The notes below the pieces were generated by a model. That model was given only the letters and a program-made list of their open reading frames with translations, was not told the DNA's origin and made no database searches. From contig CAIKLQ010000501.1 of NCBI GenBank assembly GCA_903828255.1, positions 1 through 64,000 on the forward strand: a DNA stretch of 64,000 nt, in the 5' to 3' direction. Source of the DNA: an uncultured Verrucomicrobiota bacterium (GTDB lineage Bacteria; Verrucomicrobiota; Verrucomicrobiia; Limisphaerales; JADLHS01). Positions 1 to 64,000 of the stretch are shown here, piece by piece (within the stretch, counting starts at the first letter, position 1; each line of letters begins with the position of its first letter). The position numbers and the translations under genes are program-made.

Positions 1-314
1 AACAAGCGAGATTGAACCTCCGGGGCAAAACCACCGCCGGAAACCCAACGCTCGAAACAATCGCGGTCGTAGCCGGGCGGCTTGCCCTGCCGGAATCCGA
101 AGATGTAGGCGAGGCAGATACCGACCGGCACGAGCGCGACGAGAAAGGCGGTCAGCAACGAGGTGTTCATCATCACCAGCAGGACGAAGAAAACGGTGAT
201 GGCCACGCCGACACCGCCCACGAGCCACCAGAACAAGCCGCCTTCCAAACCCCAGGTGCGGCCTTTGGAATCGGACGCGGCGTTGGTGTCGGTAAGGCGG
301 AGTTCGGTTTTCAT
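1..314 (-). CDS. small integral membrane protein, VirB3/TrbD-like candidate (3' end outside window)
   Basis: Reverse-strand reading from ATG at 314: MKTELRLTDTNAASDSKGRTWGLEGGLFWWLVGGVGVAITVFFVLLVMMNTSLLTAFLVALVPVGICLAYIFGFRQGKPPGYDRDCFERW...; two TM segments; directly downstream of a VirB2-like pilin gene. Confidence 0.5.
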   Translation of the reverse strand, partial: MKTELRLTDTNAASDSKGRTWGLEGGLFWWLVGGVGVAITVFFVLLVMMNTSLLTAFLVALVPVGICLAYIFGFRQGKPPGYDRDCFERWVSGGGFAPEVQSRL

Positions 315-359
315 GCTCGTGGGCGGTCAGTGGTTGGGTTGGGGCAAATCTTCGCTCGA

Positions 360-722
360 TCAGAAGTTGCCGATGCCGACGCTGCTGTTCCCTTCGATGC
401 CAAAGATTTTGAAGAATGCGAAAATCACGGCGGGTGCTGCCGCGATGATCGCGCCACCGATGATGCTCATCTTGCCCTGGTCCACGTCGCCGCGCCGGAT
501 GGCGAAGCCGCCGTAGATGACGCAGGAGATGCCGAGGACGAACCCGAACATCATAATCACGGCGAGGCTGTTGCTGATGCCGGTCTTGAGTTCGGTCGAA
601 TTGAACGCCTGCGCGGAGGCGGAGAGGGTGTTGAGGGCGAGGATGGCGGCGGCCATGAGGAGCGATGGCAGCCGCGAACGGATTTTCAGGCTGATGGGTT
701 TGATGTGTTTGATGATCTTCAT
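360..722 (-). CDS. VirB2/TrbC-like pilin candidate (signal peptide plus two TM helices)
   Basis: Start ATG at 722; signal peptide ending SASA-QA; two hydrophobic helices separated by a short basic loop (GGFAIRRGDVDQGK), typical of TrbC/VirB2 pilins. Confidence 0.55.
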   Translation of the reverse strand: MKIIKHIKPISLKIRSRLPSLLMAAAILALNTLSASAQAFNSTELKTGISNSLAVIMMFGFVLGISCVIYGGFAIRRGDVDQGKMSIIGGAIIAAAPAVIFAFFKIFGIEGNSSVGIGNF

Positions 723-855
723 ACGCGTTGTTCTATTTTTTTGTTTCTGGCAGCGAGTCGTTCGCTGCATTACGCGCCCACTCTGACAGAAGTGAAAAAC
801 CTATCGGTGTAGGTGCGACACAAGGTGCGGGGGCAGTCCGTGTAGGAATTCAGGG

Positions 856-1764
856 ATGAACAAAACAACAGACACGACCAAGATTAACAAACTCCAGAAA
901 CTGACCGCGCTGCTGCCGCACGAGATTCGCGGCCAGTCCCAAGTGCTGCCGCGCATTGTCTCGGCAGTCCAACGTGGTGAACTCGGCCTCACTAAACCGG
1001 GGCGTCCGCGCGGCAGTTTTCTGCTCCTCGGCCCGACGGGCGTTGGCAAAACGGAAACCGTCATCGTGACGACCAATCAAGTTTTCGGGCCGGGACAATT
1101 GTTCCGCTTCGACATGAGCGAATTTCAGAATCAGGAAGCGCTCGGCCTGCTGCTGGGCGCGCGCCTCGGCGAAGTCGGTTATCTCGGCGCGGTGCGCGAG
1201 CGCGCGATTGAAGGCTCGTTGCTGTTTGACGAGGCGGAAAAAGCGCACCCGCGCGTGCTGGACATACTTTTGCAACTGCTGGACGCCGCGCGGATCACGG
1301 TGGCAACCGGCCAGACGCTGGACTTCAGCGGCTATTACATCTGGCTCACATCAAACATCGGCTCGGCGGAATTGATGAGCCTGCAACATTCCAATGAGGC
1401 GACGCTGGAACGCCACGTTCTGACGCGGGCGCAACAATCCCTGCGCCCGGAAATCTTCGCGCGCGTGAATGAGAAACTCGTGTTCCGCCGTTTAAGCTAC
1501 GAACACCAGTTGGAGATTGCTGAGAAATTTCTGGCGCGTGAAATCGAATTCCTGCGGGAACGCGGACACAAGCTGGAACTGGACAAAACGGTTTTGCCGT
1601 TTCTGGTGCGCAAAGGTTTTCACCCGAAGCTGGGAGCGCGCCCGATGCGCGACGCGGTGGAAAAGCTGGTGGGCGATGCCGTGTCGGAATGCCTGTTGCA
1701 GGAGCGGTCGGGCAGCGGTGCGCTGACCTTCGACGAAATGCGCGATTGCCTGATTATCCTGTGA
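856..1764 (+). CDS. ClpB C-terminal-like AAA+ ATPase
   Basis: Walker A GPTGVGKTE, Walker B LLFDEAEKAH, sensor LTSNIGS, C-terminal GARPMRDAVEKLV (ClpB D2-like). Confidence 0.8.
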   Translation: MNKTTDTTKINKLQKLTALLPHEIRGQSQVLPRIVSAVQRGELGLTKPGRPRGSFLLLGPTGVGKTETVIVTTNQVFGPGQLFRFDMSEFQNQEALGLLLGARLGEVGYLGAVRERAIEGSLLFDEAEKAHPRVLDILLQLLDAARITVATGQTLDFSGYYIWLTSNIGSAELMSLQHSNEATLERHVLTRAQQSLRPEIFARVNEKLVFRRLSYEHQLEIAEKFLAREIEFLRERGHKLELDKTVLPFLVRKGFHPKLGARPMRDAVEKLVGDAVSECLLQERSGSGALTFDEMRDCLIIL

Positions 1765-1765
1765 T

Positions 1766-2593
1766 TCAGGCCAGCGAGAGATACAGGTGCGACTCGCCGA
1801 TGTCCTTGTCCGGTTGGAATGCGCCGAGTTTGCGCTTCGACAATTGCGCACAAACTTTGCGGATGGCTTTCCGCTTGGCGGCGATGCCCGGCAGTTTTAC
1901 CAACAGACAATCGGCAAATTGATCACCGGATTTGCCGGCGTAGATGTCAGGCGCGATCACCTCGGTCGCGCCTGCCTTGTATACCGCCTCAACGAATTTC
2001 AGGGCATCGCTCTCGCGCTTGAATCGTCCGAGCGAGCGCACAGCCTTGCCGCCGCTTTCGAGCCACTTCCGGGCTTCGGCGCAATTCTGCTGCGCCAAAA
2101 GTGAACGGACAAAAACCTCATGGATGTGCTTTTGGGTGGCGACCGTGTTCGGCAACGGTTTTCCGGCTTTGCCGGTCAGCTTGGGCAGAGATTTGTCTTT
2201 GGTGCAGGCGGCGTGGTATGCCTCGGCAGTGACGGGACGCCCATGCAGATAAATTTCCTCGGACATCAACTTCCCGTCGTTCAGCCACAAGCGATAGCGC
2301 CCGGTAAAATCACCGCGCACGGTGGAAAACTCCAATTGCAGCCGGCCATTCTCGTGCCAGGTGCGCTGAACACCCGTGCCGCGAACCATCCGGTATTTGC
2401 CCAACAATCGACTGGTCTCGCTCCACTGGCGGCAGACGCCGTGCAGCAAACCATTTTGGTAAGGCTCTTCGTTGGCCAGCGCACCGTTCTTGTGCCAGAC
2501 GCGGACAACGCCATGTCGGCGCCCGTTGCGCAAAGGCACTGTTTCACGGAGTTGGCCATTCCGATGAAAGGCTTTTTCAACAGATTGTTTCAC
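1766..2593 (-). CDS. MORN-variant repeat protein (YwqK-type)
   Basis: Repeats such as RNGRRHGVVRVWHKNGALANEEPYQNGLLHGVCRQW, HENGRLQLEF. Confidence 0.7.
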   Translation of the reverse strand: MKQSVEKAFHRNGQLRETVPLRNGRRHGVVRVWHKNGALANEEPYQNGLLHGVCRQWSETSRLLGKYRMVRGTGVQRTWHENGRLQLEFSTVRGDFTGRYRLWLNDGKLMSEEIYLHGRPVTAEAYHAACTKDKSLPKLTGKAGKPLPNTVATQKHIHEVFVRSLLAQQNCAEARKWLESGGKAVRSLGRFKRESDALKFVEAVYKAGATEVIAPDIYAGKSGDQFADCLLVKLPGIAAKRKAIRKVCAQLSKRKLGAFQPDKDIGESHLYLSLA

Positions 2594-2736
2594 AAATCGG
2601 AAAATGTTTCTTTCACCAATAAACCCATTAAATACAAAAATGCGAAGAAAAACAGCCTAGAATTGTGGCAAACCCGTTAAATCTTCATTCGAGCAGACAG
2701 ACTTCCCGCGATGAAAACCTAGAGGCAAAAGTCCCC

Positions 2737-2825
2737 CGGCGGCGGCGGGCGGGTCAAAGGAGGAACGGAAGCGGGAGCGTCTAAGCGAGCCGACCCGTAG
2801 TATCCTTGACGCGCCCGCCGCCGCC
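2737..2825. repeat. imperfect ~23-bp inverted repeat (GGCGGCGGCGGGCGGGTCAAAGG / CCTTGACGCGCCCGCCGCCGCC)
   Basis: Arms seen directly at about 2737-2762 and 2800-2825. Confidence 0.6.
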
Positions 2826-2964
2826 ATACAATCAACCGGGTTTTCGTCGCGCTGTCACTGCGACCAGCCGAATGGCCTGCCGATTCCCAATCAGTGATTG
2901 AAGAATCCCAGATGCGTCCGTTGCTGACGAAATCGTCAGTCCGTCCGCAACTGCGAACACTTCG

Positions 2965-3214
2965 GCTTCGGTCTGTGGTCGGCGAGCGGGGAAAGTGGAG
3001 CGGAGGGCGGAGAGGTAGCGCATAGCGAATCGCAGCCGGAGCGCAACGTCCCGCCGCCGAGCCGCAGACGGAAGCCCTCCGCGCCTGCGGCCCTGCACCA
3101 TGCAAGCTCGTGACGAGCGCGCGGTTTGCGAAGCGGAACGGGCATCGTCGAGAGGGGGACGGGGCGACGGGCAGCCCGTGGAGCGCAGCAGAACCGCGCG
3201 TTGGTCACGGCGGA
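2965..3214 (+). repeat. dispersed structured repeat, copy 1 of 3
   Basis: GCTTCGGTCTGTGGTCGGCGAGCGGGG...CGCGCGTTGGTCACGGCGGA; same element near 41802 and 43344. Confidence 0.9.
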
Positions 3215-3245
3215 ACAGAACGGAGCACTTCCATGTTCATTGCCT

Positions 3246-3836
3246 TCAATCTCCCAAACGATACGCCTGGCGTGCTTGGGTGGCTTCTTGTGACAGGCGT
3301 GTTCGATTCTCCAAAAGGGGTGGATGATTCACAAACGCCGCCGCCAATTGCTTGGCGACTTGTTCCGGCATGAACTGCTCGAAGCATAATGCGAGAAGTA
3401 AACCGTTGGGCCGTGATTGCCGACGGATTTGAAGCAGGAGGTCAGATGCATGTCCGACGAGCGATTGTGTGTTGTCCGGATTCCAGCCTGACTGAATCAA
3501 TCCCCTGACGATGACGCCGAGCGCGAACGCCGGGCTACGCGATTGACCCGCGAGGCAATGCACCAGCACCGGTTCTCCGGGGTGAGCGTCAACAAACTCG
3601 AACATGACAGCAACGTCTTCGCTCCTTGGCGGACGGGAGGGGAAATCGGGCGAGTCCTCACGATCCTCAAAAAACACTTCGAGGTATCGTTTGGCGTTCC
3701 TTAAGCCATCTGGTTTGGGCACCCGCGGCTCGCGGATCGAGACGACGTTCCAAAAGTTCTTGTCGAAGTCGAGCAGTCGCGGAAGTTCAGGGATCGAACT
3801 GACGGCCAGATGTCGGTTGAGTTCCTCGATGAACAT
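3246..3836 (-). CDS. dual-specificity/tyrosine phosphatase-like protein
   Basis: Signature HCLAGQSRS (HCx5R) after a VLVHC strand. Confidence 0.7.
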   Translation of the reverse strand: MFIEELNRHLAVSSIPELPRLLDFDKNFWNVVSIREPRVPKPDGLRNAKRYLEVFFEDREDSPDFPSRPPRSEDVAVMFEFVDAHPGEPVLVHCLAGQSRSPAFALGVIVRGLIQSGWNPDNTQSLVGHASDLLLQIRRQSRPNGLLLALCFEQFMPEQVAKQLAAAFVNHPPLLENRTRLSQEATQARQAYRLGD

Positions 3837-3955
3837 GCGTTGCTCCTGATTAGCAAAGGCGCTGCCAAATTCCGGCCTCCGGCGAAACTAACGCGGGGGA
3901 GGTTGCTGAACGACACGCTGTTTGGAGGAAGCGAGCTTTGCACAATCCGGGGTTG

Positions 3956-4168
3956 TCAACCGAGCGGACGAGAGATTATGCAGCTGACGCAGAATACGTT
4001 TACCAAGTTCTCAGTGAACGTGCCGGAACCCAGTTCGTTGAAGACCTTCGTGTAGAATTCGGCACGGGAGTCATGCGGTGACGTTTTCGGTGGTAGCGGC
4101 GGAAATGCTGCTTGTGGCTTGCCTCCGCCAGTGACTGGCCCTGCCGATTCTTCGCGCTTCAAATTCAT
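3956..4168 (-). CDS. small hypothetical protein
   Basis: RBS-like AAGGAG upstream of ATG at 4168; 70 codons; no recognised family. Confidence 0.35.
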   Translation of the reverse strand: MNLKREESAGPVTGGGKPQAAFPPLPPKTSPHDSRAEFYTKVFNELGSGTFTENLVNVFCVSCIISRPLG

Positions 4169-4214
4169 TGGTTGATTTCTCCTTCTCTGAGCAGCGAGTA
4201 TGCCACCGTTGTTG

Positions 4215-4240
4215 CACGGCCTTTCTTCACGGCCTTTCTT
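4215..4240 (+). repeat. perfect 13-bp tandem duplication CACGGCCTTTCTT x2
   Basis: Read directly: CACGGCCTTTCTTCACGGCCTTTCTT, 43 bp upstream of the livH-like start. Confidence 0.85.
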
Positions 4241-4283
4241 CGGCATTGGCACGATTCATTCTGGAGGATACTCTTCATACCTC

Positions 4284-5153
4284 ATGCAGGTGCTCGTCAA
4301 CGGCTTGATTTCCGGTGCGACCATCGCCCTTTTGGCGTTGGCGTTTGCCGTGGTTTACCTGCCAACCCGCGTGTTCCACCTCGCGCTCGCCGGCATCTAC
4401 AGCCTTGCACCATTCCTTGCGTTGAGCCTGTTCAGCGCCGGAGTGCCATGGCCGATTTGCGCGGTCTTAGCAGTTGCCGCTGGCGCGGCGATCTCCCTTG
4501 GATGCGAGTGGTTGAATCACGACCGCTTGGAGAGAAAAGGCGCAGGCCCCGGGCTGCATCTTGTCAGTTCACTCGGCATTTTCATCGTGATTGTCCAAGT
4601 GGTTTCGATGGTCTGGGGCAATGAGGTCCGCACCCTTCGACACGGGATTGACGCCGTGTTTTCAGCGGGTGGGGTTCAGTTGACGCGCGCCCAAATCATT
4701 GCCGGTGGAACCGCATCCGGTTTGTTGGTGCTGTTCTACCTTTGGTTGCGATTCAGCAACTTGGGGTTGCGGTTTCGCGCTTTGGCCGACAATCCGGTTC
4801 AACTCGCGTTGTTCGGTTACAATGTCCGACGATTGCGTTTCCTCGCTTTCTCGCTGGCCGGATTGTTTGCGGCTGTGGCATCGCTTGTTCTGGCGTTTGA
4901 TCTTGGATTCGATCCGCACGGCGGGCTTCAGGCCCTGTTGTTGGCAATTGTCGCGGTGATCATCGGTGGGCGGGATTCCTTTGTCGGGCCAGTGATTGCC
5001 GGCTTTTTGTTGGGCGTGATTCGCGCGGAAGTGGTCTGGTATGCGTCGGCGCGCTGGCAAGACGCCGTAACCTACTTGCTTCTCGTGCTCTTCCTGTTTC
5101 TCAGACCCCATGGTTTGCTTGGGAAAAAAGCGCGGCTGGAGGCGCAAGCATGA
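4284..5153 (+). CDS. livH: branched-chain amino acid-type ABC transporter permease (LivH-like)
   Basis: MQVLVNGLISGATIALLALAFAVVYLPTRVFHLA...; conserved RFRALADNPVQLALFGYNVRRLR and final LRPHGLLGK. Confidence 0.85.
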   Translation: MQVLVNGLISGATIALLALAFAVVYLPTRVFHLALAGIYSLAPFLALSLFSAGVPWPICAVLAVAAGAAISLGCEWLNHDRLERKGAGPGLHLVSSLGIFIVIVQVVSMVWGNEVRTLRHGIDAVFSAGGVQLTRAQIIAGGTASGLLVLFYLWLRFSNLGLRFRALADNPVQLALFGYNVRRLRFLAFSLAGLFAAVASLVLAFDLGFDPHGGLQALLLAIVAVIIGGRDSFVGPVIAGFLLGVIRAEVVWYASARWQDAVTYLLLVLFLFLRPHGLLGKKARLEAQA

Positions 5154-6049
5154 ACTACCTGCTTCACCTCCTTATTTACCTGAACATCTACGTCATGCTG
5201 GCGTTGAGCCTCAACCTTGTGGTTGGATATTGTGGACTGCTGACGCTCGCTCATGCCGGCTACTTCGCAATTGGTGCCTACACTTACGCTTTGGCCACTT
5301 TGAAACTCGGCATGGGATTCATCCCTGCCGGGCTATTGACAGTCGGTGTTGCAGCGATCTTGAGTCTGGCTGTTTCACTCCCATCCTGGCGATTCAAGGG
5401 AGATTTCTTCGTCATGATTTCATTGGCAGTCCAGACGCTTGTCTTCAGCCTGCTTCACAATTGGTTTAGTCCAAACGCGCAGCCGGGCACTTGGGCCAAT
5501 TTGACGAATGGACCATTCGGTTTGGCCGGCATCAGCAAGCCGGTTATCGGCAGTATCAAATTCGCTACCATTGGGAGCATTGCTGCGCTTTCGACGGTTC
5601 TGGCTCTTTCGGCTGGCATGGTGATCTGGCTTTTTGTTTCCTCGCCTTGGGGACGGCTTTTGAAGGCAATGCGGGATGATGAACTTGCGGCGCGGGGATT
5701 GGGAAAGAACACACGACTAGCCAAAGTGCAGGCGATGGCAATTGCATGCGCGTTTGCGGCACTTGCTGGCGCAATCTACTCCAGCTACGTGAGTTACATT
5801 GACCCAAGCAGCGCATCTCTTGACGAATCCATTCTCATGCTTTGCATGGTTTTGGTTGGTGGCGTCGGCAATTTTCGCGGGCCGATTGTCGGCGCATTTG
5901 TGCTTCTGGCGATCCCGGAATTGCTACGTTTTGCCCATTTGCCTGATGCGGTGGCAGCGAACATTCGGTTGTTGGCATACGGCGGGCTATTAGTGGCGAT
6001 GGCTCACTTCCGACCCAAAGGTTTGGCCGGAGAGTATCGCCTTGAATGA
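5150..6049 (+). CDS. livM: branched-chain amino acid-type ABC transporter permease (LivM-like)
   Basis: LALSLNLVVGYCGLLTLAHAGYFAIGAYTYA; RDDELAARGLGKNTRLAKVQA; FRPKGLAGEYRLE; 4-nt overlap with livH. Confidence 0.88.
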   Translation: MNYLLHLLIYLNIYVMLALSLNLVVGYCGLLTLAHAGYFAIGAYTYALATLKLGMGFIPAGLLTVGVAAILSLAVSLPSWRFKGDFFVMISLAVQTLVFSLLHNWFSPNAQPGTWANLTNGPFGLAGISKPVIGSIKFATIGSIAALSTVLALSAGMVIWLFVSSPWGRLLKAMRDDELAARGLGKNTRLAKVQAMAIACAFAALAGAIYSSYVSYIDPSSASLDESILMLCMVLVGGVGNFRGPIVGAFVLLAIPELLRFAHLPDAVAANIRLLAYGGLLVAMAHFRPKGLAGEYRLE

Positions 6050-7611
6050 CCGCAATCACGACAACCGAATCAGTCGCCCAAACGACGCCTTCCCGCGAGG
6101 AGCATCAGGATGTTCTCGCCAGCAGGAAGAACGTGTTGTGCATTCGCGATCTGCGGAAGGCATTCGGCGGACAGATCGTTTTGGACGGCGCTTCAGCCGA
6201 ACTGCGGGAGGGAGAGGTCGTGTTGTTGCGCGGCAACAACGGTTCCGGAAAGACCACGTTGCTCAACATCCTCTCGGGGAATCTCGAACCCGATGCCGGG
6301 TCAATCCATCTCCAAGTCAACGGCGCTTCTGAACATTTTCGATTTCCACGCAGGTGGTGGGAGAATGTGAACCCCTTCGACCACTTTACCCCTGAACGAG
6401 TGGCGCGAGAAGGCGTGGGAAGAACTTGGCAGGACGTGCGTCTGTTCAACACGCTTACCCTCGCGGATAACATCGCCGTTGCTTCCCCAGGTCAGGCGGG
6501 GGAAAGTCCGTTCAACGTCTTGCTGCGTTATGGCAGGGTTCGGCGGGAAGAAAAATCCAATCGGCAAACCACAACAAACCGGCTCAAGGCGCTTGGCCTC
6601 GGCGACCGTGCGGATTCATCGGCGGATCGAATTTCCTTGGGCCAGACTAAACGGGTCGCTATCGCCCGCGCCGTTCAAGCCGGCGCGCGAATCTTGTTCT
6701 TGGATGAACCTCTTGCGGGACTTGACGCTCAAGGCATTGATTCGGTGCTGGAAATCCTGCGTCAATTAGTGCGAGAGCATCGCGTCACTCTCGTAATTGT
6801 GGAACACGTCTTCAATATTCCACGAGTTCTCGATCTGGCCGATAGTGTTTGGACTCTCGAAAACGGAAAAATCACGGTTGAGTCCCCGCAATTTGTTCGC
6901 ACACAGCATTCTGATTCTCGCTCCACGGATGTAGTCGCCTGGATAGCGAAGTTGCTGGGGCCAGAAACTGGCATCACGCGGGAAGCGCTCCCCGGCGGGG
7001 CCGTCCTTTGGAAACTTCGGCGGGATAATGCGAATTGCGGCAATGCAGAGTCCCCGTTGTTTGAAATTCGCAACCTTGTTGTGAACCGGGGTAAGCGGCG
7101 AATCATCGGCAGAGATGAAACGCCGAATTCTGAGCGAGGGATTTCGTTTCAGATTGCGGAGGGAGAAACCGCAGTTCTCCAAGCTCCCAATGGTTGGGGA
7201 AAAACGACCTTGGCAGCCGCCATCGTCGGAATGATCCCCATAGCTGGCGGAGAACTGATTTTCAAGGGCGCACGCATTGAACGCCTACCCGTATGGGAGC
7301 GTAGCAATAGAGCAATTGGCCTCGTTCCGGCTCGCGATTGCCTGTTTCCGAGCTTGTCTGTAAGTGAATGTCAAAAACTTGCAGGGTGTGACGGTGGGCG
7401 ACTGAACGCCCGAATTGACCCTCATAGACCGGTAGGTTCACTGAGTGGCGGAGAACGTCAGCAGGCCGTTCTCGCAATGGCTCGGGCGACTGAATTTGGA
7501 ATTTACGACGAACCGTTGTCAGCGATAGATCAAGGTTTGGTCGAGCAAAGTTTTCGACGAGTTACCGAATTGGGGCACAAAGCAATCTTGATTCTTATTC
7601 CCCATGCGTAA
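6046..7611 (+). CDS. fused double-cassette ABC ATPase (LivG-LivF type)
   Basis: NBD1: RGNNGSGKTT, LFLDEPLAGLD; NBD2: APNGWGKTT, LSGGERQQ, YDEPLSAID. Confidence 0.88.
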   Translation: MTAITTTESVAQTTPSREEHQDVLASRKNVLCIRDLRKAFGGQIVLDGASAELREGEVVLLRGNNGSGKTTLLNILSGNLEPDAGSIHLQVNGASEHFRFPRRWWENVNPFDHFTPERVAREGVGRTWQDVRLFNTLTLADNIAVASPGQAGESPFNVLLRYGRVRREEKSNRQTTTNRLKALGLGDRADSSADRISLGQTKRVAIARAVQAGARILFLDEPLAGLDAQGIDSVLEILRQLVREHRVTLVIVEHVFNIPRVLDLADSVWTLENGKITVESPQFVRTQHSDSRSTDVVAWIAKLLGPETGITREALPGGAVLWKLRRDNANCGNAESPLFEIRNLVVNRGKRRIIGRDETPNSERGISFQIAEGETAVLQAPNGWGKTTLAAAIVGMIPIAGGELIFKGARIERLPVWERSNRAIGLVPARDCLFPSLSVSECQKLAGCDGGRLNARIDPHRPVGSLSGGERQQAVLAMARATEFGIYDEPLSAIDQGLVEQSFRRVTELGHKAILILIPHA

Positions 7612-8527
7612 TTTCATCGACAACGACTCTGGGAATGCCGTTGTGCTCAACGAGCCAGCATCGCCGCCATCGCGCCGCGCAAGCACTCGCACTCAGGCGG
7701 TGTTCCAGCGTATTGCTTTTCGCCCATTGACCTCGTTGCTACCATTTGAACCACGAATTGGGGAGCGCCCCAATAATCTGGAAATCCCCATTACGCGAGC
7801 GAGATCGTGTAAGAATTTCTTTATGCCTGAATACGAGAATTGCCGTAAGATTCCGCAACGCACAACGGAGTTGCTCGACTCCTTGGTGCGTGCAAGCGCA
7901 TCCGGCTCGAAAGCAGTTGAACTCAATCCATACTTTTCAACACCGATCGCGTGTCGCGCCGATGTGGCTCCCATTCTGCCTTCGTCGCGCTGTTTCATTG
8001 AGTTCATGTTAACTCAGAAATTGGACGGGCAGACGATTTTGGATTTTGGATCGGGCACTGGGATTCTTGCTGTGATGGCGCGAAAGCTGAGGGCAGGAGA
8101 CGTTGATGCCATAGACATCAATCCTGCTGCTGTTCTGGCTACCACTGACAATGCTCGGCGGTTTGGATTCGCAGAGGGGATCAACGTAAAACAGTCTGAT
8201 GGTTTTGCAGCAGTTAATGGCCGTTACGATTTAGTGTTGGCAAATCTGCCTATGGTTGATGCGGACTCCTACGCTGGCGTGCTGTTCGGCCTATTTGATC
8301 CACACTTCGATTTGCACAGGCATTTTTTTGCGAATCTTCACCGGCATTTGAAACCAGGTGGTAGCGCCATCATTTGTCATTCAGAATTCCAAGAAGATTG
8401 GCCTTTTACGCGCCTCGAATCGCTGGCGGGTGAAAATGGACTCACGGCAAAGCTCGTGTTCGAACAAACCGTCGAAAATGTTGAGTGGCAGTTATACCGA
8501 ATAACCCCGGCCGACCCGGCCAAATGA
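7604..8527 (+). CDS. class I SAM-dependent methyltransferase (PrmA/HemK-like)
   Basis: ILDFGSGTGILAVMARK (motif I), DAIDINPAA, YDLVLANLPMV (motif IV-like); start may be internal (e.g. 7823). Confidence 0.65.
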   Translation: MRNFIDNDSGNAVVLNEPASPPSRRASTRTQAVFQRIAFRPLTSLLPFEPRIGERPNNLEIPITRARSCKNFFMPEYENCRKIPQRTTELLDSLVRASASGSKAVELNPYFSTPIACRADVAPILPSSRCFIEFMLTQKLDGQTILDFGSGTGILAVMARKLRAGDVDAIDINPAAVLATTDNARRFGFAEGINVKQSDGFAAVNGRYDLVLANLPMVDADSYAGVLFGLFDPHFDLHRHFFANLHRHLKPGGSAIICHSEFQEDWPFTRLESLAGENGLTAKLVFEQTVENVEWQLYRITPADPAK

Positions 8528-8541
8528 AAGCGCAACAAATT

Positions 8542-9687
8542 ATGAAAAACAAACTCCTCCTCATTGCGGTTCTTGCAGTCGGCGTGGTTCTTGGCGGATG
8601 CGAGAAGCCCGCTACGGCGCCCAACGCCGGTGCAAAGGTCAGCACCATTGAATTTTCAGCGATTCTACCGTTGACCGGGCCATTGGCGCATTTGGGAGAA
8701 AATGAACGCATTGGCATAACTCTCGCGCTTGATGACATCAAGGAACGGGGAACCCCCCATCTTGCATTCCAGTTTGAGGATTCCCAGGGCAAGGGGCCGA
8801 CAACCGTGACCGTTGCCCGCAAGCAGTGGGACGTGGATGGACGGCGTTTCTTCGTTGTAGCGACAACAGGTCCCGCGTTGGCGGCATTGCCCATGTTCCG
8901 GGATGCGGCGGAAGACAAGGTGGTCATCAGCCAGACCATGTATCCCGATGTCACCAAAGGCTACCCCTTTGCGTTCCGACTGTTTGCATCTTCGAGACAG
9001 GAGGCACAATTGCTTGCGAACCATGCGGCAGAAAGCAGTTACAAGCGCGCAGCCATACTTCACATTCAGAACGAGTGGGGAACTGAAAGCTCTTCGATTT
9101 TCCGCTCCACTTTTGAAGGGCGAGGCGGCGAAGTGGTCGGGAAAGAGACCTATACGTTTGCGGACAAAGATTATCGGCCGGTATTGCGCAAGCTTTTGTC
9201 CAACAATCCTGACGTAATCTTGCTCTACGCCTACCCGGATAATTTTCCGGCAATTCTCAAGCAACTTGCCGAGATCCGGCAGGACATCGCGGTGCTGGCC
9301 AACGCTGATTTCGCACTGCCAGGCGTCGCCAAGGAAGTTCCCGCCGAGTTTCTTGCAAAGACGGTCTTCCCCGCCCCGCGCTACTTTTACGACTCCAAGA
9401 ATGAACGAATCGCCCGCTTCAACCAACAGGTTCAAAAGAAGGGCCACACTCCGAACTTTGACATCGCCACGTTCTATGACATGACGATGATCTTGCAGGA
9501 AGCCGCCAGCAAAGCGGAAGATGCGACGCCAGGCGCTTTTCGCGCGGCGCTGATGAAGGTGTTTCCCTACGACGGCGTGACCGGTCACATGGAGATTTCG
9601 GCGGATCGGGAACTGGCCGTTGACCTTGCGCTTTCTCGTTGGGTCAATGGTGAGATCCAGGTTATTCCCAAAGCGAAGGCCAATTGA
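8542..9687 (+). CDS. ABC transporter substrate-binding lipoprotein (LivK-like)
   Basis: Lipobox VVLGGC; EFSAILPLTGPLAHLGENERIGITLALDDIKERG (receptor-family ligand-binding fold). Confidence 0.85.
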   Translation: MKNKLLLIAVLAVGVVLGGCEKPATAPNAGAKVSTIEFSAILPLTGPLAHLGENERIGITLALDDIKERGTPHLAFQFEDSQGKGPTTVTVARKQWDVDGRRFFVVATTGPALAALPMFRDAAEDKVVISQTMYPDVTKGYPFAFRLFASSRQEAQLLANHAAESSYKRAAILHIQNEWGTESSSIFRSTFEGRGGEVVGKETYTFADKDYRPVLRKLLSNNPDVILLYAYPDNFPAILKQLAEIRQDIAVLANADFALPGVAKEVPAEFLAKTVFPAPRYFYDSKNERIARFNQQVQKKGHTPNFDIATFYDMTMILQEAASKAEDATPGAFRAALMKVFPYDGVTGHMEISADRELAVDLALSRWVNGEIQVIPKAKAN

Positions 9688-9728
9688 CCGAAGTTCCATT
9701 CCACGCTGGCCAGTGAATTTATCCGAAG

Positions 9729-12700
9729 ATGGAAAGCACCTACGAAAACCTCTCCTTTTGGCAGACATACGCCGAGCTTTACTGGCCCGACTTGGACGTT
9801 TCGTCTTCCGTTCCCGAAGCGGAATCGCTCAGACAATTTTCGACTGGCATCGCACGGGCATTGAAGAAAAGCCAGACAGATAAGCCGCTCAAAATACTTC
9901 TCCTCGGTAGCGGTTTTGGCGGAGTCGAACTGCCGGTGCTCTATCACCTCAAGAAGGCACACAACCAGTCACTTTGCTGTGTTTTCATTGATCGGGCCAA
10001 GTCTCCGCTGCAGCTTGCCGGACACATTCTTAACAAAGGATTCGATGGCCTGCCACGCGATGCAAATCAGCTCGCGGGTAGGATTGGCGAATTTAAGAAG
10101 GCTGCTCCTGACGCACAGGATTTTATCAACGACGCATCAAACTGGAAGGATGTTCCTGATCCACATCAAGAGATCAAATGTTTGACGCCACCGGGAGGAG
10201 ATGCCTTCTATTTTTTCAGAGACGATTTGAACTGGGAGCCAAATACATTCCCTCAAACCCCGTCTGCTTGGCTAAAGCGGATGGATGATTGGTTTGACCA
10301 ACGTCAGCAATTCGATCTGATCTTCGCTGCTTTCTCCTTCTTCCATATTGATTGGTGGCGATGCGTCGCAATGGATGCCCTGTCTCGTCTCAATCCCAAC
10401 GGGCTGTTTCTCCATGCCAAGGTTGAAGGTGATGAGGGCCTATTTGAGGGGCGTATTGGGTGTTCTGGTTCAAAGAATAGCATTGCCAAAAGGGTATTTC
10501 TCGAAGGGTTCTTTTCCCATCCGGAAATCGTCGAAGAGTTTGCAAAATCACCGCGAGCCAACAGCGCGTCGCAACCTCTCGCGATTGAATCGCTCTTGGC
10601 GAAACTCCAAGATTTCGGATTGTGTGAGACTTCCGACATGGTCGGCTCTGCTGGATACACTGTGCGCCCTCACGTTGGTCTCCACACCTATCGGCGGCTA
10701 CTGCACACAAGGGGTTTCAGCACTTTCAGGAACATTGCCAAGCAACTCGACGAAGGGCAGCCCGGCAAATATGACGCAATCTGTGAGGAAGTGCTTTCAA
10801 AAGCAGAGGGAGAGTCGAAGTTGGACGTTCTTCAAATACATTTCCATTGGACAATCTGCCAACTTCAGCATCCAACGCTGCTGCAAGTCTTCCCGTTGAA
10901 GCATCGCTTCCTAAGAGCACCGAAGCCACAGTATGAGCAATCGCATGCTGGCGTGCTCCATGATTCTTACGTTACAGCTTACGAGCTTTCCAACCCGCTG
11001 CGTCTTCACAAGCGGATAGACGATGAGATCCGGCTCGCGAAGACGCTTGGGCGACGTCTTAACGTGCAAGGTCTCTTGCACGATCAGTGCCTCGCATTCG
11101 AGTTGGGTCTTTGGCCGAAACAGGGGCGAACATCTTGGAGCTATGCGGGTAACGCCCTGCGCCACGATGCCCAGATTGTTGGTAGAACATTGGAAGAAGT
11201 TGCGACGTATTTAGCGCTGTTGGATCGGCGTTCGGAAGTAATGCATCGCAATTTCAGCAACACCAAGGCTCTACTTGAAGCGATACTTCCAATCTTCAAT
11301 AAGGCGCCGGTGCTCATTTACGATCTGGAGCAGGCGGATTATTCCTTGCGCCATACCACGCGGTTGGACTATGAGGAATTCCGATTCAACATCCCTCGCT
11401 TGGGACTCGCTGAGCAACAAGCGTGGCGAATAGAGCTCGCTCACATTCGGTCTTGGCTTCAAACAACCGTCTTTGCCCAGGCCAAGGACGAGTCGAGTGC
11501 GGAACCCGACGATCCTCCAGATGTTCTCACCTCGTCCAGACTTGCAGGTGATGCGGCGAATACCTGCGCTGGCGGAGCGCTCAAACGGTTGTTTGGTTTG
11601 ATTGCAGATTCCCCAGAACGCTTGGAAAGCATCTGTTCACGACTGGCAGCATCGTTCTCCGCATCATCGGACTTACCAGAGCAAACCAAACGACAAATTG
11701 TAGATGCACTGACTCCACCGATGGCTTTTACCCTCCGATGCTTAAAGCTGATGAGCGAAGCCAAGCAGATTGTGTTTTATCCTGCTCGTTACGAACTGGA
11801 GCAAGGGGGATTCGGCAAGGACGTGATCATCTGCGTGTATTCCCGCTGTCTTTCGGAAAAGGAAGTCACGGCAGAATTTCACAAATTTGACCAGTTCTTT
11901 GATGAGATCAAAATGCATCGCTTGGAGTTGAGCAGCCGATCCGGAGGGGTTGAGGAAACCATCCAAGCGTTTAGTCATGAGATCGCCCATCAGACATCGC
12001 GGCTTTTCGGCACACGTTGGCAAGAACTAGGAAAGGTGTTTGATCTAAATAGGGATGAATCTACGGGTTCGCGGAAGGGAGTTAACGATTGGCCAAAAAG
12101 CGCGGGAAGTCTAACCGTAGCCCCCAAAGACGTAGCATGCGTCTCCAAGTGGTTGGTGTGCCCCACCCCCAATATTCTCCACTCTGCCAAGAGCTTGCTT
12201 TACTTGTGGAGCGGCTCCCCAAGCTGGGCTGCTGAATTGAATCTTAAAAAAGATGATGATGCGAAGACAATCGTGAAGAGAGTATGGGCTGTCGCCCTCG
12301 GAGCAGCGGTCGCCGTTGATATCAAGAATCGTCCAATGCCCAAGAGCGTCAAAGCCGCGCTCGATTATGATAATTTGCAGACCTGTAAACTGATTGGCGC
12401 TTGCAGTAAACCCACGGTTACAATCCGTGGCGAGCCAAGCTTCTCATGGAAAGTTGCCGACCAAACGACGGCGAATTCGGAATTATTGTCAAAAGCACAA
12501 TCCCTTTTTGTTCGTGCGTTTGTGGCAGCTTCCTTGAATACGATTGTTCACGCGGGCGCAATGCAATCCCCAGCGATAGAGGTCTGCGTTGTATGTTCAG
12601 AAACGGAGATGGTATATTCGCTCTCAAACTCATGCACTTCTGGCGATACCAAGAATTCACACGACGATGGAACGAAAGCCGTTCTATCGCTGTGTGTCCG

Positions 12701-12830
12701 GCAAATGGGGGGCGATGTTTCCAAAGTGAAGCATTTTTGCGATACGGATGGACGGTGGGTGACTGAGTTTTCCCTCCCGCGCATTGCTGTCTTGAGAGGG
12801 CAACCGGTCCAGTGGCTTTCGTCCCTTTGA
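9729..12830 (+). CDS. large multidomain protein: Rossmann/methyltransferase-like N-terminus and GHKL histidine-kinase-like C-terminus
   Basis: N-term ILLLGSGFGGVELP...FDLIFAAFSFFHIDWW; C-term IQAFSHEIAHQTSRLF (H-box-like), NTIVHAG (N-box-like), DGTKAVLSLCVRQMGGDV (G-box-like) before DGRWVTEFSLP. Confidence 0.55.
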   Translation: MESTYENLSFWQTYAELYWPDLDVSSSVPEAESLRQFSTGIARALKKSQTDKPLKILLLGSGFGGVELPVLYHLKKAHNQSLCCVFIDRAKSPLQLAGHILNKGFDGLPRDANQLAGRIGEFKKAAPDAQDFINDASNWKDVPDPHQEIKCLTPPGGDAFYFFRDDLNWEPNTFPQTPSAWLKRMDDWFDQRQQFDLIFAAFSFFHIDWWRCVAMDALSRLNPNGLFLHAKVEGDEGLFEGRIGCSGSKNSIAKRVFLEGFFSHPEIVEEFAKSPRANSASQPLAIESLLAKLQDFGLCETSDMVGSAGYTVRPHVGLHTYRRLLHTRGFSTFRNIAKQLDEGQPGKYDAICEEVLSKAEGESKLDVLQIHFHWTICQLQHPTLLQVFPLKHRFLRAPKPQYEQSHAGVLHDSYVTAYELSNPLRLHKRIDDEIRLAKTLGRRLNVQGLLHDQCLAFELGLWPKQGRTSWSYAGNALRHDAQIVGRTLEEVATYLALLDRRSEVMHRNFSNTKALLEAILPIFNKAPVLIYDLEQADYSLRHTTRLDYEEFRFNIPRLGLAEQQAWRIELAHIRSWLQTTVFAQAKDESSAEPDDPPDVLTSSRLAGDAANTCAGGALKRLFGLIADSPERLESICSRLAASFSASSDLPEQTKRQIVDALTPPMAFTLRCLKLMSEAKQIVFYPARYELEQGGFGKDVIICVYSRCLSEKEVTAEFHKFDQFFDEIKMHRLELSSRSGGVEETIQAFSHEIAHQTSRLFGTRWQELGKVFDLNRDESTGSRKGVNDWPKSAGSLTVAPKDVACVSKWLVCPTPNILHSAKSLLYLWSGSPSWAAELNLKKDDDAKTIVKRVWAVALGAAVAVDIKNRPMPKSVKAALDYDNLQTCKLIGACSKPTVTIRGEPSFSWKVADQTTANSELLSKAQSLFVRAFVAASLNTIVHAGAMQSPAIEVCVVCSETEMVYSLSNSCTSGDTKNSHDDGTKAVLSLCVRQMGGDVSKVKHFCDTDGRWVTEFSLPRIAVLRGQPVQWLSSL

Positions 12831-12839
12831 TGCAAGATT

Positions 12840-14159
12840 ATGAAAACATGGATAATTATTGAGGACGATTCGACGATTTTGGAGATGCTCATTCGACGGG
12901 TGCGCTTATCCACCACCCATTGTCCAACTGACGATTCTGTTGTGGCCCTTTTCGCCAACAGCGATCCAACGAGTGCGTCCCATTTTCAGGAAGAGGAACT
13001 CAGCACTTTCATGTCGCAACAGAACATCAGGTTCATCCCCTGTGAAACCAGCACGAAGATTGAGGATGAGTTGAAGCTGTTGCAGGACAAACCGGCACTA
13101 ATTCTGGCCGATATGAATCTTGAGGGTATCCACAAGCACAATCACTACAAGACTCCGGGCAATGCGTTGCGCAATCTACTTTCAGGATGGGTGCAGGGCG
13201 AAAAGGACTGCGTCTTTTGCCTCTATAGCAGCCACTCAGCAAAGGACGAGGTGGTTAAGATTGTCGGGGGGAAAAGTATTCGCGCTAAGGCAATTGGTTG
13301 GTTTGATGTCTCGGAAGACAACGCGAAGCAGGCCGATAGCCTTATCAATGAAGCCGGCAGGCACTGGCAAAGGTGTCACGAGAACCCTCTGAAAGGGGTG
13401 TGGGATGACATTCGCACGAAGGATTGGTTTGCAAACAAAGATGGTCCTGTTCCCCACGAATGGACCGACATCCAGTTGACTGAATATCGTTCCGCAATCG
13501 AATCTGTGTTCGGCTTGTCATTTCCCGACGAATGGTATGCGCACGCTCAACTTAATGGATTCCACGAATCGCTTAAGGCAATGTGCGGTGCGTATTTTTA
13601 TGGTCGCATACATACTCCAAGCACGGCAATACCTGCCCGATACACATTCCGTTTAGGTAGCATTGTGCTCATTGCCGCATTGGCACACGCAAATTGTAAA
13701 AGTAAGGAACACCAGCCGCAGGAAACGCCTTTCCGAAGCTTTACTTGGAACACGCTCTGCTCCAGTGCCAAATTCACCCTTTCAACATCCCCCGAGCGCG
13801 TTCGCCTACAAGGGCAAGCGATCTATGAATTCTTTATACAGATCTTCAAAGTGGACAAGCACAATGGTCAGTTAAGGGGCGTCGAACTTCTTCCGAACGG
13901 CAGAACTGTGAAGCTCGTGTTGTCCTGGGACACAAAGAACCTCCACACCGTGATTTATGAGGAATTGCAGACCAAGTCTGGAGAATTGCATCGCGATGGC
14001 CATCCGATCGAGCCAGGATCGTGGATTCATTACTGTGATGGAACCCCTGGGACGGCTCGCTCTGCGTATGCGAAAGCACATATTGCGATGGCCTTTGAGC
14101 CGGGAAAACTTTTCGGTTGCGCTGACAATGTTCTTATCTCATCCCTTTGCGAATTATGA
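12840..14159 (+). CDS. receiver-domain protein with uncharacterised C-terminal domain
   Basis: IIEDDS acidic pair, phospho-site strand ALILADMNLEG, then FCLYSSHS; C-term ~250 aa unassigned. Confidence 0.6.
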   Translation: MKTWIIIEDDSTILEMLIRRVRLSTTHCPTDDSVVALFANSDPTSASHFQEEELSTFMSQQNIRFIPCETSTKIEDELKLLQDKPALILADMNLEGIHKHNHYKTPGNALRNLLSGWVQGEKDCVFCLYSSHSAKDEVVKIVGGKSIRAKAIGWFDVSEDNAKQADSLINEAGRHWQRCHENPLKGVWDDIRTKDWFANKDGPVPHEWTDIQLTEYRSAIESVFGLSFPDEWYAHAQLNGFHESLKAMCGAYFYGRIHTPSTAIPARYTFRLGSIVLIAALAHANCKSKEHQPQETPFRSFTWNTLCSSAKFTLSTSPERVRLQGQAIYEFFIQIFKVDKHNGQLRGVELLPNGRTVKLVLSWDTKNLHTVIYEELQTKSGELHRDGHPIEPGSWIHYCDGTPGTARSAYAKAHIAMAFEPGKLFGCADNVLISSLCEL

Positions 14160-14920
14160 ATAAAATGGAAAATGCGATCGCCCTTGTGGTGCTGCTCGAC
14201 CCCGAGGACGATCGAGCAATAAGCTGGGCTCGCCTCTTAACAAACGTGTTTTCCGACGTCTTCGTGGTGCATGGAGTTAATTCGTGGGGCAGACTTGATG
14301 TTGTTCGAGATGAAATCAAAACACTGTTAAATAGCGAGCGACCGTCACCTTTAGAAGTGTCCGCGGTGTTTACTCACCGCAACGACGACAAGAAGGACGT
14401 CGCGAGAATCCTGGATACAATTCAAGGAGAGTATTACCGCTTTGTTTTTAGTGGACCGGGAGTTCCAGAGGGCGATTCAGCAGGCATACCAATTGTGCGG
14501 AATACCGATCCGTGGTCTCTTTCAGACCAAGATGCAAAGGAAATACATGAATTCGTTATCGGCATCCGCCAAGACCTGCCATCCTGTTGCAAGCGGGAAT
14601 CGTTTTCCTTTCTCGTCGCCCTCGCCATTTTGTGTCAAGGCTACCTAGCTGCAAGAGGTAGATTCGATCTTCTCGGCGTGAATGCCGAAAAGGCAGCCGA
14701 GTATCGGACTCCCCCTGCTGAAGCGGTTGCGAGAGTTCTCGACCGAAAGTGGTGGCTGGCCCCATTTCAAGGATTCGATCTCACAAGCGAAATCCGCAAG
14801 GAATGTAACGAGCAAAGCCTTCCTTCAGAAATCGCACGGCTTGTTGACAACTTTGGCAATGGTGATGACCAATGTGTTAGCGCAGCCTTGCGGAAAATTG
14901 ATGTGATTCTGAATCAATAG
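14147..14920 (+). CDS. uncharacterised protein, 257 aa (or 256 aa from an internal ATG)
   Basis: Overlaps the stop of the upstream gene; same operon; motif LCQGYLAARG resembles the next gene's N-terminal region (LGRGYLASKG). Confidence 0.7.
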   Translation: MRIMNKMENAIALVVLLDPEDDRAISWARLLTNVFSDVFVVHGVNSWGRLDVVRDEIKTLLNSERPSPLEVSAVFTHRNDDKKDVARILDTIQGEYYRFVFSGPGVPEGDSAGIPIVRNTDPWSLSDQDAKEIHEFVIGIRQDLPSCCKRESFSFLVALAILCQGYLAARGRFDLLGVNAEKAAEYRTPPAEAVARVLDRKWWLAPFQGFDLTSEIRKECNEQSLPSEIARLVDNFGNGDDQCVSAALRKIDVILNQ

Positions 14921-14928
14921 GCGACCGC

Positions 14929-17745
14929 ATGAATACCCCTGCCTCCAAAGCTTTGACTCAGGTGCTAGAGCTATTAAGCGCAGGTGTTGAAGCAACTTCC
15001 GCCTTCATCATTTCCGCAAGCGCTTCTTCACAACTACTGTGGAATCTCCCAAAGGCGGCAAATGCGCAGCGCATAATCGTCATTTGGGATGCCTCCTTAA
15101 ACTCGGCAAATGCCGCAACTACCAATCTCTCTGCGCATCTGAACCCTCTGACGGCGTCGCTCTGCGCACTAAAGGAACAAAGTGATTTAAGAATTGCAAT
15201 TCTCGACCCTAAGCCCAAGCAGCATCGAGTCGAGGGCGGGTTATATCGGACTGTGGAGTCCATCCGCCAAGACAGGATGCCGCAGCTCTATTTGGCTTCG
15301 TTGCTGGATTTCGGAGGCTATCTTCTAGATCAGTTTTGCGGGAACAATGAAAGAGTTTTAAGGAAGGCAGACGAAAAGCGGACGGAAATCCTCGAAGTGC
15401 TACAGTGTCAGATTAGAGATGCCCTGATACGAGAGAGTGGTGAAAACGACCGGCACGCAATTCAGAACATCATTGGTCCGATGGTGCTACTTGGACGCGG
15501 TTACCTCGCCAGCAAGGGCGTCGCAGAACACGCCTTGCTTCGGGTTTTTGAGGCGACTGGTTTGTTGCCAAAGGGGCTAGCTGACGGATCCCAATCAATC
15601 GGCAAAATTAATGAGGAATCGTGGGGTAAGCAACCGTTACGCCTTTTGCTGGTTGATGACCAAGCCGATTGCGGCTGGACAGATTGGGTGCGCGCGAATC
15701 TGCCGGCCTCCAATCCGGGCCTTGTCAGCTTGGAGTCGGTTGACGTGCTTGCTTCGCCAGATGCCCTGCTCGACCGTCTGCTGGTCGAATGGAGGCTAAT
15801 GGGTGACTCGAAGGACAGGAGACTTGCGCTTCAGTTGGCAGCCAGCGGCAAAGAAACATCGAGCCGCCAGCCTGTTCTTCTGCTGGATTTGCGTCTCCAC
15901 TCCATGCGGAGCGCGGAAAGCGAAGCCGACTTCATCAAGAAGCTTCTCCCGCTTTGCGAACGTTTCAAATCCGACGGAAAGGCAGCGCAATTCGCCTGGC
16001 CCGGCTTTTCAGCGCAGGAAATTCAGAGCGTTCAGCAGTGGTGTGAGCATCCCAAACGAGAAACGCCCGATCATTTGGTCGCGTTGAGCTTGCTTCCACG
16101 GCTGATTGCGCTGATGGACATGTCCCTGCCCATCATCATTTTCTCGTCCACCGGGCAGCGTTCGCTGATTGAGAAGTTCAAGCCTTACGGGAATATCATT
16201 ACGGACTTTGAGAAGCCGAGGTTTTTCGGACGCGACGCAAGGAACGTCATTGCTGAAACACATGCGAAGTTTGCAGCCAGCGTCGAACGGGCGGTTAAAT
16301 TGGCTGTTACACGACGTTTATCCCAGCAGATGACGCTCAATGTCGGCATGGCTGACGCGGCGCTGGTAGGCTGTGCATTAAAGAATGCGGGAAGCAATTC
16401 TGAATGGAGTGCCGTCTTGTATATTGACGAATCAGGTTCTGCGCGTGAATTGACGTTGGGAGGAATACTGCTGCTCCTCCCCCGGGGGATCAGTGAAAGT
16501 GAGGTTGACAAAGCGCTCCGAGCGACTCTTGAGCAGCCGAGCAGTCAGGGCGCTCCGGCTGTCGGCCCTTCTCGCTCCAAGGGATGGTGTCATAAGCCAG
16601 GCAACCTCGAATTGCTTCTTCAGCAGATAAAAAGGCGTTTTCCAACAGTCCACATTTGCTTCGTCAGCTTAAGTGCGGGAGCAGATCGAATCTTCGATGA
16701 TTTTGCGAAACACGATGAGCTTCATGATGAGCGGGTGGCGGACAATCTGTGGCGCGAGATTTTTCGCCGGTTGGTGGAACTGTCAGTCTATGCGATCCCA
16801 AGTTGTCTTGTCGAAAATGGCGCTTGCTTGAAATCCTTTTCCATTCGCGCTCCCACGCGGGTGTTGCCCGCTTCCAGCATTGGCAAAGATTCTTGGAAAC
16901 AGCGCGCGCTATTCAATCGGTGGGGAATTGATGTCACTTTGGTTGGACCAGACGCGAGTTTATGGGAGGCCGTTTCTGCAATCGAAGCATTGCCCCCTCC
17001 CAAGCAGTTCAAAGCCAGTCGTTGGAGTTGGCTGGTTAAGTTGCTTCACCAGCTCAAGCCGAGGAAGCAACCCGATTTGATGATTCGATATTTCAGCTTT
17101 GACAGTCCGCGCCCGGTGGTTGAGGAGGTCATGCGTCTGTATCGTAATATCGAGAGCCCCCCCTTGGCCGAGATTGTAAGGGGATTCTTGCTGAACTGCC
17201 ACGGACGGCCAGCCGCCGCACACATACCGATTCTACATTTTGCGGTTGATGGATTCTTGTATCAGCAGAATTTCAGGAACGTGAACCCTTTGATACGCGT
17301 CACTGGATACTATGGCAGAAACCTGGAATTGTTACTTGAATCCAATCGCTGCACGGCGAACGGGGATCGTATCGGCGCGATTCTGAGCGCATCGGCAGCG
17401 GAGTTTCACTCTGGCGATCAAATACAGGCGTTATTGTGGAAACGCATAGGGATGACGCTCAACGCGATTGATGGCCCAGACTTTTTGCGTTTCTCATACC
17501 TTGCGAACGCTGAAACGGCGATGAGTGATGACCAGGCGGTCTCGTGGCAAGGCAAAGTCATCAAAAAGGCGGGCTCGGTTGGCGGCGGGACATCTACGGG
17601 TTATTGGGGGGTAATCGAAGACCAGCGAGGAAAGCAGGTTTTCGCACCAACATGCCCTGCTGATGTTGGCGATGCTGTCACGTTCAGGCCGATGCGCGAC
17701 AAATGCCCCGGGGAGATAATCGCCGCCGACGTGAAGAAGATTTGA
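14929..17745 (+). CDS. receiver - DUF3800-like - cold-shock/OB-like multidomain protein
   Basis: Receiver: LRLLLVDDQAD, VLLLDLRL, PIIIFSS, DFEKP. DUF3800-like: AVLYIDESGS...PILHFAVDGFLY. C-term WQGKVIKKAG...GYWGVIEDQRGKQVFAP...GDAVTFRPM. Confidence 0.55.
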   Translation: MNTPASKALTQVLELLSAGVEATSAFIISASASSQLLWNLPKAANAQRIIVIWDASLNSANAATTNLSAHLNPLTASLCALKEQSDLRIAILDPKPKQHRVEGGLYRTVESIRQDRMPQLYLASLLDFGGYLLDQFCGNNERVLRKADEKRTEILEVLQCQIRDALIRESGENDRHAIQNIIGPMVLLGRGYLASKGVAEHALLRVFEATGLLPKGLADGSQSIGKINEESWGKQPLRLLLVDDQADCGWTDWVRANLPASNPGLVSLESVDVLASPDALLDRLLVEWRLMGDSKDRRLALQLAASGKETSSRQPVLLLDLRLHSMRSAESEADFIKKLLPLCERFKSDGKAAQFAWPGFSAQEIQSVQQWCEHPKRETPDHLVALSLLPRLIALMDMSLPIIIFSSTGQRSLIEKFKPYGNIITDFEKPRFFGRDARNVIAETHAKFAASVERAVKLAVTRRLSQQMTLNVGMADAALVGCALKNAGSNSEWSAVLYIDESGSARELTLGGILLLLPRGISESEVDKALRATLEQPSSQGAPAVGPSRSKGWCHKPGNLELLLQQIKRRFPTVHICFVSLSAGADRIFDDFAKHDELHDERVADNLWREIFRRLVELSVYAIPSCLVENGACLKSFSIRAPTRVLPASSIGKDSWKQRALFNRWGIDVTLVGPDASLWEAVSAIEALPPPKQFKASRWSWLVKLLHQLKPRKQPDLMIRYFSFDSPRPVVEEVMRLYRNIESPPLAEIVRGFLLNCHGRPAAAHIPILHFAVDGFLYQQNFRNVNPLIRVTGYYGRNLELLLESNRCTANGDRIGAILSASAAEFHSGDQIQALLWKRIGMTLNAIDGPDFLRFSYLANAETAMSDDQAVSWQGKVIKKAGSVGGGTSTGYWGVIEDQRGKQVFAPTCPADVGDAVTFRPMRDKCPGEIIAADVKKI

Positions 17746-17749
17746 TCCC

Positions 17750-18274
17750 ATGCTCAACGAATGGCAGGAACGACGCAGCGAGTTCAATCACGACTGGTTG
17801 AAGAACCAGTTCTTGAACCGCCTGAACGCTTTTCTTGAGCGGTTGCGAAGCGATAATCCCGACGCGGAAAAATTGTCAAGATTCGTCCGGGAGCATCTGC
17901 CGGAATGGAGTGCGCATGAATCGGAAGCGCGCTGGCTGATTGACTCTGTGGAGAGTGAACTGTCTCCCAAGCGTTTTTTTGACCAGCCGCCATTGAACCG
18001 TTGCGACTCCAAAACCAAGGAATGGTTGCCAACGGTTGTTCATGAACTTTGGTTGAATCGGTATCCGGTTCACGAGTTGCGCGAAAAGGCCGCCGGGAAC
18101 CTGGCACAAGTGAACGTGCAATATGCGAAGCTCTCGTCAGCCTTGAAAAATTCGACTTCGGTAAGGGGCGGCGGTTTGGTAGCATTGGAGCACGAGTTTT
18201 CCAAGTTGAGCCGCTTGTGCGTCGAACTGCATGACACATTCAGCGCGTTCGACGTGAAAATCAGAAGATTATGA
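17750..18274 (+). CDS. uncharacterised helical protein
   Basis: 174-aa ORF with 4-nt stop/start overlap with the next gene; no recognised family. Confidence 0.6.
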   Translation: MLNEWQERRSEFNHDWLKNQFLNRLNAFLERLRSDNPDAEKLSRFVREHLPEWSAHESEARWLIDSVESELSPKRFFDQPPLNRCDSKTKEWLPTVVHELWLNRYPVHELREKAAGNLAQVNVQYAKLSSALKNSTSVRGGGLVALEHEFSKLSRLCVELHDTFSAFDVKIRRL

Positions 18275-20079
18275 GTGCGTTGCCCAGAGTGCTGGTCATT
18301 GATGACGATCTTGGACGCCCCTTTAAGCGGTCAAACGGGGACGCTCCGGTATTGGAGAATCCAGATCGTGAGGCGTTTTGCATTCGCGCCGGCCTCCAGG
18401 ACGTGACGGGCGACATTCCAGCCGAGAAGATCAATGAACCCGTGGCCGAGGCGGTATTCCTTTCCGGTCTCCGGATTGATGACGGCAAAGCGGAACAAGC
18501 CGTGACGGAAACGCTGGCCGAAATTCGTCGTGGGTGGGAGAAATCGCCGCGATGGGCGCTGATACTACTCGACCTCCATTTCAAGACCGGCCCCCTCAAA
18601 TCGGGCGGTATTCCAGCCGGGCGTCCAGAGGACCGCGATCCGCAACGGTATTTTGGGCTGACGTTGCTTGAAGCCATTTCCAAGGAAGCACAGTTGCAAG
18701 GACTGCCGGTCGTAATTCTCTCCGCGATGGAGCGGGAACGAATTGAGGAGCGATTCTCCAAGGCTGCCAGTGACTTCGTAGATAAGAGCAAAATCAACCG
18801 GGACAAGCTAGGCGAACTGCTGCTTGAACACGGCCTTTTGGCTGATGATCGCATCATCGGCGTCTCTGTGCCGATGTTAACCTGTCTTCGCGATGCCAGA
18901 AGTCGGGCGCGACGTGGTAGCGACAACATCCTCCTCTTGGGAGAAAGCGGATCGGGCAAGGAATTGGTCGCGAATTACATCCACCGCCAATCACCAAACG
19001 CTTCCGGTCCATACATAACAGTCTTCGTTTCGGCGATACCCGACTCGTTGATTGAAGACGAGCTTTTCGGGCATGAGAAAGGGGCGTTTACGGACGGAAA
19101 GGCGGCGCGTTTCGGTGCCGCCAAGCTCGCAAACGGAGGAACCCTTTTCCTCGATGAATTTGCGGACATTTCGCCAGCGGTTCAAACGAAGTTATTGAGA
19201 CTTTTGGACAAGAACACTCGCGAGGTCAGAGCCATCGGGAGCGGCAAAGGGGAGAAGATCAAGTTGCAGGTTGTCATGGCCACCAACCGGATTGAATTGC
19301 TGAATGGCGATGATTTTCGAGCCGACCTTCTAGCGCGGGTTAAAGTAAACGAACCCATTTGCGTCCCCCCGCTGCGCGAGCGGAAGGAGGATATTCGCCC
19401 GCTGGCGCTACACTTCGTCCAAAAATTCGAGACGGAGTTTAAGGCGCAAAAACGCAAGATTTCAGATTCGGCCTGGTCTGCGCTTATGGACCACGATTGG
19501 CCAGACAATGTTCGCGGACTTGAGCGGGTCATTGAGCAGGCGGTTTACAAAGGAAAGGGACTCCGTGCCCTAATGCCAGAGCATTTGAGCATTACCCCGA
19601 GGGTTTCGCTCCCGGTCGTCTCGGGGCGGCGAAACAGAGCAACAAAGGAGGAGAATACGCCGCCATCCACGGGGGCCAGTCCGACCGCTGAGGCTCAGCA
19701 GAAGTCGCCGCCAAGACTGAAGGACGTAATCGCATTGCTTGAAGCGTGTGAGGTGGATGCAAACGGCACGGATGAATGGGCTGGCAAGTTGGATACATTG
19801 CAGGAGTCGTATGGCCTGTTGCTTGCCAAACTCGTGAAAGCGGCCCTGTTGAAGGAGCGCAATTTCAAAGGCGAAATCCAGCATACGCCGGCGATGAGAC
19901 TTCTCGCAGGGCGACGGTTGGCGGAAAAGGGTGAAGCATCCATTGCTTACAGCGCCATCAAGAGCCTGTTAAGTCATCACCCCCCCGCATTGGCAGAAAT
20001 ACTTTCGGACCCCATTTTGAAGCAGATTTACGAAACTGCGTGCGAAAAGCGGTCTGCCAAAAAGCCCAAGGTTTCGTGA
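18271..20079 (+). CDS. receiver + sigma-54 activator-type AAA+ protein
   Basis: VLVIDDDLG, LILLDLHF, VVILSA; AAA: GESGSGKELVA, EDELFGHEKGAFTDG, NGGTLFLDEF, HDWPDNVRGLERVI. No recognisable Fis-type HTH at the C-terminus. Confidence 0.8.
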   Translation: MSALPRVLVIDDDLGRPFKRSNGDAPVLENPDREAFCIRAGLQDVTGDIPAEKINEPVAEAVFLSGLRIDDGKAEQAVTETLAEIRRGWEKSPRWALILLDLHFKTGPLKSGGIPAGRPEDRDPQRYFGLTLLEAISKEAQLQGLPVVILSAMERERIEERFSKAASDFVDKSKINRDKLGELLLEHGLLADDRIIGVSVPMLTCLRDARSRARRGSDNILLLGESGSGKELVANYIHRQSPNASGPYITVFVSAIPDSLIEDELFGHEKGAFTDGKAARFGAAKLANGGTLFLDEFADISPAVQTKLLRLLDKNTREVRAIGSGKGEKIKLQVVMATNRIELLNGDDFRADLLARVKVNEPICVPPLRERKEDIRPLALHFVQKFETEFKAQKRKISDSAWSALMDHDWPDNVRGLERVIEQAVYKGKGLRALMPEHLSITPRVSLPVVSGRRNRATKEENTPPSTGASPTAEAQQKSPPRLKDVIALLEACEVDANGTDEWAGKLDTLQESYGLLLAKLVKAALLKERNFKGEIQHTPAMRLLAGRRLAEKGEASIAYSAIKSLLSHHPPALAEILSDPILKQIYETACEKRSAKKPKVS

Positions 20080-20100
20080 CTCCAGTTTCATATTGGCAGC

Positions 20101-22845
20101 GTGTCTGCCAACCGGGTTGAATGCATTTCCATGAAAGCGTGTCGCGTTGAGATTGCACGCGCTTCAACAAGCGCCGAAGAGCCAGAGTGCATTACTTTGG
20201 CGTTGCAGGCTTTTTTCGGTCTTTTCACTCATGACAGCAGGATCGGGGAGTTTCCGTCGAACCTCATCCAGAAGGATGCAGAGCAAAAGCGGCTGATAGT
20301 TGTTCCTTCCACGCATGAATCCACACTGAATGCAATGATGGAGGAATTGCTGGTCCGTGCCTATGGTGAGCCCCCAAAAGCCATGCAAATTGGGGCTGGG
20401 CACACCCGGTTGATCCTTGTCCGTCTTCATAATGCATCGCCTCGATTTGAAAACCTCGCCCAAATTTACAGGAAGATAGGAATCGCCGAAGTGGTGGAAT
20501 TGGAGCAATTGCCTCTCATCTTCAAATTGGTCCACCTTGCGGGCGACAGCCAGGGCGTGCCGGAAAGCAAAGACATTACCCGTCCCTCAGAACTCCAAGA
20601 GGTGATTGAGACATCTGCCTTTCCCTCTGGAGCCGCTGAGATTATGGAGAGTCTTTTTCGCGACCCAAGTCTTTTGCACTCGACTTCAAGATTCTTGAGG
20701 AAGTCGTCTGTAACTGATGGAGGTTCGCCACAACCGAAAGATGTTTGGCCTCATCAGGGGGAAGCGCCGGTGAGATTGCTCTTCGGTGCGTTTACGGCAG
20801 GTGATGTGGGAAAGAACGAGTTCCTCCAAGCATTGCAGACTATTCGAATGGGATTTGACGAGGCTAACAGTCAGAAATGGAAACTGCAGCTCGGTGAAGT
20901 TTCAGATTGGGCGGAAAATGTCCTCACGCGCAAAACGGCATACCAACAGAACCCGCACCAGCTTGATGCTCTATCGACCTATTTATCTGGCCGCCGCATT
21001 TTGCTTATCGAAGATCAACTTCTGGAGCAGCACTGGAACGTAGCACTGCCGGTGATCTTTGGACTGAAAGGAATCCTTCCGAGGAGAGGGAAACTCAACG
21101 GCCTTGGAGGACCGATACTTTATCACGCTGAGACAGTGGATGACGCTCTGAGACGCTATGGTGAGATGATTGGCTCCTTCGACATTATCCTGTTAGACTT
21201 GTTCTCAAGCGAAGCTCGTCTCACTCGGACACGGCAATTGAAAGGCGCATTACTATCCACCATTGGGGCATCTGTTAACCGACTGGTGACTGAGTTGGAG
21301 AAAGTGCGCGACAAAAGGGCGGTCTGTCCAAATCCTTTTCCGCAACTCGTTGCGTTTTCGTATGAGGGAGGAGGAACTACGGTAAGGACGATTCTTCAGG
21401 ACTTCGGAGCGGCCGACTATTTTATCAAGGGTGCAGAGGGGGAACCGCACAAGGCCGAGTTCTATTCATCCCTGCGCAATTGTGTGATAAACGCACTGAA
21501 GCGCATGTGCATCCACGTAACCGGGCACGCAAATGTTTGCCACAAGGATAGCCGATTCAATCTATGGTTGAGACAATTCAAACCGCAACATCGCCCGCTG
21601 GTGCTCAATCTCATGAAGCACTTTCGATATTACAGTGCGCAAAGCATCGTAAAGCTATTCAATCGTTATCTTCGTGCTGAGTATCCCATAGACACCCGAG
21701 GCAAAACCTTGAGGTTGACGATCGCAAATTTGGGAATAAAGCGGGTGTCTTCCCATAAAGTATGGATTTCCTATCTAGGTCGGTCCACCAAATCGGGGCC
21801 GGCTGCGTTGTCGCTGCTATCTAAGCTGGATTGGCTGAGACCCATGTCTGTCGAGGCGGCAAAACTGATAGAAGCCGTGAAAGCGTTACCCGGGTTGACC
21901 AAGGGAAAACAAATTGGCGATTATATGCCCCAATTCAAGAGCTACGAGGAATTGTGCACGGGCTTCTCTGGAAAACTACTCGGAGGCAAGGTGACGGAGT
22001 TGATTTTGGTAGATGATGTGATCGGATCTGGTGGCCAGATTGATTCCTACCTCCGAAAATGGCTCAATCGGGATTTGCTTAAAGCGCACTGGAGGGAATT
22101 CTTGATGCGATATCTGGCCCGCAACCCGAAAAAGAAGATGGACGCCACAACCAAAGCCAAACTGTGGGAGGCATTTCAAAAAGACTGGCAAAGAGTGATA
22201 GAAAAGTTGAAGGGAGTGGCGGGGGGCAAGCGCGTTCGGATTAGCGCTGTTTTTGCCGTTGGTCCCGAGAATGCCCAACTTCGACGACGGATTCGTGCAA
22301 CGATTAACAGGTCGACGGGTTCAATGACGGGTAGCATCTCGGTGCCCATGTGCCTCAATCTTGTTCGTTCGGTGGGGGACGGCAGGAAACTTGACGACTG
22401 TCATCCAACGGAATGGGATGTGTATCCCGGACACACAAAAATGCCCGGTGCTTGTGGGGGAGAGGTTGTGCTGAACATCCATGTTATCGAGGTCAGTGCA
22501 AACTATACCCAGGCATGTGGAAAGAGCGGTATTAGTAGCCCGACCATAAAAAGGATGTTGTGGGATTATGTTGGAATAACAAATCCAAGGGCGAAGGAAT
22601 TCCGCTGTAATTTTGAACCATTCGGATGGAAGGACGGAGGAGGGCTGATTGCGACCTATGCGAACACTCCGGGCAACACTTTGCCAATCGTATGGGGTGA
22701 CCAAGGAACTAGCCCTTGGATTCCCTTGTGGCCAAGGTTCTTTAATCCGTGGGATGATGGCGGAGCAGAATCTCTCAAGTGCTGCTGTGGCAGGCGAGGC
22801 CGGCAACGCATCTGCGAAAGTGCTGCTAAAAAGTCTGTGCAATGA
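20101..22845 (+). CDS. receiver + phosphoribosyltransferase-like protein
   Basis: RRILLIEDQLLEQ, DIILLDLFS, LVAFSYEGG, DYFIKG (receiver); HFRYYSAQSIVKLFNRYL then LILVDDVIGSGGQIDSYL (PRPP-loop-like). Confidence 0.6.
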   Translation: MSANRVECISMKACRVEIARASTSAEEPECITLALQAFFGLFTHDSRIGEFPSNLIQKDAEQKRLIVVPSTHESTLNAMMEELLVRAYGEPPKAMQIGAGHTRLILVRLHNASPRFENLAQIYRKIGIAEVVELEQLPLIFKLVHLAGDSQGVPESKDITRPSELQEVIETSAFPSGAAEIMESLFRDPSLLHSTSRFLRKSSVTDGGSPQPKDVWPHQGEAPVRLLFGAFTAGDVGKNEFLQALQTIRMGFDEANSQKWKLQLGEVSDWAENVLTRKTAYQQNPHQLDALSTYLSGRRILLIEDQLLEQHWNVALPVIFGLKGILPRRGKLNGLGGPILYHAETVDDALRRYGEMIGSFDIILLDLFSSEARLTRTRQLKGALLSTIGASVNRLVTELEKVRDKRAVCPNPFPQLVAFSYEGGGTTVRTILQDFGAADYFIKGAEGEPHKAEFYSSLRNCVINALKRMCIHVTGHANVCHKDSRFNLWLRQFKPQHRPLVLNLMKHFRYYSAQSIVKLFNRYLRAEYPIDTRGKTLRLTIANLGIKRVSSHKVWISYLGRSTKSGPAALSLLSKLDWLRPMSVEAAKLIEAVKALPGLTKGKQIGDYMPQFKSYEELCTGFSGKLLGGKVTELILVDDVIGSGGQIDSYLRKWLNRDLLKAHWREFLMRYLARNPKKKMDATTKAKLWEAFQKDWQRVIEKLKGVAGGKRVRISAVFAVGPENAQLRRRIRATINRSTGSMTGSISVPMCLNLVRSVGDGRKLDDCHPTEWDVYPGHTKMPGACGGEVVLNIHVIEVSANYTQACGKSGISSPTIKRMLWDYVGITNPRAKEFRCNFEPFGWKDGGGLIATYANTPGNTLPIVWGDQGTSPWIPLWPRFFNPWDDGGAESLKCCCGRRGRQRICESAAKKSVQ

Positions 22846-22850
22846 AGGCG

Positions 22851-24281
22851 CTAGTTCTGGAGGAGGTCGCGTAGTGATATTTCTTGCCAGTAGGAGCTTT
22901 GCCGACGTTGCGCGAGGCTGTTGTCAGCCCCTTGATTGCCGCGATTCAGGTTGAACTCGAAAGACTTGTCTACCGTTTTGCCGTTCCATTGGATTCGCAC
23001 GATGCCTTTCACGCTGCCTTTGGTGTCGAACATGTTTAGCCACACCGATACATCTTCGAGACGGGCATGCTTGACCTCGACGTATTCCCAACTTGCCGTC
23101 CAGTCGCCACTTCGTCCCTGTGGCCCGGCGTGGCGGATGTCGCGGAAATACACGGCATCCGTGGCCTCCGCGCGACGCCAGAACACTTCAGGTGCGCCGG
23201 GACGGGCGGCGACATAGAGATCAACGTCGGCTGTGGATGCCGCGTGTGCCGAGGCCTCCCAAAGAGCGGCAATCCCGATGCGTCCGGCTGGCGTCCTGGG
23301 AATCTCCGTGACGGCTTTCGCAATCGCGGCGGATTCCACCTTTGGGCTGGATACGGGTGGGGCAATGGCTACCGGGGCATTTGTCGGAACTGCGACCGGG
23401 CGGTTGGGTGTTACGGCGGGCGGGACATTGATGCGCGATTCCACTCTGGGTGCATTCTCACGCCGGAAGATCGGCGGGGGGCGCATGACCAAACCCTGGT
23501 CGTTCGGGTCCAGTGTCGCAGTCAAAACGGGCGATGCCTCACCTTGCGCGGCCCGCTCGAACACGCGGGCAATGTCACTGCCGAACGTGCTCAACGTAGC
23601 GCCCTGCTCCGCGATAAACACCGACCAAAACCGCGTGACAGCGCGGCGGTGCATTTCCCCGACGGCCCAATCGTCTGAAGGCGTCAACCAGTGAACGGTT
23701 GTGTTCTGCAACTGCCCTTTGCGCTCCTTGGAGCCGAACAAAGACTCGGTGACGGATGCGGCGACCATGCCGTCGCTCGGCGTCAGCCCTTTCTCCATGT
23801 CAAAAGCAGCCTCGCGCTCATTAGATGCGAGATAGAGCGGTGATCCGATCACAATCACCGCAAGTTTTTCCTGGCCCTGACGAGCGCGGACGACTCCATC
23901 GAGAAGTTGAGGCAGGCGGAGTTGCGTCGCCTGACGCAAATCTGCGGCCGTGGGCGTTTTCAGGAATTGGACCAAGCCAACGAACTTGCCGGCATATTCA
24001 CGGCTGTTGGCGCGGGCGCGTGCCGTTCCTTCTGGCACAACCACCAATGCGAGGCGATTGCCTTGTGGCGCGGCAAGGAACTCAACTCGATCACCCGGTT
24101 GGGCACGATTCAAGAGCAAGTCCATGCTCTGCTTGAAAGCGTCCTGGCTTTGATTCGACGAAAGTCCACCACAGATTGCGACCACGTAGTGGCGTGGCGC
24201 TTCCCCAGCGGGCGCGGCGCTCACAATCAAGGCGGTCGCAAATGTGATGACGGCAACGAGGATGGATTGGATGGTTTTCAT
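22851..24281 (-). CDS. secreted protein with vWA-like N-terminal region
   Basis: Start ATG at 24281 gives signal peptide MKTIQSILVAVITFATALIVSAAPA; GDRVEFLAAPQ, LAVIVIGSPL strands. Confidence 0.55.
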   Translation of the reverse strand: MKTIQSILVAVITFATALIVSAAPAGEAPRHYVVAICGGLSSNQSQDAFKQSMDLLLNRAQPGDRVEFLAAPQGNRLALVVVPEGTARARANSREYAGKFVGLVQFLKTPTAADLRQATQLRLPQLLDGVVRARQGQEKLAVIVIGSPLYLASNEREAAFDMEKGLTPSDGMVAASVTESLFGSKERKGQLQNTTVHWLTPSDDWAVGEMHRRAVTRFWSVFIAEQGATLSTFGSDIARVFERAAQGEASPVLTATLDPNDQGLVMRPPPIFRRENAPRVESRINVPPAVTPNRPVAVPTNAPVAIAPPVSSPKVESAAIAKAVTEIPRTPAGRIGIAALWEASAHAASTADVDLYVAARPGAPEVFWRRAEATDAVYFRDIRHAGPQGRSGDWTASWEYVEVKHARLEDVSVWLNMFDTKGSVKGIVRIQWNGKTVDKSFEFNLNRGNQGADNSLAQRRQSSYWQEISLRDLLQN

Positions 24282-25669
24282 GATTTGGGTTTGTTGTTCT
24301 TGTCGTCGAGGAATTGGTTTAGAAGTTCGCTGGTCTTGCGAGAACGCTCGGACTCCGCTGCGGCGAGGCGATACAACTCCACGGCGCGGGTGACGAGCTG
24401 GTTGCGCTTGGCTTCGATAATTACCAGTTTGCCTTGGAACAGGCCGACCTTCTCGCGTTCCTCGCGAAGCCCGAAAGCCTGCTTGTCCAAATCCGTTTTG
24501 ACGCGCGTCCACATGGGGTTTTCGGCACGCACGGACGGGCGATGGCGTTCCACAATTTGGGTCGCCGTAAGCCACATTGCTCCGGCGACGAGGTTGCCAA
24601 CCAAAAGTTGTAGCGCGAACGTCCACCAAGAGTTTGAACCGTGCGACACCGCGTCAAGCGATGCCATTGACGCGAGCGGGTCGGCTGTGATGCGCGAGTA
24701 GGTCTGCGCAAAGATCGGGACGGCCGCTGCCAGTGACACCATTGCCAGCGTGAATACGACGAACGCGTAACGGCGGCGGGCAAAGTCCGTATCTAACCAG
24801 TTTGCCAGCGACTTGATCAGGAAAGCCCCACCGACAATTACCGACAGGTTGAACATCGCGGCTCTCCAGTAGTGTCCGCGAAAAGCCTCAATGCCGCTCT
24901 CCAGCAGAGTGACTGCGGCACTGTTGATGTCCACCCACAGCAAGAGAAAGCTGAACACCACAATTCCCACCAACTGTGCCGCGTTCCACCAAGTCCACGG
25001 TTGTTGCGATTGGCGCTCGACTTCGATGTAGCGGTCGGTGCGTGTGAGGCGCGCAGTAAGTTCGCGCAGATGGGCTTCCCCACTGCGGACATTCGCCGCC
25101 ATGTCCTGCAATACCTGACGGAGAACCCCCTCCATATCCGCCCAAATGGAGTTGAACTTCGCAATATGGTGATCGCGCACTACGGCTTCACCGCTGCCGT
25201 TCCACGCGGCGGAGAGGATCACGTCTTTGTCGGGGTGGATTTCCGGGCGATCCTTCTTCGTTACCCAATAGTCCATCCGGCTGCTGATGAACGGGCCAGG
25301 GGCTGCATCAACTTCCGCGTGGTGCGCACCGTTGCCGTTGTGCCCCGCGCCATTCACCGAGACCGGCCCTGACGAAACAGGAGTCGGTTTCGCTGCCCCG
25401 TTCCCATTGTGGCCGTTCGCGCCATTGTGCGCCGGGAGCGAGATGTTTTGCTCGGGCAATGCGCCGTCCTGCTTCGGGGTGATGTTGCGGTTTGTCTTCA
25501 TGCTTTCCTTTACAAGCGGCGGTGTTGCCAATGTTTCGTCGCCCGGAATTGGATTGATACGTTGGAGTTTTTGACCCGCCGCAGGCGCATTGGATATTTC
25601 CGGTTGCAGATTCGCTACCAGGAGGTGTTTTTGCCGCACTTCGTCTCCGCTACTTGTCGAGTTCTTCAA
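24278..25669 (-). CDS. multi-pass membrane protein
   Basis: At least three long hydrophobic segments (LVGIVVFSFLLLWV, VIVGGAFLIKSLA, AFVVFTLAMVSLAAAVPIFA) and a basic C-terminus; alternate start at 25501. Confidence 0.6.
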   Translation of the reverse strand: MKNSTSSGDEVRQKHLLVANLQPEISNAPAAGQKLQRINPIPGDETLATPPLVKESMKTNRNITPKQDGALPEQNISLPAHNGANGHNGNGAAKPTPVSSGPVSVNGAGHNGNGAHHAEVDAAPGPFISSRMDYWVTKKDRPEIHPDKDVILSAAWNGSGEAVVRDHHIAKFNSIWADMEGVLRQVLQDMAANVRSGEAHLRELTARLTRTDRYIEVERQSQQPWTWWNAAQLVGIVVFSFLLLWVDINSAAVTLLESGIEAFRGHYWRAAMFNLSVIVGGAFLIKSLANWLDTDFARRRYAFVVFTLAMVSLAAAVPIFAQTYSRITADPLASMASLDAVSHGSNSWWTFALQLLVGNLVAGAMWLTATQIVERHRPSVRAENPMWTRVKTDLDKQAFGLREEREKVGLFQGKLVIIEAKRNQLVTRAVELYRLAAAESERSRKTSELLNQFLDDKNNKPKS

Positions 25670-27335
25670 GCAGCGTCACGCTATTAGCGAACGCGCTGCC
25701 GAGGGTCTTGTAGCGTTCAGCCAGGCCACGGCGGTCTTCCGTGTTGATGCGATAATCGCGGTGCGCCGCCTGCAAATGCTCCGCCGTCATTGCGTCCACG
25801 GTGTCGTCGAAGAAGTTTTGCTTGGCGCGAGTCACCATTTCCTCAAGGTCCGCTCCACTGTAGAACTCGCTTTCCGCCGCAATTTTTGAAATCACGGGAC
25901 GGATTGCATCCTCCGCCATGACAGGTTTAGGCCGACGGCCGATCAAACCAAGGTGCATTTCCAAAATCTGTTGCCGGGCCTGCTGATTGGGATAAAGAAA
26001 CGGGATGACGTAACTGAACCTCCCGGGACGCAGGAACGCGGGGTCAAGGTCGCCCGGCACATTGGTCGTGCCGACGATGATGGACTTGCGGTTGGCATCG
26101 CCGAGCCATTCCAGCATTTGAGCGAATACCCTGCTCGTCTCCTGTGAGGCGCTGTCGCCCTGGCCCGACTTCCTGCTGCCGAACCGATCAATCTCGTCCA
26201 CAAACACAATGGCAGGCGATGCCTGTTCTACCATGTGAATCGCATCTCTCACTCGCTGGCCGGACTCGCCGAGATATTTTGAAAACAGGTTCTCCGTCTT
26301 GAGGTTGATAAACGGTAGATTCGTTTCTCTGGCGAGGGCCTTGGCAAAAAGTGTCTTGCCTGTGCCCGGCGGGCCAAAAATGAGAATTCCGCGCGGTAGC
26401 GGAAGTGCGGCTCGCACAGCTCGTTCCCGCTGTTGAAGCGCCCGCACAAGATTGCGCTGAACCATCCGCTTGACGCCGTTGTAGCCACCCACGTCGTCGA
26501 AGCCGACCGATGGGTCTTCGATTTCTAGTATGTCGGAACGGCGGATGAAGTCGGCTTTGAACTTCTTCACCGTTTCCAAATCAACCCCATCGCGCCTGCC
26601 AGCCTTGGCGGCGCGATAGGCTTTGTAGATGACGACATCCGTCTGGTGAAGCGTGAGGCCGGCGGTGGCGAGAGTGAGCGCGTTCAGTTCCTGCTCCGCA
26701 AGGCGAACTCCTGATTTCCGCGCGAACGCGCAGATGATTTCCCTTCTTTCGGCATCGCTGGCCAGTTCGGGCCGGGCCAGAACGCTCATCCCCAATGTCA
26801 CTTCATCCATCGCGAGCAAGGGGCGGGATGTCACCCAGCACACCACGGATTTCTTGGCGAGAATGTCGCCGTCCTGTGCCCAAGAGCGCACCGCGTTCAA
26901 GGCGTCCAAGTTCTTGACCGAGTTGCCCTCCGGCTGATCGAGGCCGGATAGAATCAATGCGGTCTTCTCGCGCTTCAACTGGCTGTCCATGAATTTGAGC
27001 GCGCCTTGCAGGTCTTTTAGTTCGTTTTCAAGGCCAGCGCCGTAGTTGGAATCCACCGGAGCAGTCACAGCGGCAAAGTTGTCACGCTTCGTTTCCCACT
27101 TCTCCAACCCTTTCCAAGGATGGAAACGATAGACATGCTGTCCGAAAAGGCTGACGAGGTATTTCTCCAATTGTCGATTACGGTGAAAGTCAACGGTCTG
27201 CGCGGTCACGACTGCAGAGGCGCTGCAAAGGACTTCCATCATGGCGTTCTCCAGCCAACGGATGTCGAATGTCGGGGTGTTGGATTCGGGTTGTGACAGT
27301 GCCATACAAAAGGAAGGGAGCGGCGGAAGTGCCAA
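25650..27335 (-). CDS. Ycf46-like AAA+ ATPase
   Basis: FDDVGGYNGVKRMVQRN, GPPGTGKTLFAKALA, IVFVDEIDRFG, GTTNVPGDLDPAFLRPGRF; N-terminal non-catalytic module as in Ycf46. Confidence 0.75.
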   Translation of the reverse strand: MALPPLPSFCMALSQPESNTPTFDIRWLENAMMEVLCSASAVVTAQTVDFHRNRQLEKYLVSLFGQHVYRFHPWKGLEKWETKRDNFAAVTAPVDSNYGAGLENELKDLQGALKFMDSQLKREKTALILSGLDQPEGNSVKNLDALNAVRSWAQDGDILAKKSVVCWVTSRPLLAMDEVTLGMSVLARPELASDAERREIICAFARKSGVRLAEQELNALTLATAGLTLHQTDVVIYKAYRAAKAGRRDGVDLETVKKFKADFIRRSDILEIEDPSVGFDDVGGYNGVKRMVQRNLVRALQQRERAVRAALPLPRGILIFGPPGTGKTLFAKALARETNLPFINLKTENLFSKYLGESGQRVRDAIHMVEQASPAIVFVDEIDRFGSRKSGQGDSASQETSRVFAQMLEWLGDANRKSIIVGTTNVPGDLDPAFLRPGRFSYVIPFLYPNQQARQQILEMHLGLIGRRPKPVMAEDAIRPVISKIAAESEFYSGADLEEMVTRAKQNFFDDTVDAMTAEHLQAAHRDYRINTEDRRGLAERYKTLGSAFANSVTLLEELDK

Positions 27336-27436
27336 TTCGCATCGCGCAATCAGTTGGATTCTCAGAAACGGTGATTCTCGTGTTGTGCCAGTGAGCTATG
27401 ACACAAACTTAAAGACGTAGTTATTTATAGTCGCTT

Positions 27437-27461
27437 CAAACGTGAGCCACGTTCACGTTTG
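27437..27461. promoter_or_regulatory. 9-bp inverted repeat CAAACGTGA-N7-TCACGTTTG upstream of the AAA gene
   Basis: Perfect dyad read directly in the intergenic gap. Confidence 0.45.
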
Positions 27462-27522
27462 GCAGCCGCTGAGGGGCTAAAAGGTCTTGGGGTCGAAGGG
27501 GGTTCAATTCCAGAAAAACGGA

Positions 27523-29097
27523 TCAGAGATTGCGCGGTGGTGGGGGAAACGTCTCGTCCCAAGCTGCTACGACTTCGAAAGTTCTCAGGTTAATGTAATA
27601 TGCTCTGGCCCGCTCCACACATACTGTTGATAAAGCAATGATTCTGATCCACTGCCCGCTAACACTAGCGACGCTGCACCGACTAACTGAACAAAACTCA
27701 TTGGAGGCGAACACCTCCGGGGCAACCAACCAAGTTTGAGGTGCAAGCAGAATGCCTTCTTTTCCCGACTCAAGCGTGGCCAAAAGGATTCCGGCATCTT
27801 CCGAAATAATTATCAGGGATTGGTATTCAGGAGCGACTATCCAATCCCCATCCCAGCCCATCCAGCCACATTTCGTTTCCCCGGATCGAGGCAGCGACTC
27901 GGCAATGAAACGGGTCTGCGTGGAGCGCGGACTTGCGGACATGTCGAACGGTAACATGCGTTGGATTTGTCCAGTCGAGTCGAGTAGCGCCCACTTGCCA
28001 TCACGTTTCGCCCATGCCGTGCGCAATCGAACGTGTGGAAGGGTCAATATTTCATAGTCCGGCGGCAGCATCCATTTCCCACCAAAATCCATCCAACCCC
28101 AGCGCTCGTTTTCTTGAACAAGCACCAGCCCTAGCTCCTCATTGAGATCTGCGATCCGGTCAAACTTGGGAGGCATCACCCACTGTCCATCCCGGTTGAG
28201 AATCCCCGTTGGCCCAGCGTCACAACTTGCTATGCAGAGGCTTCCGCCCTGCTTGAACCAACCAGGAGGAAAACTGCCATTGATTTCGGGGCAGGCGACA
28301 TGTGTGCCGTCGCGCCTGACAATGTGCCATTGTCCCCGTCCGCCAAACGTTGTTCCAACGCGAATACGACTGTTCGGGGTGTCAATTGCTTCGTCGTATG
28401 CACGCCCTTCTTTGGCCCAGGCAATTTCGCCTGCGCGCCGAGGAGCCTCCCAAGATGCAAACCTTGGGGTGATTGCCCATGATCCGTCAGGTCGAAGAAG
28501 CCCCCACGAGCCCTTCCGGCATGCCCAGAAGAGAGCGGCTTCATTGTCGAACGGGGTAATTTCTTCGAATGTCGGCGTCACAACCCATTTTCCTGTCGCA
28601 TCAATCAATCCCCAATCAAGTTTCAAGCAAGCCGGTGCGAGTTTAGAAGTGGGATGGAATCGCTTTACCTCAGTGAACTGTCGCGGAATACGCCATTCAC
28701 CTTCCGGGTTAATAAAACCCACCCTAAAGCTGCTGCCGTCTTCCGCGCGCCGAGCTGCGGCCAACCCGGAAACCGGATCAAAGACGTCCAACCAGTCAAA
28801 GGATGGGGCGATGACCCACTGACCGGCGCGGTTGACGGCGCCGAACACCCTGCCTGTCTCCGGCATGTCCGTTTTTCCGTCCTCTTCGCCCTCGGTTGTA
28901 TTGAGGCTGGGAAAAATCGTCTCCGCTATAGCCAGTCCACTGGCGTCATCGAAGTCCGACAAGTGTAAGAATTGGGGTTCAATTACGATACGTCCGCAAC
29001 CATCTATCGCTCCCCATTTACCAGCACGAACAATTGGAAAACGCAAACCGCTCAAGTCCTCATTACAGACTTTGTTCGAGCTGATTTCCGTGTGCAT
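27523..29097 (-). CDS. WG-repeat protein
   Basis: Repeated KWGAIDGCGRIVIEPQF / GLIDATGKWVVTPTFEEI / SWGLLRPDGSWAITPRF units. Confidence 0.88.
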   Translation of the reverse strand: MHTEISSNKVCNEDLSGLRFPIVRAGKWGAIDGCGRIVIEPQFLHLSDFDDASGLAIAETIFPSLNTTEGEEDGKTDMPETGRVFGAVNRAGQWVIAPSFDWLDVFDPVSGLAAARRAEDGSSFRVGFINPEGEWRIPRQFTEVKRFHPTSKLAPACLKLDWGLIDATGKWVVTPTFEEITPFDNEAALFWACRKGSWGLLRPDGSWAITPRFASWEAPRRAGEIAWAKEGRAYDEAIDTPNSRIRVGTTFGGRGQWHIVRRDGTHVACPEINGSFPPGWFKQGGSLCIASCDAGPTGILNRDGQWVMPPKFDRIADLNEELGLVLVQENERWGWMDFGGKWMLPPDYEILTLPHVRLRTAWAKRDGKWALLDSTGQIQRMLPFDMSASPRSTQTRFIAESLPRSGETKCGWMGWDGDWIVAPEYQSLIIISEDAGILLATLESGKEGILLAPQTWLVAPEVFASNEFCSVSRCSVASVSGQWIRIIALSTVCVERARAYYINLRTFEVVAAWDETFPPPPRNL

Positions 29098-29144
29098 AGC
29101 GTTGATGTTGAGCAGGCAGTTTGCGCTGTCAATCGAATACCCGT

Positions 29145-30827
29145 TTAACCAGCTCGTAAACTCTTGTTTCCGCTTTTCCGTTTCCGCTCGCGCGCCGAAG
29201 GAATCTCAAGCTCTTTGCGGTAGTTCTCAATGGTCTTTCGCGACAGGATCAGGTCTTCCTCCTTTTCAATGGCCTTGGCGAGTTGCTCATCGCTCATCGG
29301 ATGCGCGCGGTCTTCATGGCGGATGAAATTCATGATCCATTCCTTCACGATGTCCGGCAGGTAACGCACTTCCTGACCATCGGTGTTGCTGGCTTTTTCT
29401 CCGGGTGAACACAGCAGTTTGAGCGGCTTTACCTCGCCGTTCGGCAGGCGAACAAACTTGTCCTGCACGGCGCGACTGACAGTTGATTCGGAAAGCGCCT
29501 GCCCACCGAATTCCTCAAGCTCAAGTTCCGCCCCTGCGTCCGCTGGGCTAAAACATTGAAGGTCAAAACCCTTGCCTGATTTCAAAAACGGTTTTTGCCG
29601 ATGGGCTAGGACGGTTGCCACGCGTAGAAGGGTCGTGCGGCGGTCCTCGCAGGCCCGGAGGAATTGCATCACATGCTCCTTACATTCCTCCTTTTGCTCC
29701 CGTTTGATCGTAAGCCCGACGATTTTGTCCTTTGCTTTCGCGCCCGCATCGCCCGGCAGATTCTTTGCCTCACGGAGTGATTCGAGTTGTTCCTTGAGGT
29801 CGTCAATATCCACAAGCAGCGTCTTGCTGATGGAGAGGTGCTCGTATCGGCTGCCGCAAAGTTCCACAGTGAAGCTCCCACCCGGCGACAGCGAAATGGC
29901 AATATCAGGACCGACTCCATCAGGTGATTGAAGGTGGTGATTCTGCCACGGCGTTACTTCCTCCTCGTGCTGGTCCACCGGATGCGGCACGGCTTTCAAC
30001 AGCCGTTGGAGTGTTTGGCGCACTTGCACTTCGTCAATCCCCAGGCGACCTGCAACCGTTTTCGATAACTCCAACGCCACGCACTCGCAGTCGGTTTGGG
30101 ACATCACGGAGCTTGCCCCGGCGGTGATTTCCCGCAACTCGCCCGCTTCGACAAGCCCGGCCATGCAGGAGGCGATGCGCCATTCTGGCGTTTCGTGGCG
30201 AGCGTGGCGTTCGAGAAGCAGCCGTCTGGCATCCCAGGCATTGCGGGCAGCGACACCGACCGGTTCGCAGTGCTGGATCAGAGCGAGAACTGCGGACAAA
30301 TCCGCAACTGCCACGCCGCAGGCTTTCGCACATTCATCCATCTCCTCGGTGAAAAATCCTCGGCTGTCCAGCGCCTCCACGATGAACGCCGCGATGCGAT
30401 GCCGATGTTCTGCCAAGCGGCTCTCTTTCAATTGAGCCATGATTCGCTCACGGAAATTCGCCGGCGCGGTGAGGTAATCTTCCGGCGTCCAGTCTCCGTC
30501 ACTTGATACTCGCGATGTCGCGCCTTCGCTCGCCTGACCAATTTCGCCAATGAAGTCCTTGGCCTCATTCTCGCGGTCGGAAGCGGCCGAATTTTCAGGC
30601 GAGGATTCCTCGGAAGCATCCTCGTTCGTCTCTGCATTGGCCTGCGCGTCCTGCTGCTCACCCTGCGTTGACGGAACAGCATCCACGAGGTTCTGTTCCT
30701 CCAGTGTTTCGGCCGCCGCGTCAACCTCTCGCTGCGTCATCTCCAACACCTTTAGACCCAGCACGAGTTTCTGGTTTAGGGCGAGCGTTTGCCGCTGCTT
30801 TTGGGTGTGGCGAAATCCGAGCGTCAT
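29145..30827 (-). CDS. rpoN: RNA polymerase sigma-54 factor
   Basis: Q-rich N-terminus (HTQKQRQTLALNQKLVLGLKVLEMTQ) and RpoN-box-like LSRKTIENYRKELEIPSARERKRKS at the C-terminus. Confidence 0.85.
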   Translation of the reverse strand: MTLGFRHTQKQRQTLALNQKLVLGLKVLEMTQREVDAAAETLEEQNLVDAVPSTQGEQQDAQANAETNEDASEESSPENSAASDRENEAKDFIGEIGQASEGATSRVSSDGDWTPEDYLTAPANFRERIMAQLKESRLAEHRHRIAAFIVEALDSRGFFTEEMDECAKACGVAVADLSAVLALIQHCEPVGVAARNAWDARRLLLERHARHETPEWRIASCMAGLVEAGELREITAGASSVMSQTDCECVALELSKTVAGRLGIDEVQVRQTLQRLLKAVPHPVDQHEEEVTPWQNHHLQSPDGVGPDIAISLSPGGSFTVELCGSRYEHLSISKTLLVDIDDLKEQLESLREAKNLPGDAGAKAKDKIVGLTIKREQKEECKEHVMQFLRACEDRRTTLLRVATVLAHRQKPFLKSGKGFDLQCFSPADAGAELELEEFGGQALSESTVSRAVQDKFVRLPNGEVKPLKLLCSPGEKASNTDGQEVRYLPDIVKEWIMNFIRHEDRAHPMSDEQLAKAIEKEEDLILSRKTIENYRKELEIPSARERKRKSGNKSLRAG

Positions 30828-30872
30828 ATTCGTTGGTCTTGGTTGTCGCGTTTTGGTTTCTGATTTTAAGAA

Positions 30873-31118
30873 GCGCGTTCTGTTGCCAGGTCGCGTGCAC
30901 CCCGAGGCCGAGTCAGGCATGTCGAATGTCATTTAGGAGTCGCCCATAGTGATTTCCTTTCTGTTGGTTTTGTTGGTGGCTTGGGTCATCGAGTGGACAC
31001 TTAGCGAGAGTAATGCCAACCGGGAAAATTGCTCCAAGCAGAGCGCAGCGCGGCCTCTACGGTCTGGGGATCTACCTGCGCGGCTACGCCCGGTAGCAAT
31101 TGCGTAATCGCTGCTACC
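30873..31118. repeat. duplicated leader/intergenic repeat, copy A (upstream of the sigma-54 gene)
   Basis: Shares GCGCGTTCTGTTGCCAGGTCGCGTG.ACCCCGAGGCCGAGTCAGGC, GAGTGGACACTTAGCGAGAG.GATGCCAACC-like and CTACGCCCGGTAGCA blocks with 34400-34644. Confidence 0.85.
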
Positions 31119-31121
31119 CGT

Positions 31122-31538
31122 TCAAGCGGATGTGTCCGGCCGAAATCCGATTGGTGCTCGCCATTGCTTTGGGGCGAGACGCTTCTCGACTGCTTTTGCC
31201 ATTGCCTGCATTTGAGCCTCGTTCAGCGTCGCCAGGGTTGCGCTCATTTCTGCGGCTGCGGCGCGGTCTCCGATGCTCTGGAGCATGTCTTTCACGTCGG
31301 CAATCAAAGCCCCAGCCAGCGGCGTCCAATTACCGTCCTTTTCTCGCAGCAATGGAGCGCGCCGAGTAACCTCGCGAACCCAGCCTTCGAGCAGCCAGTT
31401 CCACTTCTTTGCAAACAGTTCCGGGTTGTTTTCGGCTAGGTCGGCCAGATAATGCGTTCTCAGTTTTTTGCGCCGTTGGCGGCGGGCCTGAGATCTCGTG
31501 CTGGCAGGCGGTTGCTTTTCTGAGGCGGATTGTTTCAT
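31122..31538 (-). CDS. small basic protein, unknown
   Basis: Start MKQSASEKQPPASTRSQARRQRRKKLRTHYL; downstream of and partly co-transcribed with the VirD4-like gene; ORF could start further upstream. Confidence 0.5.
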   Translation of the reverse strand: MKQSASEKQPPASTRSQARRQRRKKLRTHYLADLAENNPELFAKKWNWLLEGWVREVTRRAPLLREKDGNWTPLAGALIADVKDMLQSIGDRAAAAEMSATLATLNEAQMQAMAKAVEKRLAPKQWRAPIGFRPDTSA

Positions 31539-31599
31539 CGCGGCTCCGGAATCTGAGTTTATTCTATTGGCCTGTGAATGGATGGCGAGGCGGATTTCC

Positions 31600-34152
31600 T
31601 CATTTGCGGTCTTCTTTCTTGGCTTCGTTGGCTCCCATTGTCTTGGCCCAATCACGGCGAGCGACAATTGCAGCCTCCACCTCGGCGACTGGGCGCGTGT
31701 GTGCTCGTTCACGCAACTCCCAAACGACTGGATTGACCCGCTTCTGACGACCGCCCCATTTCGCAGGCAGAGTGGCGAAGACGAACGGTCGGGTTGGCCC
31801 CCGTCCCGTCATGATCCGCGCCACGGCGTGATAATTGGGCAAACCTTGCAGGTCCAAAGCACCAAATTCCGGTTGGGTGTAAAGGCGAAGTTTTTCGGCA
31901 TCGGGGGCACCCACGCGAAAGGCAATCAAGCTGCCCACATTGCCGAGGACCGCCTCCATGACATTTTGCCGACCGGCGTTGGCGGTGAGCTGGCTTAGGT
32001 TCTGGTTTGCAAGGGTCAAGTGGAGGCCATACTTCCGCGCTTCGGCGAGCATGAATGCGGCCCCGTCGTTCACGAAGTTCTGGAACTCATCCACGTAAAG
32101 ATGAAAAGCGTGACGCTTATGTATGGGCACGTCAGCACGGCTCATGGCGACCGAAAAAATGCGCGAGAGAATAAAGGACCCTAGCAGTTGGGCATCGAAT
32201 TCACCCAGCAAACCTTTGGGAAGTTTGACCAGCAGAATCCCCTGGCGGTTCATAATGCCCCGGAAATCAATCGTGCTCTCGGCCTGACCCACAATCGGTC
32301 GAATGAGGGCATTGTAAGTAAATGAGTTCAGCTTGCAGGTGATGTAGGGGGCAATGTTGGCCAACGCGGCATCCCCTCCGGCCTTTTCGGCAATGTCCCT
32401 CCAAAAGCCGATGACGGTTGGGTTCTTGCAGCGCCCCAATAGAAACTGCCGATAAGCCCTGTTCTCAAAGACCAGCGACATCTCCATTATGGTTACGGCC
32501 GGCAGATCACTTTCCAAAAGGAGCAACAATGCGTTGCGGAAATACGTCTCGAACATCGGCCCGCCAGCCTGGCGCATGTCATACATCCGGTCGAAGGTCT
32601 TTAGCAGCTCGTTGACGGCGAAGTTGATCTGCCTGCCACGACCCGGGCCACTGCATTCGAGGATATTCAGGCCAGGAGCAAAATCTGACTGCCCGGGATT
32701 AAAAAGCACGACGTCCTTCGCTCTGCTCAACGGCAGGTTTTCAACAATCTGGTCATAGAGATCGCCATGCGGATCAATCAGGCACACGCCGCGTCCTTCG
32801 CGAATGTCCTGGCGTATCATGTTGGCCAGCAGCGTGGATTTTCCCGTGCCGGTAGCCCCCAACACATACACATGGCGGCTGCGCGCGGCCTGCTCAAGGT
32901 GAACACTCTGACGCCCTGTTTCGTTTATGGTGCCAAGGAGCAAACCACTTTGATCCAATTCGGGAGAACGTAGATTGTAATGACGACGAACTCTAACCCG
33001 TGAGAACGTCTCCAGCGTTGGAAACACAGGAGGCAAGGAAACACCGGCGGGCAGGCAGCCCTCAAGGTGCAGTTGTCTTGTGACATTCTCCGGCCTTGAA
33101 CCGGCGGGTTTTGCCGAGCCGTTTGTGATCTTGGCGGCAACCACGTTCACGGCGCTGCCGAGGACTTCGGCACCGATCACGGCAAGCAACGGCGCTAGGG
33201 CGGTCTCCTCGGCGACCGCCCTGCAATCAAGTTTTACACCTTGAGGTGATTCAACCCACCGCTTGAGTGTGGTTTCTACAGGGCCGGCGGCTGAGGCGTC
33301 CAAGTGCTGATCGGCAAGTTGGCGCTCAAGGGCCGATGGATGCCGCCTCACCCAGGTCAATGTGTCCGCCACTTGCTGTTGCTGCACGGAAGTCAGATCG
33401 AAACGCCTCAGCTTGACCGAGAGATGAATGCGGGCGGGACTGTTCGCGACGACATCAGCCACGGAGCTGAACGAACGGGTCAGCCTTGAAGGCCGGGGCA
33501 GACTGACGAGAAGGTTCCCCGCAGTCACGTCCGGCTGCGGTTGGGCGAAGCCCAATGAGGCGGTCTGTGGGACGTTGAGGAGAAGCGTCTGAGCTTCAAA
33601 TGAAACACCCTGAAGCGAGTTCCACACAGGGACTAATTGCTCTTCCGCATCTCCATTCTGGAATCGCATCGCCGGTTCACTTGCCAAAACCAAAAGGAGA
33701 TTCTGGCGCAACGATGCGGCTTTGCGAGCCGCTTCCTCTTCTGAATCAGCGTCCCGTATCCAGCCGTTGATTCGCCAGCAGAATTCGTGTCCGCCGCCGC
33801 CTCCGAAAACGAACTCCACCGAGGCATCACTAATCGTCTCATGGAGCATCTTGGACAGGAGGCGCGTGGAGCTTACCGAGGTTTCACTCGAACGCCCATT
33901 GGACACGCTGCACCCGTTCAGAGCGACTCCTGACAAGTTGAAGGGAACATTCGCGCCGAATCGTCCGGTTTCCCGGTTCTCGGCGACTACAAACCCTTCA
34001 TGTTGCTTCCGAAAGCGCCATTCCGTTCGGCTTTCCTCATTCGGAGCGGCCTCCGTAAATCTTGCCGGGATGGTTGGAACGCTCTCAGGAAGTTCTCGCG
34101 ACACAAGGGAGTCGGGCGGGCAACACGGCATCGTTTCAATAGTGGTTGTCAT
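31600..34152 (-). CDS. VirD4/TraD-like type IV coupling ATPase
   Basis: HVYVLGATGTGKSTLLANMI (Walker A), CLIDPHGDL, HLYVDEFQNFV (Walker B), LANQNLSQL. Confidence 0.82.
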   Translation of the reverse strand: MTTTIETMPCCPPDSLVSRELPESVPTIPARFTEAAPNEESRTEWRFRKQHEGFVVAENRETGRFGANVPFNLSGVALNGCSVSNGRSSETSVSSTRLLSKMLHETISDASVEFVFGGGGGHEFCWRINGWIRDADSEEEAARKAASLRQNLLLVLASEPAMRFQNGDAEEQLVPVWNSLQGVSFEAQTLLLNVPQTASLGFAQPQPDVTAGNLLVSLPRPSRLTRSFSSVADVVANSPARIHLSVKLRRFDLTSVQQQQVADTLTWVRRHPSALERQLADQHLDASAAGPVETTLKRWVESPQGVKLDCRAVAEETALAPLLAVIGAEVLGSAVNVVAAKITNGSAKPAGSRPENVTRQLHLEGCLPAGVSLPPVFPTLETFSRVRVRRHYNLRSPELDQSGLLLGTINETGRQSVHLEQAARSRHVYVLGATGTGKSTLLANMIRQDIREGRGVCLIDPHGDLYDQIVENLPLSRAKDVVLFNPGQSDFAPGLNILECSGPGRGRQINFAVNELLKTFDRMYDMRQAGGPMFETYFRNALLLLLESDLPAVTIMEMSLVFENRAYRQFLLGRCKNPTVIGFWRDIAEKAGGDAALANIAPYITCKLNSFTYNALIRPIVGQAESTIDFRGIMNRQGILLVKLPKGLLGEFDAQLLGSFILSRIFSVAMSRADVPIHKRHAFHLYVDEFQNFVNDGAAFMLAEARKYGLHLTLANQNLSQLTANAGRQNVMEAVLGNVGSLIAFRVGAPDAEKLRLYTQPEFGALDLQGLPNYHAVARIMTGRGPTRPFVFATLPAKWGGRQKRVNPVVWELRERAHTRPVAEVEAAIVARRDWAKTMGANEAKKEDRK

Positions 34153-34399
34153 GGGGAAAATGGTGGGTGAATCGTTTTGTTGAATTGAAGGGCTTGATAC
34201 AGGGAAGAACACACTCCACCTGTTCAAACGGGGCCACACAAGAAGGGGCACCCTTCAGACCAACACAAATGTGCTTACGGATTAAAAGGGGGTTAGCGGC
34301 GGTCGTTCCATTTGCGCAAACAACTGAACTCCGGTTCGAAATCGTATCCAAGAGTCTGAACGAGGAACGCCAATGAAATCGGCGCGAAGAATGTGAGAT

Positions 34400-34644
34400 G
34401 CGCGTTCTGTTGCCAGGTCGCGTGAACCCCGAGGCCGAGTCAGGCGTTGCGCGTTAATTATTAGTCGTTCATAAAGTTTTCCCTTCTGTTGGTTTGGTTG
34501 GAGGCTTGGAACACCGAGTGGACACTTAGCGAGAGCGATGCCAACCCGATAATTTGTTCGAGAGCGCCCTTCTGCGTCCATTTCGCGCACCAAATCTCTC
34601 GACCTCTGCTACGCCCGGTAGCAACCGTGTAATCGGCGCTATCC
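34400..34644. repeat. duplicated leader/intergenic repeat, copy B (upstream of the VirD4-like gene)
   Basis: See copy A at 30873-31118; same orientation. Confidence 0.85.
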
Positions 34645-34745
34645 ACCAAGCCCCATCAAGCAGACGAGAGTTGCTTCGCGCATGCCCAAGCCAAACCCAC
34701 GCGCCTTCAACAAGTGGCACAAGCGCCGCTTGAATTGATTCGTGC

Positions 34746-35633
34746 ATGAACACTCCAACCCGATCAGCCGAACCAACGATTCGTTGCATGGACTGCGGTC
34801 GCAAGAACGATGCGAGCGAAAGCGTCTGCGAGTTTTGTGGTGCGACACTTCGTTCGAGCCAATCATCGTTCGCCGAACCTCCCGGCGGCAACAGTGCTGG
34901 AGTGCGCCCCAGCCTGCCTCCGCCGCTTTTCTCGGCTAACGCCGTATCGCCAGTCTTCCCGTTCTCCGGGCCGTTGACCCGCTCCTCATCGGAGCTGGAG
35001 TCCATCTCCGCTAAAAACGAGGACCAGCGGGTTACGGGCGCGGAACTGAGCGGGCGCGTGATTGCCGCCGAGCCGGTCGTTCATGAGCAGCCCGATTTCG
35101 ACTGGTGCAAGCTCGTGACCCGCCTCCTCTGGTTTCTGTTGCTGGTCGTTTCGCCCTTCGTTCTGCTGCGCACGGTGCTCGTCCACTTGGGGGCATTGCC
35201 GGTTGTCTTCGCCGTCGTGGGATTCCTGTTCCTGCTCCGGTTTTTCAGTCCCACGAATATTATTTCGCTACTTCATCTTCACATGCTTTTGAATCCGCTT
35301 CGTCGTAACGAGGCCGAGCAAGTTCCCGTCCGCTACTTTCGCGTCCGTGATACTCAGGAGCGGGAGTGGGTTGTGCGGATGAAGGGACAGGTCAACGGTG
35401 GCAACATTGCGCCCGATGACTTGATTTCGGCCTGGGGCAGATGGCGCAGCGGCACGCTTTCCCTGACGCGCGCTTACAATCACCGAACGCAGAGCTACGC
35501 CTCCATCAGAAGTTCGCAATCGTGGATCATGCTCACGGTAACGGTGGGGGTGATCCTGTTCCTCGGCATATACTTCTACGATCCGCTCCACGCGATGTGG
35601 CAGATGATGCACCGGATGGGAGGTTCACAGTGA
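34746..35633 (+). CDS. zinc-ribbon membrane protein
   Basis: CMDCGRKNDASESVCEFCG zinc ribbon followed by three hydrophobic segments. Confidence 0.7.
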   Translation: MNTPTRSAEPTIRCMDCGRKNDASESVCEFCGATLRSSQSSFAEPPGGNSAGVRPSLPPPLFSANAVSPVFPFSGPLTRSSSELESISAKNEDQRVTGAELSGRVIAAEPVVHEQPDFDWCKLVTRLLWFLLLVVSPFVLLRTVLVHLGALPVVFAVVGFLFLLRFFSPTNIISLLHLHMLLNPLRRNEAEQVPVRYFRVRDTQEREWVVRMKGQVNGGNIAPDDLISAWGRWRSGTLSLTRAYNHRTQSYASIRSSQSWIMLTVTVGVILFLGIYFYDPLHAMWQMMHRMGGSQ

Positions 35634-38203
35634 CGTTACCCGAAAAAATCAGTGGATTGGAAGGTGGTCATTTGGACGGCACGGGACTGCCCCAATTCTC
35701 CATGGAGTATTTCTCCGGTTGGGGGTTCGTGCGCGTGCAAAGCCTCGCGCGCTTTTGGGATACGCCTGAGTCAGCGAGTCAGACATTGGAATCGGCGCAG
35801 GAGGCGTTCTATTCCGGCCTGCACGCGGCGCAATTACCGTGGGGTCTGCTGGTCCTCGGAGAGCCAACCCGCGTTTCGATCCATTTCGTGCTTCCCGGTG
35901 CGGGCAGTCGCTTGGCGTCCTGGAGCGGTGCGATTAAAGGTGCGCTTCCCGGATGCGAACTCGCCGACGATGTATCCAACCAGCAAATCTGTTCGCAGTT
36001 GGAGAAAATGCCGTTTGCCGTTGCCGTCACGGGGAATCCGTTTGTGGGAAATGTAGATGAAGGCTCGCAGCGAGTTGTTCGATCAGAAGGTGGGCGATTG
36101 GAGCGCGTGCTCTGCTCGTTGCGCGGTCGTGCATTCGCGTATCTGGTAGTCGCTCGCCCAGTGAAGCTGCCAGAAGTGGAGCGGACGCTGAACAACCTCA
36201 CCATTGAGGAGCGTGAAATCCGGTCGGCGTTCATGCGGAAAGGCTCATCCGAAGACGGCAACAATCCCCGCGCGCAGCACTACCTGGAACTGCTTCGGGT
36301 TTCGCGCGAAAATCATCTCGCCGGGCGGAATATCGGCATGTGGGATACCGGGGTTTATCTTCACACAGCGGATCAGAGCACTCTCATCGAGGGGAGTCGG
36401 GCGCTTCATGGGGTTCTGACGGGAGCACGAAACCAGCCTCAGCCCATCCGAGTGAATGTCTGCGAACGTCCCGCCCAAGGTCGGTTTGAGCCGGTTTTCA
36501 CCCGCTTGAATTCCAAGGAAGTCATGGTTTTGACATGCCTGCCGAAAGAGGAATTGCCGGGCTATGAAATTCGCCAGCGGGTGTCTTTTGGTGTTTCGCC
36601 AGTGCTGCATGGAGCGGGAGACGTGGTGGATGTCGGCGTCGTTCTCAAGGACAGCCAGCGGACAGGCAATTGGTTTTCCGTTCCGGTGAATGATTGGGCG
36701 CGGCACGCTCTGATCGCGGGTGTTTCCGGTTCGGGCAAGACGAACACCTGCAAATCCATCCTTTTTCAGTGCTGGCACGACCATTCCGTTCCATGGCTGG
36801 TGCTCGAACCCTCAATCAAGTCGGAGTATCGCACGCTGCTCAAGTCGAAGATTGGCGCGGATGTCCGCGTCTTCACACTTGGCGATGAAACAGCCGTGCC
36901 ATTCCGCCTGAACCCGTTGGAAGTCATGGCGGGCATCCATGTGCAAACGCACATTGATGCGTTGCTCGCGCTTTTCAACTCGGCCTTCGCCTGGGTTTCG
37001 CCAATGCCGGAAGTTCTTAACCTCGCCGTTCACCGACTCTACACAAACTTCGGCTGGGACTTAGCCACAGGCAGTCGTCACAAGACGGACGGTTCAGAGC
37101 AGCCGACTTTGCGGGATTTGTTGGCGGTCATTCCGGGGTTGGTCGGCGAACTCGGCTACAACGACGACATTTCCTCGACGATTCGCGCAGGCTTGCTCAC
37201 GCGACTTTCCAGTCTGTCGCTCGGTGCGAAAGGGCTGATGTTGAATTCCGGCCATTCCATTCCTTTCGACTACCTGCTCGCCAAGCCGACGATTCTTGAA
37301 ATGGCTACCATCGGCAACGAGGAGGAGAAAGCATTCCTGCTTGGGGCGGTTTTAGTGCGGCTCGCGCAATACCGCCAGCGCCAAGGAACGACGGATGGGA
37401 AATTACGTCACCTCCTGCTGATTGAAGAAGCTCATCGGCTGTTGTCCGCCGTGCCTTCACAGGTCGCGTCCGAAGTCGCCAATCCGCGCGGCAAGGCGGT
37501 AGAAACCTTTTGCCATCTGTTGGCGGAGTTGCGGGCGTTTGGGCAAGGCATTGTCGTCGCGGAACAAATCCCTGCGAAACTCGCGCCGGATGTTGTCAAG
37601 AACACGACGGTGAAGATTGTGCATCGGCTCGGTGCGAATGATGACCGCCGCCTGCTCGGTGGAACGATGAATCTCGATCCCTCCCAAGAGAAGTTCCTCT
37701 CCACGCTGCGTAATGGTCAGGCCGTAGCTTACACTGAAGGGCGTGAGACGGCCTTCCATATTGGAGTTCCCCACTTCGAGCATGGGCAGAACCCGCTTCC
37801 CGTTCCGACGAAGGAAGAAATTGTTGTTCACATGCGCTCACAGTTGCCAGAGATGCCGCCGATCACACATGCGCTACGCAAAAAGCACACAACTGCTACT
37901 GCTGATAACATTCCATCTTGTGCCGGCTGTCTACCCAGCTCTTGCACCATGCGGGGCGTAGTGCTGCAAAAGTTGGCGAAGTCTGGTTGGGAAGCGGAAT
38001 TCGAGGGATCAATTGAACGCGGCTGGAAGGGAATTTGGGAGTTTGGCATGTCCGCCGCTAAAACCCTCCCTGTGACGAATAAACCCAACTGCGCCTACTG
38101 TGTCCTGATGAACATCGCCGCATTGAACCGCTGGGATGATGAAACCGTGGAACGAATGCGGCGCAATCTCGCGGCGCTCCGAGACAACATGGCAATCTCC
38201 TGA
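35630..38203 (+). CDS. HerA/VirB4-like ATPase (DUF87-type)
   Basis: GTG start overlapping the upstream stop; AGVSGSGKTNTCKS, HLLLIEEAHRLL, QIPAKLAPDVVKNT. Confidence 0.8.
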   Translation: MTLPEKISGLEGGHLDGTGLPQFSMEYFSGWGFVRVQSLARFWDTPESASQTLESAQEAFYSGLHAAQLPWGLLVLGEPTRVSIHFVLPGAGSRLASWSGAIKGALPGCELADDVSNQQICSQLEKMPFAVAVTGNPFVGNVDEGSQRVVRSEGGRLERVLCSLRGRAFAYLVVARPVKLPEVERTLNNLTIEEREIRSAFMRKGSSEDGNNPRAQHYLELLRVSRENHLAGRNIGMWDTGVYLHTADQSTLIEGSRALHGVLTGARNQPQPIRVNVCERPAQGRFEPVFTRLNSKEVMVLTCLPKEELPGYEIRQRVSFGVSPVLHGAGDVVDVGVVLKDSQRTGNWFSVPVNDWARHALIAGVSGSGKTNTCKSILFQCWHDHSVPWLVLEPSIKSEYRTLLKSKIGADVRVFTLGDETAVPFRLNPLEVMAGIHVQTHIDALLALFNSAFAWVSPMPEVLNLAVHRLYTNFGWDLATGSRHKTDGSEQPTLRDLLAVIPGLVGELGYNDDISSTIRAGLLTRLSSLSLGAKGLMLNSGHSIPFDYLLAKPTILEMATIGNEEEKAFLLGAVLVRLAQYRQRQGTTDGKLRHLLLIEEAHRLLSAVPSQVASEVANPRGKAVETFCHLLAELRAFGQGIVVAEQIPAKLAPDVVKNTTVKIVHRLGANDDRRLLGGTMNLDPSQEKFLSTLRNGQAVAYTEGRETAFHIGVPHFEHGQNPLPVPTKEEIVVHMRSQLPEMPPITHALRKKHTTATADNIPSCAGCLPSSCTMRGVVLQKLAKSGWEAEFEGSIERGWKGIWEFGMSAAKTLPVTNKPNCAYCVLMNIAALNRWDDETVERMRRNLAALRDNMAIS

Positions 38204-38216
38204 ACCCGAAAAGCAC

Positions 38217-38840
38217 ATGTCCTCGAAATCACCAGAGCGGATGAAACTTCAGAAGCCGAGCGAGACGCCTGCGCTCCGCACCTATTTCGCCGACATGGAC
38301 AAGGCCGCTGTCGGCGCAATCGGAGAACGGTTCAAGGAGTTTATCCCCGCGGATCGTCTGAAGAATCTGCCAGACATGCCGAGCAAGTTTGAAAGCTCAC
38401 AGGACCTTCGTAAGACGTATCGGGCGGAGACGGGTCACAAAGCGCCTGATGGCCTTACCGGTTTCACCAGGCCGGATTCGCCGGCGCACATATCCGTCAA
38501 GCATCTGGCGGGCGTTCCCGAAACGGTCTTGCACGAGCGGCTTCATCAAATGGCTTCGCCGGACGCCAAGCGTCTTCTCGGTAAACACTACGAAGGCGTC
38601 ACGCAGGATCTGGCGATTGAGGTTCTGGGGCGAGAACCGCAGGAGGGGGAATTGACGGGCTACCCGGTCGAGCGCGAGCGCGCCCATTCTATGAGGAAAC
38701 TTGTTGGGTCTGATGCCGTTTGCCGGGCCTATTTCCAAGGCGATGCAAAACCACTGAAGGCGGCGCTTGATCGAATGGCCTCGGAACGTCCGCTTGCGGG
38801 CATGCAGGACAAAATTAAGGAACTTCCGCCGCTAGAGTAA
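38217..38840 (+). CDS. small protein with HExxH motif
   Basis: VPETVLHERLHQMASP contains HERLH; RBS-like spacing after the upstream stop. Confidence 0.5.
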   Translation: MSSKSPERMKLQKPSETPALRTYFADMDKAAVGAIGERFKEFIPADRLKNLPDMPSKFESSQDLRKTYRAETGHKAPDGLTGFTRPDSPAHISVKHLAGVPETVLHERLHQMASPDAKRLLGKHYEGVTQDLAIEVLGREPQEGELTGYPVERERAHSMRKLVGSDAVCRAYFQGDAKPLKAALDRMASERPLAGMQDKIKELPPLE

Positions 38841-38859
38841 CAGACAAAACCAAAAAACT

Positions 38860-39762
38860 ATGGGTGAAGGAATCGCAAAACTTGTTGGCGTCCTGTTCTT
38901 GATCATCGCGGCGATCTACGCGGTGGTTCTCATCATAGCTGCCGCAGTGGTGATTGCCGCCGTGCTTGCACCTCCGGTCGGAGCGGGCTATTGGCTACGA
39001 AAGCTGTTCACCCAACGATACCAGCTTGGGCCTCGCAAAACAGTAAAGTGCGTTCTGGTCGGCCTTGCGATGGCAGCCCTCCCGTTGATCCCCTTGGGCG
39101 TAGCGCCCGCGCCTGTTTCAGATTGGACCGTAGCAACCGCCGTCTGGATGTCCATCACGGGCTGCCTCCTTGGCGTGGGACTTTACCTGGCCTTGAGCGT
39201 TTACCACGACGTGTTCTGGCCGCATCGCAGGACGATCATTGTCGCGACGAAGGAAAGTCTAGCACTGAGGTATCAACTCTGGCGACAGGACTTCCAGTTG
39301 AACCGAGTCAGCGCACGAGTTCGCAGGGTCGAACAAAGGGAAAATGCTCGCCTTGCGGAACTCCGCACACTTGAGCAGAGCGTGTCGGAAGTAATTCGGT
39401 CCACTGATCCGGCATTTCTCAGCGCGGAACGCGTGCGCTGGGAGACTGAATACAGCAACCTTGGTGCGTCAGCGCTTCGTAGCGAGTTGGACAAAGTTCA
39501 GGGCGAGATAAACCAAACGGATAGGTCGTCCGCCTACTATTCGAGCTTAATGGTGCAATCGGGCATTCTGCGCATGTTGGTTCAACGTGGTGCATTTGCC
39601 TCTGGAAGCGGTGCAACTTTCGAGGCTGATCTTGCAAAGAAATCTGACCTCGAATCGACAACCGGTGGGCTGCGGGAGCGGCTCAATGCGCTCCGAAGTC
39701 AGGTTGTTGACGCCTATGCGTCACTGCGCCAACTCCGCCGACAACGCGTGTTCGTCCAATAA
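38860..39762 (+). CDS. membrane protein with coiled-coil C-terminus
   Basis: Several hydrophobic segments in the first ~115 aa, then Arg/Glu-rich helical region. Confidence 0.6.
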   Translation: MGEGIAKLVGVLFLIIAAIYAVVLIIAAAVVIAAVLAPPVGAGYWLRKLFTQRYQLGPRKTVKCVLVGLAMAALPLIPLGVAPAPVSDWTVATAVWMSITGCLLGVGLYLALSVYHDVFWPHRRTIIVATKESLALRYQLWRQDFQLNRVSARVRRVEQRENARLAELRTLEQSVSEVIRSTDPAFLSAERVRWETEYSNLGASALRSELDKVQGEINQTDRSSAYYSSLMVQSGILRMLVQRGAFASGSGATFEADLAKKSDLESTTGGLRERLNALRSQVVDAYASLRQLRRQRVFVQ

Positions 39763-39776
39763 CCCTTCAAGACCTA

Positions 39777-40336
39777 TGTCACTAACCGCTGATTACGATA
39801 CTGAGATTCGAGTTCCCCAATTTCAACTTGGCGAAGCGCTTGGGGCTGTTGCCGGCCTTGCCGCATCCGAGATTCTGCGAAGACTTCTCACCGGCAGATC
39901 GGGCACGCAAAGCGTCGCTGCCAGCACGCCGCAGCCGGAATTGACCTCCGCGCTCGCAAACATTCGTAGCCTTCCCTCCATGAACATCATGCGGCAGGCT
40001 CTTGAAACAGTCGCTCGCGAGCGGAACGGCTCGGTGGCGGAAGACTACGAAGACTGCAATGGTAAGCGAACTCCCTGCCTCATCGGGTTGAAGGCTCCGC
40101 AGTTCCCGCGAGGAGTGGGAGTGGACATCTCGGCTGATGGCAAAGTCGTGTTCCGTTATGACGAGGTAGGCGGTGTTGCGCCTGCCGCCAAGTCGCTTTG
40201 CGACGATGTTTGCCGCGTGTATGCGACCATAGCGGTCCTGCACGCTCAAAAGAAACTCGGCTACCGGGTCAGCGCACGAGACATGTCGGATGCCGCTGGC
40301 CGGAAGCAGGTGGTTGTTTCCGCAATGCGCGACTAA
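39777..40336 (+). CDS. DUF1257/Ycf35-like protein candidate
   Basis: Start MSLTADYDTEIRVPQF; C-term VCRVYATIAVLHAQKKLGYRVS; next to DUF2997-like and radical-SAM-like genes. Confidence 0.45.
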
Positions 40337-40341
40337 AAGCC

Positions 40342-40977
40342 ATGCATACCAGAGGAAGCCAACTTCTGCGTGTCCATCGGTTTCTGGCTGAAACCGAAGT
40401 TGAAGGACCGGGCCGGAGGGCCGCCCTGTGGGTTCAAGGCTGCCCGATTAGGTGTCCAGGTTGTGCCAATGGCGCAACTTGGACGTTCGATGGAGGCTAC
40501 CAGACGACAGTGGAGAGTCTGTTCGATCAAATTCACGCGCAACGTGGCATCGAAGGTGTCACTTTCATCGGTGGCGAACCGTTCTCCCATGCGGGGGCGC
40601 TGGCAGCGCTTGGCCGACTCTGCCGGGAGCATGCACTATCAGTAGTCACATTCACAGGTTACGAGTATGCGCGACTTATCGCAGCGCGCCGACCGGACTG
40701 GAACGCCTTGCTGGAAGTAACGGACCTGTTGTTGGCTGGACCTTTCGTCGCAGCCCAGAAGGACTTTTCCCGTCCGTGGGTTGGATCGCGCAATCAGGAA
40801 TTCGTTTTTCTCACTGACCGTTACCGCCACTTGCAGGCAAAAGGCGTCGCGTTGAAAAACGGATTGGAAATCCTCATCGCTCCAAGCGGAAGCATTCGGC
40901 TGAACGGTCTTGCTCCCGTCGAGGACATATCTGCGATGCGCCGGGAATTGGCATCGCTCGGACTGAACACAAATTGA
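40342..40977 (+). CDS. radical SAM / 4Fe-4S single-cluster activating-enzyme-like protein
   Basis: GPGRRAALWVQGCPIRCPGCAN (CxxxCxxC), VTFIGGEPFSH. Confidence 0.8.
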   Translation: MHTRGSQLLRVHRFLAETEVEGPGRRAALWVQGCPIRCPGCANGATWTFDGGYQTTVESLFDQIHAQRGIEGVTFIGGEPFSHAGALAALGRLCREHALSVVTFTGYEYARLIAARRPDWNALLEVTDLLLAGPFVAAQKDFSRPWVGSRNQEFVFLTDRYRHLQAKGVALKNGLEILIAPSGSIRLNGLAPVEDISAMRRELASLGLNTN

Positions 40978-40989
40978 GGCAACAACAAC

Positions 40990-41208
40990 ATGAAGAAGAC
41001 GATTCAGACAAGGATTGATGCGAACGGGGACGTTCACTTGGATTTTGCAGGGTTCGTAGGACGCGAATGCCAAGTCGAGGAGGATCGCCTTCGTCGCGAA
41101 TTAGCGACGTTGGGCTTGAATGTTGGCGTCACGCTATCGCCAAAAATGTCCGGCCGTCAATCCGCTGCGATTCAACCGTCCAGTTCAATGCAGAAGAATG
41201 TTCAGTAG
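40990..41208 (+). CDS. DUF2997-like small protein
   Basis: MKKTIQTRIDANGDVHLDFAGFVGRECQVEEDRLRRELATLGL. Confidence 0.6.
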   Translation: MKKTIQTRIDANGDVHLDFAGFVGRECQVEEDRLRRELATLGLNVGVTLSPKMSGRQSAAIQPSSSMQKNVQ

Positions 41209-41223
41209 CTCCCAAAGTCCGCC

Positions 41224-41865
41224 GTGACGTATCGAATGATAACGCTTTGCACAATCAAGGACTTGATGCAAAAGGCAATTTGCTTGTTGGAGGCGTCATA
41301 CTTTACAGACCGTCCTGATCGTTTTCATCCATCTGCTGCGAGTATCGCTTCCCCGAACCTGTTGGCGCTTCAGTGTCTTGAACTCATCGCGCTGTGCAAG
41401 TCGCCGGAGAAAACAAACGCATTGTTTTTGGCAAACGTGGTGACGTGGCTTGCTCTTGAGAAGCGGACTCCGACCTTGTTGATCACAGACAAACACTCGC
41501 TCACTGTTCTCGCGGTCAACCTGCTGTTGTGGCGAGCAGGAATCAATCTGGAAGAAGCCGTCAACCCTGCTTGGGACGAGAATGAGTTCGCGCGATTAAC
41601 CGTTGCCGCTGGCGAACTTGCCAGCGCCCCGCTTCTTGCAGTGAGGACAACGCCCATTTTGACATTCTGGAGTATGGCCCATGCTGCTGTTGCCAACCAC
41701 GGAACACGCTGGGTCGTCATGGACAGAGCCGAAACAGAATCATTCGGCCAATTGACCAAGCTTAGTTGTGAGCTTGGCGTGCCCATCACGATCACATCGT
41801 CGGCTTCGGTCTGGCGTTGGCGGCGTGCAAGCGAACAGCGGAGCGGACGGAACGGAGTTGAGTGA
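41224..41865 (+). CDS. degenerate DnaB-helicase-core-like protein, 3' end formed by a repeat element
   Basis: GINLEEAVNPAWDENEFARLTVAAGELASAPLLAVRTTPI and LTKLSCELGVPITI resemble DnaB C-terminal core; no Walker A GKT; GTG start. Confidence 0.4.
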   Translation: MTYRMITLCTIKDLMQKAICLLEASYFTDRPDRFHPSAASIASPNLLALQCLELIALCKSPEKTNALFLANVVTWLALEKRTPTLLITDKHSLTVLAVNLLLWRAGINLEEAVNPAWDENEFARLTVAAGELASAPLLAVRTTPILTFWSMAHAAVANHGTRWVVMDRAETESFGQLTKLSCELGVPITITSSASVWRWRRASEQRSGRNGVE

Positions 41866-42048
41866 AGCCGCGTAGCTGGAGCGACGACACCAACACCAGA
41901 CGGAAGCCCGCCGCCCTCGCGGCATTCTGCCAATGCTCGCTTGTGACGAGCGCGCGGTTTGCGGAGCGGAACGGGCGTGGTCGAGAGGGATACGGGGTCG
42001 ACCGGCAGCCCGTGCAGCGGAGCAGAACCGCGCGTTGGTCACGGCAGA
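41802..42048 (+). repeat. dispersed structured repeat, copy 2 of 3
   Basis: GGCTTCGGTCTGGCGTTGGCGGC...CGCGCGTTGGTCACGGCAGA. Confidence 0.85.
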
Positions 42049-42121
42049 ATCGGTAACGTGCACAGCGTTCTCCGGCTCGCAACGAGTGCAACGAGAATCC
42101 CCATGTCCTTTCGCAAATGGT

Positions 42122-42601
42122 TCAACTCGCACTTCGATTTCCAACGTCGGATGGCGTGTGCTTCCGCAGCGCGGGAGCAAGGGTCGCGGGATTAACCCCC
42201 GTCCAACGGCAAAGTTCGACGTGGGTTTGTGGACCATAGTTGCTGGGGCGTCGGCCCGGCGAAAGTAGTCCAGTTTGCAGGGCATGGCGGACCGACTTTT
42301 TGTTGGCGGGAATGCCGGATCGGCGAAGACATCGCCAAGCTCGGTAAGAAATCCCGATGTCTGGATAAGGGGACGTATCGTGGGCGGGCCAAATGTGGGG
42401 CAAAGCCCCAGGGTCAACACCAGCCCAGTGACAGACTTCCCTATGCGTTTTTTTGCCGTAGTTTGGCGGCCAACAATAGGGGTAGAGTCTCCCGGTTTTG
42501 AGAGCACGGATGATGACCTCTTTCTTGATGGGAATGCCGGCGTTCACTAGGCAGCGGTTCGTTCTGCCGCAAAGGCCGTTTGGAAGCAATCTGGATGTCA
42601 T
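42122..42601 (-). CDS. hypothetical protein with two ~53-aa internal repeats
   Basis: NRCLVNAGIPIKKEVIIRALKTGRLYPYCWPPNYGKKTHREVCHWAGVDPGAL versus WRCLRRSGIPANKKSVRHALQTGLLSPGRRPSNYGPQTHVELCRWTGVNPATL. Confidence 0.6.
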   Translation of the reverse strand: MTSRLLPNGLCGRTNRCLVNAGIPIKKEVIIRALKTGRLYPYCWPPNYGKKTHREVCHWAGVDPGALPHIWPAHDTSPYPDIGISYRAWRCLRRSGIPANKKSVRHALQTGLLSPGRRPSNYGPQTHVELCRWTGVNPATLAPALRKHTPSDVGNRSAS

Positions 42602-42619
42602 GGCTAGGTGCCTTCAATC

Positions 42620-43201
42620 TCAGGCGGCGTTGCGTTTGGATGCAGATTTCTTGCTGGGAAAACTTCGGTGCACCTCTTGGTTCGGTTCACCCGCGATCAT
42701 TGCGTCCCAGGAAAGCGTCGCCCACTTGCCTTTGCCTTTCCCGAGTAACTGACGGTCAACCATTCGGGCTGCAAATTGGAAGTCGTCCGATATTTTGACC
42801 ACGACCAGCTTGCCGAAATTTCCAGCTCGCTTGAGCCGTACGCCATTACTCTTCTTGTCCGGCGTGATGGTCTTCACCTCCACGAAATCATTGCCGAGCA
42901 AGCCATCCGATCCCTGGGTCATCGGATTGTGCCGCTTGATGCCAAACATGATCTCTGCGAACAGCTCGCCGAGTTCTCCAAGGATGGGAAGATGGCGTCC
43001 GGTAAGCCGCTTGTATTTTGCCGCCGCTTCCACCAACTCCGCAAAGACCTCCAAAATTTCAGGACGAACCTTGCGGTGGTCTCTGGGCAGCAGTCGGCCT
43101 TTGGTGGAATCGTAGAGATACGCGTGACGAAGCAGGACGCTGTCTTTTCGAGCTTCAGCCTCCTTGTCCGCAATCGACTGCGGTCGGGTGGTGGTGCTCA
43201 T
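42620..43201 (-). CDS. putative PD-(D/E)xK-type restriction-like protein (DUF6998-like)
   Basis: ELGELFAEIMFGIKRHNPMTQGSDGLLGNDFVEVKTITP: D-x(n)-ExK pattern. Confidence 0.5.
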   Translation of the reverse strand: MSTTTRPQSIADKEAEARKDSVLLRHAYLYDSTKGRLLPRDHRKVRPEILEVFAELVEAAAKYKRLTGRHLPILGELGELFAEIMFGIKRHNPMTQGSDGLLGNDFVEVKTITPDKKSNGVRLKRAGNFGKLVVVKISDDFQFAARMVDRQLLGKGKGKWATLSWDAMIAGEPNQEVHRSFPSKKSASKRNAA

Positions 43202-43343
43202 AATTTTGTCAGGTTAATGACAGCGCATCGGCAGGCTGCGCGCTGCATTGTCTGGGGCGGCGGAATATCCACCAAGTTCATGCGATTGCTCATCGAGTTG
43301 CCAAAGCATAGTCACATTCGGACAGGCTGGCTATCACCGACAA

Positions 43344-43588
43344 GCTTCGGTCTGTGGTCGGCGAGCGGGGAAAGTGGAGCGGAGGGCGGAGAGAAGCGCA
43401 TAGCGAATCGTAGCCGGAGCGCAACGCCGCCGCCGAGCCACAGACGGAAGCCGCCGCGTCTGCGGCACTGCAATATGAAAGCTCGTGACGAGCGCGCGAT
43501 TTGCGAAGCGGAACGGGCGTGGTTGAGAGGGGACAGGGCCGACCGGCAGCCCGTGAAGCGCAGCAAACCGCGCGTTGGTCACGGCGGA
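43344..43588 (+). repeat. dispersed structured repeat, copy 3 of 3
   Basis: GCTTCGGTCTGTGGTCGGCGAGCGGGGAAAGTGGAGCGGAGGGCGGAGAG...CGCGCGTTGGTCACGGCGGA. Confidence 0.9.
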
Positions 43589-43933
43589 TTGGGTTTATGA
43601 TTTTTCTATACCCCTGTCAACGAATGTCATACCTTTCCAGCTATTCTATGAGCATGAAAACCGAACCAGTCACCTCAACTGAGAATCTGATCCGTGATTT
43701 CGGCTTCGCGCTTTCAATTATTTTTCGGGGCGTTTCAGCCAACATGCACTCCTTGTCTCTTATTCTCCGTGCAGTGTTTCGAAATATTCTGCATCATTTA
43801 TTTTATGAGCATGGCAACTTCAGCGACCAGAACGGGAATCAGGAACAACCACAATTACCGTATCATTGCCGATTGGTCCAAGGTGAACATGCAGACGGCT
43901 TTGCCGTCCGTTTGAAATTCACCCCATATTCCT

Positions 43934-46900
43934 ATGGACGTATTTAACTTTCGCAATCGAATCATCGAGGACTACAGCGGCTACGTTTCGAGCTTTATCT
44001 CCATCGCGCAATCACGCCTGCGTGAGTTCGTGGATCGCTGCTTTAAGTCCGGCTCCCTGTGGCCCGATCCGCTGATTCAACTGAACCCGACATTCAAGCC
44101 GGGCATGACCGTGGCGGAATTGGTGCAGGAAGATGTGCTCGCAACCGGCTGCACCAAGGTTTTCCGGCGCGATAAAACGGCGGCGGTCGGCAGCGGTGAA
44201 GACCTGCTTTTTCACCAGCATCAGGAAGACGCGATCCGCAAAGCAAAGGAGGGGCGCAACTACGTGCTGACGACCGGCACCGGTTCCGGCAAGAGTCTTT
44301 CTTACATCGTCCCGATTGTGGACCACGTTCTCCGCGCCGGCTCGGGGCGCGGCATTCAGGCCATTATCATCTACCCGATGAACGCGCTGGCCAACAGCCA
44401 GTTCGGGGAGCTGGAAAAGTTCCTGAAGCTCGGATTCGCTGGCGGCCAGGGTCCGGTCACCTTTGAGCGCTACACCGGACAGGAAGATGAGGAAACGCGC
44501 ACGCGGATCATTGCCACGCCGCCGGACATCCTGCTGACGAATTACGTCATGCTGGAATTGATTCTCACCCGGCCGCGCGAGAAAAAACTCATCGCCTCCG
44601 CCAAGGGCTTGAAGTTTCTGGTGCTCGACGAACTTCACACCTACCGCGGTCGCCAGGGCGCGGATGTCGCCCTCCTGTTGCGCCGCGTGCGCGAATTGCT
44701 CAATGCCGATGCGATGCAGTGTGTCGGCACCTCCGCGACATTGGCGGGCCGTGGCTCCTGGTCGGAACAGTGTGCGGATGTCGCCAAGCTTGCCACTCGC
44801 CTGTTCGGCGACGAGGTCGCCGGCAGCGACATTATCGGTGAAACTTTGGAGCGCGCCACTGCTCCCATTGACGAAACGAACGCCGACGATGTCGCCGCGC
44901 TCAGCGCGGTGTTCGCCCCCAATGCCCGACACCTGCCGGAAACGTTTGATCAACTCGCGGCGGATCCCGTCGCCCGCTGGGTCGAAGGAACTTTTGGCAT
45001 CGTCCCGCTGGCGGGTCGTCTCGTTCGTTCGCCCTCCATCCCCTTGACCGGCAAAAATGGCGCTGCCGAGCGTCTCGCCAAACTCACCGGCGCATCCACC
45101 GAACGCTGCAAGGAAGTTGTTGCGGCGACGCTCCTCGCTGGGGCCACCCGCATCCGGCATCCACGCACGGGATTTCCCGTCTTCGCGTTCCGGCTGCATC
45201 AGTTCATTAGTCGTGGCGACACGCTTTACGCCACCGTTGAAACCCCGGAGCAACGCTATCTCACCATTCACGGCCAGATTTATTCGCCGGAAGACCGCAG
45301 CAAGATTTTGCTTCCGCTCTGTTTCTGCCGCGAATGCGGGCAGGAATATTATTCCGTGTATCTCGCCAAGGACCCGCAGACGGGCGTGCAGAAGTTTCTC
45401 AGTCGCGAGGCCCACGAACGCACCGAGGTCGTCGGCCAGAAGCAGGGCCTCCTCTATATCAACCCGTCGAAACCGTGGCCGCGTGATACGGAAATGGAAG
45501 CGCAGCTTGCCTGGCTGCCCACGGACTGGGTCGAGGAACGCAACGGCAAGCGGCAGGTGATCGCCTCCCGGCGCGAACGGATGCCGCGACATTACGTCGT
45601 GAAACCGGACGGCTCCATCGGTGCGGACGGTCTGGATGCCGCCTTCATCCCGGTGCCCTTCATGTTCTGCCTCGGCTGCGGCGTGTCGCACACCGCGCGG
45701 CAGCGTTCTGATTTTTCCAAGCTCGGCACCCTCGGCTCGGAAGGCCGGAGCACCGCGACCACCATCCTGACCACTTCGGCGGTGGCCGGCCTGCAACGCG
45801 AGGAGACGATCAAGCCCGAAGCGCGCAAGTTGCTCAGTTTCACCGACAATCGCCAGGACGCCTCACTGCAATCCGGCCACCTCAACGATTTCATCGAAGT
45901 CGGGCTGCTTCGCGGCGCGATCTACAAGGCGGCCGTGGCGGCTGGTGCCGATGGCTTGCGCGACGACACCATCAGCCAGAAAGTCACAACCGCACTCGGA
46001 CTGCGGTTCGAGGATTATGCCAAAGATCCCACCATCAAATATGGCCGGGACAAGGTGGAAACCGCCCTGCGCGATGTCGTGGGTTATCGGGTATATCGCG
46101 ACCTGCGGCGCGGCTGGCGCGTGAACGCGCCGAACTTAGAGCAGTGCGGCCTGATCGAAATTGATTACGCCGAACTCGACGCCGTTTCCGGCGACACCCC
46201 CCTGTGGACCGCTTTGCATCCGGTGCTCGGCAATGCCAGCGCCGAGACGCGCAAGGTCGTTTGCCGCACCCTTCTCGATTTCATACGGCGCGATCTCTGC
46301 ACCGAGGTGGACTACCTCGACCGCGATACCCAGGACCGAATCAAGCGCAACAGCTTTAACGAGCTTCGCGACCCGTGGTCGTTTGACCCGGTTGAAAAAC
46401 TCGACCAGCGGAAAATGGCGTTTCCCTGTTCCAAACAGGACGATTCTCCCGAACTGGAGGCATCCTATATTTCCGCCCTTGGCGGCTTCGGCTTATTTCT
46501 TCGCTCGGCAAACACGTTCCCGGGCCAGCCCAAGCCCGATGTCGCCACCACCAAAGACCTAATCTGCGCCTTGTTTGAGGGGTTACGGCAGGCAAACATC
46601 GTCCGCGAATGTGTGCCGAAGGGCGAGCGCGCCCCCGTGCCGGGTTATCGCATCAATTCCGGCGCCCTCATCTGGCGCGCGGGCGATGGCACCAAGGCTT
46701 ACCACGACCGCATCCGCATGCCCACCGCTTCAGCCACCGGCAGCACGCCCAATAAATTCTTCGTCGAACTGTTCCGTTCGCGCATTCAGCAGATGCGCGG
46801 CGTTTCTTCGCGGGAACACACCGCGCAGGTGCCCGGTCCACTTCGGATCCAACGCGAAACCGATTTTCGTTCGGCCAAACTGCCCATCCTTTTCTGTTCG

Positions 46901-49150
46901 CCGACGATGGAACTCGGAATCGACATCAAGGATTTGAACGCGGTCAATCTGCGCAACGTCCCGCCCACGCCAGCCAACTACGCTCAGCGCAGCGGGCGCG
47001 CCGGTCGCAGTGGTCAACCCGCGCTGGTGTTCGCCTACTGCTCGTTCGGGAGCCCGCACGACCAGTATTTCTTCAAGCATCCCGAACTCATGGTTTCCGG
47101 CCAGGTGCAGACGCCACGGCTCGACGTGGCCAATGAAGACCTAATTCGGTCGCACATCCACGCCGTCTGGTTGCGCGAAGCAGACCTCGATCTCGGCAAC
47201 ACACCCGGTGACCTCATTGTTCTAGGCGGCGACCCGCCCACCTTGGAGTTGCTCCCGGACGTGAAGAACAAGGTCCGCAGCCAGACCGCTGCCCAGCAGG
47301 CGCGCGTCCGCGCCCAGGAGGTGCTCGACGCACTCAGCCCGTATCTGGCGAGTGCCCCGTGGTATTCCGCCGGCTGGCTTGATGAAGTGTTGCGCGGTAT
47401 CCCGCAGGCGTTTGAGGCTGCGCTGGAACGCTGGCGTTTTCTTTACCGCACCGCGCGCAATCAGGCCGACGAGCAGCATCGCATTATTCTGGATCACTCG
47501 CGTCCGCAGGATCACGAAAACGCCAAGCGTCTGCGTCAGGAGGCGGAAGCCCAACTCAAGCTGCTCACCGACAAGCAGAGCGTCGTTCAATCAGACTTTT
47601 ACAGCTATCGCTATTTTGCCAGCGAAGGCTTTCTGCCCGGTTACAATTTCCCGCGACTCCCGCTTTCGGCCTTTATCCCCGGCCGGCGCACCGCCCAGGA
47701 GGCCGAGGAGTTCATCTCCCGACCGCGTTTCCTCGCCATCTCGGAGTTTGGCCCCGGCGCACTTATCTATCACGAGGGCGCACGGTATCAGGTCACGCGT
47801 GTCATGATGCCGATGCAGGAGGGTGCCACCGGCGACTTGCCAACCTCAAAACTCATCGTGTGCAGTGCCTGTGGTTATCTGCATCCGGTGCTGAAGGAGC
47901 CTGGCCCGTCGAATTGCGAACGCTGCAAGCAGGCATTCGAGGCCAAGGACATTTGGTCAAATATGTTCCGTCAACAAAACGTCGTCACTCGGCGGCGCGA
48001 GCGCATCAATTGTGATGAAGAGGAACGCCTCCGCCTCGGTTACGAAATCAAAACCGGCGTGCGCTTCGCCGAGCGCGATGGCCGACCACTCTTTCGCACC
48101 GCGCGCCTGCTCCTCGGGAGTGAACTCTTTGCCGAGTTGCAATACGGCGATGCCGCCGAATTGTGGCGCGTGAATCTCGGTTGGTCGCGCCGTGAGAACA
48201 AGGAGGACCGTGGTTTCTGGCTGGATGTCGAGCAGCGGCGTTGGACCAAGCGCGCCATTGACCCGGATGACGAGGATGAAAATAACGGCAAAGCACCCGC
48301 CCGCGTCCAGAAGGTTATTCCGTTTGTCAAAGACCGCCGGAACAGTCTGGTCATTGCGCTGGCCAATGAGTCGGATATGAACGTCATGGCTTCGCTTGAA
48401 GCCTCGCTCAAACGCGCCATCCAGATCGAATATCAACTCGAAGATTCCGAGTTGGCCACTGAGGCGCTCCCCACGCGGCAGAACCGTCGCCATCTTCTCT
48501 TTTATGAGGCGGCGGAGGGTGGAGCCGGTGTGCTGCGGCAGTTGGTAGAAGATCCAAAAGCATGGACCCGGATCGCACGGCGGGCTTTGGAATTGTGCCA
48601 CTTCAATCCCGATACCGGCGCTGATCTCGGCAAGGCCGAACACGCCCAGGAAAAATGTCAGGCCGCCTGCTACGACTGTTTGCTGAGCTACTTTAATCAG
48701 CCTGATCACGAATCTTTGGACCGGCACTGCGTCAAAGACCTGCTGCAACAGATCATGACCGGCACAATGGAACCGTCGCCGGTCGAAATTCCCCGCCCTG
48801 AACATCTCGCCAGGTTGAAAAAACTCTGTGACACCGGCCTTGAAAAGCAGTTCCTCGATTTTCTGGACGAACACAGCCTCCGGTTGCCTGAGCGCGCCCA
48901 GCACTATTACGAAAAGTTCGGCACCCGCCCCGATTTCAGTTACACGGGCGAGAACCCGGCGTTCATCTATGTGGATGGCCCGCCGCACGATTTCCCGGAG
49001 CGCCAGTCTCGTGATACCGCTCAGAACTCGACCCTCAAGGCTGAGGGCATCACGGTCATTCGCTTCCATCACGCTGCGGATTGGGCATCGGTCGTCGCCC
49101 AGTATCCGAGTGTCTTCGGCAATTTAGGCACCACCGGAGGCGCAAAATGA
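43934..49150 (+). CDS. DEAD/DEAH helicase with DUF1998 C-terminus (DrmA/DrmB-like)
   Basis: [45 protein letters not shown]-term [10 protein letters not shown]...[39 protein letters not shown]. Confidence 0.85.
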
Positions 49151-51969
49151 GCTTCGCTCCGGGCACTCTCGTTAAGGCGCGCGGGCGCGAATGGGTCGTG
49201 TTACCGGAATCGGAGGAGGATTTTCTCGTTGTCCGTCCGCTGGGCGGCACGATTCAGGAAACCGCCGGTATTCATTCCCTGCTGGAGTCCGTCACTCCGG
49301 CCACTTTCGCCCCGCCAGCTCAAAACGATCTCGGCGACTTTGTTTCTTGTCGTCTGCTGCGCGATGCCGTGCGTTTTGGTTTCCGTTCGAGTGCCGGCCC
49401 GTTCCGGTCCTTCGGTCGTCTCGCCGTTCAGCCGCGCCCTTATCAGCTAGTGCCGCTCCTCATGGCACTGAAGCTCGACCCCATCCGGTTGCTTATCGCG
49501 GACGACGTGGGCATCGGCAAAACCATCGAAGCGTGTTTGGTCGCGAGGGAAATGTTAGATCGCGGTGAGATCACCCGGCTCTGCGTCCTGTGTCCGCCCC
49601 ATCTCGCCGAGCAGTGGCAAAAGGAACTCGCCAGCAAATTTAACATCGCGGTCGAGCTGGTTCTTTCAAGCACGGCACGACGTCTCGAAAAAAATCTGCG
49701 CTCTGACCAGTCCATCTTCGATGTCTATCCGTTTGTCGTCGTCTCCATGGATTTCATCAAGGCCGACCGCCGCCGCCACGATTTTCTGCGCACCTGCCCG
49801 GATTTCGTCATCGTGGACGAAGCCCACACGTGCGCGTCCTCCGCCGAGGGCCGTGGCGCCGCTCATCAGCGGCACGAGCTTCTGGCGAAGCTCGCCGAAA
49901 AACCGGAGCGCCATCTCGTGCTCGTCACCGCCACGCCGCACAGCGGCAACGAGGGCGCGTTTCGTTCCTTGCTCACGCTGCTCACGCCCGCTTTCAAAAA
50001 TTTGCCGGACGACCTCTCCGGCCCGGACAAGGCGATCCACCGCCGTCACCTCGCTGCTCATCTCGTCCAGCGCCGCCGCGCTGACTTGCGACATTTTCTT
50101 CAGCGCGACACGCCTTTCCCCGAACGTCTGGACACGGAAGCGCACTACGAACTCAGCCCCGCTTACAAGGCGCTCTTCGAGAAGGTGCTCGACTACGCTC
50201 GCGAAACCGTCACCGACGCGTCCGGCGGCGCACTGCATCAGCGGGTCCGCTGGTGGTCTGCGCTATCGCTGCTTCGCGCCATGGCCAGCAGTCCTGCCGC
50301 CGCTGCCGCCACGCTCACGGAACGCTCAAATGTGCTTGAAGCGGCTGACACCACTGCCGCCGATGAACTTGGGCGCAAGTCTGTGCTCGATGCCACTGAA
50401 GACCTCGGCGACGAAGCCTCGGATGTCGCGCCCGGTGCCGACCCGGAAAAGGAGGGTGACAATCCCGTGCGCCGGCGTCTGCTCGCCTTCGCCCGTGAAG
50501 CGAAAAAATTGTGCGGCGATGAGGATTACAAACTCACCAAACTCCTCCCGCGCATTCAGTCCCTGCTCAATGAAGGTTTCAAGCCCATCATTTTCTGTCG
50601 CTTCATCCAAACGGCCGAATATGTCGCGGCGGAGTTGCGCGACCGGCTCAAAAAAGTGGAGGTCACCTGCATCACCAGCCAGCTTGCGCCCGAGGAGCGC
50701 GCTGCCCGGATCGAAACTTTGGAGGGTAACGACGCCGTCGCCCGCATTCTCGTCTGCACCGACTGTCTGAGTGAAGGCATCAACCTCCAGGAAAAATTCG
50801 ACGCCGTGGTCCACTACGACCTTTCGTGGAATCCGACGCGGCACGAGCAGCGCGATGGCCGCGTGGATCGTTACGGCCAGACCAATGCGAAAAAACAGGT
50901 CCGCATCCTGACCTATTACGGCACGGACAATCAGATTGACGGGATCGTCCTCGATGTCCTGCTGCGCAAGCATCAGAAAATTCGTAACGCTCTTGGCGTT
51001 TCGGTGCCGATGCCTGTGGACAGCGAGCAGGTCGTCAAAGCCGTGTTCGAGGGTTTGTTGCTGCGCGGCCAGTCTGGCAAACAATCCGACGCTGTGCTGC
51101 CGGGATTCGACGAATACTTTCGCCCGCAGAAACAGCAGCTCCACGAACAATGGGAAGCCGTCGCCGACCGCGAGAAACGCTCGCGCACGATGTTCGCCCA
51201 GGAATCCATCAAGTTTGATGAGGTTGGCGCCGAGTTGGCTGCCGCCGAGCACGCCATCGGCTCGCCGGCTGAAATCTCCAATTTCTTCCGGTCCACGCTC
51301 ACGCTTTCCGGCGCGGTGGTGAATGACGAAGCCATTCTCAAGACCGATCTGGCAGGACTCAAGCCCGCCGTCCGCGAGGCGCTCGGGGGTGCCACCCGTC
51401 TGGAAGTCGCGTTCGAGCCGGTTGCCGCCAAGAATGTCACGCTGTTGCACCGCACGCACCCGCTCGTTGAGGGTCTCGCCTCCTATGTTCTAAACTCCGC
51501 GCTCGACCCCTTGCTCGGCGGTCTCGCCCGGCGCGCGGGTGTCATCCGCTCGAAGACCGTGACTACGCGCACGGTTCTGATGCTCTTGCGGCTCCGCTTT
51601 CACATTGTCACCACCACGCGCGAAGGCGAACGCCATTTGCTCGCCGAAGATGCGCTGCTCACCGCTTTCACCGGCGACCCGGCCGCCCCGCAATGGCTGC
51701 CGGAAGTTGACGCGGAAAAACTCATCGCGGTGAAGCCGGACGCCAGCGTGCCGCCGGACATTGCCATTCACCAGCTCGCTTCCGTCACAGATCATTTGCC
51801 CGGCATGATTCCGATGCTCGACGAGTTTGCCAACAAGCGTGGACAAGAACTTCTCGAAGCCCATCGTCGCGTCCGCAGCGCTGCTGGTGCCAAGGGCAGC
51901 TACCGCATTGATCACAGTCCGCCGGATGTGCTCGGCATCTATATCTTCCTCCCCGTTACGAAGCTATGA
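49147..51969 (+). CDS. SNF2-family helicase (DrmD-like)
   Basis: [57 protein letters not shown]. Confidence 0.85.
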
Positions 51970-52408
51970 GCCGCAAATGGATCATTCCTGAATGCCTTCA
52001 GTCTAAAGTGACTGACGAAGATGTTTTTCGTGATTGGCTCACGCGAAAGGCACGCAGTATTCGCAGGCGGGACAATAAAAGAGATCTCAAGGTGCTTTCC
52101 CAAAGCGGCACCAAACAAGCGATAATAGACGCCATAGAACAGTCCGCCGGTCGCGACTACTTCACTGGAGAGGCGCTCGATTGGGCATCTATCAGCAGGT
52201 GGAATAACGAGGATGCCAAACGAGGCGGTGCGAAATATCGCAAAGCATTTTGGCATCTGCCGACCGTGGACCACGATCATGATAAGGCGGGTAAGCCGGT
52301 GTTCCGCCTCTGTTCCTGGCGGATGAATGATTCCAAGAATGACCAGAGCATTGCGGAATTTTTGCAACTCGCGGCGCGAGTCCAAAAGCATCGCGGAGGA
52401 AGGCACTC

Positions 52409-52412
<4 letters not shown>
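51966..52412 (+). CDS. HNH-like endonuclease candidate
   Basis: YFTGEALDW...HLPTVDHDHDKAGKPVFRLCSWRMNDSKNDQSIAEFL fits an HNH-type DH...N pattern. Confidence 0.5.
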
Positions 52413-57090
<4,678 letters not shown>

Positions 57091-57094
<4 letters not shown>

Positions 57095-59076
57095 AGCCAG
57101 ACGACGTAAAGCAAGAGCAGCAACTACTTTTTGACCCGCGTTTCTTGGAGCAATACACGGGGCGAATGCTGCTTCACGATCCTGTCAGCGCAATCGTCGA
57201 GTTGGTGGCCAACGGTTGGGACGCTGGTGCGACGCGAGTCGCGATTGACTGGCCTACTCAGCGTAGTGAGCATCTGCGCGTCACCGACAATGGGGAAGGC
57301 ATGACCGAAGATCAGTTTCTGCGACGCTGGCTTACGTTGTCCTATGATCGCATCAAGGAGCAGGGTTCAACTGTTGCTGTCGTGGGGAGACCAGACCAAG
57401 CACAGCGGGCAGTTTTTGGTCGGAACGGTATTGGCCGGTTTGCTGCGTTTTGCTTTGGCAACGAATACACCGTCGCCACATCGGCAGAGGGACAGAAAGT
57501 TACTTACGCAGTGCGCCGGGGCGTGGCAAAACCAATTGATTTGTCCAAGCGAAGCAAACGCAAGTCATCAAAATCGGGGACGGTGATTGAGGTTGTTCAA
57601 GATGGGCAACAGCCGCTGTCAGCCGAATCAATTCGGTCTGAACTAGGGAAACGATTTCTAACTGACCCAGCCTTTGAAGTTTCCGTAAACTCCGTTCGCG
57701 TTGATTTTGAAGATATTGACCGGAAGGGCGTTGAGGAGTTCCAGGTGGAAATCCCGGACGTTACACCTGTCCGCGTTCTGATGATTGACACCCAACGCAC
57801 AGACCGGACGACGAAGCAACATGGTGTGGCCTGGCATGTGAACGGTCGCTTGGTGGGTAAGTGTGGTTGGAGCGGGAACGGTTTTGATGACATGGTTGAT
57901 GGGCGGAGAATAGAGGCCAAGCGTTTCACGTTCATCATTTTTGCGGACTGCCTTGCCACGACCGACGCAGTGAGGCCGGACTGGAGCGGGTTCAATGAAG
58001 ACAATGAGCTTTACCTGAAGGTGCGAGAGAAGGTGCTTCCGACGCTGCGCGAACGCATCTTGAATCTGGCCAAGGATCGGCGGGACGAAACCACGAAGGA
58101 AGTTCGGCGGGCGAACGCGGCGGTTCTCCGTCAGATGACGCCGTTGAGTCGCGAGAAGTGGAACGAATTTGTTGAGCAGGCGCAGGAAGCCTGCCCCAGT
58201 CTTTCACAGCCGGAACTCCAGAGTTTGTCGGGCGTGCTCGCCAATCTGGAAATTTCCGGTTCACGCTACGCGCTACTACACAAGCTGCACGAGTTGAACC
58301 CCGATCAACTGGATGACCTCCACACGATTTTGCAAGACTGGACGGTGGACATGGCCAAGATCGTCCTCGACGAGTTGCAAGTGCGCCTGAAACTGGTGGA
58401 CGAACTGCTGGCGAAGACCTCGGCCACTGACACGCAAGAAGTTCAGGAACTCCAACCTTTGTTCCATCGTGGCCTTTGGATTTTCGGGCCTGAGTTTGAA
58501 ACCATCGAGTTTACGTCGAACCAGGGCATGAGCACGGTCATTCAGAAGTTGTTTGAGAGGGACATCCAAGGATCACTCAAGCGCCCCGATTTTGTTGTGC
58601 TGCCAGATGGAACGGCGGGCCTTTACTCGTATCCCAAGTATGACGATTCCAACGCAGAGATCGGGGTGGATCGTCTCGTAATTGTGGAACTCAAGCGGCC
58701 TGGGATCGTGGTCGGCGGTGAACAAAAGAACCAGTGCTGGGGATACGTGAAGGAACTTTTTAATAAGGGCTTGCTCGTGGATTATTCCCGCGTCACCTGC
58801 TATGTGCTCGGCTCGCAGATCGAGGCTGCCGAGAGCGGCGAACGCAAGGAGATGAATGATCGTGTGCGTATCCTCCCACTGACGTTCAATACAGTGCTGG
58901 AGCGAGCCAAGAGCCGATTGCTTAAACTTTACGACCGCGTGAAGACTGCCCCGTTCCTCCAGGGGCAAGACATCGAGAGATTCCTGGGCGAGACGGTTGA
59001 GCCTTCAGATGAATTACCCCTTGAGCTGGAGGCGCTGAAACAGGCCGAGGCGGTTGAGGAGAAAAGGGCAGTCTGA
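57091..59076 (+). CDS. GHKL (HSP90/MutL-like) ATPase with Shedu-like nuclease C-terminus
   Basis: AIVELVANGWDAGAT, VTDNGEGMT, GRNGIGRFAAF; C-term RPDFVVLPDG...VDRLVIVELKRPGIVVGGEQKNQCWGYV. Confidence 0.7.
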
Positions 59077-59090
59077 CCAGGAGCGCGAAT

Positions 59091-60302
59091 GTGAACCCCG
59101 GAATATACATCAACAAAGAGTCGCCTAAGCCGTCCATGCCGCCGACATCGTTTGACGAGGTGGCGAAAAAGATCGGCCAACAAATCGCCGACGGAATCAT
59201 GGAGCGCATCAAGTCGTTCCCAAAGCGCGAGGCGATCCTGGGCGGGCAGGCAGGCAGAATGGATTCATTGCCGGAAGATATTCTTTGGGACGGGTTGGGA
59301 GAGGAGTCCGCGCCGATCTTTGTCGTTTACAAATTGATCCACGAGGCTTTTTCGAGCGCGCCCCAGTTCTTCCGTTCAGCATTGGTTGAGTTTTTGCGTG
59401 CTCAACCGGAACGGTTTTCTCAGGTGTTCAACCGCGAAACCATCTGGTCCGTCATGGCGGCGCAACCGGTTGCAGAGCGCCCCAAGGCTTGTCCACACGT
59501 TGAGGACATCGTGAAATTTCTGACTCAAATCCAGCGGCGAGGCATTTGGTGGCGCTCGGATGAGGAGATTCGACGCGAGGCGGAAGCCATTTATCAGAGT
59601 CTGAATGCCAAGGATGGCGTCTTCCAAAAGGGGTTTGCGGCATTGCAAGCGTTGCAGCTCGAAAAGGCGCGAGGCATCACCGCCGGCAATCTGCTCCTGT
59701 TAGTGCCCGGCCGGCTCGCGGCTTATGCCGATGAAGTGGTTTCGCTGGGACGGATGGAAAATCTGCCATCGTCAAAGGAGTTGCACGCTCGTGTGGACGA
59801 ATTCACGCGGGATGAACCTAAAGACGTGCGCCATGTGAGCATCCCGCTCGACCTGCTTTATACGATCAAGGAAGACGACTTGTTGCATGTGCGGATTCTG
59901 GTTCGTGCGAAGGCAGATGCCGCTGACCGCGCGGAGATCCGTCGCCGTTCGCTTTATCTCCGCTACTTTCTCCGCAAAGCATTTGCCGGCTACAAGCCGG
60001 AGCAACTCGATCTAAAACTCGCGTTCTATCTGGATTCCGAATCCGCACATTTACCATGGCACGGCAGCGATAGCCTTTTTCACCCAGAAGAATGGATTAA
60101 CCGAAAGTCTTTTTGGAACGATTTGTGCCCCGGAGCAGACCCTGAAAAACTCCTTGGGGTCATCCGTAAGGCCGCGACCACTGCGCTGAACAAGGAGAAC
60201 ATCGTCGCTAAGCTCAAATTGCATTTCAACCGCGTTCGCTCCGCGAAGCCGCCAGCGAATGAGGAGATGTCATTATTTCCAGTTGCGGGGAGCAGGTCGT
60301 GA
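59091..60302 (+). CDS. hypothetical protein, 403 aa, in defence operon
   Basis: ORF continuous with operon; no family recognised. Confidence 0.6.
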   Translation: MNPGIYINKESPKPSMPPTSFDEVAKKIGQQIADGIMERIKSFPKREAILGGQAGRMDSLPEDILWDGLGEESAPIFVVYKLIHEAFSSAPQFFRSALVEFLRAQPERFSQVFNRETIWSVMAAQPVAERPKACPHVEDIVKFLTQIQRRGIWWRSDEEIRREAEAIYQSLNAKDGVFQKGFAALQALQLEKARGITAGNLLLLVPGRLAAYADEVVSLGRMENLPSSKELHARVDEFTRDEPKDVRHVSIPLDLLYTIKEDDLLHVRILVRAKADAADRAEIRRRSLYLRYFLRKAFAGYKPEQLDLKLAFYLDSESAHLPWHGSDSLFHPEEWINRKSFWNDLCPGADPEKLLGVIRKAATTALNKENIVAKLKLHFNRVRSAKPPANEEMSLFPVAGSRS

Positions 60303-60391
60303 AAAATATTGAGACATTTAGTTTTAATCACTGCACCAGGAATGATTGCGACTGCAAAAGAGGAATCAAAGAAGCCTAAAAGCACTGAATT

Positions 60392-60799
60392 ATGAGTGTG
60401 AAAAGTCAGAATATTATGCGCAACGATCTTTCAAATCAGGGGCGAGCACTCCTGAAACTGATCGTGCAACACGCCACAACTGCCGGCTTTGTGCCGGGCG
60501 ACCCAGGCACGTATCTCGGCTACAAGGAATGTTGCGTGGCACTCGGTGCTGCGCCGGCTCACGCGGATTTGCCTTGGGGGCGGTTGTTGCAAAAGCACGG
60601 CCTGAATGATTTGAATGAATGGACTCAGCGACACAATCTTCCGCGGGTCACTGGGTTGATTGTGAATCAGACAGGCGACCGCCAATATTGGCCCGGAGGC
60701 GATTTCTTTGAATCCAATGGGCGTCGGGACATGGATGGCACGTGGTGGGAGGATCAAGCCAAGCAGGCAGCACAAACGAACTGGCAGCCCTTCCTTTAA
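60392..60799 (+). CDS. hypothetical protein, 135 aa
   Basis: ORF in operon context; no family recognised. Confidence 0.5.
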   Translation: MSVKSQNIMRNDLSNQGRALLKLIVQHATTAGFVPGDPGTYLGYKECCVALGAAPAHADLPWGRLLQKHGLNDLNEWTQRHNLPRVTGLIVNQTGDRQYWPGGDFFESNGRRDMDGTWWEDQAKQAAQTNWQPFL

Positions 60800-60825
60800 A
60801 TCATAAACAGAATCGTTGCCATTCC

Positions 60826-62685
60826 ATGAACAGGTCAGAAACTTTAGTCGGAGATTGCTACACTCAGAACCCCGAGCTGTGGAAGGCAGCATGGCGTAAA
60901 TACATCACGCGTCAATTGGCTCAAAGAGCACGAAGCTTTCTAAGCTCCATTTCTCCATTACAGATTGACCCTCAGATTGCGACTATTGGACAGCCGACAG
61001 TTCGCGTGGGGATTGTGACTGTTGAATCAGCAATTCATTTCATCCTTGATGAGATCGCAGGACCCGGTGAGTTTCGTGCTCTAGCCGCAGCATCCTGCAT
61101 TTCTAACGGAGTCGGATTACCCTCACGCTCAAAAGTTGAAAATGTATTGCGCCCCATGATAGCTGCATCACTTACCAGTAGAGAAGGGACGACAGAAATA
61201 TCTTTGGTTGCCGACCATGAAGTTTATGGGGGGGTGGCTGATGTTTTAAGTGAAGAACTTTTTCAGCTCGGACAGTCAGGTGCAATTCATGGGGAAGGAG
61301 TGATTCTTAATCAGTGTCTATTGATCTACCACCTGCGACGTTGGCGCTTCCCCTTTAGTCAATTACCGCAAGCTCTCAACGATATGAATACCGGCGATTT
61401 GGGTTTGCCCGGTCATGTCATCTCGATACAAAACCGCCATTTCGCCTCGAATAATGAGGATGACTTTTCGGTCCCCGTCGTTCCTCCTACCAGCGCCGCA
61501 TTGCCAAATGCCGTTCTGACACACAGCAATCTTCTAAGCGCAGTGCAGAGCGAGTCGGCCGCCATCGCGGCAAACGCAGGCTTTTTTCACCGCGCATTGA
61601 ATATTAATCGCCCAATAGACCCTCAACTTCTGGCACAATCCTCGTTTGCAACGCAGCAACTTGTTGAGTCAGGGCGTAGGCTGGTCTACACACAATATGA
61701 GAATACGTCGCTTGTATTAATGTCGCTCGCCAGTATTGAGTTTTTATTGCGTTCGTTCTGCCCTCAACCTTGTGCCCCAGATCATCCTCTCGAAGAGGTG
61801 CTTCTACTCCACACTCAAATTTCAGAACGGCTTTGTGACACACTCAAGCGCATCTTTAGCACCGATGCTTGGAATATACGCAATCGCTGTATGCACGGTT
61901 CTTTTCTTGAACTTGAAGGACGCCGCGAAGACATGTTACGCCAATCTGGAATACTTTCTGGCCATGGTGTCGCTGCGGTGGATTTGTCGCAAGACGGGAG
62001 TCTACCAGCAAATGTGTCATTTGTGATATTGACGGCCTTAAACAATTTGGCCCTGGAATTGGAACGTGGCGGGAGAACATGTGATCGCCAGTGGGCACAA
62101 CACTTTCTACTCACGGGTGAAGAGATCGGTTTTGCAAATTCCGTCCGTTGCGATCTGCTGCAAAACATTGGAGAAGCCGAAGCGTGGAGACGACACATCC
62201 GGGATTATTTACGTGCAGTTACTCCGTGCTTAAGCTCTCCGTTGCAAATTGGAATGCAAAGCTGGGTCACGCCGGCTCACTCGATTGACTCAATGCCCGG
62301 ATTTTTTTTCTTAATGCTACTTTTCGAGCCGTTCCTTCGTCAGACACTTCTCTTTGCAGGTCGAAGTGTTCTCCAGAACCAAATCTCTGGCAGGGGTGGT
62401 GTGCCCCACTATCGTGTTCAATACAAAATGATGGACGAGAACGGTCTGTTCACTGCCGCCAATATCTTCTGGTTGACCGAGGACTTAAGCCCGGCGGAGA
62501 AGCCAACCGCAGAACGCGTGTTGCGATTAGCCGTAAAGTGCCGTGACGCCGTTGCACATGGCGCAGTTTTCGACTACACGGCAGAGATTCGGAAGGTTTA
62601 CGGGCACTTAGTCATCAAAGCCATGCAGCTAGTTATTGAGGCTGGGCTGAGGCAATTGGAAAGCACAGGGAGCCGCACCCGATGA
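60826..62685 (+). CDS. large protein with two HEPN-like RxxxxH motifs
   Basis: IRNRCMHGSFLE (61879-61896) and KCRDAVAHGAVFDY (62542-62559), both RxxxxH in helical context. Confidence 0.55.
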   Translation: MNRSETLVGDCYTQNPELWKAAWRKYITRQLAQRARSFLSSISPLQIDPQIATIGQPTVRVGIVTVESAIHFILDEIAGPGEFRALAAASCISNGVGLPSRSKVENVLRPMIAASLTSREGTTEISLVADHEVYGGVADVLSEELFQLGQSGAIHGEGVILNQCLLIYHLRRWRFPFSQLPQALNDMNTGDLGLPGHVISIQNRHFASNNEDDFSVPVVPPTSAALPNAVLTHSNLLSAVQSESAAIAANAGFFHRALNINRPIDPQLLAQSSFATQQLVESGRRLVYTQYENTSLVLMSLASIEFLLRSFCPQPCAPDHPLEEVLLLHTQISERLCDTLKRIFSTDAWNIRNRCMHGSFLELEGRREDMLRQSGILSGHGVAAVDLSQDGSLPANVSFVILTALNNLALELERGGRTCDRQWAQHFLLTGEEIGFANSVRCDLLQNIGEAEAWRRHIRDYLRAVTPCLSSPLQIGMQSWVTPAHSIDSMPGFFFLMLLFEPFLRQTLLFAGRSVLQNQISGRGGVPHYRVQYKMMDENGLFTAANIFWLTEDLSPAEKPTAERVLRLAVKCRDAVAHGAVFDYTAEIRKVYGHLVIKAMQLVIEAGLRQLESTGSRTR

Positions 62686-62828
62686 AAGCCACCCCCATCG
62701 TCAAAAGTAAGGAGGAGGCTACCGGCCCCACCGTCCCGGAAACCAATGACATCCAACTCGATGCCGTGTCTTACACTCTAAGCGCCTTCCCCATTGTGAA
62801 CCGGATGAACGCGGCGAACTACGATTAA
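62682..62828 (+). CDS. 48-aa ORF resembling the tail of the Eco57I-type methylase
   Basis: ATGA overlap with upstream gene; ...VSYTLSAFPIVNRMNAANYD versus methylase AIAYILDSFPIVKRKDEAKFNGDY. Confidence 0.4.
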   Translation: MKATPIVKSKEEATGPTVPETNDIQLDAVSYTLSAFPIVNRMNAANYD

Positions 62829-62833
62829 AACCA

Positions 62834-64000
62834 ATGTCTGCCAACGCTCAATCCTTTAGTGCACGCCGATCAGGTGGCGTCCGCCATACACCGGAAGCAG
62901 ACATTGAGAGCATTCGGGACCTGCTTCGTGGCTATGGCTCGTCGCGAAGCATTTTGAAGGAGTTGATCCAAAACGCGGAAGACTCCGGCGCTTCGCGCAT
63001 GGAAATGCTTTATCTCCCGGGCGACCCAGCCTCACCCCATTCGTTGCTGCGAGGCCCGGGATTGCTGGTCGCCAACAACGGAACTTTCACACAAGAGAAC
63101 CGGGACGCTATCACCCAGATTAACCTCGGAACCAAGGGCACGGAGGAACGGGCCATTGGCCGGTTCGGCAAGGGCCTGAAGAGTGTGTTCGCCTGGTGCG
63201 AGGCGTTCTTCATCATCGCCCGCACGGACCGAAATCAAGGCTGGCCGGACGACTCCATCACCGACTTCTTTAACCCATGGCACGGTTGGCGACATCAGGA
63301 CTGGGAGGATGAATTCGAGAAAAGCGGGGACATTCTTCTGATTGAGACAAGGAAACACTTTGCAGACATCTACAGCGAAAGTGACCCCTGGCTTGCATTT
63401 TGGTTTCCCCTGCGATGCGAATTACACACCAAAGATGGCGACGATCGGGAAAGCTTCGACAACGGTTTGCCCGGTGAAGATCCGAGTTTTATCAAAAAGC
63501 TCGCCACGGAGCTGCAGACGTTAGCTCCTTCGCTTGTTTCCCTCAGAAACCTGCAACGGATTGCGATCATGGACGGCAACGGTGGAAAGCAGACATCTCT
63601 GATTTGGGAGTTCCCGCAGAAGAGCGAGCGAATCCCAGCGCCGGATTCAGAATCCGATTCTGTTAAATTTGTCAGTGGCGAAACAACGCTGCGTGCTGAT
63701 TGTGAGACTCCGTTGCGCTACTGCGGATTTGCGGGGCGACTACCCGATCAGGCAGTTGATCAGCTTAAGACTGCGGCGGACTGGCCCCGGGTAGTCCAGC
63801 GCACGCGCGACAGGAGCAAGGCCGGGTGTCCGGTCAAAGGCGAAGCTCACTTCGCCACGTTGCTCACATGGGGTGCTGTTAACGAAGACAAGTCGCCCGG
63901 CAGTCTTGACGTGCGCTGGTGCGTCTTTTTCCCCGTGGGCAAGCAACCGCCCGGTGTTGGCCGCATCGAACTCCCCACAATCCGTCGTCCCATTACGCTG
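62834..64000 (+). CDS. sacsin-like GHKL ATPase, truncated by window end
   Basis: Open frame to position 64000: MSANAQSFSARRSGGVRHTPEADIESIRDLLRGYGSSRSILKELIQNAEDSGASRMEMLYLPGD...GLLVANNGTF...IGRFGKGLKSVF. Confidence 0.75.
   Translation, partial: MSANAQSFSARRSGGVRHTPEADIESIRDLLRGYGSSRSILKELIQNAEDSGASRMEMLYLPGDPASPHSLLRGPGLLVANNGTFTQENRDAITQINLGTKGTEERAIGRFGKGLKSVFAWCEAFFIIARTDRNQGWPDDSITDFFNPWHGWRHQDWEDEFEKSGDILLIETRKHFADIYSESDPWLAFWFPLRCELHTKDGDDRESFDNGLPGEDPSFIKKLATELQTLAPSLVSLRNLQRIAIMDGNGGKQTSLIWEFPQKSERIPAPDSESDSVKFVSGETTLRADCETPLRYCGFAGRLPDQAVDQLKTAADWPRVVQRTRDRSKAGCPVKGEAHFATLLTWGAVNEDKSPGSLDVRWCVFFPVGKQPPGVGRIELPTIRRPITL

Follow-up and report, generated by a model that had tools for sequence, protein, structure and literature searches.

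The 64,000-nt window analysed here (positions 1 to 64,000 of contig CAIKLQ010000501.1, assembly GCA_903828255.1) contains an array of twelve co-oriented genes that opens at approximately position 4284 and ends with seven tightly packed plus-strand open reading frames, P1 to P7, at 9729-22845 (Table 1). An initial annotation had described these seven frames as lying almost end to end on one strand, and all are found there, with junctions that range from 4-bp overlaps to a gap of 21 bp. Intergenic gaps of 9 bp (P1/P2), 8 bp (P3/P4), 4 bp (P4/P5) and 21 bp (P6/P7) separate most of the genes; P5 and P6 overlap by 4 bp, and P2 and P3 also overlap, with an ATG at 14156 that would give an ATGA overlap. 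The extent given in that annotation begins too late, since P1 is preceded by five additional genes, two of them for Liv-type permeases and one each for a fused double ATPase, a methyltransferase and a binding protein of the LivJ type; this ABC importer and methyltransferase, as well as the methyltransferase-like N-terminus of P1, had been overlooked. Short overlaps join these five genes in succession (permA/permB, permB/ATPase, ATPase/methyltransferase and methyltransferase/binding protein), and 41 bp separate the binding protein gene from P1. The G+C content of the cassette (0.50-0.55) is lower than that of most of the flanking DNA. Because the host genome, a metagenome-assembled genome (MAG), is split into 1053 contigs and has 6% contamination, the binning of the array contig is not certain.

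Table 1. Coordinates of the array genes, the kinase-like motifs of P1 and the divergent RpoN gene, in window positions
Feature	Position	Strand	Basis
permA, LivH-type permease	4284..5153	+	Pfam BPD_transp_2 1e-28; 55% identity to Nostoc cassette permease
permB, LivM-type permease	5150..6049	+	Pfam BPD_transp_2 4e-37; 67% identity to Nostoc cassette permease
Fused double ABC ATPase, LivG-LivF type	6046..7611	+	Pfam ABC_tran 4e-45; 46% identity to Nostoc fused ATPase
Stand-alone class I SAM methyltransferase	7604..8527	+	Pfam PrmA/MTS 6e-14
LivJ-type periplasmic binding protein	8485..9687	+	Pfam Peripla_BP_6 5e-38; 38% identity to Nostoc binding protein
P1, methyltransferase-like N-terminus, divergent histidine kinase-like C-terminus	9729..12830	+	Nostoc cassette relative
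P1 H-box-like motif QAFSHEIAHQ (FSHE)	11964..11993	+	motif
P1 N-box-like motif ASLNTIVHAG (NTIVHA)	12528..12557	+	motif
P2, receiver aa 5-160, C-terminal domain without assignment	12840..14159	+	motifs EDD, LILADMNL, CLYSS
P3, family common to all three cassettes, without known domain	14147..14920	+	probable start ATG 14156
P4, N-terminal region, receiver ~aa 235-445, DESG-motif (DUF3800-like) region, cold-shock-like C-terminus	14929..17745	+	
P5, small protein without known domain, P6 partner	17750..18274	+	37% identity to same-position G095 gene, E 8e-34
P6, receiver, sigma54-type AAA+ aa 197-430, C-terminus without assignment	18271..20079	+	Pfam Sigma54_activat 7e-43
P7, N-terminal region, receiver aa 300-475, PRTase-CE	20101..22845	+	Pfam PRTase-CE 4e-24
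Second, divergent RpoN (sigma-54)	29145..30932	-	Pfam Sigma54_DBD 6e-25, Sigma54_CBD 2e-22

A search for syntenic cassettes revealed two relatives of the array. The first is carried by plasmid AP018182 of Nostoc carneum NIES-2107, typed as conjugative, and comprises two permeases, a fused ATPase and a binding protein; after these come relatives of P1, P2 and P3, together with a receiver protein whose C-terminus has no assignment. Identities in the importer are given in Table 1; the P1 relative is 23% identical over 808 aa (E 6e-38). For permB, the 67% identity found on the Nostoc plasmid compares with 38% at most in any other plasmid match. Because the same four importer genes directly precede the P1, P2 and P3 relatives on that plasmid, we regard the importer as part of the system. 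The Nostoc relative also agrees with a permA start at 4284 (the frame itself opens at 4200), and the probable start of the binding protein, the ATG at 8524, overlaps the stop of the methyltransferase gene. An importer with 46% identity to permB in another genome, G003, is an ordinary importer, the cassette being absent there; scans of viral contigs with permB and P1 gave no match. No P6-type protein is present in the Nostoc cassette, which would be expected if sigma-54 is missing from cyanobacteria.

The second related cassette lies in an uncultured Verrucomicrobia MAG (Loclat bin; here G095). Its upstream genes encode a family 3 binding protein, a permease, a radical SAM/B12 protein, an ATPase, a methyltransferase to which the stand-alone methyltransferase of the array is weakly similar (shuffle p ~8e-4), and a 515-aa protein. 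These are followed by contiguous relatives of P3, P5 and P6 and by a 1449-aa protein that combines a receiver, an HD-CE domain and a nucleoside hydrolase. The G095 importer belongs to a family other than the Liv type, and both families are of the amino-acid type. The gene for the 1449-aa protein is overlapped by 4 bp by a gene (L008:4365-9722, minus strand) encoding a 1785-aa single-chain fusion of the beta and beta' subunits of RNA polymerase with the catalytic motif ADFDGD. A Tubulin_2-family protein of 1128 aa is encoded upstream of the G095 cassette (L009:12590-15976, minus strand). As read from gene order and similarity, the two relatives show joint inheritance of the importer with P1, P2 and P3, and likewise of P3 with P5 and P6, and they show that the receiver-coupled enzymes differ by carrier; thus, the sensing core is inherited jointly and the outputs are swapped. 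The membership of P4 and P7, which have no close relatives, rests on packing and on their receivers. That P4 and P7 lack syntenic relatives in the collections searched is what one would expect of unrelated genes that are merely adjacent, but the tight packing of 12 genes, the occurrence of four receivers within a single array and the conservation of neighbours in two further lineages make such a coincidence very improbable.

P1 has no membrane segment. Its N-terminus is methyltransferase-like, with a motif I (LGSGFGGVELP) at aa 59 and weak Pfam matches; a methyltransferase-like N-terminus is also present in the Nostoc relative. The C-terminus had been read as kinase-like, and an H-box-like motif followed by an N-box-like motif is present both there and in the 23%-identical relative; profile support is lacking, in that no HATPase or kinase profile matches this region. 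Among 271 open reading frames of the three loci, P1 and its Nostoc relative are alone in having the ordered pair, and the pattern, which was defined after the sequence had been read, is reached in 2 of 20000 shuffles of P1. The G1 and G2 boxes are degenerate, which counts against a kinase, as does the G095 cassette, where the 515-aa protein in the place of the kinase has no recognisable kinase domain. For the P1 C-terminus, the pLDDT of a single-sequence structure prediction (33) is too low for a fold to be read, and P1, P4 and P7 had no relevant match among the sequences of solved structures. With its G1 and G2 boxes degenerate and no profile recognising it, P1 is taken on its motifs as a probable and strongly divergent histidine kinase.

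The initial annotation had picked out by eye four receivers, and these go beyond chance: an ordered pattern of acidic pair, phospho-Asp strand, Ser/Thr strand and Lys strand matches P2, P4, P6 and P7 as well as the receivers of both related cassettes. Elsewhere among the 77 open reading frames of at least 250 aa in the three loci it has one chance match, in the methyltransferase region of P1. The pattern was written once the proteins had been read and is therefore supporting evidence rather than a blind test. The motif sets are complete in P4, P6 and P7 and nearly complete in P2, in which the Lys position is not clear. A profile derived from 30 receivers encoded in this genome matches P6 (2e-4) alone of the four, together with the P6 relative (5e-5) and the REC-HD protein (9e-10) of G095 and the Nostoc protein N_4 (2e-4); the receivers of P2, P4 and P7, which have insertions, were not detected by it. 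A single-sequence structure prediction of the P7 receiver (pLDDT 36) is likewise too low for a fold reading. The receivers might instead be kinase-independent switches that sense nucleotides or other ligands, as proposed in related conflict systems (PMC8195603), with P1 a methyltransferase bearing an ATPase-like tail. The degenerate G-boxes of P1, the P2 receiver without a clear Lys and the absence of a visible kinase in G095 are in keeping with this alternative. Against it, P1 and its Nostoc relative each have an H-box followed by an N-box, and all four receivers retain the acidic pair and phospho-Asp; we consider it improbable.

No Pfam, NCBIfam or PADLOC family matches P1, P2, P3, P4 or P5 above the curated cut-off. 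The C-terminus of P2 is weakly similar to the Nostoc gene at the same position (shuffle p ~0.003), and the position agrees. P3, whose wide sharing the earlier reading had missed, is the one non-enzyme family found in all three cassettes: P3 matches Nostoc N_3 at E 2e-4, N_3 matches the G095 relative at E 3e-8, and shuffle p values within the family are 5e-5, 9e-5 and 1e-9. A P3-like stretch in the N-terminus of P4 (GYLA motif) was not significant. The receiver motifs of P4 (VDD 239, LLLDLRL 316, FSST 401, FEKP 426) are followed by YIDESGS at 496 and GYWGVIED at 891; these last two lend motif-level support to the DUF3800-like and cold-shock modules claimed for this protein, for which Pfam gave no match, DUF3800 included. 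The assignments of a sigma54-type AAA+ module to P6 and of a PRTase-like module to P7 both hold, with Pfam matches in each case (Table 1). P6, which has a full-length relative of 36-40% identity in G095, carries GESGSGKE and GGTLFLDE; its loop at aa 271 reads GAFTDG instead of GAFTGA, and the G095 relative has lost this motif, both of which count against the mechanism proposed below. No known DNA-binding domain was detected in P6. P7 carries the PRPP-loop LVDDVIGSGGQ, its PRTase-CE match is above the Pfam cut-off, and it matches the PADLOC phosphoribosyltransferase of type III-A retrons (7e-19).

Carriers of these genes are few. P1 was found in its own genome only, among 146 relatives and 390 genomes of the phylum; full-length P6 is encoded by 2 of the 321 genomes searched within the order; and P3 had no other carrier in 380 genomes, a P3-like match in genome G270 having been set aside, as it has stops and lies within housekeeping genes. 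A peptide-pattern scan of 85,462 species genomes for P5 returned the G095 cassette only, in a search whose patterns distant relatives would escape. Plasmid searches with the Nostoc relatives of P1 and P3 gave self-matches only, and those with P4 and P7 gave no match. Loci with PRTase-CE and HD-CE elsewhere in the phylum have other contexts and, save for one short PRTase match, lack the cassette genes. This rare and patchy distribution points to the horizontal spread of a rare system.

By predicted gene content, the array sits in a defence island that has a divergent RpoN of its own. The gene for this second RpoN, a possible partner of P6, lies 6 kb beyond the end of the array, whereas the genome carries its ordinary rpoN on another contig. 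A sigma54 promoter scan of the window gave no excess over shuffles, which counts against the mechanism proposed below. A sigma54-like site with one mismatch, at 3852-3867, is not above chance. A defence cluster at 43934-57094 includes a DruE-like helicase, a DpdE/DrmD-like SNF2 protein and an Eco57I-type methylase. Beside it, at 57091-64000, HSP90-type ATPase proteins were recognised by eye (57091-59076; 62834 onward). A module with a TraG/HerA-like ATPase occupies 31600-38840, and its four genes have relatives of 31-49% identity adjacent to the cassette of G095; in 27 other relatives searched, the HerA-like gene is absent. Two further minus-strand genes encode a CDC48-like AAA+ protein that PADLOC IetA models match at 1.5e-31 (25650-27335) and, divergent from the array, a dual-specificity phosphatase-like protein with a sub-threshold Pfam match (3246-3836).

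Because PRTase-CE is present here, HD-CE in the G095 relative and defence genes nearby, the array is best read, at about even odds, as a mobile, Detocs-like conflict system that is gated by phosphorylation, takes its input from an importer and acts through several outputs. The earlier suggestion of a regulated conflict or stress system agrees with this setting. In such a system, P1 would be a soluble divergent histidine kinase that receives a small-molecule signal, or a report of one, from the importer and binding protein with the methyltransferase modules; on the trigger, it would phosphorylate the receivers. P6, together with P5, would then drive sigma54-dependent transcription, perhaps via the RpoN copy of the island; P7, a phosphoribosyltransferase, and P4, a possible nuclease, would be the damaging effectors; and P2, perhaps with P3, may tune or buffer the signal so that a response occurs only above a threshold. 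Alternatively, the genes could form a regulon for sensing nutrients or stress without a conflict role, in which the importer and P1 detect an amino acid or a compound like it and the cell's nucleotide, RNA and transcription physiology is adjusted through the receivers. Coupling of importers to kinases is an established theme (Pst-PhoR and Bce modules), both importer families are of the amino-acid type and P6 resembles a regulator; this alternative is nevertheless rather unlikely, given that PRTase-CE and HD-CE are conflict-associated families, that the cassette is extremely rare and carried on a plasmid, that the effectors are exchanged and that the setting is a defence island.

As a candidate conflict system, the array is to be compared with several described families. 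Detocs systems comprise three genes, encoding a kinase, a receiver and one receiver-effector, and have no importer. The array differs in composition, as had been claimed: it has twelve genes around a core of seven, its receivers number four, and it adds an importer and methyltransferases as well as an activator of the sigma54 type and a phosphoribosyltransferase. It shares the logic of kinase, receiver and receiver-effector with Detocs, a defensive two-component family whose effector is a nucleotide-directed enzyme and whose best-described member has an ATP-cleaving one (PMC11249213). A 2023 copy of PADLOC, which may not include Detocs models, gave no Detocs match for any protein. Since defence systems of the kinase-receiver-effector type are already known from Detocs, the array is a variant rather than the wholly undescribed system first proposed, set apart by its combination of parts. 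Burroughs and Aravind reportedly predicted threshold-activated immune systems of histidine kinases and receivers in 2020, and the "-CE" domain names presumably stem from the same line of work; like those systems, the array would gate diverse effectors by two-component signalling. What distinguishes the array from Detocs, and possibly from these predicted systems, is its importer, its larger set of receivers and its sigma54-type module, and no description of that combination was found in the literature searched. The output of P7 is like the type III-A retron effector, matching PADLOC PRTase_III-A models, but P7 has a receiver, and the array has no reverse transcriptase and the window no Rfam match. 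Finally, ABC transporter genes adjoin a probable kinase and a receiver, much as in systems of the Pst-PhoR and Bce type; unlike those, the putative kinase has no membrane segment and the outputs are enzymes, not one DNA-binding regulator.

A broader reading, which we put forward as doubtful, is that of a transmissible signalling platform in which several enzymatic effectors are set off, together with a private transcription machinery, by a methyltransferase-kinase and a dedicated importer of the amino-acid type, the private machinery being the second RpoN here and the single-chain RNA polymerase in the G095 relative. If the conflict interpretation is true, bacterial conflict systems can couple a transporter for uptake to two-component switching, so that one trigger releases several different effectors. 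Effectors would be swapped between lineages while the sensing core stays constant, and a small-molecule trigger would be indicated.
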